A stretch of 64,000 bases of DNA from Siphonodentalium dalli. Lineage: Eukaryota; Mollusca; Scaphopoda; Gadilida; Siphonodentaliidae. Position numbers and translations under genes: made by a program. The notes below the pieces were generated by a model, which saw only the letters and a program-made list of their open reading frames with translations, had not been told where the DNA came from and did not search any database. The DNA lies in NCBI GenBank assembly GCA_032622095.1, contig CP136064.1, positions 169,950,310 to 170,014,309 of the forward strand, given 5' to 3'. This document shows, piece after piece, positions 1 through 64,000 of this stretch; position 1 is the first letter of the stretch; every line of letters starts with the position of its first letter.

Positions 1-3000
1 GACCAGTGTTGTCCCTAAACGATCGTGAGTATGTGGTCTTATCTGTATGTATAGTATGTCGACCATTGTTGTCCCTAAACGATCGTGAGTATGTGGTCTT
101 ATCTGTATGTATAGTATGGCGACCATTGCTGTCTCTAAACGATCGTGAGTATGTGGTCTTATCTGTATGTATAGCATGGCTACCATTGTTGTATCTAAAC
201 GATCGTGAGTATGTGGTCTTATCTGTATGTATAGTATGGCGACCATTGTTGTCCCTATACGATCGTGAGTATGTGGTCTTATCTGTATGTATAGTATGGC
301 GACCATTGTTGTCCCTATACGATCGTGAGTATGTGGTCTTATCTGTATGTATAGTATGGCGACCATTGTTGTCCCTAAACGATCGTGAGTATGTGGTCTT
401 ATATGTAGGTATAGTATGGCGACCATTGTTGTCCCTAAACGATCGTGAGTATGTGGTCTTATATGTAGGTATATTATGGCGACCATTGTTGTCCCTAAAC
501 GATCGTGAGTATGTGGTCTTATCTGTATGTATAGTATGGCGATCATTGTTGTCCCTAAGCGATCGTGAGTATGTGGTCTTATATGTAGGTATAGTATGGC
601 GACCATTGTTGTCCCTAAACGACCATGAGTATGTGGTCTTATCTGTATGTATAGTATGGCGACCATTGTTGTCCCTATACGATCGTGAGTATGTGGTCTT
701 ATCTGTATGTATAGTATGGCGATCATTGTTGTCCCTAAACGATCGTGAGTATGTGGTCTTATCTGTATGTATAGTATGGCGACCATTGTTGTCCCTATAC
801 GATCGTGAGTATGTGGTCATATCTGTATGTATAGTATGGCGACCATTGTTGTCCCTAAACGATCGTGAGTATGTGGTCTTATCTGTATGTATAGTATGGC
901 GACCACTGTTGTCCCTAAACGATCGTGAGTATGTGCTCTTATCTGTATGTATAGTATGGCGACCATTGTTGTCCCTAAACGATCGTGAGTATGTGGTCTT
1001 ATATATGTAGGTATAGTATGGCGACCATTGTTGTCCCTATACGATCGTGAGTATGTGCTCTTATCTGTATGTATAGTATGGCGACCATTGTTGTCCCTAA
1101 ACGATCGTGAGTATGTGGTATTATATGTAGGTATAGTATGGCGACCATTGTTGTCCCTATACGATCGTGAGTATGTGGTCTTATATGTAGGTATAGTATG
1201 GCGACCATTGTTGTCCCTATACGATCGTGAGTATGTGGTCTTATCTGTATGTATAATATGGCGACCATTGTTGTCCCTAAACGATCGTGAGTATGTGGTC
1301 TTATCTGTATGTATAGTATGGCGACCATTGTTGTCCCTATACGATCGTGAGTATGTGGTCTTATCTGTATGTATAGTATGGTGACCATTGTTGTCCCTAA
1401 ACGATCGTGAGTATGTGGTCTTAGCTGTATGTATAGTATGGCGACCATTGTTGTCCCTATACGATCGTGAGTATGTGGTCTTAGCTGTATGTATAGTATG
1501 GCGACCAGTGTTGTCCCTAAACGATCGTGAGTATGTGGTCTTATCTGTATGTATAGTATGTCGACCATTGTTGTCCCCAAACGATCGTGAGTATGTGGTC
1601 TTATCTGTATGTATAGTATGGCGACCATTGCTGTCTCTAAACGATCGTGAGTATGTGGTCTTATCTGTATGTATAGCATGGCTACCATTGTTGTATCTAA
1701 ACGATCGTGAGTATGTGGTCTTATCTGTATGTATAGTATGGCGACCATTGTTGTCCCTATACGATCGTGAGTATGTGGTCTTATCTGTATGTATAGTATG
1801 GCGACCATTGTTGTCCCTATACGATCGTGAGTATGTGGTCTTATCTGTATGTATAGTATGGCGACCATTGTTGTCCCTAAACGATCGTGAGTATGTGGTC
1901 TTATATGTAGGTATAGTATGGCGACCATTGTTGTCCCTAAACGATCGTGAGTATGTGGTCTTATATGTAGGTATATTATGGCGACCATTGTTGTCCCTAA
2001 ACGATCGTGAGTATGTGGTCTTATCTGTATGTATAGTATGGCGATCATTGTTGTCCCTAAGCGATCGTGAGTATGTGGTCTTATATGTAGGTATAGTATG
2101 GCGACCATTGTTGTCCCTAAACGACCATGAGTATGTGGTCTTATCTGTATGTATAGTATGGCGACCATTGTTGTCCCTATACGATCGTGAGTATGTGGTC
2201 TTATCTGTATGTATAGTATGGCGATCATTGTTGTCCCTAAACGATCGTGAGTATGTGGTCTTATCTGTATGTATAGTATGGCGACCATTGTTGTCCCTAT
2301 ACGATCGTGAGTATGTGGTCATATCTGTATGTATAGTATGGCGACCATTGTTGTCCCTAAACGATCGTGAGTATGTGGTCTTATCTGTATGTATAGTATG
2401 GCGACCACTGTTGTCCCTAAACGATCGTGAGTATGTGGTCTTATCTGTATGTATAGTATGGCGACCATTGTTGCCCCTATACGATCGTGAGTATGTGGTC
2501 TTATATGTATGTATAGTATGGCGACCATTGTTGTCCCTAAACGATCGTGAGTATGTGGTCTTATCTGTATGTATAGTATGGCGACCATTGTTGTCCATAA
2601 AAGATCGTGAGTATGTGGTCTTATCTGTATGTATAGTATGGCGACCATTGTTGTCCCTATACGATCGTGAGTATGTGGTCTTATTTGTATGTATAGTATC
2701 GCGACCATTGTTGTCCCTAAACGATCGTGAGTATGTGGTCTTATCTGTATGTATAGTATGGCGACCATTGTTGTCCCTATACGATCGTGAGTATGTGGTC
2801 TTATCTGTATGTATAGTATGGCGACCATTGTTGTCCCTAAACGATCGCGAGTATGTGGTCTTAAATGTATGTATAGTATGGCGACCATTGTTGTCCCTAA
2901 ACGATCGTGAGTTTGTGGTCTTATCTGTATGTATAGTATGACGACCATTGTTGTCCCTAAACGATCGTGAGTGTGTGCTCTTATACGTATGTATAGTATG

Positions 3001-6000
3001 GCGACCATTGTTGTCCCTAAACGATCGTGATTATGTGCTCTTATCTGTATGTATTGTATGGCGACCATTGTTGTCCCTAAACGATCGTGAGTATGTGCTC
3101 TTATCTGTATGTATAGTATGGCGACCATTGTTGTCCTTAAACGATCGTGAGTATGTGGTCTTATATGTAGGTATAGTATGGAGACCATTGTTGTCCCTAT
3201 ACGATCGTGAGTATGTGCTCTTATCTGTATGTATAGTATGGCGACCATTGTTGTCCCTAAACGATCGTGAGTATGTGGTCTTATCTGTATGTATAGTATG
3301 GCGACCATTGTTGTCCCTAAACGATCGTGATTATGTGCTCTTTTCTGTATGTATAGTATGGCGACCATTGTTGTCCCTAAATGATCGTGAGTATGTGCTC
3401 TTATCTGTATGTATAGTATGGCGACCATTGTTGTCCCTAAACGATCGTGAGTGTGTGGTATTATATGTAGGTATAGTATGGCGACCATTGTTGTCCCTAT
3501 ACGATCGTGAGTATGTGGTCTTATATGTATGTATAGTATGGCGACCATTGTTGTCCCTATACGATCGTGAGTATGTGGTCTTATCTGTATGTATAATATG
3601 GCGACCATTGTTGTCCCTAAACGATCGTGAGTATGTGGTCTTATCTGTATGTATAGTATGGCGACCATTGTTGTCCCTATACGATCGTGAGTATGTGGTC
3701 TTATCTGTATGTATAGTATGGTGACCATTGTTGTCCCTAAACGATCGTGAGTATGTGGTCTTAGCTGTATGTATAGTATGGCGACCATTGTTGTCCCTAT
3801 ACGATCGTGAGTATGTGGTCTTAGCTGTATGTATAGTATGGCGACCAGTGTTGTCCCTAAACGATCGTGAGTATGTGCTCTTATATGTATGTATAGTATG
3901 GCGACCATTGTTGTCCCTAAACGATCGTGATTATGTGCTCTTTTCTGTATGTATAGTATGGCGACCATTGTTGTCCCTAAACGATCGTGAGTATGTGCTC
4001 TTATCTGTATGTATAGTATGGCGACCATTGTTGTCCCTAAACGATCGTGAGTATGTGGTCTTATATATGTAGGTATAGTATGGCGACCATTGTTGTCCCT
4101 ATACGATCGTGAGTATGTGCTCTTATCTGTATGTATAGTATGGCGACCATTGTTGTCCCTAAACGATCGTGAGTATGTGGTATTGTATGTAGGTATAGTA
4201 TGGCGACCATTGTTGTCCCTATACGATCGTGAGTATGTGGTCTTATATGTATGTATAGTATGGCGACCATTGTTGTCCCTATACGATCGTGAGTATGTGG
4301 TCTTATCTGTATGTATAATATGGCGACCATTGTTGTCCCTAAACGATCGTGAGTATGTGGTCTTATCTGTATGTATAGTATGGCGACCATTGTTGTCCCT
4401 ATACGATCGTGAGTATGTGGTCTTATCTGTATGTATAGTATGGTGACCATTGTTGTCCCTAAACGATCGTGAGTATGTGGTCTTAGCTGTATGTATAGTA
4501 TGGCGACCATTGTTGTCCCTATACGATCGTGAGTATGTGGTCTTAGCTGTATGTATAGTATGGCGACCAGTGTTGTCCCTAAACGATCGTGAGTATGTGG
4601 TCTTATCTGTATGTATAGTATGTCGACCATTGTTGTCCCTAAACGATCGTGAGTATGTGGTCTTATCTGTATGTATAGTATGGCGACCATTGCTGTCTCT
4701 AAACGATCGTGAGTATGTGGTCTTATCTGTATGTATAGCATGGCTACCATTGTTGTATCTAAACGATCGTGAGTATGTGGTCTTATCTGTATGTATAGTA
4801 TGGCGACCATTGTTGTCCCTATACGATCGTGAGTATGTGGTCTTATCTGTATGTATAGTATGGCGACCATTGTTGTCCCTATACGATCGTGAGTATGTGG
4901 TCTTATCTGTATGTATAGTATGGCGACCATTGTTGCCCCTATACGATCGTGAGTATGTGGTCTTATATGTATGTATAGTATGGCGACCATTGTTGTCCCT
5001 AAACGATCGTGAGTATGTGGTCTTATATGTATGTATAGTATGGCGACCATTGTTGTCCCTAAAAGATCGTGAGTATGTGGTCTTATCTGTATGTATAGTA
5101 TGGCGACCATTGTTGTCCCTATACGATCGTGAGTATGTGGTCTTATTTGTATGTATAGTATCGCGACCATTGTTGTCCCTAAACGATCGTGAGTATGTGG
5201 TCTTATCTGTATGTATAGTATGACGACCATTGTTGTCCCTATACGATCGTGAGTATGTGGTCTTATCTGTATGTATAGTATGGCGACCATTGTTGTCCCT
5301 AAACGATCGCGAGTATGTGGTCTTATATGTATGTATAGTATGGCGACCATTGTTGTACCTATACGATCGTGAGTATGTGGTCTTATCTGTATGTATAGTA
5401 TGGCGACCATTGTTGTCCCTAAACGATCGTGAGTATGTGGTCTTATCTGTATGTATAGTATGGCGACCATTGTTGTCCCTAAACGATCGTGAGTATGTGG
5501 TCTTATATGTATGTATAGTATGGCGACCATTGTTGTCCCTAAACGATCGTGAGTATGTGGTCTTATATGTAGGTATAGTATGGCGACCATTGTTGTCCCT
5601 AAACGATCGTGAGTATGTGGTCTTATCTGTATGTATAGTATGGCGATCATTGTTGTCCCTAAACGATCGTGAGTATGTGCTCTTATATGTAGGTATAGTA
5701 TGGCGACCATTGTTGTCCCTAAACGATCGTGAGTATGTGGTCTTATCTGTATGTATAGTATGGCGACCATTGTTGTCCCTAAACGATCGTGAGTATGTGG
5801 TCTTATCTGTATGTATAGTAAGGCGATCATTGTTGTCCCTAAACGATCGTGAGTATGTGGTCTTATATGTAGGTATAGTATGGCGACCATTGTTGTCCCT
5901 AAACGATCGTGAGTATGTGGTCTTATATGTATGTATAGTATGGCGACCATTGTTGTCCCTAAACGATCGTGAGTATGTGGTCTTATCTGTATGTATAGTA

Positions 6001-9000
6001 TGGCGACAATTGTTGTCCCTAAACGATCGTGAGTATGTGCTCTTATCTGTATGTATAGTATGGCGACCATTGTTGTTCCTAAACGATCGTGAGTATGTGG
6101 TCTTATATGTAGGTATAGTATGGCGACCATTGTTGTCCCTATACGATCGTGAGTATGTGCTCTTATCTGTATGTATAGTATGGCGACCATTGTTGTCCCT
6201 AAACGATCGTGAGTATGTGGTCTTATATGTAGGTATAGTATGGCGACCATTGTTGTCCCTATACGATCGTGAGAATGTGCTCTTATCTGTATGTATAGTA
6301 TGGCGACCATTGTTGTCCCTAAACGATCGTGAGTATGTGGTCTTATATGTAGGTATAGTATGGCGACCATTGTTGTCCCTATACGATCGTGAGTATGTGG
6401 TCTTATCTGTATGTATAGTATGGCGACCATTGTTGTCCCTATACGATCGTGAGTATGTGGTCTTATCTGTATGTATAGTATGGCGACCATTGTTGTCCCT
6501 AAACGATCGTGAGTATGTGGTCTTATCTGTATGTATAGTATGGCGACCATTGTTGTCCCTATACGATCGTGAGTATGTGGTCTTATCTGTATGTATAGTA
6601 TGGCGACCATTGTTGTCCCTAAACGATCGTGAGTATGTGGTCTTAGCTGTGTGTATAGTATGGCGACCATTGTTGTCCCTAAACGATCGTGAGTATGTGG
6701 TCTTATCTGTATGTATAGTATGACGACCATTGTTGTCCCTAAACGATCGTGAGTATGTGGTCTTATCTGTATGTATAGTATGGCGACCATTGTTGTCCAT
6801 AAACGATCGTGAGTATGTGGACTTATCTGTATGTATAGTATGGCTACCATTGTTGTATCTAAACGATCGTGAGTATGTGGTCTTATCTGTATGTATAGTA
6901 TGGCGACCATTGTTGTCCCTATACTATCGTGAGTATGTGGTCTTATCTGTATGTATAGTATGGCGACCTTTGTTGTCCCTATACGATCGTGAGTATGTGG
7001 TCTTATCTGTATGTATAGTATGGCGACCATTGTTGTCCCTATACGATCGTGAGTATGTGGTCTTATCTGTATGTATAGTATGGCGACCGTTGTTGTCCCT
7101 AAACGATCGTGAGTATGTGGTCTTATCTCTATGTATAGTATGGCGACCATTGTTGTCCCTATACGATCGTGAGTATGTGGTCTTATCTGTATGTATAGTA
7201 TGGCGACCATTGTTGTCCCTATACTATCGTGAGTATGTGGTCTTATCTGTATGTATAGTATGGCGACCATTGTTGTCCCTATACTATCGTGAGTATGTGG
7301 TCTTATCTGTATGTATAGTATGGCGACCATTGTTGTCCCTATACTATCGTGAGTATGTGGTCTTATCTGTATGTATAGTATGGCGACCTTTGTTGTCCCT
7401 ATACGATCGTGAGTATGCGGTCTTATCTCTATGTATAGTATGGCGACCATTGTTGTTCCTATACGATCGTGAGTATGTGGTCTTATCTGTATGTATAGTA
7501 TGGCGACCGTTGTTGTCCCTAAACGATCGTGAGTATGTGGTCTTATAAGTAGGTATAGTATGGCGACCATTGTTGTCCATAAACGATCGTGAGTATGTGG
7601 TCTTATCTGTATGTATAGTATGGCGATCATTGTTGTCCCTAAACGATCGTGAGTATGTGGTCTTATATGTAGGTATAGTATGGCGACCATTGTTGTCCCT
7701 AAACGATCGTGAGTATGTGGTCTTATCTGTATGTATAGTATGGCGACCATTGTTGTCCCTAAACGATCGTGATTATGTGGTCTATCTGTATGTATAGTAT
7801 GGCGATCATTGTTGTCCCTAAACGATCGTGAGTATGTGGTCTTATATGTAGGTATAGTATGGCGACCATTGTTGTCCCTAATAGATCGTGAGTATGTGGT
7901 CTTAGCTGTATGTATAGTATGGCGACCATTGTTGTCCCTAAACGATCGTGAGTATGTGGTCTTATCTGTATGTATAGTATGGCGACCATTGTTGTCCCTA
8001 AACGATCGTGAGTATGTGCTCTTATATGTATGTATAGTATGGCGACCATTGTTGTCCCTAAACCATCGTGATTATGTGCTCTTATCTGTATGTATAGTAT
8101 GGCGACCACTGTTGTCCCTAAACGATCGTGAGTATGTGCTCTTATCTGTATGTATAGTATGGCGACCATTGTTGTCCCTAAACGATCGTGAGTATGTGGT
8201 CTTATATGTAGGTATAGTATGGCGACCATTGTTGTCCCTATACGATCGTGAGTATGTGCTCTTATCTGTATGTATAGTATGGCGACCATTGTTGTCCCTA
8301 AACGATCGTGAGTATGTGGTCTTATCTGTATGTATAGTATGGCGACCATTGTTGTCCCTAAACGATCGTGAGTATGTGATCTATCTGTATGTATAGTATG
8401 GCGATCATTGTTGTCCCTAAACGATCGTGAGTATGTGGTCTTATCTGTATGTATAGTATGGCGACCATTGTTGTCCCTACACGATCGTGAGTATGTGGTC
8501 TTATCTGTATGTATAGTATGACGACCATTGTTGTCCCTAAACGATCGTGAGTGTGTGCTCTTATACGTATGTATAGTATGGCGACCATTGTTGTCCCTAA
8601 ACGATCGTGATTATGTGGTCTTATCTGTATGTATAGTATGGCGACCATTGTTGTCCCTAAACGATCGTGAGTATGTGCTCTTATCTGTATGTATAGTATG
8701 GCGACCATTGTTGTCCTTAAACGATCGTGAGTATGTGGTCTTATATGTAGGTATAGTATGGAGACCATTGTTGTCCCTATACGATCGTGAGTATGTGCTC
8801 TTATCTGTATGTATAGTATGGCGACCATTGTTGTCCCTAAACGATCGTGAGTATGTGGTCTTATCTGTATGTATAGTATGGCGACCATTGTTGTCCCTAA
8901 ACGATCGTGAGTATGTGCTCTTATATGTATGTATAGTATGGCGACCATTGTTGTCCCTAAACGATCGTGATTATGTGCTCTTTTCTGTATGTATAGTATG

Positions 9001-12000
9001 GCGACCATTGTTGTCCCTAAACGATCGTGAGTATGTGCACTTATCTGTATGTGTAGTACGCGACCATTGTTGTCCCTAAACGATCGTGAGTATGTGGTCT
9101 TATATATGTAGGTATAGTATGGCGACCATTGTTGTCCCTATACGATCGTGAGTATGTGCTCTTATCTGTATGTATAGTATGGCGACCATTGTTGTCCCTA
9201 AACGATCGTGAGTATGTGGTATTATATGTAGGTATAGTATGGCGACCATTGTTGTCGCTATACGATCGTGAGTATGTGGTCTTATATGTATGTATAGTAT
9301 GGCGACCATTGTTGTCCCTATACGATCGTGAGTATGTGGTCTTATCTGTATGTATAATATGGCGACCATTGTTGTCCCTAAACGATCGTGAGTATGTGGT
9401 CTTATCTGTATGTATAGTATGGCGACCATTGTTGTCCCTATACGATCGTGAGTATGTGGTCTTATCTGTATGTATAGTATGGTGACCATTGTTGTCCCTA
9501 AACGATCGTGAGTATGTGGTCTTAGCTGTATGTATAGTATGGCGACCATTGTTGTCCCTATACGATCGTGAGTATGTGGTCTTAGCTGTATGTATAGTAT
9601 GGCGACCAGTGTTGTCCCTAAACGATCGTGAGTATGTGGTCTTATCTGTATGTATAGTATGTCGACCATTGTTGTCCCTAAACGATCGTGAGTATGTGGT
9701 CTTATCTGTGTGTATAGTATGGCGACCATTGCTGTCTCTAAACGATCGTGAGTATGTGGTCTTATCTGTATGTATAGTATGGCGACCATTGTTGTCCCTA
9801 TACGATCGTGAGTATGTGGTCTTATATGTATGTATAGTATGGCGACCATTGTTGTCCCTATACGATCGTGAGTATGTGGTCTTATCTGTATGTATAGTAT
9901 GGCGACCATTGTTGTCCCTAAACGATCGTGAGTATGTGGTCTTATATGTAGGTATAGTAAAGCGACCATTGTTGTCCCTAAACGATCGTGAGTATGTGGT
10001 CTTATATGTAGGTATATTATGGCGACCATTGTTGTCCCTAAACGATCGTGAGTATGTGGTCTTATCTGTATGTATAGTATGGCGATCATTGTTGTCCCTA
10101 AGCGATCGTGAGTATGTGGTCTTATATGTAGGTATAGTATGGCGACCATTGTTGTCCCTAAACGACCATGAGTATGTGGTCTTATCTGTATGTATAGTAT
10201 GGCGACCATTGTTGTCCCTAAACGATCGTGAGTATGTGGTCTTATATGTATGTATAGTGTGGCGATCATTGTCCCTAAACGATCGTGAGTATGTGGTCTT
10301 ATATGTAGGTATAGTATGGCGACCATTGTTGTCCCTAAACGATCGTGAGTATGTGGTCTTATCTGGATGTATAGTATGGCGACCATTGTTGTCCCTAAAC
10401 GATCGTGAGTATGTGGTCTTATCTGGATGTATAGTATGGCGACCATTGTTGTCCCTAAACGATCGTGAGTATGTGGTCTTATCTGTATGTATAGTATGGC
10501 GACCATTGTTGTCCCTAAACGATCGTGAGTATGTGGTCTTATCTGTATGTATAGTATGGCGACCATTGTTGTCCCTAAACGATCGTGAGTATGTGCTCTT
10601 ATCTGTATGTATAGTATGGCGACCATTGTTGTCCCTAAACGATCGTGAGTATGTGGTCTTATATGTAGGTATAGTATGGCGACCATTGTTGTCCCTATAC
10701 GATCGTGAGTATGTGCTCTTATATGTATGTATAGTATGGCGACCATTGTTGTCCCTAAACGATCGTGAGTATGTGGTCTTATATGTAGGTATAGTATGGC
10801 GACCATTGTTGTCCCTATACGATCGTGAGTATGTGGTCTTATCTGTATGTATAGTATGGCTTCCATTGTTGTCCCTATACGATCGTGAGTATGTGGTCTT
10901 ATCTGTATGTATAGTATGGCGACCATTGTTGTCCCTAAACGATCGTGAGTATGTGGTCTTAGCTGTATGTATAGTATGGCGACCATTGTTGTCCCTATAC
11001 GATCGTGAGTATGTGGTCTTAGCTGTATGTATAGTATGGCGACCAGTGTTGTCCCTAAACGATCGTGAGTATGTGGTCTTATCTGTATGTATAGTATGTC
11101 GACCATTGTTGTCCCTAAACGATCGTGAGTATGTGGTCTTATCTGTGTGTATAGTATGGCGACCATTGCTTTCTCTAAACGATCGTGAGTATGTGGTCTT
11201 ATCTGTATGTATAGCATGGCTACCATTGTTGTATCTAATCGATCGTGAGTATGTGGTCTTATCTGTATGTATAGTATGGCGACCATTGTTGTCCCTATAC
11301 GATCGTGAGTATGTGGTCTTATCTGTATGTATAGTATGGCGATCATTGTTGTCCCTAAGCGATCGTGAGTATGTGGTCTTATATGTAGGTATAGTATGGC
11401 GACCATTGTTGTCCCTAAACGACCATGAGTATGTGGTCTTATCTGTATGTATAGTATGGCGACCATTGTTGTCCCTAAACGATCGTGAGTATGTGGTCTT
11501 ATATGTATGTATAGTGTGGCGATCATTGTCCCTAAACGATCGTGAGTATGTGGTCTTATATGTAGGTATAGTATGGCGACCATTGTTGTCCCTAAACGAT
11601 CGTGAGTATGTGGTCTTATCTGGATGTATAGTATGGCGACCATTGTTGTCCCTAAACGATCGTGAGTATGTGGTCTTATCTGTATGTATAGTATGGCGAC
11701 CATTGTTGTCCCTAAACGATCGTGAGTATGTGCTCTTATATGTATGTATATTATGGCGACCATTGTTGTCCCTAAACGATCGTGATTATGTGCTCTTATC
11801 TGTATGTATAGTATGGCGACCATTGTTGTCCCTAAACGATCGTGAGTATGTGCTCTTATCTGTATGTATAGTATGGCGACCATTGTTGTCCCTAAACGAT
11901 CGTGAGTATGTGGTCTTATATGTAGGTATAGTATGGCGACCATTGTTGTCCCTATACGATCGTGAGTATGTGCTCTTATATGTATGTATAGTATGGCGAC

Positions 12001-13365
12001 CATTGTTGTCCCTAAACGATCGTGAGTATGTGGTCTTATATGTAGGTATAGTATGGCGACCACTGTTGTCCCTATACGATCGTGAGTATGTGGTCTTATC
12101 TGTATGTATAGTATGGCTTCCATTGTTGTCCCTATACGATCGTGAGTATGTGGTCTTATCTGTATGTATAGTATGGCGACCATTGTTGTCCCTAAACGAT
12201 CGTGAGTATGTGGTCTTATCTGTATGTATAGTATGGCGACCATTGTTGTCCCTATACGATCGTGAGTATGTGGTCTTATCTGGATGTATAGTATGGCGAC
12301 CATTGTTGTCCCTAAACGATCGTGAGTATGTGCTCTTATATGTATGTATAGTATGGCGACCATTGTTGTCCCTAAACGATCGTGATTATGTGCTCTTATC
12401 TGTATGTATAGTATGGCGACCATTGTTGTCCCTAAACGATCGTGAGTATGTGGTCTTATCTGTATGTATAGTATGGCGACCATTGTTGTCCGTAAACGAT
12501 CGTGAGTATGTGGTCTTATCTGTATGTATAGTATGGCTACCATTGTTGTATCTAAACGATCGTGAGTATGTGGTCTTAACTGTATGTATAGTATGGCGAC
12601 CATTGTTGTCCCTAAACGATCGTGATTATGTGGTCTTATCTGTATGTATAGTATGGCGACCATTGTTGTCCCTATACGATCGTGAGTATGTGCTCTTATA
12701 TGTATGTATAGTATGGCGTCCATTGTTGTCCCTAAACGATCGTGAGTATGTGGTCTTATATGTAGGTATAGTATGGCGACCATTGTTGTCCCTATACGAT
12801 CGTGAGTATGTGGTCTTATCTGTATGTATAGTATGGCGACCATTGGTGTCCCTATACGATCGTGAGTATGTGGTCTTATCTGTATGTATAGTATGGCGAC
12901 CATTGTTGTCCCTAAACGATCGTGAGTATGTGGTCTTATCTGTATGTATAGTATGGCGACCATTGTTGTCCCTATACGATCGTGAGTATGTGGTCTTATC
13001 TGTATGTATAGTATGGCGACCATTGTTGTCCCTAAACGATCGTGAGTATGTGGTCTTATCTGTGTGTATAGTATGGCGACCATTGTTGTCCCTAAACGAT
13101 CGTGAGTATGTGGTCTTATCTGTATGTATAGTATGGCTACCATTGTTGTATCTAAACGATCGTGAGTATGTGGTCTTAACTGTATGTATAGTATGGCGAC
13201 CATTGTTGTCCCTATACGATCGTGAGTATGTGGTCTTATCTGTATGTATAGTATGGCGACCATTGTTGTCCCTATACGATCGTGATTATGTGGTCTTATC
13301 TGTATGTATAGTATGGCGATCATTGTTGTCCCTAAACGATCGTGAGTATGTGGTCTTGTCTGTGT
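1..13365. repeat. 60-bp tandem satellite array with higher-order structure
   Basis: About 222 head-to-tail copies of a 60-bp unit (core CCCTAAACGATCGTGAGTAT, then TGTGGTCTTAT and a GTATAGTATGGC end) run without a break from the left edge to about 13,365. Most copies differ by 1-5 bases from a set of recurring variants (AAACG/ATACG, TCTGTATG/ATGTAGG, GGTC/GCTC). A few units have other lengths: 62 bp near 961, 4,021 and 9,061; 59 bp near 7,770 and 8,370; 57 bp near 10,264 and 11,521. Because 60 is divisible by 3 and the unit lacks stops in several frames, long open frames appear on both strands (20-residue repeats). The off-length units shift those frames, so I treat the array as non-coding satellite. 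The array starts outside the window. Confidence 0.97.
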
Positions 13366-13925
13366 TAATTGTGAAGAATACCTTAGTTATAAAAGAATTT
13401 ACATTGGAACAGTTTGTTATTCACCTCTAATGTTAAGTAAATATAGAAAATACGCAGGCGAACACAGAGGGATATATATATATATCTGATGGTGGAAAAT
13501 GTTCATGTAATAATCTCAACAAACGGCTGCTGAACTTATTATCTGAACATTTTCTAAGGGAACTACTCGTCGGTGGGTATTTATTAAATAAAGTTTTAAC
13601 ATGCGTGAACGCATTCAAATAAATAGGTCTCTCTCTCTCATTCGCTCTCCCTATCTCCTCCATCTCTCTCTCACTCTCTCTCTCTCTTGAAGGTTTCGAC
13701 CTCGTGGCTCGCGTCAGCATTTAATACAACATTACCACACTATTACATGCAAAATACCAAGCCATTTATGTGACAAATTGTGTACTAATATACAACATAA
13801 CGCATTCGAATTGCAAAGAGTAACACAAATTAATGCAATGACATGCATGGAGTATTCGCTGTATATAACTCGCATACATGGCATAATATGGCAGTGTTCC
13901 GCCGTTGCCAGATGCGTCACATGAA
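13366..13925. other. gene-free stretch with simple repeats
   Basis: No supported gene. It holds a short (TA)n run near 13,470 and an imperfect CT-rich microsatellite at about 13,627-13,688. The satellite ends abruptly within a unit at its left side. Confidence 0.6.
13627..13688. repeat. CT-rich microsatellite
   Basis: Imperfect (TC)n tract of about 60 bases, interrupted by ATTCG, CCTAT and CCAT. Confidence 0.85.
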
Positions 13926-14935
13926 ACAAGAAACCCATAGTTAGAAATGGTAACACCACCAAGATAATATTATTAGCCATAAATATAAATTATAATATAA
14001 AATATATTGGTTACATGAATGCACCGCCTCAGAAATCCGTTAAAACAACTAATCCTTCAAATTATTACAAAAATCTACGGCTTATTACTGCTGAAAGGGT
14101 CACTCGCACCAAAAAAAAGTGCTTACGGGTACATAGGATTTTCAAAATGTGCTGAAGGGTAGACAGGTTTTGAAATGTCATTGTAAAGGACATTCAGTCT
14201 TCGTATGTGCCATGATTACTGTCAGAGAATAATTGTTTACGTTCCAATGAATATTAAAATCTACTGAAAACAAACTGCTAATGGGTGCCATACCTTCATA
14301 AACACAATGGTGTTCGTGCCGATCACAAACCCTGTGTACCCTTCAGCACATGCTCAAACCCTGTGTACCCTTCAGCACTTTTTTTGGTGAGAGTGACGCC
14401 TTATTACTGCATGTTTTTCATTCACCAAACCAGAAAGCTTCCAAATGCAGATACAAAATTGTGTTCCCGCCATAAAATCTTCAAGTGTGCACGACCCAGC
14501 CATTGTTCATACCTAAACATCGAACGCAATTAACGCGTCATAATACACGTAGTTATATACTGTAACTATAAGACATCCAGCGAATACACACACCACGAAA
14601 ACGCGAAATGTGTTGTCCTGCGAGATATTCCATCGCTATGGCTCAATTTGACACGGCCAGATTAGCTTTTCTACAATATCCTAAAACAATAAAGCTTCTC
14701 AAATCATCGGCATAGTCAATAGAACTTTCACGAACGTCGACATTCCAACTACAGCTTTTACGGGACTCGGGGTCGCAGCACAATTTTAACGCGTCCCAAA
14801 ATAACCGGAAAAAAACAATTATCTATTTATAAAACCTACATAGGACCATGGAATTCTATAATTTGGCCCACAGTATACACCTGGTGGTGTTAATAATGAG
14901 ATTTCCGCACATATTCATGAGTGGGGTGAGCTTAT
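13925..14935. repeat. diverged dispersed repeat, copy 1 (interrupted)
   Basis: Two blocks here (about 13,925-14,065 and 14,735-14,930) match, in the same order, blocks at about 18,675-18,800 and 19,005-19,185. Shared landmarks include CATAGTTAGAAATGGTAAC, TATAAAATATATTGGTT, CAACTACAGCTTTTACGGG and ACAGTATACACC. The copies differ at many positions, so this is an old duplication or two members of a repeat family. Copy 1 carries a later MITE insertion at 14,092. No coding capacity is evident. Confidence 0.6.
14081..14410. mobile_element. MITE with about 45-bp inverted ends and an 11-bp target duplication
   Basis: The ends at about 14,096-14,145 and 14,352-14,399 are inverted copies of each other, sharing GTCACTC, CACCAAAAAAAGTGCT and GGGTACA. 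The 11-bp direct repeat CTTATTACTGC flanks the insertion at 14,081-14,091 and 14,400-14,410. The inner element is about 308 bp and has no transposase. A long target duplication with long inverted ends fits the Mutator-like group best, but the assignment is tentative. Confidence 0.7.
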
Positions 14936-15430
14936 GGCAGTTAGGAGTCAATTCTGCAGAAAGTTTAAAGGTTCTCAATCCGATCAGACGGTCCCCATAC
15001 CATCAAGATACAACAACACCATTTCTTCAAAATATGCTTTAGTTATTAGAATCGATTTATTGCAACAAAATAATGCTAACTACTGTCAACTATGGTATCA
15101 AATTTCCCAAAACTTGTTATTTATCAACATTTTGTTCAACAAAATATGGGCGTATTATCACTTGATTTTAGAGTTATCCATCTTCATCTGCAATTTTGTC
15201 CGAGACCCTCCGTTTAACCACGTGTTTCTGGGCCACATATTATTATACATCTTGAGAAATAACAAACTTCACAAATTTATATCTGATCACTCTGAGATTT
15301 GATGGCGATGAAGATGACATGATGGGAATGAGAATGATGATAACGATGATGAATATGGTGATGACAATTGTGATGATGAATTCACCTGGCTGTATGAGAA
15401 GAAAAACCGCGGGTTGATGTATATATTGTA
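14935..15430. other. gene-free stretch, dispersed repeat and GAT-rich simple repeat
   Basis: Contains a segment (about 14,965-15,110) resembling 46,565-46,665; both share CTCAATCC, GGTCCCCATA and AATAATGCTAAC. Around 15,301-15,385 is an imperfect GAT/GATGAT trinucleotide repeat. No supported gene. Confidence 0.5.
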
Positions 15431-17586
15431 CTAGCAGGGTGACTTCGTCCGGTCTGTTTCCCCTCTGCTTTTAGGCGAATTGCGCGATTTGACCTTGAAT
15501 TGTCCATTTTGAAGGTCAAGGTCATGTGGGGTCACGATTTGACCCGTTCAAAACACTGTCCGGACAAAGGTACCCGACAAAAGTACCCGTCGAAATCCAT
15601 CCGGTTTTACCCGATTTGACCTTGAATTGATCATTTTGAAGATCAAGGTCAGGTCGGGGTCACGATTTGACCCGTCCAAAACACCTAGTGGACAAAAGTA
15701 ACCCTATGTATCAAATTTCGTACCCGACAAAAGTACCCGTCGAAATCCATCCGGTTTTACCCGATTTGACCTCGAATTGATAATTTTGAAGGTCAGGTCG
15801 GGGTCACGATTCGACCCGTCGAAAACACTCAGTGGAGAAAAGTAACCCAACGTATCAAATTTCGTCGAAATCCGATAAAAATTCGCGATTTGACCTTGAA
15901 TTGACCCGATTTCAAGGTCACGTCGCACGGGCAAAGGAATAGGCTTACGACACTCCCCACATGAAAGTAAGCCTAGACACTAATTTTCATCGAAATCCTG
16001 TGATACTCGGGCGTTTGACTTTGAAATGACCCGATTTCAAGGTCAAGGTCACGTCGCACGGGCAAATTAATAGGCTCATGCCAGTCCTCGACCGAAAGTA
16101 ACCCCACATACCAAGTTTCATCGAAATCAGCTCGGCCGTTTTCGAGTCCATCGCGAACACACACACAAACAAACAGACAGATCTTCCAAAATATATAATA
16201 GACTAGAAGGTGACCCGACTTCGTCCGGGCTTTTACCTTGAATTGTCCATTTTAAAGGTCAAGGTAAAATGGGGTCACGATTTGATCAGTCCAAAATACT
16301 GCACGGACAAAAGTACCCGACAAACGTGCTCGTCGAAATCCATCCGGTTTTACCCGATTTTACCTTGAATTGATCATTTTGAAGGTCAAGTTCAGGTCCG
16401 GGTCACGAATCGACCCGTCCAAAACACTCAGTTGACAAAAGTACCCCCATATATCAAATTTCGTCGAAATCCCATCAAAATTGGCGATTTGACCTTGAAT
16501 TGACCCGATTTCAAGGTCAAGGTCACGTCGCACGGGCAAACGAATATGCTTATGAGACTCCCCATACGAATGTAGCCCCACATACCAAGTTCCATCGAAA
16601 TCCCGTGATATTCGATCGTTTGACCTTGAAATGACCCGATTTCAAGGTCAATGTCACGTTGCACGGGCAAATTAATAGGCCTATGCCAGTTCCCGGCCGA
16701 AAATACACCCACATACCAAGTTTCATCGAAATCGGTTCGGCCGTTTTCGAGTCCATCGCGAACAGACAGACAGACACACAGACAGACAGATCTTCCAAAA
16801 TATATAATAGATAGACTAGAAGGTGACCCGACTTCGTCCGGGCTTTGACCTTGAATTGTCCATTTTGAAGGTCAAGGTCAAGTGGGGTCACGATTTGACC
16901 AGTCCAAAACACTGCCCGGACAAAAGTACCCGACAAACGGGCCCGTCGAAATCCATCCGGTTTTACCCGATTTGACCTTGAATTGATTATTTTGAAGGTC
17001 AACCCCGTCAAGGTCAGGTCGGGGTCACGATTTGACCCGTCCAAAACACCCAGTGGACAAAAGTAACCCTATATATATATGTATAAAATTTCGTCGAAAT
17101 CCCATCAAAATTGGCGATTTGACCTTGAATTGACCCGATTTCAAGGTCAAGGTCACGTCGCACGGGCAAATGAATATGATTATGAGACTCCCCATACGAA
17201 GGTACCCCCACATACCAAGTTTCATCGAAATCCCGTGATATTCGGGCGTTTGACCTTGAAATGACCCGATCTCAAGGTCAATGTCACGTCGCACGGGCAA
17301 ATTAATAGGCCTATGCCACTCCCCGGTCGAAGGTACCCCCACGTACCAAGTTTCATCGAAATCCCGTGATATTCGGGCGTTTGACCTTGGAATGACCCGA
17401 TTTCAAGGTCAAGGTCACGTTGCACGGACAAATTAATAGGCCCATGCCACCCCCCGGCCGAAAATACCCCCACATACCAAGTTTCATCGAAATCGGGTCG
17501 GCCGTTTTCGAGTTCATTGCGAACACACACACACACACACACACAGACAGACAGACAGACAGATTTTCCAAAATATATAATAGATA
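15430..17586. repeat. tandem array of a 0.6-0.8 kb dispersed element with GGTCA motifs
   Basis: Three consecutive units (about 15,430-16,203, 16,204-16,812 and 16,813-17,586) share one layout. Each starts with a GACTTCGTCC(G)GG motif, continues with alternating TTGACCTTGAA and TCAAGGTCA blocks and CATACCAAGTTTCATCGAAA lines, and closes with GGCCGTTTTCGAG, a CA/GACA run and AAAATATATAATAGAT. Within each unit the block between CGATTTGACC and GTCGCACGGGCAAA repeats at intervals of roughly 110-160 bp. Closing segments of this kind are common at the 3' ends of dispersed repeats in invertebrate genomes. The open frames here repeat the same peptide and are shadows of the repeat. No transposase or reverse transcriptase is present. 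Confidence 0.85.
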
Positions 17587-18670
17587 TACGTGATGTCTTT
17601 CTTTAATTTTTGCTGTTTATCTTTTGTAAAAAAAAAACACATTTCTGTTTTCTCAATGTCCATATAGTATATCTTGGATCAGAGAATAAAGCATATATAC
17701 AACAAACAATAGGCAATTTAACACTAAGAGAGTGCGAATATATCAAAATTAGGGCCAAGAAAGAAGGTTCAATGAAGCAAGCAACCGGCTCGGTCGCTGA
17801 TTGGAAGAACATGTCTGCTAACTGTTATCTGAAAGGAAAGTCTGTGGAAATGTCCATTAAATATCCTTTAGGGGGGTGATTTGTGTAGTATCATTATTTA
17901 TTGCCTAAGGTAGGGAGAGAGTTGTCCAAATAATGCCAATAATAACGATCATTGCTTAAAGGTCAAATGAAGTGGAAGTTTTCGCATCGACTTAAGACGA
18001 ATTATTGCGCCATACAGTGAGCGTTATTCTGCACAATATTTTGATAAGTATGACATCACAAGAGTTTTCCTCGAGGTGGTGCAGGGTTGGTGACCACCGC
18101 GAAGATGCTACTCTTTTCCTCCTCAACTACCCCTTTTGCATGTCTGAACGGAAAACTAGATGCTCATTAAATTACTATACACTGCGGTATAAGCACCAAT
18201 GGAGTATATAGTAGTAGACCTTCTCTTTGGGAAATGGTATATGCAAAGCACCATGAAATTTCACGGATCGCCACCACCATTTAGTCTTTCATTGCCTCCT
18301 CTGGCAGCTTTTAATATTTAAAACATTAGCTAAAACATGCATTGAGTTCGTCGACAGGCAGTGAGACCCGAACCAAATTGGTAAGGAAACCATTTGGTCC
18401 CAAAATGAGCGGAACGGTTTCAGAACAACATGTATCCAAAATACGCTAAAATCTGCTTTAGGGAAAATTCCCAATTCAATGTCGACGTCCAAAATTGCCG
18501 TCGGCATCGGAGAATGCTGATATTTACTGCGGAATGTGCACAAATTAGTAATAAATTGAAATATACAATTACAATACATAGTCGTAAATGATATATGTTG
18601 AACTGATGTCCCAAAAATAGCCGCCACAATAATGTACAAAATTTATACTTTGTGCAAAATTTAATAGCTA
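17587..18670. other. gene-free stretch
   Basis: I see no supported gene, RNA or clear repeat. Open frames here are short, overlap on both strands and lack recognisable domains. Confidence 0.5.
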
Positions 18671-18674
18671 GTAC

Positions 18675-19185
18675 AAGAAAACCATAGTCAGAAATGGTAA
18701 CGCGCTCAAGATCATATATTATATACCCATGATTGTAATTATAGAATATAAAATATATTGGTTTCGCGAATGACCAACTCAGAATTCCGGTAAAATAACA
18801 ATAACAACCACCACCTAATTAACGAACCGGCGGCCGACTCCGACCACAACCATCAGTGGGCTGCAGAACGAAAAATATCTATAAAAGTGGAAAGATAAGA
18901 CTTAAAAAGTATCTTTTAAATTTCTTTTATTGGTAATTGACATAGCTTGTCACAAACCAAAAATCAACATTATTGGCATAATAATGTAAAGGACATTAAA
19001 CGAAATTGAAATTACCAACTACACCTTTTACCGGACACGGCCTCCTGGTCGCGCAGTTCGACTTTTAAACCGGAAAAAGCAATTATTTATAAATAAAATC
19101 CCCATGGGACCACGGCTATCAAGAAATTGCCGAACAGTATACACGCGGTGCGCGCGCTAATAAGAGATATTTATGATGACAGACG
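18675..19185. repeat. diverged dispersed repeat, copy 2
   Basis: Colinear with the interrupted copy at 13,925-14,935, but without the MITE. The matching end blocks are at about 18,675-18,800 and 19,005-19,185; the middle has diverged too far to align by eye. Confidence 0.6.
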
Positions 19186-19754
19186 TGCGTATTCCCTCTG
19201 ATGTATCGCACGAGAGAGCAGGCGAAAGCAGGATCTCATACAACAGTTGACTTTGGTCTTTTTGGGCGCCTAGAAGCGGATAAACTCTACAGTGTAATCT
19301 GTGCCGTTTATCTTGAATAGTATTGAATGGGATTTAACATGGATGTACTGATTATATGACAATTTATACCACGATCGCCTATCTTACTATATAAATGAAA
19401 CGTGCCTACTGTTGATTAAACTTCGCAGAGTGGATTAAACTTTCTCCATACAATTTGAACGGAAAAGTGTTTATCCATCGCAGGAACTACGATACGTTTG
19501 ACCTTTCGTGACCCGGACAAGTGCACCGGTGTGAGTTATTTTTAGCGATGATTGTTATTGTGGATGACGTAACGTCTTTGCGCTGTAGCAGCAGCATTGA
19601 TGGATCGTCGAAATTCATGTCGGCTTCGTGGAACGCATGAACGGAACGAATGCAGAATAGTGACAACGTATGTGGAATGGAACGGCGGTCACGGTGATAC
19701 CATTTTCTAATGATTTGGACAACTAGGTGATGTTTCTGAAGAGTTTATGTTTTA
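19186..19754. other. gene-free stretch upstream of a LINE remnant
   Basis: No supported gene. It could be unrecognised, degraded retroelement sequence, because the LINE 3' end follows, but I see no reverse transcriptase motif. Confidence 0.4.
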
Positions 19755-19899
19755 GTGTTAATTCTACTGAATTATTCTGGAATGGAAGTTGATGACTTCA
19801 AAGACGTGCATAACATTGGCACTGTACTGGAAACTAGAACTGAACTTGTTATAGAGAAAACAACTGATGGTAGGGAACTGCGCTCGAATGGGATGAACT

Positions 19900-20206
19900 T
19901 ATTAGAAGAGCGCAGAAGTTGCAGTCACTCCGGAGATCGTGCTTTCAGTGTTTGCGATCCACCATTGTGGAACTCTCTGCCTGGTGAAATCCGAGGCTGA
20001 TGGGACTTAATGGAGTTTCGTCATCTGTTAAAGACTCGTTTCTTTAAAATAGCTTTTGAAACTGACTAACGTGCAGCTACTGGTATCGTAATTTGTATTT
20101 CTCGACAACTTTTTTCAGACTCGTGTAAACTATAACTTTGTTGCACATGTGAACATGTATATGGAATTTGCGCGTTATAAATGTATTAAATAATAATAAT
20201 AATAAT
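19900..20206 (+). pseudogene. 5'-truncated non-LTR retrotransposon (CR1/L2-like) 3' end
   Basis: A short reading frame contains SGDRAFSVCDPPLWNSLP followed by EIR. This matches the well-known C-terminal signature of CR1/L2-type reverse transcriptase polyproteins (GDRAFSVxAPxLWNSLP...IR). A stop codon interrupts it just after EIRG, and the usual continuation (HLLKTRFFKIAF) follows in another frame. The remnant ends with GCGCGTTATAAATG and an (AAT)n tail at about 20,187-20,206, typical of these 3' ends. No endonuclease or polymerase core is left, so the copy is dead and strongly 5'-truncated. Confidence 0.75.
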
Positions 20207-20432
20207 CTCGCGGAAACAATTGGACTTACTCGGTTCATTATACAAACAAAAACCGAAAATAAACGCTAAGGAAGACATTTTAATGTCTGTTGTATCGCAA
20301 TTGATACAAATAACACAATACAGTACCGGTATGTTTTTCTCAATATATTTTTATCTCGAATAAATTATTAAAATGAACAAGGTACCGACATTGGAAAGTA
20401 CGTTTCGGATGTAAACAAATGTTCGTAATTGT

Positions 20433-22035
20433 ATGGAACGTCTGCACCGTATCAATTTAGAAATTAATGTCAGAATATTGTTGTTGATGGAAGTTCTAGC
20501 GATGTTTGGCGGGTTTACTATTTCGAAAGACTTGCAAGATATCTTTGATGACACAAGACCAATGATGCATTTCCAGGAATACTTTGTTCTCGATGAGGCT
20601 GTGCCTCAAGCCAGGATTTTAGATGAAATATTTGACTTGGACAGTCTGTTACAGACTATGTGCCCCTTGAAGTTCCAGTTGCTGTGGGCCTATCCAGTTC
20701 TGACACTATTGAGACTGTGAGTACCAGTAATGCCGCTGCAGATACAGTGCGGACAGGGATGCAGTTCGATTAAATGGAGTGCGAGACCGAGTCGGAGGTT
20801 ACTAACCCGACGGACATGCCTAATGACCCAATGTCAGCCGCTTCAAATTCCAGCGCAAATTCAAGGTGTGTTGATGTCGAAAACGTTGAAGGATTTATCG
20901 GCGGCCAAGATAACAGATACACGCTTAACAAATCTCTAAGTGACATTCGTTTGTTCGAAGCATTTCTGCAGACAAATGATGAGAATAGGCCTATTTACCA
21001 GATTCCAGAAGATGATCTTGACACGTTTGTAGCAAGTTTTCTACTGTCAGTTCGCAGAAAGGACGGGGAAGAATTTGAGCCATCCAGCATAAGGGGTTTT
21101 GTTGCGAGCATTGACAGGCTTTGCTAACGGACCAAATATGGGAAAACGATAATGAATAAAAATGACTACTGTTTAGATACAAGTCGACGACAACTAAAGG
21201 CGAAGCTGAAGCAACAAAAAAGAGCCGGAAAAGGCAACAAACCGAAAAGAGCAGAACCGATGAGATTGAGCAATTGTTCGAGTTAGGGATTCTAGGATGT
21301 GGTTCTCCAGAAGCGATTCTAAACATGATATGGCTGAATAATTGTTTATAGTTTGGCCTTCGCGGGATTACCGAACATTACAACTTACAATGGGGTGACG
21401 TCGTCTTGAAAACGTCTGTAGACGGGAAAGAATTCCTAGAACTTAACGAAAGGCAAACAAAAACACGCACCAGGGAAGATATAAGGAATATTCGTGACGT
21501 GACGCCAAAGATGTATTCGACGGGCAGTGAGGATGATCGTAATCCTGTTTATGTTTTCAAACAGTACGCCAAGTTACGACCATTAGGCTATTGCGAAGCT
21601 ACTGACCCATTTTACATTGCGACTCGGACAGTGGCAGTCGACCCTGAAGATGATTCATGCATTTGGTTTAAGAAGCAACGAGTGGGTGTTGTTAACAAGC
21701 TCGTAAATATCATGAAAATAATGGCCAAGAAGGGAAACTTGTCGGACAGTAAGCGATTAACAAACACGAGTGCGAGAAAACCTCTTGTCCAAAAGTTACG
21801 TGAAAACAACGTAGCGGCGGTTGATATTGAGCTCCAATGTTGATAATCTACCAAGTTTACATACAGAAAGTGCTGTTGTTCCAACTGAACCTACACATAT
21901 GTAACGCAGTCATTCCTATTGAATCTTCCACTGGCCTACCTGCAGTTACTTCCGGGTTTCTAAATCAAATTCAACATTCTCAAGCTCGAAATTTCAATTC
22001 CATGGACATTGAACAAATAATCCATCAGGAATACT
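20433..22035 (+). pseudogene. decayed Crypton-type (DUF3504) tyrosine recombinase
   Basis: Several frames together give a protein of the DUF3504/Crypton family, the recombinases related to ZMYM2/QRICH1-type host genes. The N-terminal core-binding part lies at about 20,900-21,123, with SLSDIRLFEAFL and EFEPSSIRGFVASIDRL. Next comes GKGNKPKRAEP, then FGLRGITEHYNLQWGDV (about 21,352-21,402), which carries the first catalytic arginine region. The segment 21,406-21,840 has ERQTKTRT, DPFYIATRT and LTNTSARKPLVQKL. The family normally has TNHSARK in that last motif, so the HxxR-type histidine is Thr here. Damage includes TAA at 21,124, a frameshift near 21,255, TAG at 21,349 and further frame breaks after 21,835. 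In the family this enzyme cuts and joins DNA through a tyrosine; this copy cannot be active. Confidence 0.75.
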
Positions 22036-22039
22036 GAAC

Positions 22040-23550
22040 AGCCTGTTTAACAACAACAGAATACAAATAAACACTCTCGACATCCACATGAACGGCAATT
22101 AACGCTTGAATTTGTTCATTCATATCAGTTCATATTCGTAATTTCCATTGTGACATTTAACTCACGAAATGACTTCCGCGGATAAAAAATAGTTCCTTCC
22201 AGAAAAGTTGTCACGGACACACATGCAGTGTGATGCACACATGGACAATTCATAAATTGTGATATTGAAAGCTGTGATATATATATCTATTATTTGTTTA
22301 AACTATAACTTGTTCACTTAAAATAGGTCTGTATTGTTTACTTACTTTCCAGTGTTTCCTGTGGTATCGAAAAATAGGTGCCGTTGCAAAGCGTAAACGG
22401 ATCATGTTTTCGTCGTTTGAAAATAGTTTGATGGCGATTTAAATTGGAAATAACGATTTTCACATTGTAAAGATCGTGGCATATACAAAATATACGCATA
22501 GTGTTTCTGAATAACAAATTTAATCCACTCGTGGGATTGGCGATTTACACCACTCGCTGAAGCTCGTGGTGTAAATCGCCTATGCCACTCGTGGATTAAA
22601 TTTGTTATTCAGAAACACTATGCGTATATTCTATATTTAAAGGAGCAGAAATATATGGACTCCGAGCACGAATGTGACCGATCAACATGTATTTTGATAT
22701 TTACAACGTCATGCCTTTCAAAGTACACTGTTATTGAACAGAATGAGAGATATTCGTGACGTACTGGGAAAATTGTATAGTTCATATTGTCTGTGTCTCA
22801 GTCATCTCTGCATCCGATCAAGTGATGAAGCACGAATATTTCGCTTTCTTAACAAGAATGCATCGTGGTATATTATGAACACAATTTATCAAAACACATA
22901 CCATAGACTATCTTCAATACATAATAAACATGACCAAAAGTGTCTACATGCGCTGTGGAGGAGACTATATGTTTGTACCTGAAAATTATATTCGGTTATA
23001 TTCCCCAAGGTCATATATACCCGATATGTACTACTTATTCAGCAACCGCATTACGGTGTTTACCCCGTCCCTCTAATGTTATGTTACACACATATACTGT
23101 ACACAACCATAAATAGCAAACATTGAGTGAATGGGCAAACTGAAATAACAGCTTTAAATGCTGATCACCTGATATAAGTACGGTGGGTGGTATTTGCAAA
23201 CAACAAGATACCGAAAACGAATAACGTGCATTGCGTTGTTGCATATTCTAGTTGCCAAGTGCCCACTGGGGGGATTTGAACGACATTGTCCACTGAGAAA
23301 ACCGGTTTTGTAGCAGCATAAAAATTTGTCTCACTTAAAATTCAGATACTTTGTTCCAGCTCGATTTTCTATTTATCCAAATGGGCACTTTATACCACGC
23401 TTTGTGCCATATATGTACCACAAGACGACATTCGTAATCTAGAATGGTCACGTCTCCCAATTGATGCACGGGAACCTCTATCAGAGAAATAGTTCCCGCC
23501 AAGCACCCGCCCAGAATAAACATCTGCATAGTACTTATGAACCCACACGT
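22040..23550. other. gene-free stretch left of the palindrome
   Basis: No supported gene. Apart from the fold-back at 22,481-22,636 I see only unstructured AT-rich sequence. Confidence 0.5.
22481..22636. repeat. fold-back hairpin of about 155 bp
   Basis: Two arms of about 70 bp are inverted copies of each other. TATACGCATAGTGTTTCTGA on the left pairs with its complement ending at about 22,630, and CGATTTACACCACTCG pairs across a short loop near 22,561. A few mismatches and one small offset are visible. No target duplication was clear. It may be a MITE or a solitary cruciform-forming sequence. Confidence 0.8.
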
Positions 23551-23557
23551 AATTAAT

Positions 23558-23835
23558 AGAAGAATAGGGGGCTCGTTACCGTCACATCTAAAAATAGAAT
23601 CTTTGGGGTCTAAAATTGTTTGTACTAAAATATTCCCAAAATATCAAAACCCAAAAAAAAATTTCAAAACTTCAAAAATTTATTTTTTCAAAAAATTATT
23701 TTTTCCAAAAATTATTTTTTCCAAAAATTATTTTTTCCAAAAAATTTATAAATTTCCAAACTTCCAAATTATCAAAACCCCAAAATTTCCAAACTTCCAA
23801 ATTATCAAAACCCCCAAAATTGTTTAAATAAAAAA
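23558..23835. repeat. left outer terminus of the palindromic element
   Basis: Starts AGAAGAATAGGGGGCTCG and continues into ATCTAAAAATAGAATCTTTG, TACTAAAATATTCCC and an AT-rich run of CCAAAAATTATTTTTT-type units. The ATCTAAAAATAG...ATATTCCC block (about 23,586-23,640) recurs in the same orientation at 27,604, near the centre. The left arm has one more 16-bp AT-rich unit than the right arm. Confidence 0.85.
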
Positions 23836-24830
23836 TTTATAACGAGTTTTCGGTTTCTGATAAACTCGATATTAAAAAATGTCGAATGTTAAATTATTTG
23901 CGCGTAATATCTTTCGTAATATTTTTTTGTTCAAATATTTTTCATGAATTTATTAATCGATGTTTAGAAATAGCTTTATTGGACATTGTGACCATCGATA
24001 TGAATGCATACATTCCAGTGTTTTATCGACGCAGTTCATATAATTGTCATACCTGAAAATAGACACCATTACTTTTACATAAATAATCAACAGCGTTTAT
24101 TCTTTACACTCTCTCTATCCCATATGACAGGCGTGTATTTTCGTCAATTATTGGAAGTATTGAAATGTACTATGTTGAATTACTAACGGTCGAAAATGGT
24201 AAGGCGAAATTACAACCCTCCAGAATGAATTGTCATATTGAATGAATGATGATTTAATCTCAGCCATTTTTACATGGAACATGAGCGATGTACACGCAAT
24301 CACACACGCCACATTGGTGTTAACAATGTGTCTTTCACACCTTTGCTTTACCAAATGAATTCTATTATTTCCCCGGTCACAGCTATATGGTATTCAGAAA
24401 ACAAATCGATTTAGAACAAAACGAGTTAGTATCAATTAAGGTTGATAAACTGTGTCATTCACGCGATAATTAGTTATCCATAAAACATGCATACATATTA
24501 AGTCAGGTCGTGAGACACTCAATTATACAAATTGCTTTGATCACATTGTTATAACAACATTACGTAATAACCCCTTATCACTCCAGTCACACTTACGATC
24601 ATATACCCCCACATTCATACTTACGCTTTGGACATTTTATCAGTTTATCGCGTGATCACTAAATGTGGCAATCGGGTATCCTCCGATGTCTGCAATATAT
24701 TATTTATAATAATTGGACTCATTGATCTCACGTGAATAATACTCTTAGTTGTTCCAATAAAATAGTTATCAAATTCGATCACCAATAGATTTGACTGTGG
24801 AATGTAATGACCTTTAACTTATTTATCGAT

Positions 24831-25545
24831 CTAAAGGGACACTCATTATGAATGAATGTTAACAATACAAGCGCACGAATGAAGAGCGTTGAACATATAC
24901 GAAATTACTACACGAATGAATTGAACCTTGAAATTTATATTTCACATCTTACCAACAACAGATACAGACATAGTCATAGTGTTATACTATCTTACATGTA
25001 CCCATGCTATGACATCATTCGAATGGGCAATACACTCAAGGAGTTAAAGTGACACGAAACAAGGGACGTGATGTAATATTGGTGTATGAATCTTAAAGGA
25101 ACACAAGACACTCTAAAGGGACACTCATTATGAAGGAATGTTAACAATACAAGCGCACGAATGAAGAGCGTTCAACATATACGAAATTACTACACGAATG
25201 AATTGAACCTTGAAATTTATATTTCACATCTTACCAACAACAGCTACAGACATAATCATAGTATTATACTGTCTTGCATGTACACACGCTATGACATCAT
25301 TAAAGGCGGACAATCCACTCACGGTGTGACAACAGATACGGACATAGGCATAGTGTTATACAGTCTTCTATGTACCCACGCTATGACATACTTAAAGGGG
25401 GATAATGCACGCACGGTGTGGAATGTTAAAGTGACACGAAACAAGGGACGTGATGCAATATTGGTGTTTGAATATTAAAAGGAACACAAGACACTCTAAA
25501 GGGACACTCATTATGAATGAATGTTAACAATACAAGCGCAGTGGT
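24831..25545. repeat. direct repeats inside the left arm
   Basis: Three starts of the same unit, CTAAAGGGACACTCATTATG, lie at about 24,831, 25,113 and 25,496. The first two units are about 282 and 383 bp; the third is cut off after about 50 bp. Each carries AACAATACAAGCGCA, and the first two continue into ACGAATGAAGAGCGTT, ACCTTGAAATTTATATTTC and GTGACACGAAACAAGGGACG. Small open frames in them are repeats of each other, not genes. The right arm has the mirror copies. Confidence 0.85.
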
Positions 25546-25726
25546 TGAAAGTTAAAATGACAGATCAATATTTAAGGGTCAAATTTTCGGGCACTTAATG
25601 CACCTTTTGTCATTACGTATCGTTTCTCACTCTACAATTCCCAATAATCCACACACTCTCTCCCCCCTCCAGCTTATAGATATATAACGAAAACGAGAAT
25701 ATCATGTTGATGAAGTTTATTGAAAT

Positions 25727-27499
25727 TTAATCGTCCGAATTGTCATCACTTTCGCCAGAAGTGTCATATGTTACGTCCATGAATTTTTCTAGCATCGGTT
25801 TGTACTTTAATATTGACATTTTCACTGCATCACGTTCTCCATAACCATTATTCAAATATTTGTCGACTTTATCCATGACTCTGTTGTGCAGAGTCCCATT
25901 GCGCAGCTGCAGATACGATACTATTGTCCAAGCATAATCAGTCATAAAGTGTATCATATCTTTACTTTTAAGGTCCTTGTCAGCTTGTTCTTTTGCTTCT
26001 GCGTCTTTCGAGCCATTTTCCTTATACGTGTCCACTTTATCACTCCATTCCTCACGTGTTTTATCTCTACTTTCATCACGCAAACTTTTGAAGTATTCAT
26101 CTTCATTCAATTTAAATTCCTTATTCTCACTATCATCCGGGTCCTCAGTTAATTTTCGTTTTAACTTATTTTCTTGACACCAGTTTTTTACGTGTCTCTG
26201 AACATCATAATGATCTGCGAACAAAAGCCCGCATTCATTACAAGGGTACGACATGTCTTCTTGAATGTCTCTGTTTTGATGGTTCTTCTTATTGATTTCA
26301 TCGAGCTCACCAGGTGGCCGTATGTCGTTAGTATAGTCATTATGTTGACCCTGGGGCACAATATAATTATATGTTATGCCCTTCTGTTGACGGGGGAGTT
26401 CTCTGTCATCGTATTTCATCGCATTCTGTTGACCCTGGGTCTCAGTGTCTTTTGTATGTTTTTTCATCCCATTCTGTTCATCTGGGTGTTCTCTGTCTTT
26501 TTGGAGATTATATTTCATGCCATTCCATTCACCCCTATGTTGGTTCGTGTCCTCTTTTAGTACATTCTGTCGCAGACGTAATGTGTCCGGTGTTGCGGCT
26601 TTTAAATCCACCAGTAGGTAACCGTACGGTTCACTCGTCGCTTCCGAAAACTCTCGAACCATACGCTGAGGACATTCAGGATACATCTGTCTTGATAATG
26701 TTGAAATTAATCCCTTGTCGATTGGGTTATTGAACAATACCAAATATTGACAATTTCGTCGTTGCGTTGGATCTTTGTTGTAGTAGAAATTCTGGTTCAA
26801 ACTTATCAAAGATAAGTTCAAATGGTGACTTCCTTCGGAATGCAAATCATTAACTCTCTGGTCTTTTGATGAAGTTTGCATCAAGTCATCGAGTATAACT
26901 AGATTTTTATACCGGGGGTTGATAAGAGAATCCAAGTTTGCTGGTATTCCTCGTATAAAGTTGACCTGAGGGGTGACGGTATACTTTAATTCGTCATATA
27001 GGGGCTGCCAATATTTATAAAACCATATTATTCTGTCAGGTGCGGGTGATATTTTTGAGGCAGACTTTTGTAGCAAGGTTTTCACGAAGTATGTCTTACC
27101 ACAAGATGTAGGTCCACTTACACATGCCGTGAATGGATGCTTGAAAATAAAATCTTCATGGACATTGGCCATTGGATCATCAAAGCAGGATGTTATGTCG
27201 CTTTGTTGCTGTGTCCCCTGCTGGTGTTGTAGTATCTGGTGTTGCTGTAATGGCTGTTGTTGTGGCTGATGATACTGCTGCCTGTTGCTGCTACGGTCTG
27301 TTGCTGTTGCTTGGTGCTGCTGCTGTGGGTGTCGGTTAACAAACTCAGTGTGCTTAGATTGTACATGTCTTATCAAATCATGTTGGTGCTGCTGCTGTGG
27401 TTGTCGGTTAACAAACTCAGTGTGCTTAGATTGTACATGTCTTATCAAATCATGGTTCCGCACATACCCCCTAGAGCAAATTGAACACTGGTGCTTCAT
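25727..27499 (-). CDS. C2H2 zinc finger fused to A32/FtsK-like packaging-type ATPase (left copy, 590 aa)
   Basis: Residues 5-26 form a C2H2 finger (C-x2-C-x12-H-x4-H). A block of about 24 residues from its second half (HDLIRHVQSKHTEFVNR) is repeated at 40-56 without the cysteines. A Gln/His-rich linker spans about 57-100. The P-loop domain follows: Walker A GPTSCGKT at 129-136, DRIIWFYKYWQPLYDEL near 155-171, Walker B NLVILDD at 199-205, and LNQNFYY with Gln at 236. This order and wording match the packaging ATPases of Polinton/Maverick elements (A32 branch of the FtsK/HerA superfamily), which pump DNA into capsids. Residues 320-400 are hydrophilic with QQNGMKY-like repeats. A C2HC finger (C420, C423, H436, C441) and a charged, acidic-ending C-terminus follow. 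TTTATT at 25,716-25,721 gives a polyadenylation signal just after the stop. The frame is intact. Family placement is from memory of motifs; DNA-packaging function here is inference. Confidence 0.85.
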   Translation of the reverse strand: MKHQCSICSRGYVRNHDLIRHVQSKHTEFVNRQPQQQHQHDLIRHVQSKHTEFVNRHPQQQHQATATDRSSNRQQYHQPQQQPLQQHQILQHQQGTQQQSDITSCFDDPMANVHEDFIFKHPFTACVSGPTSCGKTYFVKTLLQKSASKISPAPDRIIWFYKYWQPLYDELKYTVTPQVNFIRGIPANLDSLINPRYKNLVILDDLMQTSSKDQRVNDLHSEGSHHLNLSLISLNQNFYYNKDPTQRRNCQYLVLFNNPIDKGLISTLSRQMYPECPQRMVREFSEATSEPYGYLLVDLKAATPDTLRLRQNVLKEDTNQHRGEWNGMKYNLQKDREHPDEQNGMKKHTKDTETQGQQNAMKYDDRELPRQQKGITYNYIVPQGQHNDYTNDIRPPGELDEINKKNHQNRDIQEDMSYPCNECGLLFADHYDVQRHVKNWCQENKLKRKLTEDPDDSENKEFKLNEDEYFKSLRDESRDKTREEWSDKVDTYKENGSKDAEAKEQADKDLKSKDMIHFMTDYAWTIVSYLQLRNGTLHNRVMDKVDKYLNNGYGERDAVKMSILKYKPMLEKFMDVTYDTSGESDDNSDD

Positions 27500-27603
27500 T
27501 TATACTTTACTAAAATGTCTCGGTATTTCAAAATGTACAAGTCACTCTTTTTTCTGCATTTTATTTTAGAAAGTTTATCGACTCTTATAAAAATCGATTA
27601 TTG

Positions 27604-28194
27604 CATCTAAAAATAGAATCTTTGGGTCTAAAATTGGTTGTACTAAAATATTCCCAAAAACCCAAAACTTCAAAAATTTCAAAAAACTTCAAAAAACTTC
27701 AAAAATTTCAAAAACTTCAAAAATTTCAAAAATTTCAAAAACTTCAAAAAACTTCAAAAATTTCAAAAACTTCAAAAATAAGACCCCGGCGGCGGCGGCG
27801 GCGGCGGCGGCGGCATTGCGGTAATGCCGGTATTTGCCGCCGGCGGCGGCGGCGGCGGCATTGCGGTATTTTACTGCGGCGGCGGTGCCGCCGCCGCCGC
27901 CGGGGGGCCGCCGCCGACGGACCCCCGCAGTAAAATACTGCAATGCCGCCGCCGCCGCCGCCGGCGGCAAATACCGGCATTACCGCAATGCCGCCGCCGC
28001 CGCCGCCGCCGGGGTCTTATTTTTGAAGTTTTTGAAATTTTTGAAGTTTTTTGAAGTTTTTGAAATTTTTGAAATTTTTGAAGTTTTTGAAATTTTTGAA
28101 GTTTTTTGAAGTTTTTTGAAATTTTTGAAGTTTTGGGTTTTTGGGAATATTTTAGTACAACCAATTTTAGACCCAAAGATTCTATTTTTAGATG
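27604..28194. repeat. central 590-bp palindrome with (CGG)n core
   Basis: The central part begins with ATCTAAAAATAGAATCTTTG in + orientation at 27,607 and ends with its complement at about 28,190. These motifs also sit at the outer ends of the big palindrome. Inside are ACTTCAAAAA-type runs (27,665-27,778), then a GC-rich core at about 27,783-28,014 made of GGC/GCC triplets and CATTGCGGTATTT blocks. The left arm has nine GGC units where the right has seven GCC. About 45 bases (27,880-27,924) at the axis do not pair. Alanine- and arginine-rich open frames here are translations of the triplets, not genes. Confidence 0.85.
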
Positions 28195-28199
28195 CAATA

Positions 28200-28298
28200 A
28201 TCGATTTTTATAAGAGTCGATAAACTTTCTAAAATAAAATGCAGAAAAAAGAGTGACTTGTACATTTTGAAATACCGAGACATTTTAGTAAAGTATAA
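28200..28298 (+). promoter_or_regulatory. presumed 5' flank shared by both ATPase copies
   Basis: Between the central palindrome and each start codon lie the same roughly 100 bases, mirrored at about 27,500-27,600. TAAAGTATAAATG directly precedes and includes the ATG at 28,299. Both genes therefore presumably have identical promoters, firing outward from the centre. No experimentally defined element is recognisable, so the promoter role is inferred from position only. Confidence 0.35.
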
Positions 28299-30068
28299 AT
28301 GAAGCACCAGTGTTCAATTTGCTCTAGGGGGTATGTGCGGAACCATGATTTGATAAGACATGTACAATCTAAGCACACTGAGTTTGTTAACCGACAACCA
28401 CAGCAGCAGCACCAACATGATTTGATAAGACATGTACAATCTAAGCACACTGAGTTTGTTAACCGACACCCACAGCAGCAGCACCAAGCAACAGCAACAG
28501 ACCGTAGCAGCAACAGGCAGCAGTATCATCAGCCACAACAACAGCCATTACAGCAACACCAGATACTACAACACCAGCAGGGGACACAGCAACAAAGCGA
28601 CATAACATCCTGCTTTGATGATCCAATGGCCAATGTCCATGAAGATTTTATTTTCAAGCATCCATTCACGGCATGTGTAAGTGGACCTACATCTTGTGGT
28701 AAGACATACTTCGTGAAAACCTTGCTACAAAAGTCTGCCTCAAAAATATCACCCGCACCTGACAGAATAATATGGTTTTATAAATATTGGCAGCCCCTAT
28801 ATGACGAATTAAAGTATACCGTCACCCCTCAGGTCAACTTTATACGAGGAATACCAGCAAACTTGGATTCTCTTATCAACCCCCGGTATAAAAATCTAGT
28901 TATACTCGATGACTTGATGCAAACTTCATCAAAAGACCAGAGAGTTAATGATTTGCATTCCGAAGGAAGTCACCATTTGAACTTATCTTTGATAAGTTTG
29001 AACCAGAATTTCTACTACAACAAAGATCCAACGCAACGACGAAATTGTCAATATTTGGTATTGTTCAATAACCCAATCGACAAGGGATTAATTTCAACAT
29101 TATCAAGACAGATGTATCCTGAATGTCCTCAGCGTATGGTTCGAGAGTTTTCGGAAGCGACGAGTGAACCGTACGGTTACCTACTGGTGGATTTAAAAGC
29201 CGCAACACCGGACACATTACGTCTGCGACAGAATGTACTAAAAGAGGACACGAACCAACATAGGGGTGAATGGAATGGCATGAAATATAATCTCCAAAAA
29301 GACAGAGAACACCCAGATGAACAGAATGGGATGAAAAAACATACAAAAGACACTGAGACCCAGGGTCAACAGAATGCGATGAAATACGATGACAGAGAAC
29401 TCCCCCGTCAACAGAAGGGCATAACATATAATTATATTGTGCCCCAGGGTCAACATAATGACTATACTAACGACATACGGCCACCTGGTGAGCTCGATGA
29501 AATCAATAAGAACCATCAAAACAGAGACATTCAAGAAGACATGTCGTACCCTTGTAATGAATGCGGGCTTTTGTTCGCAGATCATTATGATGTTCAGAGA
29601 CACGTAAAAAACTGGTGTCAAGAAAATAAGTTAAAACGAAAATTAACTGAGGACCCGGATGATAGTGAGAATAAGGAATTTAAATTGAATGAAGATGAAT
29701 ACTTCAAAAGTTTGCGTGATGAAAGTAGAGATAAAACACGTGAGGAATGGAGTGATAAAGTGGACACGTATAAGGAAAATGGCTCGAAAGACGCAGAAGC
29801 AAAAGAACAAGCTGACAAGGACCTTAAAAGTAAAGATATGATACACTTTATGACTGATTATGCTTGGACAATAGTATCGTATCTGCAGCTGCGCAATGGG
29901 ACTCTGTACAACAGAGTCATGGATAAAGTCGACAAATATTTGAATAATGGTTATGGAGAACGTGATGCAGTGAAAATGTCAATATTAAAGTACAAACCGA
30001 TGCTAGAAAAATTCATGGACGTAACATATGACACTTCTGGCGAAAGTGATGACAATTCGGACGATTAA
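28299..30068 (+). CDS. C2H2 zinc finger fused to A32/FtsK-like packaging-type ATPase (right copy, 589 aa)
   Basis: Mirror copy of the gene at 25,727-27,499, with the same N-terminal C2H2 finger, duplicated half-finger, Gln-rich linker, Walker A (GPTSCGKT), Walker B (VILDD), Asn-Gln sensor region and C-terminal C2HC finger. I see two protein differences: one Lys of the KK pair at 404-405 is missing (3-base deletion), and His538 of the left copy is Tyr here. The frame is open from ATG at 28,299 to TAA at 30,066-30,068, and AATAAA follows at 30,074-30,079. Two intact copies argue for recent duplication, gene conversion between arms, or selection. The N-terminal finger may bind DNA such as the element's ends, but nothing in the sequence proves this. 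Confidence 0.85.
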   Translation: MKHQCSICSRGYVRNHDLIRHVQSKHTEFVNRQPQQQHQHDLIRHVQSKHTEFVNRHPQQQHQATATDRSSNRQQYHQPQQQPLQQHQILQHQQGTQQQSDITSCFDDPMANVHEDFIFKHPFTACVSGPTSCGKTYFVKTLLQKSASKISPAPDRIIWFYKYWQPLYDELKYTVTPQVNFIRGIPANLDSLINPRYKNLVILDDLMQTSSKDQRVNDLHSEGSHHLNLSLISLNQNFYYNKDPTQRRNCQYLVLFNNPIDKGLISTLSRQMYPECPQRMVREFSEATSEPYGYLLVDLKAATPDTLRLRQNVLKEDTNQHRGEWNGMKYNLQKDREHPDEQNGMKKHTKDTETQGQQNAMKYDDRELPRQQKGITYNYIVPQGQHNDYTNDIRPPGELDEINKNHQNRDIQEDMSYPCNECGLLFADHYDVQRHVKNWCQENKLKRKLTEDPDDSENKEFKLNEDEYFKSLRDESRDKTREEWSDKVDTYKENGSKDAEAKEQADKDLKSKDMIHFMTDYAWTIVSYLQLRNGTLYNRVMDKVDKYLNNGYGERDAVKMSILKYKPMLEKFMDVTYDTSGESDDNSDD

Positions 30069-30234
30069 ATTTCAATAAACTTCATCAACATGATATTCTC
30101 GTTTTCGTTATATATCTATAAGCTGGAGGGGGGAGAGAGTGTGTGGATTATTGGGAATTGTAGAGTGAGAAACGATACGTAATGACAAAAGGTGCATTAA
30201 GTGCCCGAAAATTTGACCCTTAAATATTGATCTG

Positions 30235-30970
30235 TCATTTTAACTTTCAACCACTGCGCTTGTATTGTTAACATTCATTCATAATGAGTGTCCCTTTAGA
30301 GTGTCTTGTGTTCCTTTTAATATTCAAACACCAATATTGCATCACGTCCCTTGTTTCGTGTCACTTTAACATTCCACACCGTGCGTGCATTATCCCCCTT
30401 TAAGTATGTCATAGCGTGGGTACATAGAAGACTGTATAACACTATGCCTATGTCCGTATCTGTTGTCACACCGTGAGTGGATTGTCCGCCTTTAATGATG
30501 TCATAGCGTGTGTACATGCAAGACAGTATAATACTATGATTATGTCTGTAGCTGTTGTTGGTAAGATGTGAAATATAAATTTCAAGGTTCAATTCATTCG
30601 TGTAGTAATTTCGTATATGTTGAACGCTCTTCATTCGTGCGCTTGTATTGTTAACATTCCTTCATAATGAGTGTCCCTTTAGAGTGTCTTGTGTTCCTTT
30701 AAGATTCATACACCAATATTACATCACGTCCCTTGTTTCGTGTCACTTTAACTCCTTGAGTGTATTGCCCATTCGAATGATGTCATAGCATGGGTACATG
30801 TAAGATAGTATAACACTATGACTATGTCTGTATCTGTTGTTGGTAAGATGTGAAATATAAATTTCAAGGTTCAATTCATTCGTGTAGTAATTTCGTATAT
30901 GTTCAACGCTCTTCATTCGTGCGCTTGTATTGTTAACATTCATTCATAATGAGTGTCCCTTTAGATCGAT
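30235..30970. repeat. direct repeats inside the right arm (mirror set)
   Basis: Reverse-complement counterparts of the three repeat starts in the left arm, ending with CATAATGAGTGTCCCTTTAG at about 30,296, 30,680 and 30,965. They lie in the same relation to the right-hand ATPase gene. Confidence 0.85.
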
Positions 30971-31944
30971 AAATAAGTTAAAGGTCATTACATTCCACAG
31001 TCAAATCTATTGGTGATCGAATTTGATAACTATTTTATTGGAACAACTAAGAGTATTATTCACGTGAGATCAATGAGTCCAATTATTATAAATAATATAT
31101 TGCAGACATCGGAGGATACCCGATTGCCACATTTAGTGATCACGCGATAAACTGATAAAATGTCCAAAGCGTAAGTATGAATGTGGGGGTATATGATCGT
31201 AAGTGTGACTGGAGTGATAAGGGGTTATTACGTAATGTTGTTATAACAATGTGATCAAAGCAATTTGTATAATTGAGTGTCTCACGACCTGACTTAATAT
31301 GTATGCATGTTTTATGGATAACTAATTATCGCGTGAATGACACAGTTTATCAACCTTAATTGATACTAACTCGTTTTGTTCTAAATCGATTTGTTTTCTG
31401 AATACCATATAGCTGTGACCGGGGAAATAATAGAATTCATTTGGTAAAGCAAAGGTGTGAAAGACACATTGTTAACACCAATGTGGCGTGTGTGATTGCG
31501 TGTACATCGCTCATGTTCCATGTAAAAATGGCTGAGATTAAATCATCATTCATTCAATATGACAATTCATTCTGGAGGGTTGTAATTTCGCCTTACCATT
31601 TTCGACCGTTAGTAATTCAACATAGTACATTTCAATACTTCCAATAATTGACGAAAATACACGCCTGTCATATGGGATAGAGAGAGTGTAAAGAATAAAC
31701 GCTGTTGATTATTTATGTAAAAGTAATGGTGTCTATTTTCAGGTATGACAATTATATGAACTGCGTCGATAAAACACTGGAATGTATGCATTCATATCGA
31801 TGGTCACAATGTCCAATAAAGCTATTTCTAAACATCGATTAATAAATTCATGAAAAATATTTGAACAAAAAAATATTACGAAAGATATTACGCGCAAATA
31901 ATTTAACATTCGACATTTTTTAATATCGAGTTTATCAGAAACCG

Positions 31945-32221
31945 AAAACTCGTTATAAATTTTTTATTTAAACAATTTTGGGGGTTTTGATAATTTGGAA
32001 GTTTGGAAATTTTGGGGTTTTGATAATTTGGAAGTTTGGAAATTTATAAATTTTTTGGAAAAAATAATTTTTGGAAAAAATAATTTTTTGAAAAAATAAA
32101 TTTTTGAAGTTTTGAAATTTTTTTTTGGGTTTTGATATTTTGGGAATATTTTAGTACAAACAATTTTAGACCCCAAAGATTCTATTTTTAGATGTGACGG
32201 TAACGAGCCCCCTATTCTTCT
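31945..32221. repeat. right outer terminus of the palindromic element
   Basis: Complement of the left terminus, ending CGAGCCCCCTATTCTTCT followed by ATTAAT. It has two of the 16-bp AT-rich units where the left end has three. Flanking sequence after 32,228 (TCCTAGCAGG) shares nothing with the left flank. Confidence 0.85.
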
Positions 32222-32405
32222 ATTAATTTCCTAGCAGGTAATGGCTTCCTGCTAATTTACCAGGCAATTCTTTAAGGATTGGCCATTTATAAATGAACAA
32301 TCGAAACCCAAAAAGGCCATTAATATATGGTCAATCGCAAACACGCGTGGTCAATTGTCCATTTAGAAAGAACAATCAACGCTAATCATTTAAGTTAATT
32401 TTTAT

Positions 32406-32513
32406 TAACTAAATAACGGAGATATTTGAAGAAGTGTTTTTTACGAAATAACGGAGATATTTGAAGAAGTGTTTTTGACGAAATAACGGAAATATTTGAA
32501 GAAGTGTTTTTAA
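32406..32513. repeat. three copies of a 35-bp minisatellite unit
   Basis: The unit AAATAACGGAGATATTTGAA plus GAAGTGTTTTT and a short joint occurs three times in a row with one or two changes. It lies in the presumed intron just upstream of the membrane-protein exon. Confidence 0.85.
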
Positions 32514-32623
32514 AGAGCGTTGTCGATGAGAGGTTACAAATAAAATACGAACAACCATTCGAATTGATTGTATGAAAACAGAAAATGCCAATTCTCACAT
32601 GTACGCCGAAATTTTTATTGCAG

Positions 32624-33229
32624 GTTCACGAATTGGGCGAGTTACAGCTAGGATACAACGATCAAGTGATAAAGGCCGGTGATAACGGCGATGGCACGGC
32701 ATATATTATAGCGGGCGTGGGCGTCGCACTGGCTGGGCTTGGGATTGCAGGACTTCTTTATCGTCGACATCGAAAGAATCGAATCTCCTCCTCGCGTGGT
32801 GGTTCCCCGACGTCTTTGAATTCCTTTGAATCTGCCGGGACAACAGAACCAACGTTTCCTTTAGCACCGGTAGGTGGGGGAGAAAATGAACCTCTCGCGA
32901 AAAATAAGCCGAAAACGAATAAAAAGACACGCGGACAAGCCGGTCCCAGTAAAGGGGCTGGTCCTGGAACGAGGGCAGGTGGTCAGTATAAGGTCGCTGG
33001 TGCGTCTAATAAGGGAGCTGGTGCTGCTAAAACTGGAGCGCAGGGTGCAACTACTGGTGGCGGGAAGGCAACTGGTGGGCCGAAGAAAGCCACAGCGGGA
33101 ACGAAAACAGCTAGTAGAACTAGCGGACCGACGAAACCTGGCGGAAAGGCATCTACTACAGGCAAATCGGTGAAGCCGAATGGCGGTAATAATACCGGAG
33201 CAAAAAGGGCGACTGGTAAAAAACCATAG
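32624..33229 (+). CDS. last exon of a single-pass membrane protein with a basic low-complexity tail
   Basis: A good splice acceptor (TTTTTATTGCAG at 32,612-32,623) opens an exon that reads without stops to TAG at 33,227-33,229. About 25 residues of presumed extracellular juxtamembrane sequence (VHELGELQLGYNDQ...) precede a hydrophobic helix rich in small residues (AYIIAGVGVALAGLGIAGLL, about 32,699-32,760), then RRHRKNR as a stop-transfer signal. The cytoplasmic tail is about 150 residues, first Ser/Pro-rich and then strongly Gly, Ala, Thr and Lys-rich (many GGK, TKP and GAK motifs). The start lies upstream, to the left of the palindrome or inside unseen exons. An ATG at 32,585 is in frame but lies before the acceptor, so I do not take it as the start. 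I do not recognise the family. No AATAAA was seen close downstream. Confidence 0.6.
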   Translation, partial: VHELGELQLGYNDQVIKAGDNGDGTAYIIAGVGVALAGLGIAGLLYRRHRKNRISSSRGGSPTSLNSFESAGTTEPTFPLAPVGGGENEPLAKNKPKTNKKTRGQAGPSKGAGPGTRAGGQYKVAGASNKGAGAAKTGAQGATTGGGKATGGPKKATAGTKTASRTSGPTKPGGKASTTGKSVKPNGGNNTGAKRATGKKP

Positions 33230-33423
33230 CTTCCATAGTTCCAGAGAGCAGAATTTGGGCTGAAGTCGTAAGGTACATGCGTGGGTTCGTATTGCATGGT
33301 TGATGATGATATGGATGCACGTTCAAGCATACGGGTGTTTAGATGAGGATTACGGGTGACGATGGATTGCGCTGTATATGGCTATACATGTATATACTAT
33401 GAATTACATTTATCGTAATCAAT

Positions 33424-35120
33424 CCCGTGTACCTGGTATCACCAAATCGGAAGGTATCACCAAAACGGACCATGCGGGGAAGTCATTTTCACGTATATGA
33501 TATGGGAATGTCTGTGTTTCTAATTACAAAACAGACAACGGACAAAACATGTGTGCGTCCACACGAAGCAGGAATAATTACCTACCCGATGTCAGTCGGT
33601 TCTCCCAAATCAAACCGTTCACAATTTTTTTCAAAAGTGTTTTTGCATTTGCTATCTCAAATTTTTCGATAACATCTATTCGCTAGTTTAACCCCTGACC
33701 TACGCTGTCGGGAATTTGTCTGGGTATAGCTGAATATATCAATATGCGCGCGATATGGTCGCGGATCAAGATGTCACTAACATCCGATCTTAGGGGCTTC
33801 TGATAAGTTTTCGCGTGTTACAATTGGACTACGAATCTAAAACTGAAATATGAATCCATAACATTTTCGAAAAAAATGTGTGCATATCTATTATGAATGG
33901 ATTTTAATTGATATTAATTGAACATACATCTCAGCATTCAAATTTGCTCATTGAAAACGGCGAATGAACGATAACGTAATGCCTTGATCACACGCACGTG
34001 AACACTGTCGTCCATGCACGTGCGTGGGCTTCCCAAGCTCACCACCGACCATTTGTTCTGTTTTTTAATCGGGTAATTCATCCACTCATTCACTTACAGG
34101 GATGTGACATGCCCCCATACGTTGGTAAAAATCTGGTAATTTCTTGCCAGACACAACCTCCGTTGCAGATATCAGACTAATTTTGGTTCAAATTGTTTAG
34201 TATTTAGTGTAAAACTTGTTGTTTTCATACAAAAAGCCGCATAATTATACAATTTGAATAATTTCCATTAAATTTGTGAATTGAAATGCCACAAGTTATA
34301 ACAAATCCAATTTAGTGGGTAATCATATCGAACAGCTGAAGAACTCTTTGTAAACTCGATGAAAACTACAACCTAACAGGGGTGCAAATGGATGTTCCCG
34401 AAAGGGGCGGGTTGCATTAAGAAACTCTTTAATGTTTCGGGCCTATATACTATATTCAATTTCACAGCATAATAGCATATACTAATAATATGGCATTTGA
34501 ACATAAAAACACAAACAAATGCACATGTACCCTCACCCGAACACACAAAAAACAATAACGAAAGATCGTACATGTACCTGATAGATATTGGGGATATTTT
34601 CAGACAGAAAGAGTCATAATGCAAATTATATAATCCGTATCTTTTACATCCAAAATCAGTTTTGGTGACATATTATTGCAGCATATATCCGCGGCTTTGA
34701 TATCAGCAATGCTGATCGCACGTGATCGCAGATAGTATTTTTGAGAAACGCACTGTAGTGTAGAAAATTTTAATGTTAACCGAAAACATACATATTTTTT
34801 CTATCGATACACGTATTCCCCGCCGTCAATGGCTGATAATTAAGTCACAAACGAACAACCTAACATCAAAAATGGTATATTATTTATGATAAAATCGGAA
34901 GTGAGCCGGAATTTCCATTAAATGCGTGTGAGTGAGAGAAAGATATGATCGCTTTCCCATTGATGGAGCATTCCGCTTTACGAAAGTATGTTTTGAATTG
35001 TGGATATCATCATTCAACTTGGCGATAAAACATTCATCTGCGGGAGCTATGTTCATTTATCAAAAACCTCATGGTCCGTTTTGATGATACCTTCCGATTT
35101 GGTGATACCGGGTACACGGG
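33424..35120. mobile_element. inverted-repeat DNA element, family member A (1.7 kb)
   Basis: Terminal inverted repeats of about 50 bp are seen: CCCGTGTACCTGGTATCACC at 33,424 and its complement ending at 35,120, both followed inward by a second GGTATCACCAAAACGGACCAT-like block. The left 600 bp is a diverged copy of the arm of the element at 40,811-44,001. No transposase open frame is present, so it is non-autonomous. I find no convincing target duplication, and the superfamily is unknown. Confidence 0.7.
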
Positions 35121-36704
35121 GTGGTAATTATCTTAATTTTTTTCAATAATAATACTATATTATTACAATATAATTAATTAGGTAAAATTAACTTGAAGAA
35201 AAAAGGTTATTCCTCACTAATTTATACCTCTTTTAGTATATAATTTGGAATATTTTACTACAAGAACGGTGGTATTTCGAGGGGGGATTTCCACCTATAC
35301 AAATATAAATGCTCCCTCAATATCTTTCGGGAAATTCTTCGTGAAATTTTGCAATATCAGCCAAATGTTGACCGGAACTCACAACGCACATCACCCGTTG
35401 CTTAAGTAGTTGGAATATTCATTCAGACATCACAATTGATATATATGTCTAATCTGAACAACGTTGTAACTCCAACGAGGTCTGTAAACCAGAGTTTGGA
35501 ATTTCAAATTAAAAAATTTACAACTTGTAACTTCTATTCTGAAATATTGTTTTTCGGTATAACGTGGGCGCAAATGTTCGTACACATACTGGCAAATTTG
35601 CTTTTCAATTTCTTCGGCGTGCTCTAGCATACGAACGACAAACTGTCTATAATATGCGCACATGCCACAGTTTACCCCATGACCAACTAGATCCCTCTAA
35701 GTCCACCCTCGTGAGGATATAAATTACATTTATAAGATGTCAAACTTGAAAACAATCTGGCAAGAACCAATCATACAATCACCGGGTATTTCACAGCTTA
35801 CGACATACACAACAATTGACGGTAAACAGTACACTCGATTATCTCGAAATATGTATCTCTCAAAATGTGCAATATCTACCCAAACAAGGATGAAATGTCT
35901 GAAAAATGACACGCAAATTTGCTAGGTGTGTGATCGTACTCGTAGCCTATAGAAATTATCAGAAGAAAAAAAAAACTCAGTTCTCAATTCAATCGACACT
36001 TTTTTCCACACGAATGAATATAATCATATAACATTGTATTATATATTTGGTGTGAATCTGATTAGCGAATACAAATCTCATATAAGCGAGGTAAGCTCAT
36101 CGGATCACTGAACAAATTGTCCGTCCGTCCATCACTTCATATATTTCGTTTACGGATCGGGGGGGGGGGGGGTGGGTGGATATTAAAATATTTGCAGAAA
36201 GGTATGCCGGGGTGGATGGGTGGTCCGAGAGGCAAAATGCATTTTTAGCACCTCGTGCAGTTTGTTTTTTACTAAAGACCTTTTGTGCCAATATTTGACA
36301 TTTGTAACAGTTTAAAACATATTGTAATTGCAAAAACAACATACTTGTGTTACTGGGACCTCATATGGGCCTTAGTGGAGATGATATTAAACTATGGCAT
36401 TTTGCATATGGGACGGGAGGTGAAAACGTTTCTTCCCAACGCCATTCGGAAAGAACCCGCTATAGACAATAGATATAGACAATAACTGTCATCAGTGCAT
36501 CGAGACAATCAATGAATTATTTTCATATCTATAAACTCAGATGACCAAATAACCCCCACAAAACCTAAATTGTCCAAGTCTCGTATAGTAACTGCTTATC
36601 ATTTAGTGTAATAGTAGTTGCTCAAATAGATTAGCAAAAGTTATGTGGAGAAAGACTAATAAGAAAATAGTTAGAAATTATGGAATTGTGGGTATCCTGC
36701 ACAC

Positions 36705-36845
36705 AGAGACGTGGCGACAGGGGGGGGGGGGTTGGGGGGGGGGGGGTATCTCACCCCCCGAACTTTGGTCAAAATTTTCAACAGTTGGAAATTTCATACC
36801 TGCCAAAACATTAGTTGGAAATTTCACACCAACAATAGGTTGAAA
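36705..36845 (+). repeat. G-rich dispersed repeat fragment
   Basis: GAGACGTGGCGACA followed by two runs of a dozen or so G residues, then CACCCCCCGAACTTTGG and two GTTGGAAATTTCA motifs. A related sequence in opposite orientation lies at about 37,140-37,275. The G runs could form quadruplexes. Confidence 0.5.
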
Positions 36846-37139
36846 ATGTTCTTGTAGTTTGATTTTCAAACAATTTATTGGGGGGAATTAATTGTTTTTG
36901 GACCAATATTTGCAGATTTTATTGTATAGTTTTCAAATTGTTCTCACACCAGGCGGAACAACCATGGTCAGCCCGGTGTGTCCTGGTCTCTTGCCCGTAG
37001 CCGTGTGCATTTGTCTGGAGTTAGACCACTAGATGTTAGGATTTATGCAATTTTTCAGGTTAAAATATCTTAATGTTCTCATATCGGGAATTCAGAACCA
37101 TGGTTTATGAATATATAGGAGATAAGGCCTGAGAGCACT

Positions 37140-37275
37140 GAGGTGCAAGGGGGGTGCAAATGGAATTATGCAAAACTTGTGTTTGGTCCGAATCTGATTC
37201 AAGGGGGGGGGTGCAGTTGGAATTTTCCAAGGCTGACACCCCCCCCCCCACGGAGATCCTCTAGCCACGTCCCTG
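37140..37275 (-). repeat. second G-rich dispersed repeat fragment
   Basis: Read on the minus strand it starts CAGGGACGTGGCTAGAGGAT and runs into a poly-G tract, like the fragment at 36,705. It holds further runs of seven to nine G or C at about 37,205 and 37,240. Confidence 0.45.
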
Positions 37276-40200
37276 CCTGCAAAATGATCTAGGCTTGCTA
37301 ATATCAGCAATTGATCAAATAATAGTTCCAATTGCACCAAGTATATGACGTCTCTGTGTATCTAATTTTAAAATATGTCAACTCTAGTTGAATTGGAGCT
37401 CAACAACTGATATGTCTCGGACGTGTCTACAAAATGTCAGCAGTGTTTCGTCAAGATTGAGTTCACTGTCCTGATATAATGCTATCAGCTAATAATGTAT
37501 TACAGCTAACTAACCAAACACATGTTCGGTTCATGTAACACTCTAACTTGCAGGGGAAATTGATATCTCACTGGATATGTATACACAAAATTGTAAAATT
37601 GGATGCATGTGCCTTATACTATAGTGTTAGTATGTGCAGTAGCTACCAGCTTCTGAATGGCTACTGTATTTGTCCACTACATCAATGCATTATAATTTCC
37701 ATTTAGCAGTCTGGAATTTGACCACCAGACTGACCTACCATACTCTCATCACCCATCAGTCAGACTGAGTCAGTACTAGAACAATTTCAATTTTCATTTT
37801 AAAATAGCTGCTAAAACTGGCTAGACTGTCATTTGGACTAAAGGAGATAAGTTCCCTCTGGTATGAGCAATATATGTAAGGTTTTAAGCGGTTTCGGACC
37901 AACATTAGTGAACATTGGTGGGAGTGTGTCAAAAAACATTATTTTGGCAGGTGTGGGGGTGGTGGGTGCCCGAAAATTGTAAAAAGGGCATGTTAACTGA
38001 ATGGAATGAGATTTGGTATACATGTTTATAATCATAACATACGTGTGAAGCTTGATCTGGGGCTCCGTCGGCCCATTTTACCAGAATTACGAATCTAAAC
38101 AGACTTTGCAATTGGTGTTGTCTTGATTTTAAAAAAACTTTTAATTTTATTGGTGTCATGTTGATGAGGCTACAGGACGAAACATACAAAACGCTAAATT
38201 GTTGACACACAACGCTGTCAGTATGCCATGCACGTGATTGTTGGGTATATGTACACTTGATCTTAATTAAGTAAGTAATGCTTTATTCTCAGCCAATCCA
38301 GTACGTGATATTCTATGCCTTATGATTCGATCTGAGTACCATCTGACCGTAGCGAGGTAACGTACATATCACACATCATCAGAGGCCTTTTGCTAGTTAG
38401 TCCAAGATACCCACCATTTTGAAAAAAACTCAAATATTCAAATATTTGAATATTTCTCGAAACAACAGTCTATTACCCACCAAATCTAGCCAAACATCAC
38501 ATAATTTGTAAATGCCATGCATGAATTGTTTTAAAAATGTAATTTAACCCCGTGCCTTTGCAAGTATAGAAGTCGTACTCGCACACGTCATCCGCTTGTA
38601 TACAAACGTGTAGAATCACGTGATCTGTGACGATAGCGTATACTATCACCACACAACCATAATCGCTTGGAGCTTAATCTCTCTTATTATCTACACGTGT
38701 CAACTTCGATCTCTCCAGCCACAAAACTTGTAACTTCTTGCATATGGGTATCGTTAAAGTAATCACATAGAAGCGAAAGCCGTTAGTACCACGCACGTAT
38801 AACTGAAGCTAGCTATTGTGGCTACTATACATGTATGCGTGTACTCCATAAGGTAAAATGCATGTGTGTTCACATGTTCTCATTGACTACTTGGCTATCT
38901 CGCGTCACCTTGTATAATAAGCGAAAACACGTGTGGTGATATGTTGTAGCAAACAATTCAGTTGTACCTTAGGTATACCACATTAAAGTGAGGTTGATCG
39001 AATAGGAAATTTAAATCTGAAGAGAATATTTCTTTGCACAAATAAGTTATTGTCCCAAGTTTCACATCCACACAACGTCATTCGTATGTGTGCATTCAAT
39101 ATGCAGTGACGCTTGTTGTCGGAATATCTGGTGCTTTACTATAGTCCCGCATTATAGAAAAACTTTATTACATTTAACCCCAGTTCAGACGATATGTTTT
39201 CCAAAATGAACCAAAATAATATCATATATCATTGCATACCCAAGTGAGCAGTTAACACGACTAAGAGAAAGTAAGCCATACGTTGCCACACTTTCCAAAA
39301 AGTAGAAAGTGATATTGGAGATATGATTCGTTTTGTCCAGTGTTCCTATTCCGGTTGTCATTTTGACAACCATCTTGCTGGTGATGTAACAATGTTTCCT
39401 AATATAGGTAGTATAGTGCACAAGCATCTCAACATTATATACATTTGATGCGTTATTCTCTCCAACCAACAACACGTATCAAATTGACTTAGAACGCAGT
39501 TTGTAAAGTGACAGTCATGTTGGGTGCCATCTTGAAAAAGCTCAATGGTAATAATAACTTCACTCACACCAAGAAACTGAAGCGCATATATACTATCCAG
39601 AATCACAATAAATGTGGTATGTCTGGTTGAATGTTGTGATCTGGGTTTTTTTGTGATATCACAGGATATCTACATATATGGGCGGTGATAACTATATTAA
39701 CTTCTTGGAAAACAGATATAAAATGTAATGTAAGTTTCGTAGATTTTCATTAATAAAATATTGTATTTACTTTGTATTAATTGTTGTTTTTCTTTATAAC
39801 TATGTTGGCATATTGTACCATTTTGTGGGCGATCGACACCCGTTTTTCTCAATTGACTAATGTATTTCAAAGTCACATAACAATTGAAACAAGCGAAACG
39901 TATATACAATATGTGCAAAAAACCTTCATCATTGGTCATTTTATAATGTACAAATATGTTGTAACAATCAAAGATGGTATATGTAATAATGGTGCCACTT
40001 CCGACAACAACAACATTTCTATGAAACTCGTTTTTATGGCACATCTGTTGTTCCCACAAAAACAGGCGCGCTTTCGACCGCGTAATTTAGCAATGGTGTG
40101 TATATGCAGCCAATACTCCAAGGATTGTATATAAACAATATCCAATCTGAGTAACAGGTGACACGTGATGCTCAATTAAATATCAGAATGTAGCTTATCA

Positions 40201-42001
40201 ATATAATCTGGTCAGAAGGGGGATAACCGGTGTCACTAGCCACTACTAAATATCAGATTGTGTAACTTTTGTTGAAACGGAACGTTAGACTGTGTATGGT
40301 GTTAATTAACCAGACATATCTTTAACCACGCTAGCGCGACATTCACACAATATGGTCGTGCTGCAAAGTTATATTCATTAGATTGACAAGTTCGGAACAG
40401 CAACTTGAGGCATCGAACTTACATATCAGATACAATTTTTTGTAAGGTCGCTAACATATAACACTGTACATTGAGCCCTATTTGGTTTACTCCACCCGGA
40501 ACCACCCCCTTTTAACTTTATAAAAAATGTGTTTGCGACTTCGGGTATATAAATGCACTAAAGTTTTACAAACAACGATATATCGGGGTTCCAAGTTATG
40601 TTAATATTATGGAATTTATTGTATATCACTATCATGTGTATATAGCACAACACCGGGGCTTTTGCATATATGTTAATATACTAACAAGGCCTACTGTTAT
40701 GCGACTAGTTCCCACATAAGCTGCATGGTTAGAAAACTGAAATATCGACACTTACAGCATAACTTATAATCCCACAATATATACCCTCATATTTATAGCA
40801 CAATAAACAACACCCCCGTGTACGTGGTATCGCCAAAACCGAGAATATGGGAAAGTCATTTTCACGTATATGATATGGGGATATGTTTGTTTCTCATCGT
40901 AATACAGGTATCGAGCATCGTATGTGTATGTCCACGCGAAGCAGTGGTATTTATCCACTAGTTGTCATTTAGTTTTCCCAGATCAGACCATTAATTTTTT
41001 TTTGGCGAATTTTTTCAATGGTGTTTTTACTTTTGCTCACTCAAATTTTCGAGAACATCCATTCACTGGTATAGTTCCTGAACTCCCACGCTTCCAAAAC
41101 AAATGCCGGTATATAGTTGAATCTGTCAATGAAGCATACGATTTGAGAGAATTTAAAAAATCCCTGTCGTTCTCAATATCCGCGCGATATGAAGGAACCA
41201 CTGTCGGTCCAGAAAGATGCGAACGGCACAGATGAAGATGCGCCAAACGTCGAGTTTCTGTGCAGTAAATATGGGTATTACTCAAGGAGTTGTGATGAGT
41301 TTTCGAGTGTTTTTATGTGTATCTGAGACTGGTAAATTGGACTGCGAATGTCATCTGAAATATGAATCCATAACATATTCGAAATATTGTGTGCATATAT
41401 ATTATGAATGTGTTTCAATTGAAATTAATTGAACATCCATCTCAGCATTCAGATTTGCGATCTCAAGAACGTGAATGAATGATAGCGCGATGCCTTGATC
41501 ACACGCACGTGAATGCTGCCGTTTGCATGGATGCACCTAATCGGATATTCGTTTAGTATTAACATGCTTGGAGTTTGTATATAGACCGCACATGCCGGAC
41601 GACACGTTACGGCGTATCAACGATTTGTTATAATCATGTTTATTTTACAGACTTTATGACTCGTTCCCACTCGAGTAGACCGTTCCGCGACAATGAAACC
41701 GAATCATCTTATCGAATATGCATATATCGTATTGCTCCAAATTATGCAATTCTGGCTTTTTAAGAGTCATCAGATAATATTGTAACGATTCTATGTTAAC
41801 CTTAAACATCCGTACATGTATCATCACAATGTGCTATGTGTGGCACACGTGTGTGCCTTCTTATCTGGATGTCGATGGGCCTCTGTATTGTGTCTATGTA
41901 GCACATGTAGTCAGCTTACCAACTTATAACACCATGTTTAAACAAACTCAAACCAGACCATGCGGTTTTTTTTATAAATAACGTATCTTCCTCAGATGAA
42001 G

Positions 42002-42002
<1 letters not shown>

Positions 42003-42037
<35 letters not shown>
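42003..42037. repeat. (TA)n microsatellite
   Basis: About 35 bases of perfect TA repeat in the spacer of element B. Confidence 0.95.
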
Positions 42038-42039
<2 letters not shown>

Positions 42040-42914
42040 GGGGAAGTGTTATGTTACACCAACACACCACTGTCACATCCCTATAACCGAGTGGATGAAT
42101 TAGCCGACTAAAAGACAGAACATGTGGTCTTCGGATGTAGCCTAGTATGTTCGCGGATAGAGCACGTGTAAATATTTATCTTTTTTCCTGTGATGTTTTG
42201 TATAAGAATTATCATTGGAAATTGCTCGTCTGACCGCCACCATGTGCTATGGTGTCCATTTTTCTCTGTTGAATGGTTTGACAGAGGTTAAGACTCCGCC
42301 CCAACAAAACAAGTACTCTCCCCGAAGACAAATAAATTTATGATGAATGACACGTTATTCTCACCATCGGGCCTCGTGAAAGTTTGCACGAGTGGAGCTA
42401 TAATCACAACAATTATCTCTGTCTGTGAACAAAGCAAAAAACAGCCAGTCCGCATAAAATCATAATAAAATTATAATGGATCCCTTAATCAGTCAATTCG
42501 TCCGGTCCCTTGTGTGTTGCGCGGATATTTCGTGGCATCTCGAATTTAGTATTATGAAATATCATGTCTGAATCAGATGCGCCATTGGAAATTGTGCCCA
42601 TAGACGAAGCGTTAGGGAAAGTCAGATGCGACTTGACGCTGAACATCCATAACAATTTTGGTTAGAACCATAAATCAAACTCAGGACGGAGATAAGATTC
42701 ATTTCGGTTAAACATACATATCAATTACAGTATATGCAACCTATACGATAACATAATGAAGTCTTGTGTAAATATTATGCCCACGAAATATGTGGTCCTA
42801 AGGCTAAATTAGAAAAGTTATAAACTATAGTGCAATTTACATGTGCACATAACAATCATGGCAGTATACACATGTTCCACAGTGAAGTGTTTATTATAAA
42901 TAGCAGTAACTTTG

Positions 42915-42915
<1 letters not shown>

Positions 42916-42948
<33 letters not shown>
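42916..42948. repeat. (GT)n microsatellite
   Basis: About 33 bases of perfect GT repeat in the spacer of element B. Confidence 0.95.
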
Positions 42949-42950
<2 letters not shown>

Positions 42951-44001
42951 ATATATGTTCGGATGGTTAGTGTGTTAACATAGAATCGTTACCATTTTAT
43001 CTGATGACTCTCAAAAAAGCCAGAATTGCATAATTTGGAGCAATACGATATATATATGTATATTCAATAAGATGATTCGGTTTCATTGTCGAGTAACGGT
43101 CTACTTGAGTGGGAACGAGTCATAATTTAAAGTCTGTAAAATAAACATGATTATGACAAATCGTTGATACGCCGTAGCGTGTCGTCTGGCATGTGTGGTC
43201 TATATACAAACTCCAAGCATGTTAATACTAATCGAATAACCGATTAGCTGCATGCATGCGAAACGGCAGCATTCACGTGCGTGTGATCAACAGATCAAGG
43301 TATCGCGTTATCATTCATTCACGTTCTTGAGATCGCAAATCTGAATGCTGAGATGAATATTCAATTAATTTCAATTGAAACACATTCATAATATATATGC
43401 ACACAATATTTCGAATATGTTATGGATTCATATTTCAGATGACATTCGCAGTCCAATTTATCAGTCTCAGATACACATAAAAACACTCGAAAACTCATCA
43501 CAACTCCTTAAGTAATACGCATATTTACTGCACAGAAACTCGGCGTTTGGCGCATCTTCATCTGTGCCGTTCGCATCTTTCTGGACCGACAGTGGTCCCT
43601 TCATATCGCGGAGATATTGAGAACGACAGGGATTTTTTAAATTCTGTCAAATCGTATGCTTCATTGACAGATTCAACTATATACCGGCATTTGTTTTGGA
43701 AGCATGGGAGTCCAGGAACTATACCAGTGAATGGATGTTCTAGAAAATTTGAGTGAGAAAAAGCAAAAACACCATTGAAAAAATTCGCCAAAAAAAAATA
43801 ATGGTCTGATCTGGGAAAACTAAATGACAACTAGTGGATAAATATTCCTGCTTCGTGTGGACATATACACATACGACGCTCGATGTCTGTATTACGATGA
43901 GAAACAAACATATCCTCATATCATATACGTGAAAATGACTTTCCCATATTCTCGGTTTTGGCGATACCCTCGGTTTTGGCGATACCACGTACACGGGGGT
44001 G

Positions 44002-44517
44002 AACAAGCGTGAGCGTTGTCATGAACATATTATGGTTAACTGACCGCAATTGAAATACGAAAGACGTGTCACCCCTCCCAATCTTGAAACCGAATGCACG
44101 ATTGCTTGGTATGCCTAGATACAATACGAATAATGTATACAGTGTCATCAGTTAACGTGTGATTCGACCCATTAAACGCCCCCCCCCCCATATCTGTGTT
44201 CGGTGGTTCAGTGACAAACGATTTTGATCTCTTCGTGGTATGAGGAAGTTATGTTTCAGGGGTTGTTCAATTAATTACAGATGGAACTTGTTACTACGAA
44301 GTTATTTCGTAACCAAATATAAACGTTCGTAATCGCCGTATAACGAACTTTTGAAGAACATACTTTTAATTTAATCAGTTTCGGTCGAATAATTTAGCTT
44401 TTAAAGTTTTTCTGGTGAAAAAAAAATAGCTGTCCGTATTATTCCCACCAGATTTCGGTCCAAAAAAAATCGTACCTATATTGCTGATGACAGGTAATAG
44501 TTGCACAGGTGGTGTGG
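44002..44517. other. gene-free stretch
   Basis: Only a poly-C run near 44,180 and AT-rich sequence were noted. No supported gene. Confidence 0.5.
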
Positions 44518-44653
44518 CAACAAGTATATACGGTTGGAAGTTAAATGCCACCATATTTAAAGTAAAATATATTAAACGTGCTTGATTATATTTACAAAGA
44601 ACATAATGCCTAGAAAATTTAAATCGAAATATTTATTATTCAGATCAACATTA

Positions 44654-45010
44654 ACCACCACATCCGGAAATAAATCGCGTTCAAAATGCACGGTACAACA
44701 GGCTATAGTCAAAGACGAGTCATATTCAGAGTCATGGTAGATAGTCCTAGTACTAGTACTACTAGCAGTGAACAACACCATGATGAAGTTGAACATGCGA
44801 CTGTGAGTGCGAGTTCCGAATCAAGTCAATTTTGCCAAAACTCTGTCTCATGAGACTGAAGCCAGCAGTGAAGAAACAACGTCAAATGATTCTCCGGTGC
44901 GAACCTGCAAGGTCAAGACTGGCAAGAGATATGTGGACAGGAAAAGGGTTGAGGTAGAAGACTGGCAGTCACTGCGGGATGAATTGTACAACACATTAAT
45001 CGAAATTCAA
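44654..45010 (+). pseudogene. decayed Ser/Glu-rich exon, copy 1
   Basis: Exon-like segment between acceptor and donor signals. The amino-acid sequence is Ser-, Glu- and His-rich (SEQHHDEVEHATVSASSESS), then a basic stretch (RTCKVKTGKRYVDRKR) and DWQSLRDELYNTLIEIQ up to the GTAAGA donor. Copy 1 has an early in-frame TAG (SESW then stop) and lacks 2 bases in the CTCTGTCTCATGAG stretch, which shifts the frame. The parent gene is unknown to me. Confidence 0.5.
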
Positions 45011-45247
45011 GTAAGAATATGCGAAAAATGATATTGCGAAAAGTGAATAAATAGGTCAGATATTCAGATGCCGTCTGTTTTGTTATATTTGAAATAGAAT
45101 TCTGAACTTATGGGAAGCCAACAAGTATATACGGCTGGAAGTTAGATGCCGCCATATTTAAAGTCAAATAAATTAAACGTTCTTGATTATATTTATAAAG
45201 AACATAACGCCTAGTAAATTTAAATCGAAAAATGTATTATTCAGATC

Positions 45248-45622
45248 AACATTTATTCAAATAAATCCCGTTCAAAATGCATGGTACAACAGGCTATAGT
45301 CGAAGGGGAGTCAAATACGAGTCATACTCAGAGTCATGATAGTGATAGTCCTAGTAGTAGTAGTAGTACTACTAGCAGTGAACAACACCATGATGAAGTT
45401 GAACATGCGACTGTGAGTGCGAGTTCCGAATCAAGTCAATTCTGCCGAAACTCTCTGTCTCATGAGACTGAAGCCAGCAGTGAAGAAACAACGTCAACTG
45501 ATTCTCCGATGTGAACCTGCAAGGTCAAGACTGGCAAGAGATATGTGGACAGGAAATTGGTTGAGGTAGAAGACTGGCAGTCACTGCGGGATGAATTGTA
45601 CAACACATTCATCGAAATTCAA
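45248..45622 (+). pseudogene. decayed Ser/Glu-rich exon, copy 2
   Basis: Same exon as copy 1. Here the Ser/Glu-rich part is open from ATG at 45,281, but a CGA-to-TGA change (SPM then stop at about 45,512) cuts off the basic part and the conserved DWQSLRDELYN segment that follows in frame. The donor GTAAGAATATG is kept at 45,623. Together the copies suggest one real exon elsewhere in the genome. Confidence 0.5.
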
Positions 45623-45858
45623 GTAAGAATATGCGAAAAATGATATTGCGAAAAGTTAATAAATAGGTCAGATCTTCAGATGCCGTCTGTTTTGTTATAT
45701 TTGAAATAGAATTCTGAACTTATTTGAAGCCAACAAGTATATACGGCTAGAAGTTAGATGCCGCCATATTTTAAGTCAAATAAATTAAACGTTCTTGATT
45801 ATATTTATAAAGAACATAACGCCTAGTAAATTTAAATCGAAAAAAGTATTATTCAGAT

Positions 45859-46053
45859 CAACATTTATTCAAATAAATCCCGTTCAAAATGCATGGTACA
45901 ACAGGCTATAGTCGAAGGGGAGTCAAAGACGAGTCATACTCAGAGTCATGATAGTGATGGTCCTAGTACTAGTAGGAGTAGTACTACTAGCAGTGAACAA
46001 CACCATGATGAAGTTGAACAGGTGACTGTGAGTGCGAGTCCTGAATCATGTTG
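45859..46053 (+). pseudogene. truncated Ser/Glu-rich exon, copy 3
   Basis: Third copy begins the same way but ends after EVEQVTVSASPESC with a TGA at the point where similarity to the other units stops, so the C-terminal half is missing. Confidence 0.5.
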
Positions 46054-46559
46054 ACGCCATTTTATGGCTCCAGTCATAAATTCAATTTATATCAAATTAT
46101 TAACTTTTAAATTATTAAATTTTAAGATAGCCTATTAACTCGAGCGTTTACAGAATACATCTTCGACTCAAATTACTTATGTTTCTATATATTATCGATA
46201 TTAGATCGTTGTTGTCACCGGAAATTTAATGAAAATGGCGTACATTACCCCTTTAAGCTTTATCTTTTAAGAGTGCTTTTGGGTTTTTCAGCTATCTTAC
46301 CTCAAGTATAAATTAAAATGCTTTTTATGATGTACATAGGTTACTGGCGATTAGTAATGTTTCAGCTTGACGGGAGCTCTATGAGAGTGTATATGAATTA
46401 TGCTTACTAGTATGGATGTTTCCTGATAAAACAATTTTGAAGAAAAAAATTAATTTCCGATGCCCCTACTTTTTTTACGACTTTTTGAAAAAGGTTATGT
46501 GCGGTTTTGAAATTTCATTTCGATTTTTGTATGGTTTCGGTTTTGGATACGGTTTTAAT

Positions 46560-47110
46560 TAAATTTTCTCAATCCAATTTGATGGTCCCCATATAATGAG
46601 ATTCCAACAACAGTTATCAGAATTGATTAATTGCCCAAAAATAATGCTAACCACTCTTCTATAGTATATGCATTCGTTAAGGTGAACATCCATACCAATT
46701 TTCATTGAGATTATTTAACTTATAGACAGAGAAGAATAACTTAACATAATACCAAATTTCCAATAAATCTGACACTATATGGTTGAGATATCTTGACAAC
46801 CATCATTTCCAGTTAAACAAAGGATACCTTTGGAACATAAAATATGAACAATTCGCCCCTCTTGTGACAATACTGCTGACATCAAACCTGAAATACTGAA
46901 ATTCATTGTGAAACGATAAGCCATGCCTGAGATATCTGCAAATCATTATTTCTAGATAAACAATAAAGGATAGAATATAAAGTCTAGAACAGGAAATGCA
47001 AATGTCATTGGGACATATTTTGATACTACTCCTGATGGCGAACCTTCATAAATTAAAATTGCCCCAGTTGAGTCTTGGGACAGAATGTATTGTTTAACCA
47101 TCAGATCCGT
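46560..47110. repeat. dispersed repeat fragment
   Basis: Contains GATGGTCCCCATATAATGAG and AATAATGCTAACCACT as at 14,965-15,110, then GTGAACATCCATACCA as at 52,072. It also holds two GAGATATCT...ATTTC(C/T)AG(A/T)TAAACAA blocks. No coding content. Confidence 0.4.
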
Positions 47111-49371
47111 TGGAAATAAACTCAAAGTGTTCCACTCATTTTGCTTTTACTTATATATATACTCTTAAGATCAGTTCAGGTACATCCTGAATTTAACTAT
47201 TATATATCTATATAAGTTATATTTAACTCTTGATTCTGACAGTGCTAAATCCACATTTTCTCTTTTTGGAGGAAACTTTGGAATTGTGCATCACAGGGCA
47301 CAATCAAATTGCATAGTACAGCATTGCTGTAAATGAAAAGTCTCCAGATAAAATGATGATCCAGTGGTGATGCAATCTCACTGAAAACTTCAAATTGCAC
47401 ATGCTGTCTGCCAAAGGGTTCCAAATGGGGACTGATTTTCCTGAATAATTTTAGAGCAGTGCATGTTTAGCACAATACAGTTTTATGCGAAAAGCCACAC
47501 CTACCATGCCTGATAGATTGTTGTAGCACGTCCGGACCAGATATTGGATTGTACCAGGCAACATTGGATAGCTATATAGTTTTATGACGAGCCTCACACG
47601 CCCTTTCCTGGACTTTGCCATTTTATACCAAAATGCCTGGCACTGCTCGTGTTGAGCTTGACATATTAAACAGGCCCAACTAATGTGGTCTATATCTTGT
47701 TGATTATTCCCTGCTTGAATGAACCAAATGCATACGAACATATATTCATCATAATGCTTTCAATTTCATTACATCGTGCAATTCAAAATTTAACTCAACA
47801 TTGACTGACACATCTTTCCATAGCAGTTAAAATTCCCTGTTTCTGTGTGAACAATATTTGATCACGCACTGTGTTTTGGGTTAGTGAGTATTGCAAGAGC
47901 GGATTGCGGAAGGATTGTAATCTCTAACTTAACCAACACAAGCGAGGCTCTATATTTATTACGACTTGGTTAGACATCCAAGTCGTTTACAACATACCAT
48001 TATATAGCATTCGCTAATCTTCGCCTCACAGTATTTGTGCTGAATGAGTCATTGTGCATCACTCGCATAACAAACGGCCACTTTTACAGTGGTTTGCTTA
48101 TCACTATTTACATTCTGTATATAAACAAACACTTGGCTCACAAAAAGTGTTTTGTGGAAAATATCTTATTTATACTATCATTATACTATACAGTATTAGT
48201 ATATTCTTGAGGAAATTTTCTTAACTTGGTAACTGCTATATTTAAATTATGACTTATAACAAAGGCCATCCATGCCTTTAAAGAGACAAGAGAATAATCT
48301 ATTTAAAGGTTATTGGATTGTTGCGTGATATTACTAAATATTCCAGCAATTATCACTGCTTATTACTCCTAAGATGTAAACATGAAAATGGTATTACAAC
48401 CTCTGAAATGTATTGAATAAAATCCATTATTTTTATTTTCTCTTAATGTGTATTGTGAAGAATTTTCACTCATGTTTTCAATGACATTTATTGTTGAAAA
48501 TGTCTTGGCAAAGTTTGTCTGGATTTGTGCCAAAGCCGGGCCTCAATGTCTTGCATTTTTTGCCGTGATGACTCTTGATGAAAAGTCAACATCTGAAATA
48601 TTGTCAGATATGGTCATTGCTGTATCTCTTCCATGAACTTTTCTATATATTTGATAGTGTAAAATATTAATATTTAATGATTCCAGGAAACCAGTCAACT
48701 GGAAGTGCTGTCACTAGGAAATTAACTTTTGTATGAATTTTTATTTATGAATTAGGTCAGTTTATGTGGCTATTTTTAAAACATTACTACATTACTTATT
48801 GAAAATGTTATGATCAAAACACTTCTATGTGAAATATTTGTTTTATGATATGTTTCTCATGTGTTTCTTTGGAATCAGCAGTATAAAAGGTGCCTTTAAA
48901 ACGAGTTTTTTGGTAATTTTGTTGCTGTAGAAAGTGGCAGACTGAAAGCACAAATTATACATGTTTATTTTGATATTTTTATTTTCAGCAATGTCATATG
49001 TATAATTATCAATAAAATTGTAAACTGACATTGTTTCATGTTGCTTCCTTGATATACTAGAGTAAAGTAAGTTGTACAATTGTAGCCAATTACTTACATA
49101 AACTGGTCAAGTGTATTGTGACGTCACATACAGAGCTAACCTTACTAAATCATGCGAGTCATAATTTACCACAATCACCTTCAAGATCACTCAATATACC
49201 CTACCTGTTGTGTAGACCAAATATTCTCGGCCCACAACAGCTTGGGATATCGGTTGGGCTAATGCTGTTTTGGACCGAGTCATGCCGTTTAATCTTTAAT
49301 GCCCGGACTCTACATGTAAATGTACATTGTTCCTGATTGTTCCCAAATATTTTACTGGACAGAAAGTTAAA

Positions 49372-49462
49372 AGACAACAAAAATTAATTTATTTCTGGAC
49401 CGATTGGAACAATAGTTTTTCTCTAAATAGCCCGGATGAAATCGGGCACGTCAGCTAGTAAT
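49372..49462 (-). repeat. fragment sharing the CCCGACTTCGTCCGGG-type end motif
   Basis: On the minus strand it begins TAGCTGACGTGCCCGATTTC and CATCCGGGCTATTTAGAG. The opening resembles the start of the units at 15,430-17,586 (GTGACCCGACTTCGTCCGGG). Likely the 5' end of a related dispersed element. Confidence 0.5.
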
Positions 49463-51964
49463 TTATGATTATGATATATTCCAATAGTTATGGGCATTGT
49501 TGACTACGGCATTGAACTATTATATATTGACAATCGATAAACTGCTGGCTGAATAATGCCAATTTATACCCTACATCATCTTAATTAACACACTTCCATT
49601 TTTCTTTTGTATGTAAAATCTTTTGAGTCATACTATTTTTCACTCTCAGTTTTAAATTCACGCACTGATGGGTGAGTGAAAAATTATACTGCGTGAATTT
49701 AAATTTGAGTAAATTATTTTATCTAAGATAACAAAATTATTTGAGAGGACAATTAACAATTTCATCCAAAGAAAGAAAACATACTTACGTTTCTAAAATG
49801 TACATATAAATCAAAATTTGAATCAAGGCAGCCAATTTCAATTTGAATCAGACAAACGATTCCGAATCACATTTTATCAATTACAGGGCCATTTATTAGG
49901 ATATATAGACTACCCGACTACTCTTAATTTTCAGAAAATGATTAGTGCTTCAGCTTAAAGACATAGTATGCACTTGTTCGGGTGTGTGAAACTGATAAGT
50001 TAATGTTCAGGCGGTATGTCAACTGGAGGAATGTAACATTCTACTGACATCGCCGAAAAATCTCAAGCAAATTGACCATATCACTCCATAGAAAACATCG
50101 TCAACGCTCAATTTTAAATATTTACTACTCGATTCGGGACGCATCTATTGGCCATAAACCAAAGAAACCCCGCATATATTGGCATTAAACTAACGAAACC
50201 CATTTTGCCATCGATATTGGTTGCATTTAATTAATATATAAGAATGATGGTATGTGTTGTCAATTTGGATATAATATTTGTAAAAATAATTACTTTGAAC
50301 AAGAATATTCTTCATTTCTATCTGATCACCCTACCGGGGTGTTTCACATCACTTTAAATGATTTGCGCTTCAGAATAAATATTCCCGCTGAATAATTCCT
50401 ATTATTTTTGCTCAGTGTAACTATTTATGCTTCAGCTCAAATAAGGAATAAATGTGAAAAAGGCCTCCCATATAGAATCAGTATAGAATCAGTACATCTA
50501 GAATTTAGATATTGGATTTGGCAGACCATTTGACTGATTGGGTTATTTAGTGAAGCTGCACACAATGCACACTATTCATTTATTATATACATCAGTCATA
50601 TTGGTCGGTACATTAATATATAATTACCTAATCGTTACTACATGCACCAATGAGTAATATTTTTGGGAAATCTAATAAAATACTTGAATCGATATTCGAT
50701 ATAAAAGTTTATTGTTCTACACAACCACGCCCACACTAGCTTTTTAAAGACGCATCCAAACGTTAGGATTTGGACGTGAATGATATCAATCTACCAACTC
50801 AAATCCATTTTTGATATTTTCCCTGCAAATGTTCCACGCAATCAGCTCCAACAACGGCTATTCTCAATTGTTTAACATGTTTCGTTCAGCGACATTGACA
50901 CTTATCACATTGCGTATGATCAGAGAACCCTGAATTTCCTCGAAGCGACGCTAAGAAAACATACCAAGATGGCGGCAATTGGGATTAAATCAAGATACTC
51001 ATTTCGATATTCAAACGTGTGCGTATTAGATGGTACATGCGTGCCTGCGTTTGACCATAACCTAGTGCCCGGTGTTATTCTTTTGAATGGAAATCAGGCT
51101 CGACTGTTGTTGTTAGATTGGTAAAGGGATTGTCGGGTAAGATTTTATGTTTGAACTATGTCTGAGATCAATGCACTTTTATATACTAGAATTTGCGCAT
51201 CAGGAGCGCGAGGAAATCGCACGTCATGTTGGTTTAAAGTTGACACGCAACGGACTCTATTGTTCGACAAACATTTGAGACACATTTTGTGTAAATTAGA
51301 CTTTGTGCATGCAGGAATATATAAAATATTATAATACCACTGGTTTGTTTGTTGCAGAAAACAAAGATCATTAGCTAGAACTTGTATTATTTATTTTCGG
51401 TTTATCGAAACATATCCGGCAGATGCAATATAATTCATGTTGAATTGTTGCGTGCATGACCACAATAGAAGTATCTAGCTCAATCTTTGTATGGTGGATT
51501 CCTTGAAAACACTATTTATTTTTCTGAGAAATGTATAGGTCTAATTGTGGGAACACAGATTATTAAACTGTCGTCTTAACTAACTCAATTTCATTAGAAC
51601 AAGCGCTCTCATTCGGAATTCCATCAGTATTTTTCTGATTCTGGAATTGTGACATTAAATTTTGACCTCTGACATTTCCTATAAACAGAAAATAGTAGTT
51701 CCGGGAATCTTGATTTGTCAGTGCTGTGTACTCGCTACTCAATCGCTAAATACAAACCCCACAACCGCTGAATACAAACCGCTCAACATATATCAATCAA
51801 CTTGTTGAGTAGACATTTTATCCAATTAAATTTATGGTGTATAAAAAGCACCATGGTACTACCACGGTAAATTGATATTTACCATGTTTTACAATGGAAC
51901 TCTACTAGGGTACTCTATCGTGTTACTGTTGGTACTACCTTGGTAGTCGCAACCGGTGGTGGAT

Positions 51965-52215
51965 ATATCTGCTCGGACGGACAAAAAAACATTTCCAGAT
52001 AAACAAAGATGAATAACTCAATATAAATAGAAAAAAATGATTGAATACTCCGCCGAATACCCTCATAGTAGTGAACATCCATACCAAATGCTATTCAGAT
52101 TCGACTAGTTTCTGATATATATGCACGGATAGACGGACGAAAAACGGAGGGATAGATGTCTGGACGGACGGACGAGGTTAATCCAGTATACATCCATTCT
52201 ATTCGAGAGTGTGGG
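51965..52215. repeat. dispersed repeat with GGACGGACGG tail
   Basis: ACATTTCCAGATAAACAAAG, GTGAACATCCATACCAAATG and GGACGGACGGACGAGG occur in the order seen in other dispersed repeats of the window (46,560 and 55,600). Confidence 0.45.
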
Positions 52216-52304
52216 TATAATTAAACTGGTGCAAATCAACGATGCATCTAAAGTACAATGCCTTATGGGACGTTAAGATTGTCAAGTCAGTGATTTCAAA
52301 TACA

Positions 52305-52470
52305 AATGTATTATTCATGTCACAGAAATCCTAAGACAATACCCAGTATCAAATGCAAAAGTGGAACGAGTATTTTTTTGCTCTAAATTTAGTTAAGCCG
52401 GATTGGCGATGGAGCGCTATGCTGGACAATCATATAAGAATTGACCTAGATTCACTCGTTCGATTCAAAA
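52305..52470 (+). pseudogene. hAT transposase C-terminal (dimerisation) remnant
   Basis: The reading HVTEILRQYPVSNAKVERVF matches the hAT-family C-terminal signature (PxSNAxxERxFS), and after one frame shift in a T8 run it continues ALNLVKPDWRWSAML, like the usual KTDWRSxM part. About 50 codons are recognisable. Nothing N-terminal (BED finger, RNase-H-like core) is preserved nearby, so this is a fossil. Recognition is from motif memory, not from a search. Confidence 0.55.
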
Positions 52471-52681
52471 CCAATTTCAGGAAAGTTCTTTGCAAAAAGA
52501 AGGCACCAAATGTTATGTCTTGTGGACCAAGGAAGAGAACCAAACTAAATTTGGACTGGGAGTCTACGTGCAGTGTTGCTGATACTCACGAAGGACATCA
52601 AGCCAAGTATGGAAGTTGACAACAAGAGTGGGTTTTCTAAAACGGGAATATTTCTCTTATCGATAGAACAAGCCATCTGCC

Positions 52682-52936
52682 AATTCATGTAATGATTCGG
52701 TTTACGTAGCACGTCTAGCAGTGGTGTTTCAAAGAGATCATCTGATTCAATTGTACGAAAAGTTCCGCTTCAAAGAAACTGAAAATGGGCCCACTAAAAA
52801 GAAGAGGAAGTTGTCTGTTCCATCTGGACGTTCCCGACATATGCCATCCGATGATGAAACATATTCCGATGAAACAGGTAGTGACAGCAGTTCCGATGAT
52901 ATCGAGTCACAAGCTAACACTGTCGAACCAGAATAA
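52682..52936 (+). CDS. unassigned open segment with a nuclear-localisation-like motif
   Basis: An open frame from about 52,682 reads NSCNDSVYVARLAVVFQRDH, then PTKKKRKLS and a Ser/Asp/Glu-rich region (DDETYSDETGSDSSSDDIES), and stops at TAA (52,934-52,936). After that stop the same frame continues with similar composition (GSSEDSESERIGKYVDRP). PTKKKRKL resembles a classical nuclear localisation signal. It may be part of the decayed hAT element upstream or an exon of a host nuclear protein. No clear splice signals; low confidence that it is functional. Confidence 0.3.
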   Translation, partial: NSCNDSVYVARLAVVFQRDHLIQLYEKFRFKETENGPTKKKRKLSVPSGRSRHMPSDDETYSDETGSDSSSDDIESQANTVEPE

Positions 52937-52939
52937 ACG

Positions 52940-53950
52940 GGTTCCTCTGAAGATAGTGAAAGCGAAAGGATTGGTAAATACGTGGACCGACCACAACACA
53001 AAGGATATTTCATACTTGTGATCGGTCCTACTAAAAGCGAGAGGGCAAGTCGCTAGCTGTAGCGGAAATGAATATATGAACCCATATCCAACCTGGTAAA
53101 TAATGAGCAAATGATTATGAAATGTTACATACATTATTGAGATGCTATGAGATCAATAGATGATAGCTATCAATTTGAACGCGTGTTGATGAGAAACATT
53201 ACCACCTGTATACAGACATATCTGATGTTTCTGATTCTCAAGTTGTTGGTATTGTAGAAAATCAACGACGTGATCTACAGAAGTTAAATGTAAATACAAA
53301 CCAGTGGTCATAGACTATTCCGTCATCGGACATCTACTCCGGCTATGCCCGTATAGGTCATACTAAACCAGTTCATAACCTGGAAAGTTTTTTTATGCTA
53401 TTGACAGGGAAGTTTATAACATTGGAAAACAAAACAGTGCATGTAAATATATTTCTGAGTTAATATATGTCCATTAATAATGTATTTTACAGTAAGTGAA
53501 GGTCCTAGCCCGAGACGAAATGATTTATGTGACATCGTTTAGCCGATTAATTCGCTTATAATCGCGGAAATTCTGCTGGGAAATAATTAAATGTTTATTT
53601 TGATATCGACGCGCAAACTTTAAAAGGGACACATATTTGTTCTATTTTTATAAGACCGTTCAGGCGATATCAGATAGAGATTGTTAGAGTGCTCCAATTG
53701 CTACGCACCGAACGTCAAATGTATAATTGTTTGTCTGTATTGTTACATTCTATATTTACAAGCGATCGAGTATATTTAACGTTTATTTGTGACAAAATTA
53801 CACAATAGGATTTCTGGTCTGTCAACAGTAACCACTTTTCAATGTAAGGCTGGAGAAGCATTGCTTCATCATCATCCCATTCTAAATTATGTTGAGTTGA
53901 ATAGCCGAAAGCGAGAATGCTGTCAGCCAAAGCGACTTTGCATTCTATAC
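52940..53950. other. gene-free stretch
   Basis: No supported gene, RNA or repeat was seen apart from the tail of the Ser/Asp-rich segment at its start. Confidence 0.5.
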
Positions 53951-53951
53951 A

Positions 53952-54144
53952 ATGAGTAACGGGAAGCAGATTATCAAGAATTACTCTTATAGATATGCGC
54001 TAAACAGTGAAGGGGCCAACGAAAGACATTGGTCTTCGTGGATCCACATGCAAAGGACTCAATTGTTGGGATGCTCATTCTCATATTGTCCAGGGAAACT
54101 AAACTGCAACAGAAGTTGTGGAGGTTATGGAACTTGTCATACAG
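53952..54144 (+). CDS. doubtful cysteine-rich exon
   Basis: The open segment ends GCSFSYCPGKLNCNRSCGG then YGTCHTG, followed directly by a donor-like GTAAAATTAG at 54,145. The spacing CNRSCGGYGTCxxG resembles the first half of an EGF-like domain (CSGxGTCxxG). The upstream boundary is unclear and no partner exon was found within a few kb, so this could be chance or a gene relic. Confidence 0.22.
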
Positions 54145-55599
54145 GTAAAATTAGACCAAGTCAACAGCCAATGATTGAAATATATATATATATATTCAGA
54201 AAACAGTTAACACAATCATTTTAATACAATGGTAAAATTCACGCCAAATGATGTGATCAGAAAACATTGAAGGGTGGCAATAACCAAGATTTAGTGACCC
54301 GAGTGCATTGTCAGTGAAAAGGGCAACTCGTACCTCTTGCAAACAGTAGCGGATCCAACCATGATTCGAACACAGGTTCTTCAGTCACCCAAGTCTGGTT
54401 GTGATCAAGCAACCATAACTGACGTTATCATCTGGAAACTAAGAAAACTTAATTTTCTGTGTAGAAAAAGCCCCAAAACTCTTGCAAAAATTATCGGACC
54501 GAACCGCGATTCAAACTTAGGCTGTAATTTTCGCTTATAAACGCGTACATAAAATTTCATTCATTGACACTGAAGCCATCATTCGAAAATTAAATTGATA
54601 CATGTAGTACAAAAGATCATCTAATTTGGCATGACATATCTATAACACAATTAAATTACTATTATTTTACTTAGAGTTGATACGAACAAATGATCTTGTG
54701 TTGACATGACAATTTCTAAAAAAAAAACCCATTAAATTAGTACAATAAATATTCAAGCACCAACTGTTTATCAGATATGGCATCGAACATATATAAAATA
54801 ATTAAACTAACATATGGACATTAAATATTTGAGGATTAATATTTAATGTTCATCAGATATATAAATGAATTATAATAAATTGCAGGTTCAAACATTTGCA
54901 CATTTTCCATTACCATTTATAACTTTAAATGGTAGGCGTTGTCAGACACCCTGATATTATTCAAAATAAATATTATGGAAAACTTAATCAGAGTGCATTC
55001 CTTATGACCAGGTCCCTGGGTTGGCAGGCAAAAGACCATTTTGATTATATATCAATATTTAAAAATTCTAAATATTTCAGAAATGGTGTGAATGCCTGAA
55101 TCTCCAACCAGGTACTGATTAGAGAAAATTATCTATAGAAATAGTCGATATATTTGTTCATCATACAGAAGATTTCAATTACATAGATAATTGGCCACAT
55201 GGAACCGATTTCCATTGGAGTATGAACCACTATATTTTATCAGTTAGGTAGATGAAGTTGAAACTCAACTACTACTCTTTTGCAGATTGCTTGAAAAATA
55301 TCCACTCAGGTTTGCAAATGCATAACTGTTTTGTAAGGGTAGTGTGAAAAATTATTATCTCAAATATATACCAATGGAATATTGAAGTAATTGGTCAGCA
55401 CGTCTCACCAACAGTGGCACTTGCGCCATAATCAAGGCCAATTGCAATTGCTGACAGAACGAAGCATTCAATAATTTCCATAAGGAGTAGTGGGGCCAAA
55501 CCATATGAAGTTTATAGGCGCCAGTTGGCTGAAGTAGATGATAATCTTAATGAGGCTCTCCAATACTGCAGACTGAATCCCATCCGATAGTGAAAAGTG

Positions 55600-56090
55600 A
55601 AAAATTGCTAATGAATACAGAGAAGAGGTCAGAAATCGAATTATTTTTTTCAAAGGGCATTAACTCTGGACAAAATCGACGGGCATGTCTGGAAAACACT
55701 ACCAACCTGTACTTTCATACGGGCATACCATATATGTATACCAAATATGATGCAGATATTTCCCAATGATTCCAATGAGGTTTTGTGATGATCGGATGAG
55801 GGATGTGGCCTGTAAAGTGTGCCAAAGGATTTAGAGATGCAAAGAGTAAAATCCAAGATGGCTGCCAGCGGCCACGTTTGTTATCGAAATTTTTTCATAT
55901 TTAATATCTCCCATCTATAGTTTAATACCAAACATGCAAAGACAGCAAATTTTCAAAACATTTCGCCCATAGTTATGTGCTGCAAGGTGTGCCAATGGAT
56001 TCAAATTGTTGGTGGACCGACGGACGACCAATCAATGGCAAAATAGCTCAGACTAGACTGTCAAGTTGAGCTTAAATAGGCGATCGGAGC
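55600..56090. repeat. dispersed repeat with GGACCGACGGACG tail
   Basis: CAAAGGGCATTAACTCTGGA, ATCCAAGATGGCTGCCAGCG and GTGGACCGACGGACGACC occur in an order widely seen in dispersed repeats of marine invertebrates. Two CTGYAARGTGTGCCAAWGGAT-like lines (near 55,810 and 55,980) suggest internal duplication. Confidence 0.5.
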
Positions 56091-57113
56091 TAAAAATCGA
56101 ACTTGACCTTTACTTTCATATGGCTGCAGGTATATATTTTTTGGCTAGCGCGGCTGTACACTCGGATCTGAAAATGTGTAAGTTCATGCAATGTGTTGTT
56201 TAACCCCAGATAATTGTTTTAAATGTGACTTAAAGTGCAACTAATAAATTACGCATGTTCACCTCAGCAACGCCGGGTACCGGTACCCCATATAGTTACT
56301 TTATATTGTCTAATATATAATATTCTGACAAAAACAGTGGCTATTCTAGAATCATTATTAGTAAAGTCTTGATTCCGAATCTGTTAAGAGTATTTGACAT
56401 CTGTTAAATGCTTGTTATTAAATCGTAAATATAATCAGCTTAAAATATATTTTCACCCGAAAAACATGGGCCAGTGCCAACACTATATATGTTTATCCCT
56501 ACCAAGGATGATGGCCCCTGCTTAATGACTGCCATAATCTAACACAGAACTGTATCTGGCTGCCCTGCCATTTTTATGCTGACGGGAAAATAGAATGGTT
56601 TTACTATCAAGAAAGGCCTTCAAGCAATCCTAAAAATGTACTATGCAGTCGAAGTGACTGTGACCAACAAAACAGGTACCGTACATAACATATCAAGGGA
56701 ATTTCTACAGAGAAACTGCCTGTCACAAAGATGAACCATTCAGACCGTTAATAATGCAGATGCTGGTGTAAAGGCTTGTCGAGAATTTGAACTCACAGTT
56801 ATTCTCTGTTGATGGCATATTGTTAAGGCCATGGTGGAGAGAATAAAACACGTTACGAATTGACATTGTGCATTCTTATCTCATTATTCTGGGATTCAAG
56901 GCTGTAGCTCGTTCACCGACTGAAGAAACACATGAACATTCGAATCTTTATTTACATAAAGGTATGCTATTTGTATCAATAGTAACTCAAATCAAGACAG
57001 CCAATGACTGTCTGTACACTCACCAGACTGAAGAGACTGTTCAGTTGTCACTTTAATGTCTTCTATAGAATGCACGATTCAAAAATACTTCTTTTTCTTT
57101 AAAGCCATAATTT

Positions 57114-57197
57114 GTAAAATTAGAAAACAAGATTTGTAAATGTCGTGGATTCCCGTAAAATTAGAAAACAAGAGATTTGTAAATGTCGTGGATTCCC
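57114..57197. repeat. tandem duplication of a 41-43 bp segment
   Basis: GTAAAATTAGAAAACAAG...TTTGTAAATGTCGTGGATTCCC occurs twice in a row; the second copy has an extra AG. Confidence 0.9.
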
Positions 57198-57861
57198 ATT
57201 CATTCATTTGTACCGTTGTTCATTCGTTTGTCGAAAATATTATCTCAACATCCCTACTAATGCATGGCAATATTATTTATCTCTCAGTCACCCATTGTTA
57301 TTAGTTATCTCTATAAACAATTGTTATATAAGGAACATTCACACCAAATTTCAGGCGAATCAGTAAGTAGTTTTGGAGGAGCAACATGTATCCTGAACCC
57401 GTTTCGGTACACTAGTAATACAAATGTCACAGTGCCCTTCAAATGCATAATATAACACCGGTATGTAAAATTAAGAAATTGTGTTTGTTAGTATGCCAGT
57501 AACTCGTTTCAAACAATTAAAATGAATTAAGATTCACTCAGAAAGTGAAATAGTGCACGAAATAGTGCAAAGCTCCGATCCTCGTGTTCGTATTTACAAC
57601 TAACAATATATATATAGTATGCATAAACTGGCCATTTCTTTTATGTGCATGTGCATCAACAGTCGAACAGTTCTGCAATTTGGTTAAACATTGGTCCACA
57701 TTTCCATCGTCCGTTATCCTGTACGATATTTCAACGCACATTGTTCATTCAAGCTTCCACGTTATGTCTACGTAATTTAGAAAGAGGTATATAAGACAGG
57801 TTGAAAAATAGAATAACAATTGATATACCGGCACCATATGCTCTGAAAATACGTTCCATGG

Positions 57862-58550
57862 ATGGTCACAGCCATTTTCGTTCAGTTTTCAATTTTTCGC
57901 ATGAAAGTGAAACAAACGCTCTGTATTGCTACCATATCAGACAGACAAGCTATCGAGAGAGGTGAGTTTCAAACAAAACTTGACGCCTTGAAGAGAAAAA
58001 CGGACAATCAAATCAAGGAATGTCAGAAACAGCAAGCACAATCGTTTGAACTACAGAAAACTGAGATAAAGCAATTACAAGAAAAGTTAGAAATGAACAT
58101 AAACGAGACATTGAAAAGTGTTAGAAAACACAAAAACATCGTAGAAAACAGAAACAACAACACCATAGTAGCAAACATACCGAGGGATCAACCGTAGAAG
58201 CAGATCTGACTCAAATATCAAAAACAGTAATAAAAATGACAAAATGTGAGGCGACTGAAGTACTGTCATACCAGCGGATTGGTCACAAAACTGAAAACAA
58301 ACATCGACCAGTGAAATTGATATTAAATTCTAAACATTCACGAGACCAAATGATACAAGAACCGATTTTATTCAATAAAAAAGAAATCGGAGTAAATGGA
58401 CAACTAAAAATATATTTCAATCGAGAGTATTCAAGAAAGGAAATAGAAGAACTTTATAAACTCAAAGTTGAACTAGAAAAAAAGAAGAGAAAAAATGAAC
58501 CAACAAAAAGATTTTTTATCCAAGACATGGACATTGTCGAATGTCGATGA
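57862..58550 (+). pseudogene. LINE ORF1-like coiled-coil protein, broken
   Basis: Two frames form one product. The first (to TAG at 58,195-58,197) has a predicted coiled coil: residues about 30-90 are rich in Lys, Glu and Gln with few breaks (QTKLDALKRKTDNQIKECQK). The second, starting about 58,201 in another frame, has VLSYQRIGHKTENKHRPVKL and NSKHSRDQMIQ, then KIYFNREYSRKEIEELYKL, ending at TGA 58,548-58,550. The order coiled coil, then GxxxENKxRPVKLIL, then a YSRKE-type motif is that of RNA-binding ORF1-like proteins of non-LTR retrotransposons. No reverse transcriptase follows. The frame break makes it a remnant. Confidence 0.5.
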
Positions 58551-59006
58551 CTTACTAACTATTGTGACAAATTGAAAATTGTTAATGTTCACATTGTAAA
58601 ATTGGAATAAGGGTCCATTCGACTCTGTCTCCCAATTAATTGATTACAAATAAATGTATTATCATTAGTACAGAAACAAAAAAGTCGCAAGACTTGTTCC
58701 AAGAACATGATGATGATCAGGAATAGACTAATACGGAACGCTCTTTTCGGTTCCATGCCGTGCCAATCAATGGCTGTTTTTGTTTTGTTTCGGAAGCGGA
58801 TATTATTAGGTGCATTTCGGAGCGATAACCACAAAGTGGCTTTAAATTGTTAACATTTTGATTTCCCATTTTTGAGTTCAATTCAGTTCAGTGGATTTTG
58901 TATGCTCTGTGGCAAGTTTACGACTTGTAAATTACTTACTTTTGATAATTTGGTTCACGATGATTAACTCTGGTTTGTTTTATTCCACAGGAGCTGAATT
59001 GCACTT

Positions 59007-59129
59007 GTTGACTACACAGGTCCCTGGCACAATAGACCCCAACCACCCATAGACATATCTATAAGTCTTATATAATTATATGTCTTTGGGTGGTTGGGTC
59101 TATTGTGCCAGGGACCTGTGGTTGACTAC
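59007..59129. mobile_element. 105-bp fold-back MITE with 9-bp direct flanks
   Basis: ACAGGTCCCTGGCACAATAG at 59,016 pairs with its complement ending at 59,120; the CAACCACCCA parts also pair, around a TA-rich loop. GTTGACTAC lies directly on both sides (59,007-59,015 and 59,121-59,129) and is the probable target duplication. The element is too small to code for anything. Confidence 0.8.
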
Positions 59130-59509
59130 TGTTGCAGATGAGCTGCAATAGCTGGAGTAATGTGAATGTGCGGGCCTATCTGTGCTTTGGTATCTTTTTC
59201 TTCGAGTGGTTGACGTATAGTAGGCCTATATGGTTCCTGCTCGAGGTGGTTGGAGTGTAGTCACCTTGAATTTTGAGGGTAATTTTCGGGCAATAAATTA
59301 TGTGTGTACGCAAATCTAGTGTCTAAAATTACATTCTTGTTCTCTGAAAGTAAACCGGTATACATTGTGAAAACCACAAAAACTACAGAAAGTGCAATTT
59401 CTTCATACGACGTGGCAGGTAGGCTCGTGCCTCTCCTATTTTCGTGCCAAAAAAAACAAACATAAACAATACAGGATTTTACCCCCAAGTGTGTCAATCG
59501 CAAAATAGT

Positions 59510-60671
59510 ATGGCATCTGGACTCGCTAGTGATGGCTATGCATCTGACATGGACAAGACTGTTGGTACAGGTAGTAATCCCCTCCCAGAATGTGGTAACA
59601 AGAGGAAAAATAAAGTGGACACTTCGCCTTTCGATCAACGCTCAACGAGAATACGCTCATCAGTCCCAGAGTTTAAACTGCCTGAGCTTGGCGAGTATGA
59701 CAGTGATTCTGCATTACTTTCACAAGATAAATCCACCAAATCTAAAGTCAAACCTAGAACCACTAGGAAAAACACAAATTCCACTTCTGCTATTGTTGAA
59801 TCTTCTGAATTCCAAAACATGTGCCAGTCATTAATCATTCCTCAACTGCAGCAAAGTCTAAAGGAGTTGGTTGAAACCAAAATTGTTGGAATTGTTAACT
59901 CTGCGATCAAAGATGCAGTAGACACAGCTATGAGTGGTATCCCTGATGCTGTAAAGTCTTCAGTTAATAAAGTTGTTACTGATTCTCTAAAGGATGTGTC
60001 TGCAATGAAAATTGATATCAACCAGTTAAAATCTCTTAACCATCAACTCATGAAAAAGATACATGACTTGGAGAGCAAACTTGAACATAATTGCCAGGAC
60101 AGGGTAGAGTCACTGGAGCAGCATGGTAGAGGTAATAGCCTGAGGTTTCTGAACATTCCACTTAATGATGACACCCAAGACCAGTGGAAAATTCCTAGCA
60201 GAAAACTGATTGTCAACTTCTGCAAAGACAACTTGGGCCTCGAAATTAAACCCACTGTCATTGATAAAGCTCACCCCCTGAGTAGAATAAGAGAAATTCC
60301 AAGTAAATTCAGCACTCCAGCCTCTGATTCCACTGGACCACTTGATGCACATAAGATTCGTGTTGTTAATGTTATAGTTAGATTCAAAGACTGGTATGTG
60401 AGGAAAAGTATATTCGACTCCAAAGTATATTCGACTCCAAATGCTGAAAGGGAAATCGCGTGCATTTATTTGCGAACACCTCACACCTAAACGCCAGGAG
60501 ATCGTGAAAATTCTTGCTGGCTACAAGTATGACAAGAAAATTGACTCATTCTGGACTGCTGAGGGGGAAATATTCTTCAAACTAACTGCCAATTCCAATA
60601 AACTCATGATCAATGTGAAAGAGCTTGCCAAAGATCAGATCGACAGAGCCATCGCCGAACAAGACAGATAA
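59510..60671 (+). pseudogene. LINE ORF1-type RNA-binding protein, frameshifted near its end
   Basis: From ATG at 59,510 a frame of about 326 codons runs to 60,490. It has a Ser/Lys-rich N-terminus, an amphipathic stretch (LIIPQLQQSLKELVETKIVG), a short coiled coil (LNHQLMKKIHDLESKLEHN), then RVESLEQHGRGNSLRFLNIP, the hallmark of L1-like ORF1 proteins, and INxxHPLSR- and VIVRFKDWYVRKSIF-like motifs. The C-terminal part (LTPKRQEIVKILAGYKYDKK, SFWTAEGEIF) is in another frame, 60,441-60,671, with TAA at the end. A 17-bp tandem duplication (AAGTATATTCGACTCCA twice, about 60,406-60,440) lies at the break. No ORF2 follows, so it may be a half-element like mammalian HAL1. An A/C-rich stretch at about 60,900-60,930 may be its tail. 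Confidence 0.65.
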
Positions 60672-60679
60672 AGTGACAA

Positions 60680-62255
60680 TTAAGGTCCCAAATTGACCAT
60701 ATTGGTGTGTTTGATACAATCACTGTATATAATATGCATTAATAACTAGTCAACTAATATATATGTAACCTACAGTCAAAGAAAGCAAAATGCAGTTGGG
60801 CTTCTCTATCGTCCATGTTTAGAATATACTGAGCCATAGAGATACGTTTCTTCTTACCTTGTTCTAAAAAAAATATAGTTAGAAATTGTGTGGGGGGTGT
60901 AATAAAAACAAAACAAAACAAAATCAACCCAAAGTCTTAATGAGGTTATTTCCCAATAAATTTAAAAAAAGAGTATAAAGTCGATACGAAACCAACTAAA
61001 CAAAATTACAGATTAATTTCTTACAATTATAAAAAAATTAAAAAACAAAAACAAACAATCATAAGAAAAACAATTACCCCACACTCTAACACAACCTGCA
61101 TCTAGCTTTCTTTGACCAAGCGTTACAGTGAAATGTATCCCATCTTTTATATAAATGCTGATATATATTAGCATGTTCAGATCGTTTCGTTTTTCCGCGT
61201 TTTGCATCTGTCGAAACGGAAAAACCCCATTTGCATTTTCACTATAACACGCGAGTGATACGACTTTGATTTACACGGTAATAAGAAGAATAAACTACAG
61301 ATATATCGATAAAGTTTTGGAACATGTATCAATAACACTTGATAGCAGCTAATTTCGACTTGACATTTTGTTATTCAGGAAAATTATATTTTGTCATGTA
61401 CCAATTTTTCCTATTTTCGACGTTCGTCTAAAAATTAAACTACATCAAACTGCTTCACTGTAAATGATTTTGGGCTAATTATTTAACGTAACAGATTAAA
61501 ATAGCCACTTGCTTGATATGTATGCCAATTGTTTTTTCATTTTCTGGATTTTTAAGGTTTGTTTTCTTAGGTTTAACTCGCCTAACTTTGTCAATTAAAA
61601 AAACAATGAACGAATCGCCTCTTATCATTCATCATCTGTATCAATGCAAAGCACAGTTCAATAATACATTTAGCAAAGGAGTTTTCGATGAACGGCATTC
61701 CTAAGTGTTCAGTTTTGTATTATTAGTAGGTGTAAAACATGAAGATCTCGTTGTTGTAAAATGAAGTACATGAAGTTTGCCTCAACCACAAAACTGGAAC
61801 TATTTAAATAAAAGAATCGTCACACATGACAAAAACGCACTGTGTGACCCTAAATAAAGCTTCTAATCCTGTACCGGTATTGTAATGCACAGATTCTAGA
61901 ACGCGGCACGTGTAATAAACACAGAACGACACGATGTGTAAATGGGATTGTCGGTACGGCACTCGTTCTGTTGCGGAAGGTTAGAACTCGAGGTGCAAGC
62001 GCCTCTCATTCTATCCTTCCGCGACAGCACTCATGCTGTATCGACAAACCCATTTAAACATCGTGTCGTTCTGTGTAGATATTTGGTATAAACTCGAATT
62101 TAGGTCTTTCACATTTTAAGGCAAAACATGTTTCACATTAAATCTGAAATTGATCATTTTGCCCACCACATGCCTTGTGCTTGAATTGATACTTACATGT
62201 ATATGCATGGAGAGAATATAAATGTTGTATAAAATTTTCATTTCTGTTTCCTTAC
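60680..62255. other. gene-free stretch with one fold-back
   Basis: Apart from the hairpin at 61,920 I see no supported gene. GTCAAAGAAAGC at 60,776 and its complement at about 61,108 could be ends of a small inverted-repeat element, but similarity between them is weak. Confidence 0.45.
61920..62075. repeat. fold-back hairpin of about 155 bp
   Basis: CACAGAACGACACGATGT at 61,920 pairs with its complement ending at 62,075. AAATGGG...TGTCG and the CGGAAGG parts also pair, with mismatches, around a loop near 61,990-62,010. No flanking duplication was recognised. It resembles the hairpin at 22,481 in size but not in sequence. Confidence 0.75.
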
Positions 62256-62257
62256 AG

Positions 62258-62437
62258 GACATATAAACAAGAAACAGAATTCAATAGCTTGTTATGAGCA
62301 ACCTTGACTCTCAAAGAGATCTGTTTGTTTCATGGGATAGTGAGCCAGATATTATACTAATCTCAGACTCTGATTCCGATAGTGACGCCACTCAGCCTCC
62401 TGAAAGCTGTGATCTTGGTTGTGTTACAGGGTTATTG
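62258..62437 (+). CDS. first coding exon of a host gene with a SUMO-interacting motif
   Basis: A strong acceptor (TTTCTGTTTCCTTACAG, ending 62,257) precedes 36 bases of 5' UTR with in-frame stops, then ATG at 62,294. 48 codons run to the donor TTG|GTGAGTAT at 62,438, ending in phase 0. The peptide contains SEPDIILISDSDSDSDATQP. A hydrophobic core (IILI) directly followed by alternating Ser and Asp is a textbook SUMO-interacting motif, and the serines are likely CK2 sites. The protein is therefore probably nuclear and binds SUMO, perhaps in a phosphorylation-dependent way. The family is not recognised; the rest of the gene continues through 63,298-63,393 and beyond the window. Confidence 0.6.
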
Positions 62438-62661
62438 GTGAGTATATTTCCTGTATCTCCTGATAACACCAATCTGCTGATGTGCTAGTATTTCCAAAAG
62501 AAACAAAAAATATTTAAATGTTCTTATGAGCGGTAGGGTTGTTTGTTGATATTTGTTCTAAGAAGTATGATTGACATTGCACTGATGGGGTCTAGTTATA
62601 ATCAATTCAGCAGCTGGAATCAGTCTGATGTTAGAACTTTAGTAATGCTCACTCACTTCAG

Positions 62662-62807
62662 GTTTGTACATGACTGACAAATTAGTATTTAAACATCACA
62701 AAACAGTCTTCAAATTACCCAGCACATTGGATCCCACTGCATTATCAAATATCATGGGAAATTCCATGTCAACATGTGAGTCTAACGTGCCATGTGTCGC
62801 ATTCCTA
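62662..62807 (+). CDS. possible cassette exon of the SIM gene
   Basis: The segment lies between an acceptor (CTCACTTCAG, ending 62,661) and a good donor (CTA|GTAAGTTTG at 62,808). It is open in one frame (MTDKLVFKHHKTVFKLPSTL...) and ends in phase 0. It is 146 bases long, and joined to the preceding exon in its phase it would read only three codons before a TGA. Either it is skipped, acts as a frame-breaking alternative exon, or is used from another first exon. Confidence 0.3.
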
Positions 62808-63297
62808 GTAAGTTTGTCATTGGACATTGTTGTTAATTATGAGGGCTGAAAAAATAAATATTGCCATCAAACTTTTGATATCTGATATTTCTGTTGTGAA
62901 TTTTTTGTCTGTTTATTGATTCTGACTCAGTTCCACTGATTGAATAGACTACAATGTACATGTAGTTCAGTTTCTGTTACGAAACTGAAAGAACATGTAA
63001 CAAAACATATTGCTTTAACCAGACCTAATTGATCATCCCAGCTGTTGCGATGTTATTGCATCCCATTGCAGAACAGTTGATTTGTCATTATTTTGCTTTC
63101 CAAATAGCTTACCCATATTTATATTCATCCAATCTCACCCAATGTTAATTTTTTTGCCCATTTTTAAAACTGAGCAAACGATAATACTGCACAAATTTAA
63201 ATTTGAGTAAGGGAGTACACATATACCCATTTGCAAAAGGCATTAAAGGTCATTCATTGTCTACTTATCAATATATAAGATTTTTTATCGTCTTCAG

Positions 63298-63393
63298 GAA
63301 AGGCAAAACGAAGACAGATTACAAGGGGTGTCAACCAAAGAAGTTTCAGTCAAGAGATTGAAAACAGAGGTCTTCATTCCTGATTCCAAATTG
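63298..63393 (+). CDS. internal exon of the SIM gene with a SUMO-acceptor consensus
   Basis: The acceptor TTATCGTCTTCAG ends at 63,297 and the donor TTG|GTTAGTAT follows at 63,394. The 96-base exon is in phase 0 at both ends, so it joins in frame to 62,258-62,437 when 62,662-62,807 is skipped. It reads ERQNEDRLQGVSTKEVSVKR followed by LKTEVFIPDSKL. LKTE fits the SUMOylation consensus (hydrophobic-Lys-x-Glu). Function beyond that is unknown. Confidence 0.5.
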
Positions 63394-64000
63394 GTTAGTA
63401 TTTATTATTGATAAACAAAGTATTTCTGCAGAATGAATGATGACCGGAAAAAACATGAACGTGACAGAACGTCACATATATAGCTTGAGATCATTTAATT
63501 GCAAACTATTTATTTCCTTTTCATGAGAATCGTGTTTATATCAGACCGTGCAGAAGTGGCAAAGAAAGACCTAAAATAATTACTTGTTTATCATGCTTGT
63601 TTCTTTATCCAACTGGTTTTTATTCTTCAGTCTGTAATATTTGAGATAGCAATTTTTTAAATGTGTTATTTTTCACCACGTGGAATATTTGGTGGCCTGG
63701 CAAATATTCGAGAAAGCTGACCTACATACTTTCGATACCAAATTTGGTAGAAACAAAATGTTGATATATAACACTTTTTGGGCAATATTATACTATGGTT
63801 GACAGTGGTCAGCATTATTTTAAAGCAATTAAAGGAGATGGAAATTATTGCATACCGAAGAGGCATGTATTAAGCAAGCTGTTCTCTGTTCGTGTGTAGT
63901 TTCAGCTCAAATCTCCACACACGATCAGAGATATTTCATCTCAAACTAATCTCGGCTAGCATTTGCTTGAGAAAATTTACGCTACCTTTATAGTTTCTGA
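63394..64000. other. presumed intron, right edge
   Basis: No open segment with splice signals was seen. It is probably an intron of the gene above that leaves the window. Confidence 0.4.

Follow-up and report, generated by a model that had tools for sequence, protein, structure and literature searches.

A palindromic, probably helper-driven Polinton satellite with paired packaging ATPase genes in the scaphopod Siphonodentalium dalli

Results

Structure of the element

The sequence analysed here (the window) is a 64,000-nucleotide stretch of the Siphonodentalium dalli genome (2.23 Gb), in which the element and its copies reside. It contains a palindromic element with a packaging ATPase gene in each arm; the features are listed in Table 1. 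A first-pass annotation of the window had placed a palindrome at 23551..32228. The palindrome stands, but the span must be corrected, as it takes in both target-site duplications and, outside each of them, one more base that matches. The near-perfect inverted arms described there are borne out by three pairs of segments in the window, each of them 100% complementary: 23674–26290 with 29505–32121 (2617 nt), 26286–27808 with 27990–29512 (1523 nt) and 23551–23727 with 32052–32228 (177 nt). Beyond the ends of the element, the mirror symmetry of the window is lost.

Table 1. Features of the palindromic element (positions in the window)
Feature	Position	Strand	Remarks
Whole palindromic element	23558..32221	.	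8664 bp, AGAAG...CTTCT
Left target-site duplication, ATTAAT	23552..23557	.	read from sequence
Right target-site duplication, ATTAAT	32222..32227	.	read from sequence
Outer terminal repeat, left	23558..23673	+	97% match to ends of the 16.3-kb probable helper, from AG inwards
Outer terminal repeat, right	32106..32221	-	same end variant as left
Outer arm, left	23558..25726	+	ORFs all <130 aa
Outer arm, right	30069..32221	-	ORFs all <130 aa
Packaging ATPase gene, left arm	25727..27499	-	590 aa
Packaging ATPase gene, right arm	28299..30068	+	589 aa
62-bp helper-like stretch, left arm	27534..27595	-	95% identity; directly upstream of ATPase
62-bp helper-like stretch, right arm	28203..28264	+	same 62 bp
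Inner copy of subterminal sequence, left arm	27604..27676	+	CATCTAAAAATAGAATCTTTGGG..., outermost bases absent
Inner copy of subterminal sequence, right arm	28122..28194	-	read from sequence
Central tip, predicted T-shaped	27855..27949	-	outer stem plus a pair of adjacent GC-rich hairpins; asymmetric

As had been stated in the annotation, each arm carries one intact gene, and the two ORFs are arranged head-to-head. The protein comprises a C2H2 finger, an A32/FtsK-like ATPase, a second finger and a helical C-terminus. Its designation as an A32-like packaging ATPase was confirmed by a Pox_A32 match above the family cut-off, and in a fold search with a structure model of the right-arm protein the 14 best PDB matches were all to the packaging NTPase B204 of STIV viruses. 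Comparison with PHROGs gave no more than two matches, both weak (E 0.1 and 0.95), and matches of the ATPase profile to sequences of solved structures were mostly to zinc fingers, with a few other weak ones. Among viral contigs, 20 stretches fit a pattern, none of them coding for a relative.

The ATPase, present twice, is the only evident gene. Genes for an integrase, a polymerase, a capsid protein or a protease were not seen in the element, nor was any transposase-sized ORF apart from the ATPase, and the only other frames of at least 130 aa are antisense to the ATPase or within the central repeats. A Rep (HUH) endonuclease domain is absent from the ATPase protein, and the element has no further large ORF that might encode one. 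One 105-aa ORF of the left outer arm is located in a repeat zone. The inner copy of the subterminal sequence in the left arm is 86% identical over 56 nt to the outer sequence, and represents repeat family D12.

Copies and insertion sites

The genome was searched with the ATPase core (126 residues). The best 150 of 2612 candidates were scored, and these 150 all lie on contigs C1–C4; among them, 112 form 56 head-to-head pairs, and 38 are without a listed partner in that orientation. Copies were chosen among 33 head-to-head pairs (counted by eye, the window included), besides which there were 8 singles; the 21 copies read are that of the window and 20 of the 32 further pairs, and selection by protein score favours intact and similar ATPases. 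The further copies anticipated in the annotation are thus present. A palindrome was found in 21/21 copies, by self-comparison in 17 and by way of ends, ORFs and arm alignment in L026, L028, L030 and L038. Since all of the copies read are palindromic, and the ATPases occur in head-to-head pairs, this architecture is far beyond chance.

The genome was also searched with the ends, using a query that started 7 bases before the AG; most matches begin at the AG or a few bases off. Of 2085 candidates 40 were scored, of which 34 were assigned by eye to 17 inward-facing pairs and 6 are unpaired. One pair spans 16.3 kb, 14 span 7.3–8.7 kb (including that of the window), and the other two span 6.7 and 4.4 kb. 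Other copies of the ends therefore do exist in the genome.

Polintons (Mavericks) have terminal inverted repeats of the form AG...CT and produce 6-bp target-site duplications. Both characteristics, which the annotation had recognized in the window, are present in 20 of the 21 copies, and the duplications are perfect and all different. The exception is L034, whose right end apparently lies beyond the stretch read; this copy is left out of the end and arm counts (n=20). ATTAAT is its own reverse complement, and from the window alone a duplication could not be separated from an inverted repeat; it is regarded as a target duplication because the other 19 resolved copies bear 19 other 6-bp duplications. 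The flanks of different copies have only dispersed repeats in common.

A full-length Polinton with matching ends

The annotation had suggested that a full Polinton sharing the ends might be found elsewhere, and the 16.3-kb pair (C1:39086974–39103264) is such an element. Its ends, known from the search matches, are 97% identical to those of the palindrome over the terminal 116 bases on both sides, and it contains a Polinton integrase and a capsid protein, together with a weak protease match. Single end matches were also observed 5.1 kb from capsid genes on C5 and C6. The capsid gene is an open 421-aa frame, 99–100% identical, in all 99 scored matches (of 2438 candidates); no match to the helper capsid was found among sequences of solved structures. 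Other Polinton families of the same genome include 7 convergent integrase pairs among the best 150 scored matches.

Comparison of the middle 5 kb of this probable helper with the satellite revealed one match, the 62-bp stretch of Table 1, which was confined to loci of the 590-aa subfamily among the loci compared. The helper counterpart overlaps the final part of a 153-aa ORF (for which no family match was found) and directly precedes the next start. A coding relic was considered, but in view of this position the stretch may equally be a promoter.

The central tip

The DNA fold of the tip in the window has an energy of –47.1 kcal/mol (z –7.4), and the folds of three copies, with z values from –5.5 to –8.1, predict a T-shaped hairpin. 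The full tip motif occurs in 14 of 21 copies and the hairpin sequence in 18. Tip words are absent from L023, L024 and L034, and the tip of L022 is altered; the tip may be dispensable, or these four copies may have decayed. At distance 11, an A/G asymmetry was observed in 11 of the 13 copies measured, the tabulation omitting L025 (where the gene start word was not found) and the seven copies without the full motif. Recurrent asymmetric substitutions, scored by eye, were found only in the innermost 31 bp, and the distances from the tip cross repeats of changing length, so that recurrent asymmetry farther out may have escaped notice. Judged from these substitutions, the tip retains an inherited asymmetry although the arms have been made alike.

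The tip lies in the plus orientation in 6 and the minus orientation in 8 of 14 copies. A flip/flop reading of these orientations, as evidence of hairpin transfer, was rejected because, the arms being symmetric, tip orientation is simply insertion orientation.

Relationship between the arms

In the 20 copies compared, every arm is closer to its partner within the copy than to any other arm (40/40 arms). The arms of a copy differ by 0–0.275%, while the difference between copies is at least 0.55%, with a median of 2%. The same is true of the terminal repeat, which varies between copies at positions 11–14 and 21–25 (and at 7–10 in one copy) and yet is identical left and right within each of 20/20 copies. 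The outer arm differs between copies by up to about 7% in places, in a profile drawn from left arms and without the three copies of the 590-aa type, yet both arms of one copy are alike. Outer-arm lengths are mismatched by 16–50 bp in 3 of 20 copies, that of the window among them. It is apparent from these alignments that a single template gave rise to both arms of each copy. This sharing of a template, like the structured central tip, goes beyond what the first-pass annotation had noted.

Of 69 differences within copies, 59 are private to one arm, and for 10 both states are found in other copies. L035 has 92 private changes common to both arms and no one-arm changes; with L035 and L036 left out, one-arm changes number 63, versus 81 private changes in both arms.

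Selection on the packaging ATPase

Codon changes were counted in all 21 copies, with L024 retained despite its shorter left ORF (481 aa). Arm-to-arm differences comprise 5 synonymous and 27 nonsynonymous changes (dN/dS 1.29), and variants common to both arms comprise 14 and 16, respectively; the two distributions differ (Fisher p 0.013). The pooled dN/dS between copies is 0.33. Read as a molecular record, these counts show the ATPase to have been under purifying selection before insertion, with no sign of selection afterwards.

Discussion

The annotation had proposed a non-autonomous relative of the Polintons, and that proposal is supported by the ends, the 6-bp duplications, the ATPase and the full Polinton with matching ends. 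The element can be at most a non-autonomous derivative, because it has no frame for a protein-primed DNA polymerase B or an RVE integrase, and its Polinton-type ends and duplications, together with a helper whose ends match, identify it as a Polinton satellite. We consider it likely that the helper drives this satellite, and that fold-back copying renews one arm on the template of the other.

The following cycle is envisaged from the sequences. The integrase and the presumed protein-primed polymerase of the helper would act in trans via the shared ends. During strand-displacement replication, the central tip would let a single strand fold on itself; extension of its 3′ end, with the other arm as template, would renew one arm as far as the terminus. 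End-primed synthesis in another round would then convert the hairpin into an open duplex of 8.3–9.1 kb, which the helper integrase would insert. We infer that in every cycle one arm is made anew on the other by such snap-back copying. The copies whose tip is absent or altered, and the three whose outer arms differ in length, speak against this scheme. By encoding its own ATPase, the satellite probably gains an advantage in being packaged in helper capsids. A bolder version, in which the element is a self-complementary hybrid, a Polinton in its ends, integration and packaging and a parvovirus-like replicon in passing through a 4.3-kb hairpin whose T-shaped tip primes arm recopying in each cycle, and carries a selfish packaging ATPase, is put forward tentatively, the balance lying somewhat against it. 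Were it true, the convergent integrase pairs of other Polinton families would be an opposite-end version of hairpin recopying.

It seems unlikely that the element is instead an ordinary Polinton that suffered deletion and had its terminal repeats extended to full length through the repair of double-strand breaks, with host gene conversion keeping the inserted arms alike. Such a history would accommodate the likeness of the arms in each of 20 copies and the exclusively two-arm changes of L035, and conversion between arms could produce the 10 differences for which both states occur elsewhere; Galileo repeats are 98–100% identical within a copy, and a repair-based spread has been proposed for them (PMC3573991). 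However, variants in both arms bear the mark of selection and one-arm variants look neutral, as would be expected if arm sharing predates insertion. One-arm changes are, moreover, not rare, and the recurrent asymmetry of the tip is limited to its innermost 31 bp.

A second alternative holds that an inverted dimer is formed afresh in every cycle, when a 4.3-kb monomer is joined or copied through a covalently closed hairpin end, self-primed recopying playing no part. A central T-shaped hairpin is what a hairpin telomere would leave, and the arms would be alike, but the tip is one asymmetric sequence rather than the symmetric joint of two monomers, and we regard this origin as improbable. Purifying selection between copies would also be expected of a duplicated ATPase gene pair that is used by the host and moved only incidentally; the lack of a selection signal after insertion, the high dispersed copy number and the target duplications make this very improbable. 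Long palindromes are typical of chimeric reads, but the copies occupy 20 different sites, every one flanked by a duplication of its own, and their flanks have only dispersed repeats in common; there is next to no chance that the element is an assembly or library artefact of fold-back reads.

Polintons are 15–20 kb in length and have capsid proteins and a protease in their gene set (PMC4028283). The satellite resembles them in its AG...CT ends, 6-bp duplications, A32/FtsK-type packaging ATPase and helper with matching ends. It differs in being an 8664-bp palindrome with two head-to-head ATPases and a T-shaped central tip, in which none of the genes for integrase, polymerase, capsid and protease was seen. 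A satellite lifestyle and a packaging gene of its own link the element to virophages and to other satellites of large DNA viruses, but virophages encode capsids, and no capsid gene was seen here. The hairpins of AAV are T-shaped, and parvovirus-like hairpin replicons combine such a hairpin with a Rep (HUH) endonuclease; the element shares the hairpin, as predicted for the three copies folded, without Rep, and its tip, unlike that of AAV, is central rather than terminal. Foldback and Galileo elements have a P-type or MuDR-type transposase, with its own duplication length, and other ends, and we know of none with an intact gene in each arm. The element, in contrast, has 6-bp duplications and no transposase-sized ORF besides the ATPase. 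What it has in common with them is very long inverted repeats that are highly identical within a copy (for Galileo, PMC3573991). The snapback (self-complementary) defective genomes of AAV are described as inverted duplications of one parent end that occur in full-virus populations, with end joining proposed as their origin (PMC8235507). The element is likewise built as an inverted duplication, which may derive from one end of the helper, and by prediction has a T-shaped hairpin; unlike those genomes, it is an integrated, many-copy family with its own selected gene and integrase-type ends.

To our knowledge, what is said of Polinton replication in animals comes from gene content, with hardly any direct observation. 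The arm pair of each copy is a built-in record, in which copying together before insertion can be separated from mutation after it; the replication route, and selection on a viral packaging gene, can therefore be read from genome sequence alone. A satellite and its probable helper are here found together in a single animal genome, where the satellite ATPase and the helper capsid genes both have many open copies, and helper dependence, packaging and interference would thus be directly testable.

Satellite element and its copies in the genome

The first-pass annotation had described inverted arms, two intact genes and Polinton-type termini, and all of these are present in the window sequence. 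The limits assigned to the element were too wide, since they took in the ATTAAT duplications and one extra matching base per side. The proposal of a non-autonomous Polinton relative is borne out by the Polinton ends, the 6-bp duplications and a helper with matching ends in the same genome; the satellite is a non-autonomous Polinton derivative, not an autonomous Polinton.

Features of the window and of the helper Polinton (L041, middle 5 kb of the helper)
Feature	Location	Strand	Remarks
Satellite element proper	window 23558-32221		without ATTAAT duplications
Tandem satellite array	window 1-13363		60-bp unit, ~223 copies; long frames on both strands arise from the periodicity
Helper Polinton	C1:39086974-39103264		one inward end pair, 16.3 kb apart
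Integrase	helper		384-aa open frame; start 2.3 kb ahead of capsid gene
421-aa protein	L041		double jelly-roll capsid-like via relative P0140
149-aa protein	L041		weak adenovirus endoprotease match, E 6e-4, slightly below Pfam cut-off
185-aa TATA-binding-protein (TBP) homologue	L041:2866-3423	-	two TBP stretches, E 4e-32
218-aa protein	L041:3402-4058	-	PC4 domains, E 8e-14
GC-rich repetitive stretch	L041:4124-4367		no match when compared with satellite tip

Further copies of both the terminal sequence and the ATPase are present in the assembly containing the window (2.23 Gb, nine contigs). The first ATPase search gave 74 scored matches (5797 candidates), paired by eye into 33 head-to-head pairs and 8 singles; the matched stretch was stop-free in 73, the remaining one containing two TGA codons. 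Partners for some of these singles appeared in a second search, with 126 residues, in which the best 150 of 2612 candidates, all from C1-C4, were 100% identical over that query. Among these 150, 112 are arranged head to head as 56 pairs with a spacing of 1.5-2.2 kb; a further pair of neighbours was in the same orientation.

The window and 20 further head-to-head pairs were taken as a sample of 21 copies, 8.31-9.13 kb in length. All are palindromic, and 20 have AGAAG...CTTCT termini with a perfect 6-bp duplication, each with a distinct word. In L034 one arm is enlarged by an additional stretch of ~1.4 kb, and the right end of this copy apparently lies beyond the sequence examined.

A search with one end (23551-23673, starting 7 bases ahead of AG) yielded 40 scored matches from 2085 candidates, including 17 inward pairs, 8 on C1-C4 and 9 on other contigs. 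Five of the former enclose ATPase matches from the best 150 of 2612; none of those 150 lies inside the helper or the end pairs of ~8.5 and ~8.1 kb. Two close pairs, C5:98939405-98943837 (4.4 kb) and C9:158045561-158052240 (6.7 kb), are possibly shorter forms of the satellite family.

The 590-aa ATPase, found in the window, L021 and L022 among the copies examined, differs in the window through a 72-bp tandem duplication. There, subterminal sequence occurs a second time in the interval from gene to tip, which also holds 62 bp that match the helper. The 566-aa copies displayed have a different inner stretch, resembling outer-arm sequence; the tip is common to both subfamilies.

The ATPase protein

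In the proteins of both arms, Pox_A32 exceeds the Pfam cut-off and the C2H2 fingers fall below theirs. The structure model of the right-arm protein has a mean pLDDT of 73.7; values exceed 90 in the greater part of the ATPase core and C-terminal helices, and the linkers are disordered. The top 14 PDB matches of the model are all to B204, the NTPase that packages the genome of STIV viruses. The core is strongly conserved across 43 aligned sequences. A protein search returned 227 matching proteins, of which the named ones among the 120 listed are from bivalve molluscs. In Mya and Mytilus the family also adjoins Polinton-type integrases, because four gene models (P0036, P0040, P0059 and P0086) are fusions of the ATPase to integrase or chromodomain sequence.

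The probable helper Polinton

The full Polinton with shared ends that had been envisaged is found on C1, with integrase and capsid genes and with termini that, as known from search matches, are 97% identical to the satellite's from AG on at both ends. No ATPase of its own is among the matches listed, and the 153-aa and 112-aa frames in L041 gave no family match. The 421-aa protein shares 49% identity with P0140, whose structure model is confident (pLDDT 91.4) and has as its top PDB matches capsid proteins of iridovirus, PBCV-1 and Sputnik, with mavirus lower down; from this model, the family is predicted to be capsid with a double jelly-roll fold.

A capsid gene search gave 99 scored matches (2438 candidates). 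The family is large and recent, since the 421-aa frame is open in all 99, which are 99-100% identical. Of 150 scored integrase matches, 33 have one of these genes no more than 6 kb away. Two single satellite-type ends, on C5 and C6, are 5.1 kb from capsid genes, a spacing as in the C1 helper.

The TBP homologue and PC4-domain protein suggest, by their sequence, that the helper may have its own transcription switch; a search of open-access literature listed, judging by title, no paper on this topic.

The 150 integrase matches include seven convergent (+,-) pairs, 5.4-10.9 kb across (e.g. C3:293381343/293386029, C6:118372922/118378930 and C7:20590775/20595505), two tandem pairs and no divergent ones. 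It is possible that the convergent pairs are palindromic derivatives of the opposite end of other Polinton families.

Identity of the arms

For 20 copies, left and right arms were aligned over their outer 3650 bases. Arms within a copy differ by 0-10 bases (0-0.275%) and those of different copies by at least 0.55% (median 2%); for all 40 arms the nearest relative is the partner. Outer arms are 1921-2350 bp long, depending on the copy, with left and right equal to within 1 bp in 17 of 20. The outer 26 bases occur in 16 variants across the 20 copies, with the same variant at both ends of each. Two short near-terminal blocks (23568-23582 and its equivalents in 19 other copies) vary more from copy to copy than do the surrounding bases, and are identical at both ends in every copy.

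In total, 69 differences separate arms of the same copy: 59 are private one-arm changes, and for the other 10 each of the two states is also present in other copies. In the ATPase genes of 21 copies, differences between arms (5 synonymous, 27 nonsynonymous) are as expected without selection; variants common to both arms are 14 synonymous and 16 nonsynonymous (Fisher p 0.013 versus the between-arm differences). Pooled dN/dS is 0.33 for comparisons between copies; for the 590-aa against the 566-aa subfamily it is 0.20. Picking the copies for their protein score depresses dN between copies, but should not give rise to the neutrality seen within them. Across the left arms of 17 copies with the 566-aa ATPase, divergence is 0.2-7% in outer windows and 0.1-0.6% in gene windows; despite the outer divergence, each copy has a single version in both arms.

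Because of this neutrality within copies, the selection on shared variants and the single version per copy, the arms would most likely have been made alike before or during insertion. A main doubt concerns gene conversion as the cause of their identity; the copy agreeing best with conversion is L035, with 92 changes common to both arms and no one-arm changes.

The central tip and a model for replication

GC-rich repeats flank an asymmetric tip of ~70 bases in 18 of the 21 copies; the motif is full in 14, slightly changed in L030, L031 and L038, and altered in L022. In three copies, folding of the tip as a single strand gave a T-shaped structure in which a stem bears two hairpins side by side (z -7.4, -8.1 and -5.5). 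At a distance of 11 bases from the tip, 11 of 13 measured copies share the same A/G asymmetry. Further asymmetries recur in these 13 at 12 and 31 bases, and no substitutions recur at equal distance beyond 31 bases, in a comparison spanning repeats whose lengths differ by up to ~200 bases.

No description of a palindromic or snapback Polinton derivative was found in open-access titles and abstracts, a scope outside which Repbase and most subscription papers fall. The nearest described parallel found for the satellite is the snapback genomes of AAV (PMC8235507).

Self-primed extension starting near the tip would leave the tip asymmetric and make the sequence outside it alike. The asymmetric tip and symmetrised outer sequence do not demonstrate such extension but are what it would give, and this is our main inference. 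The working model is that the satellite may replicate by fold-back.
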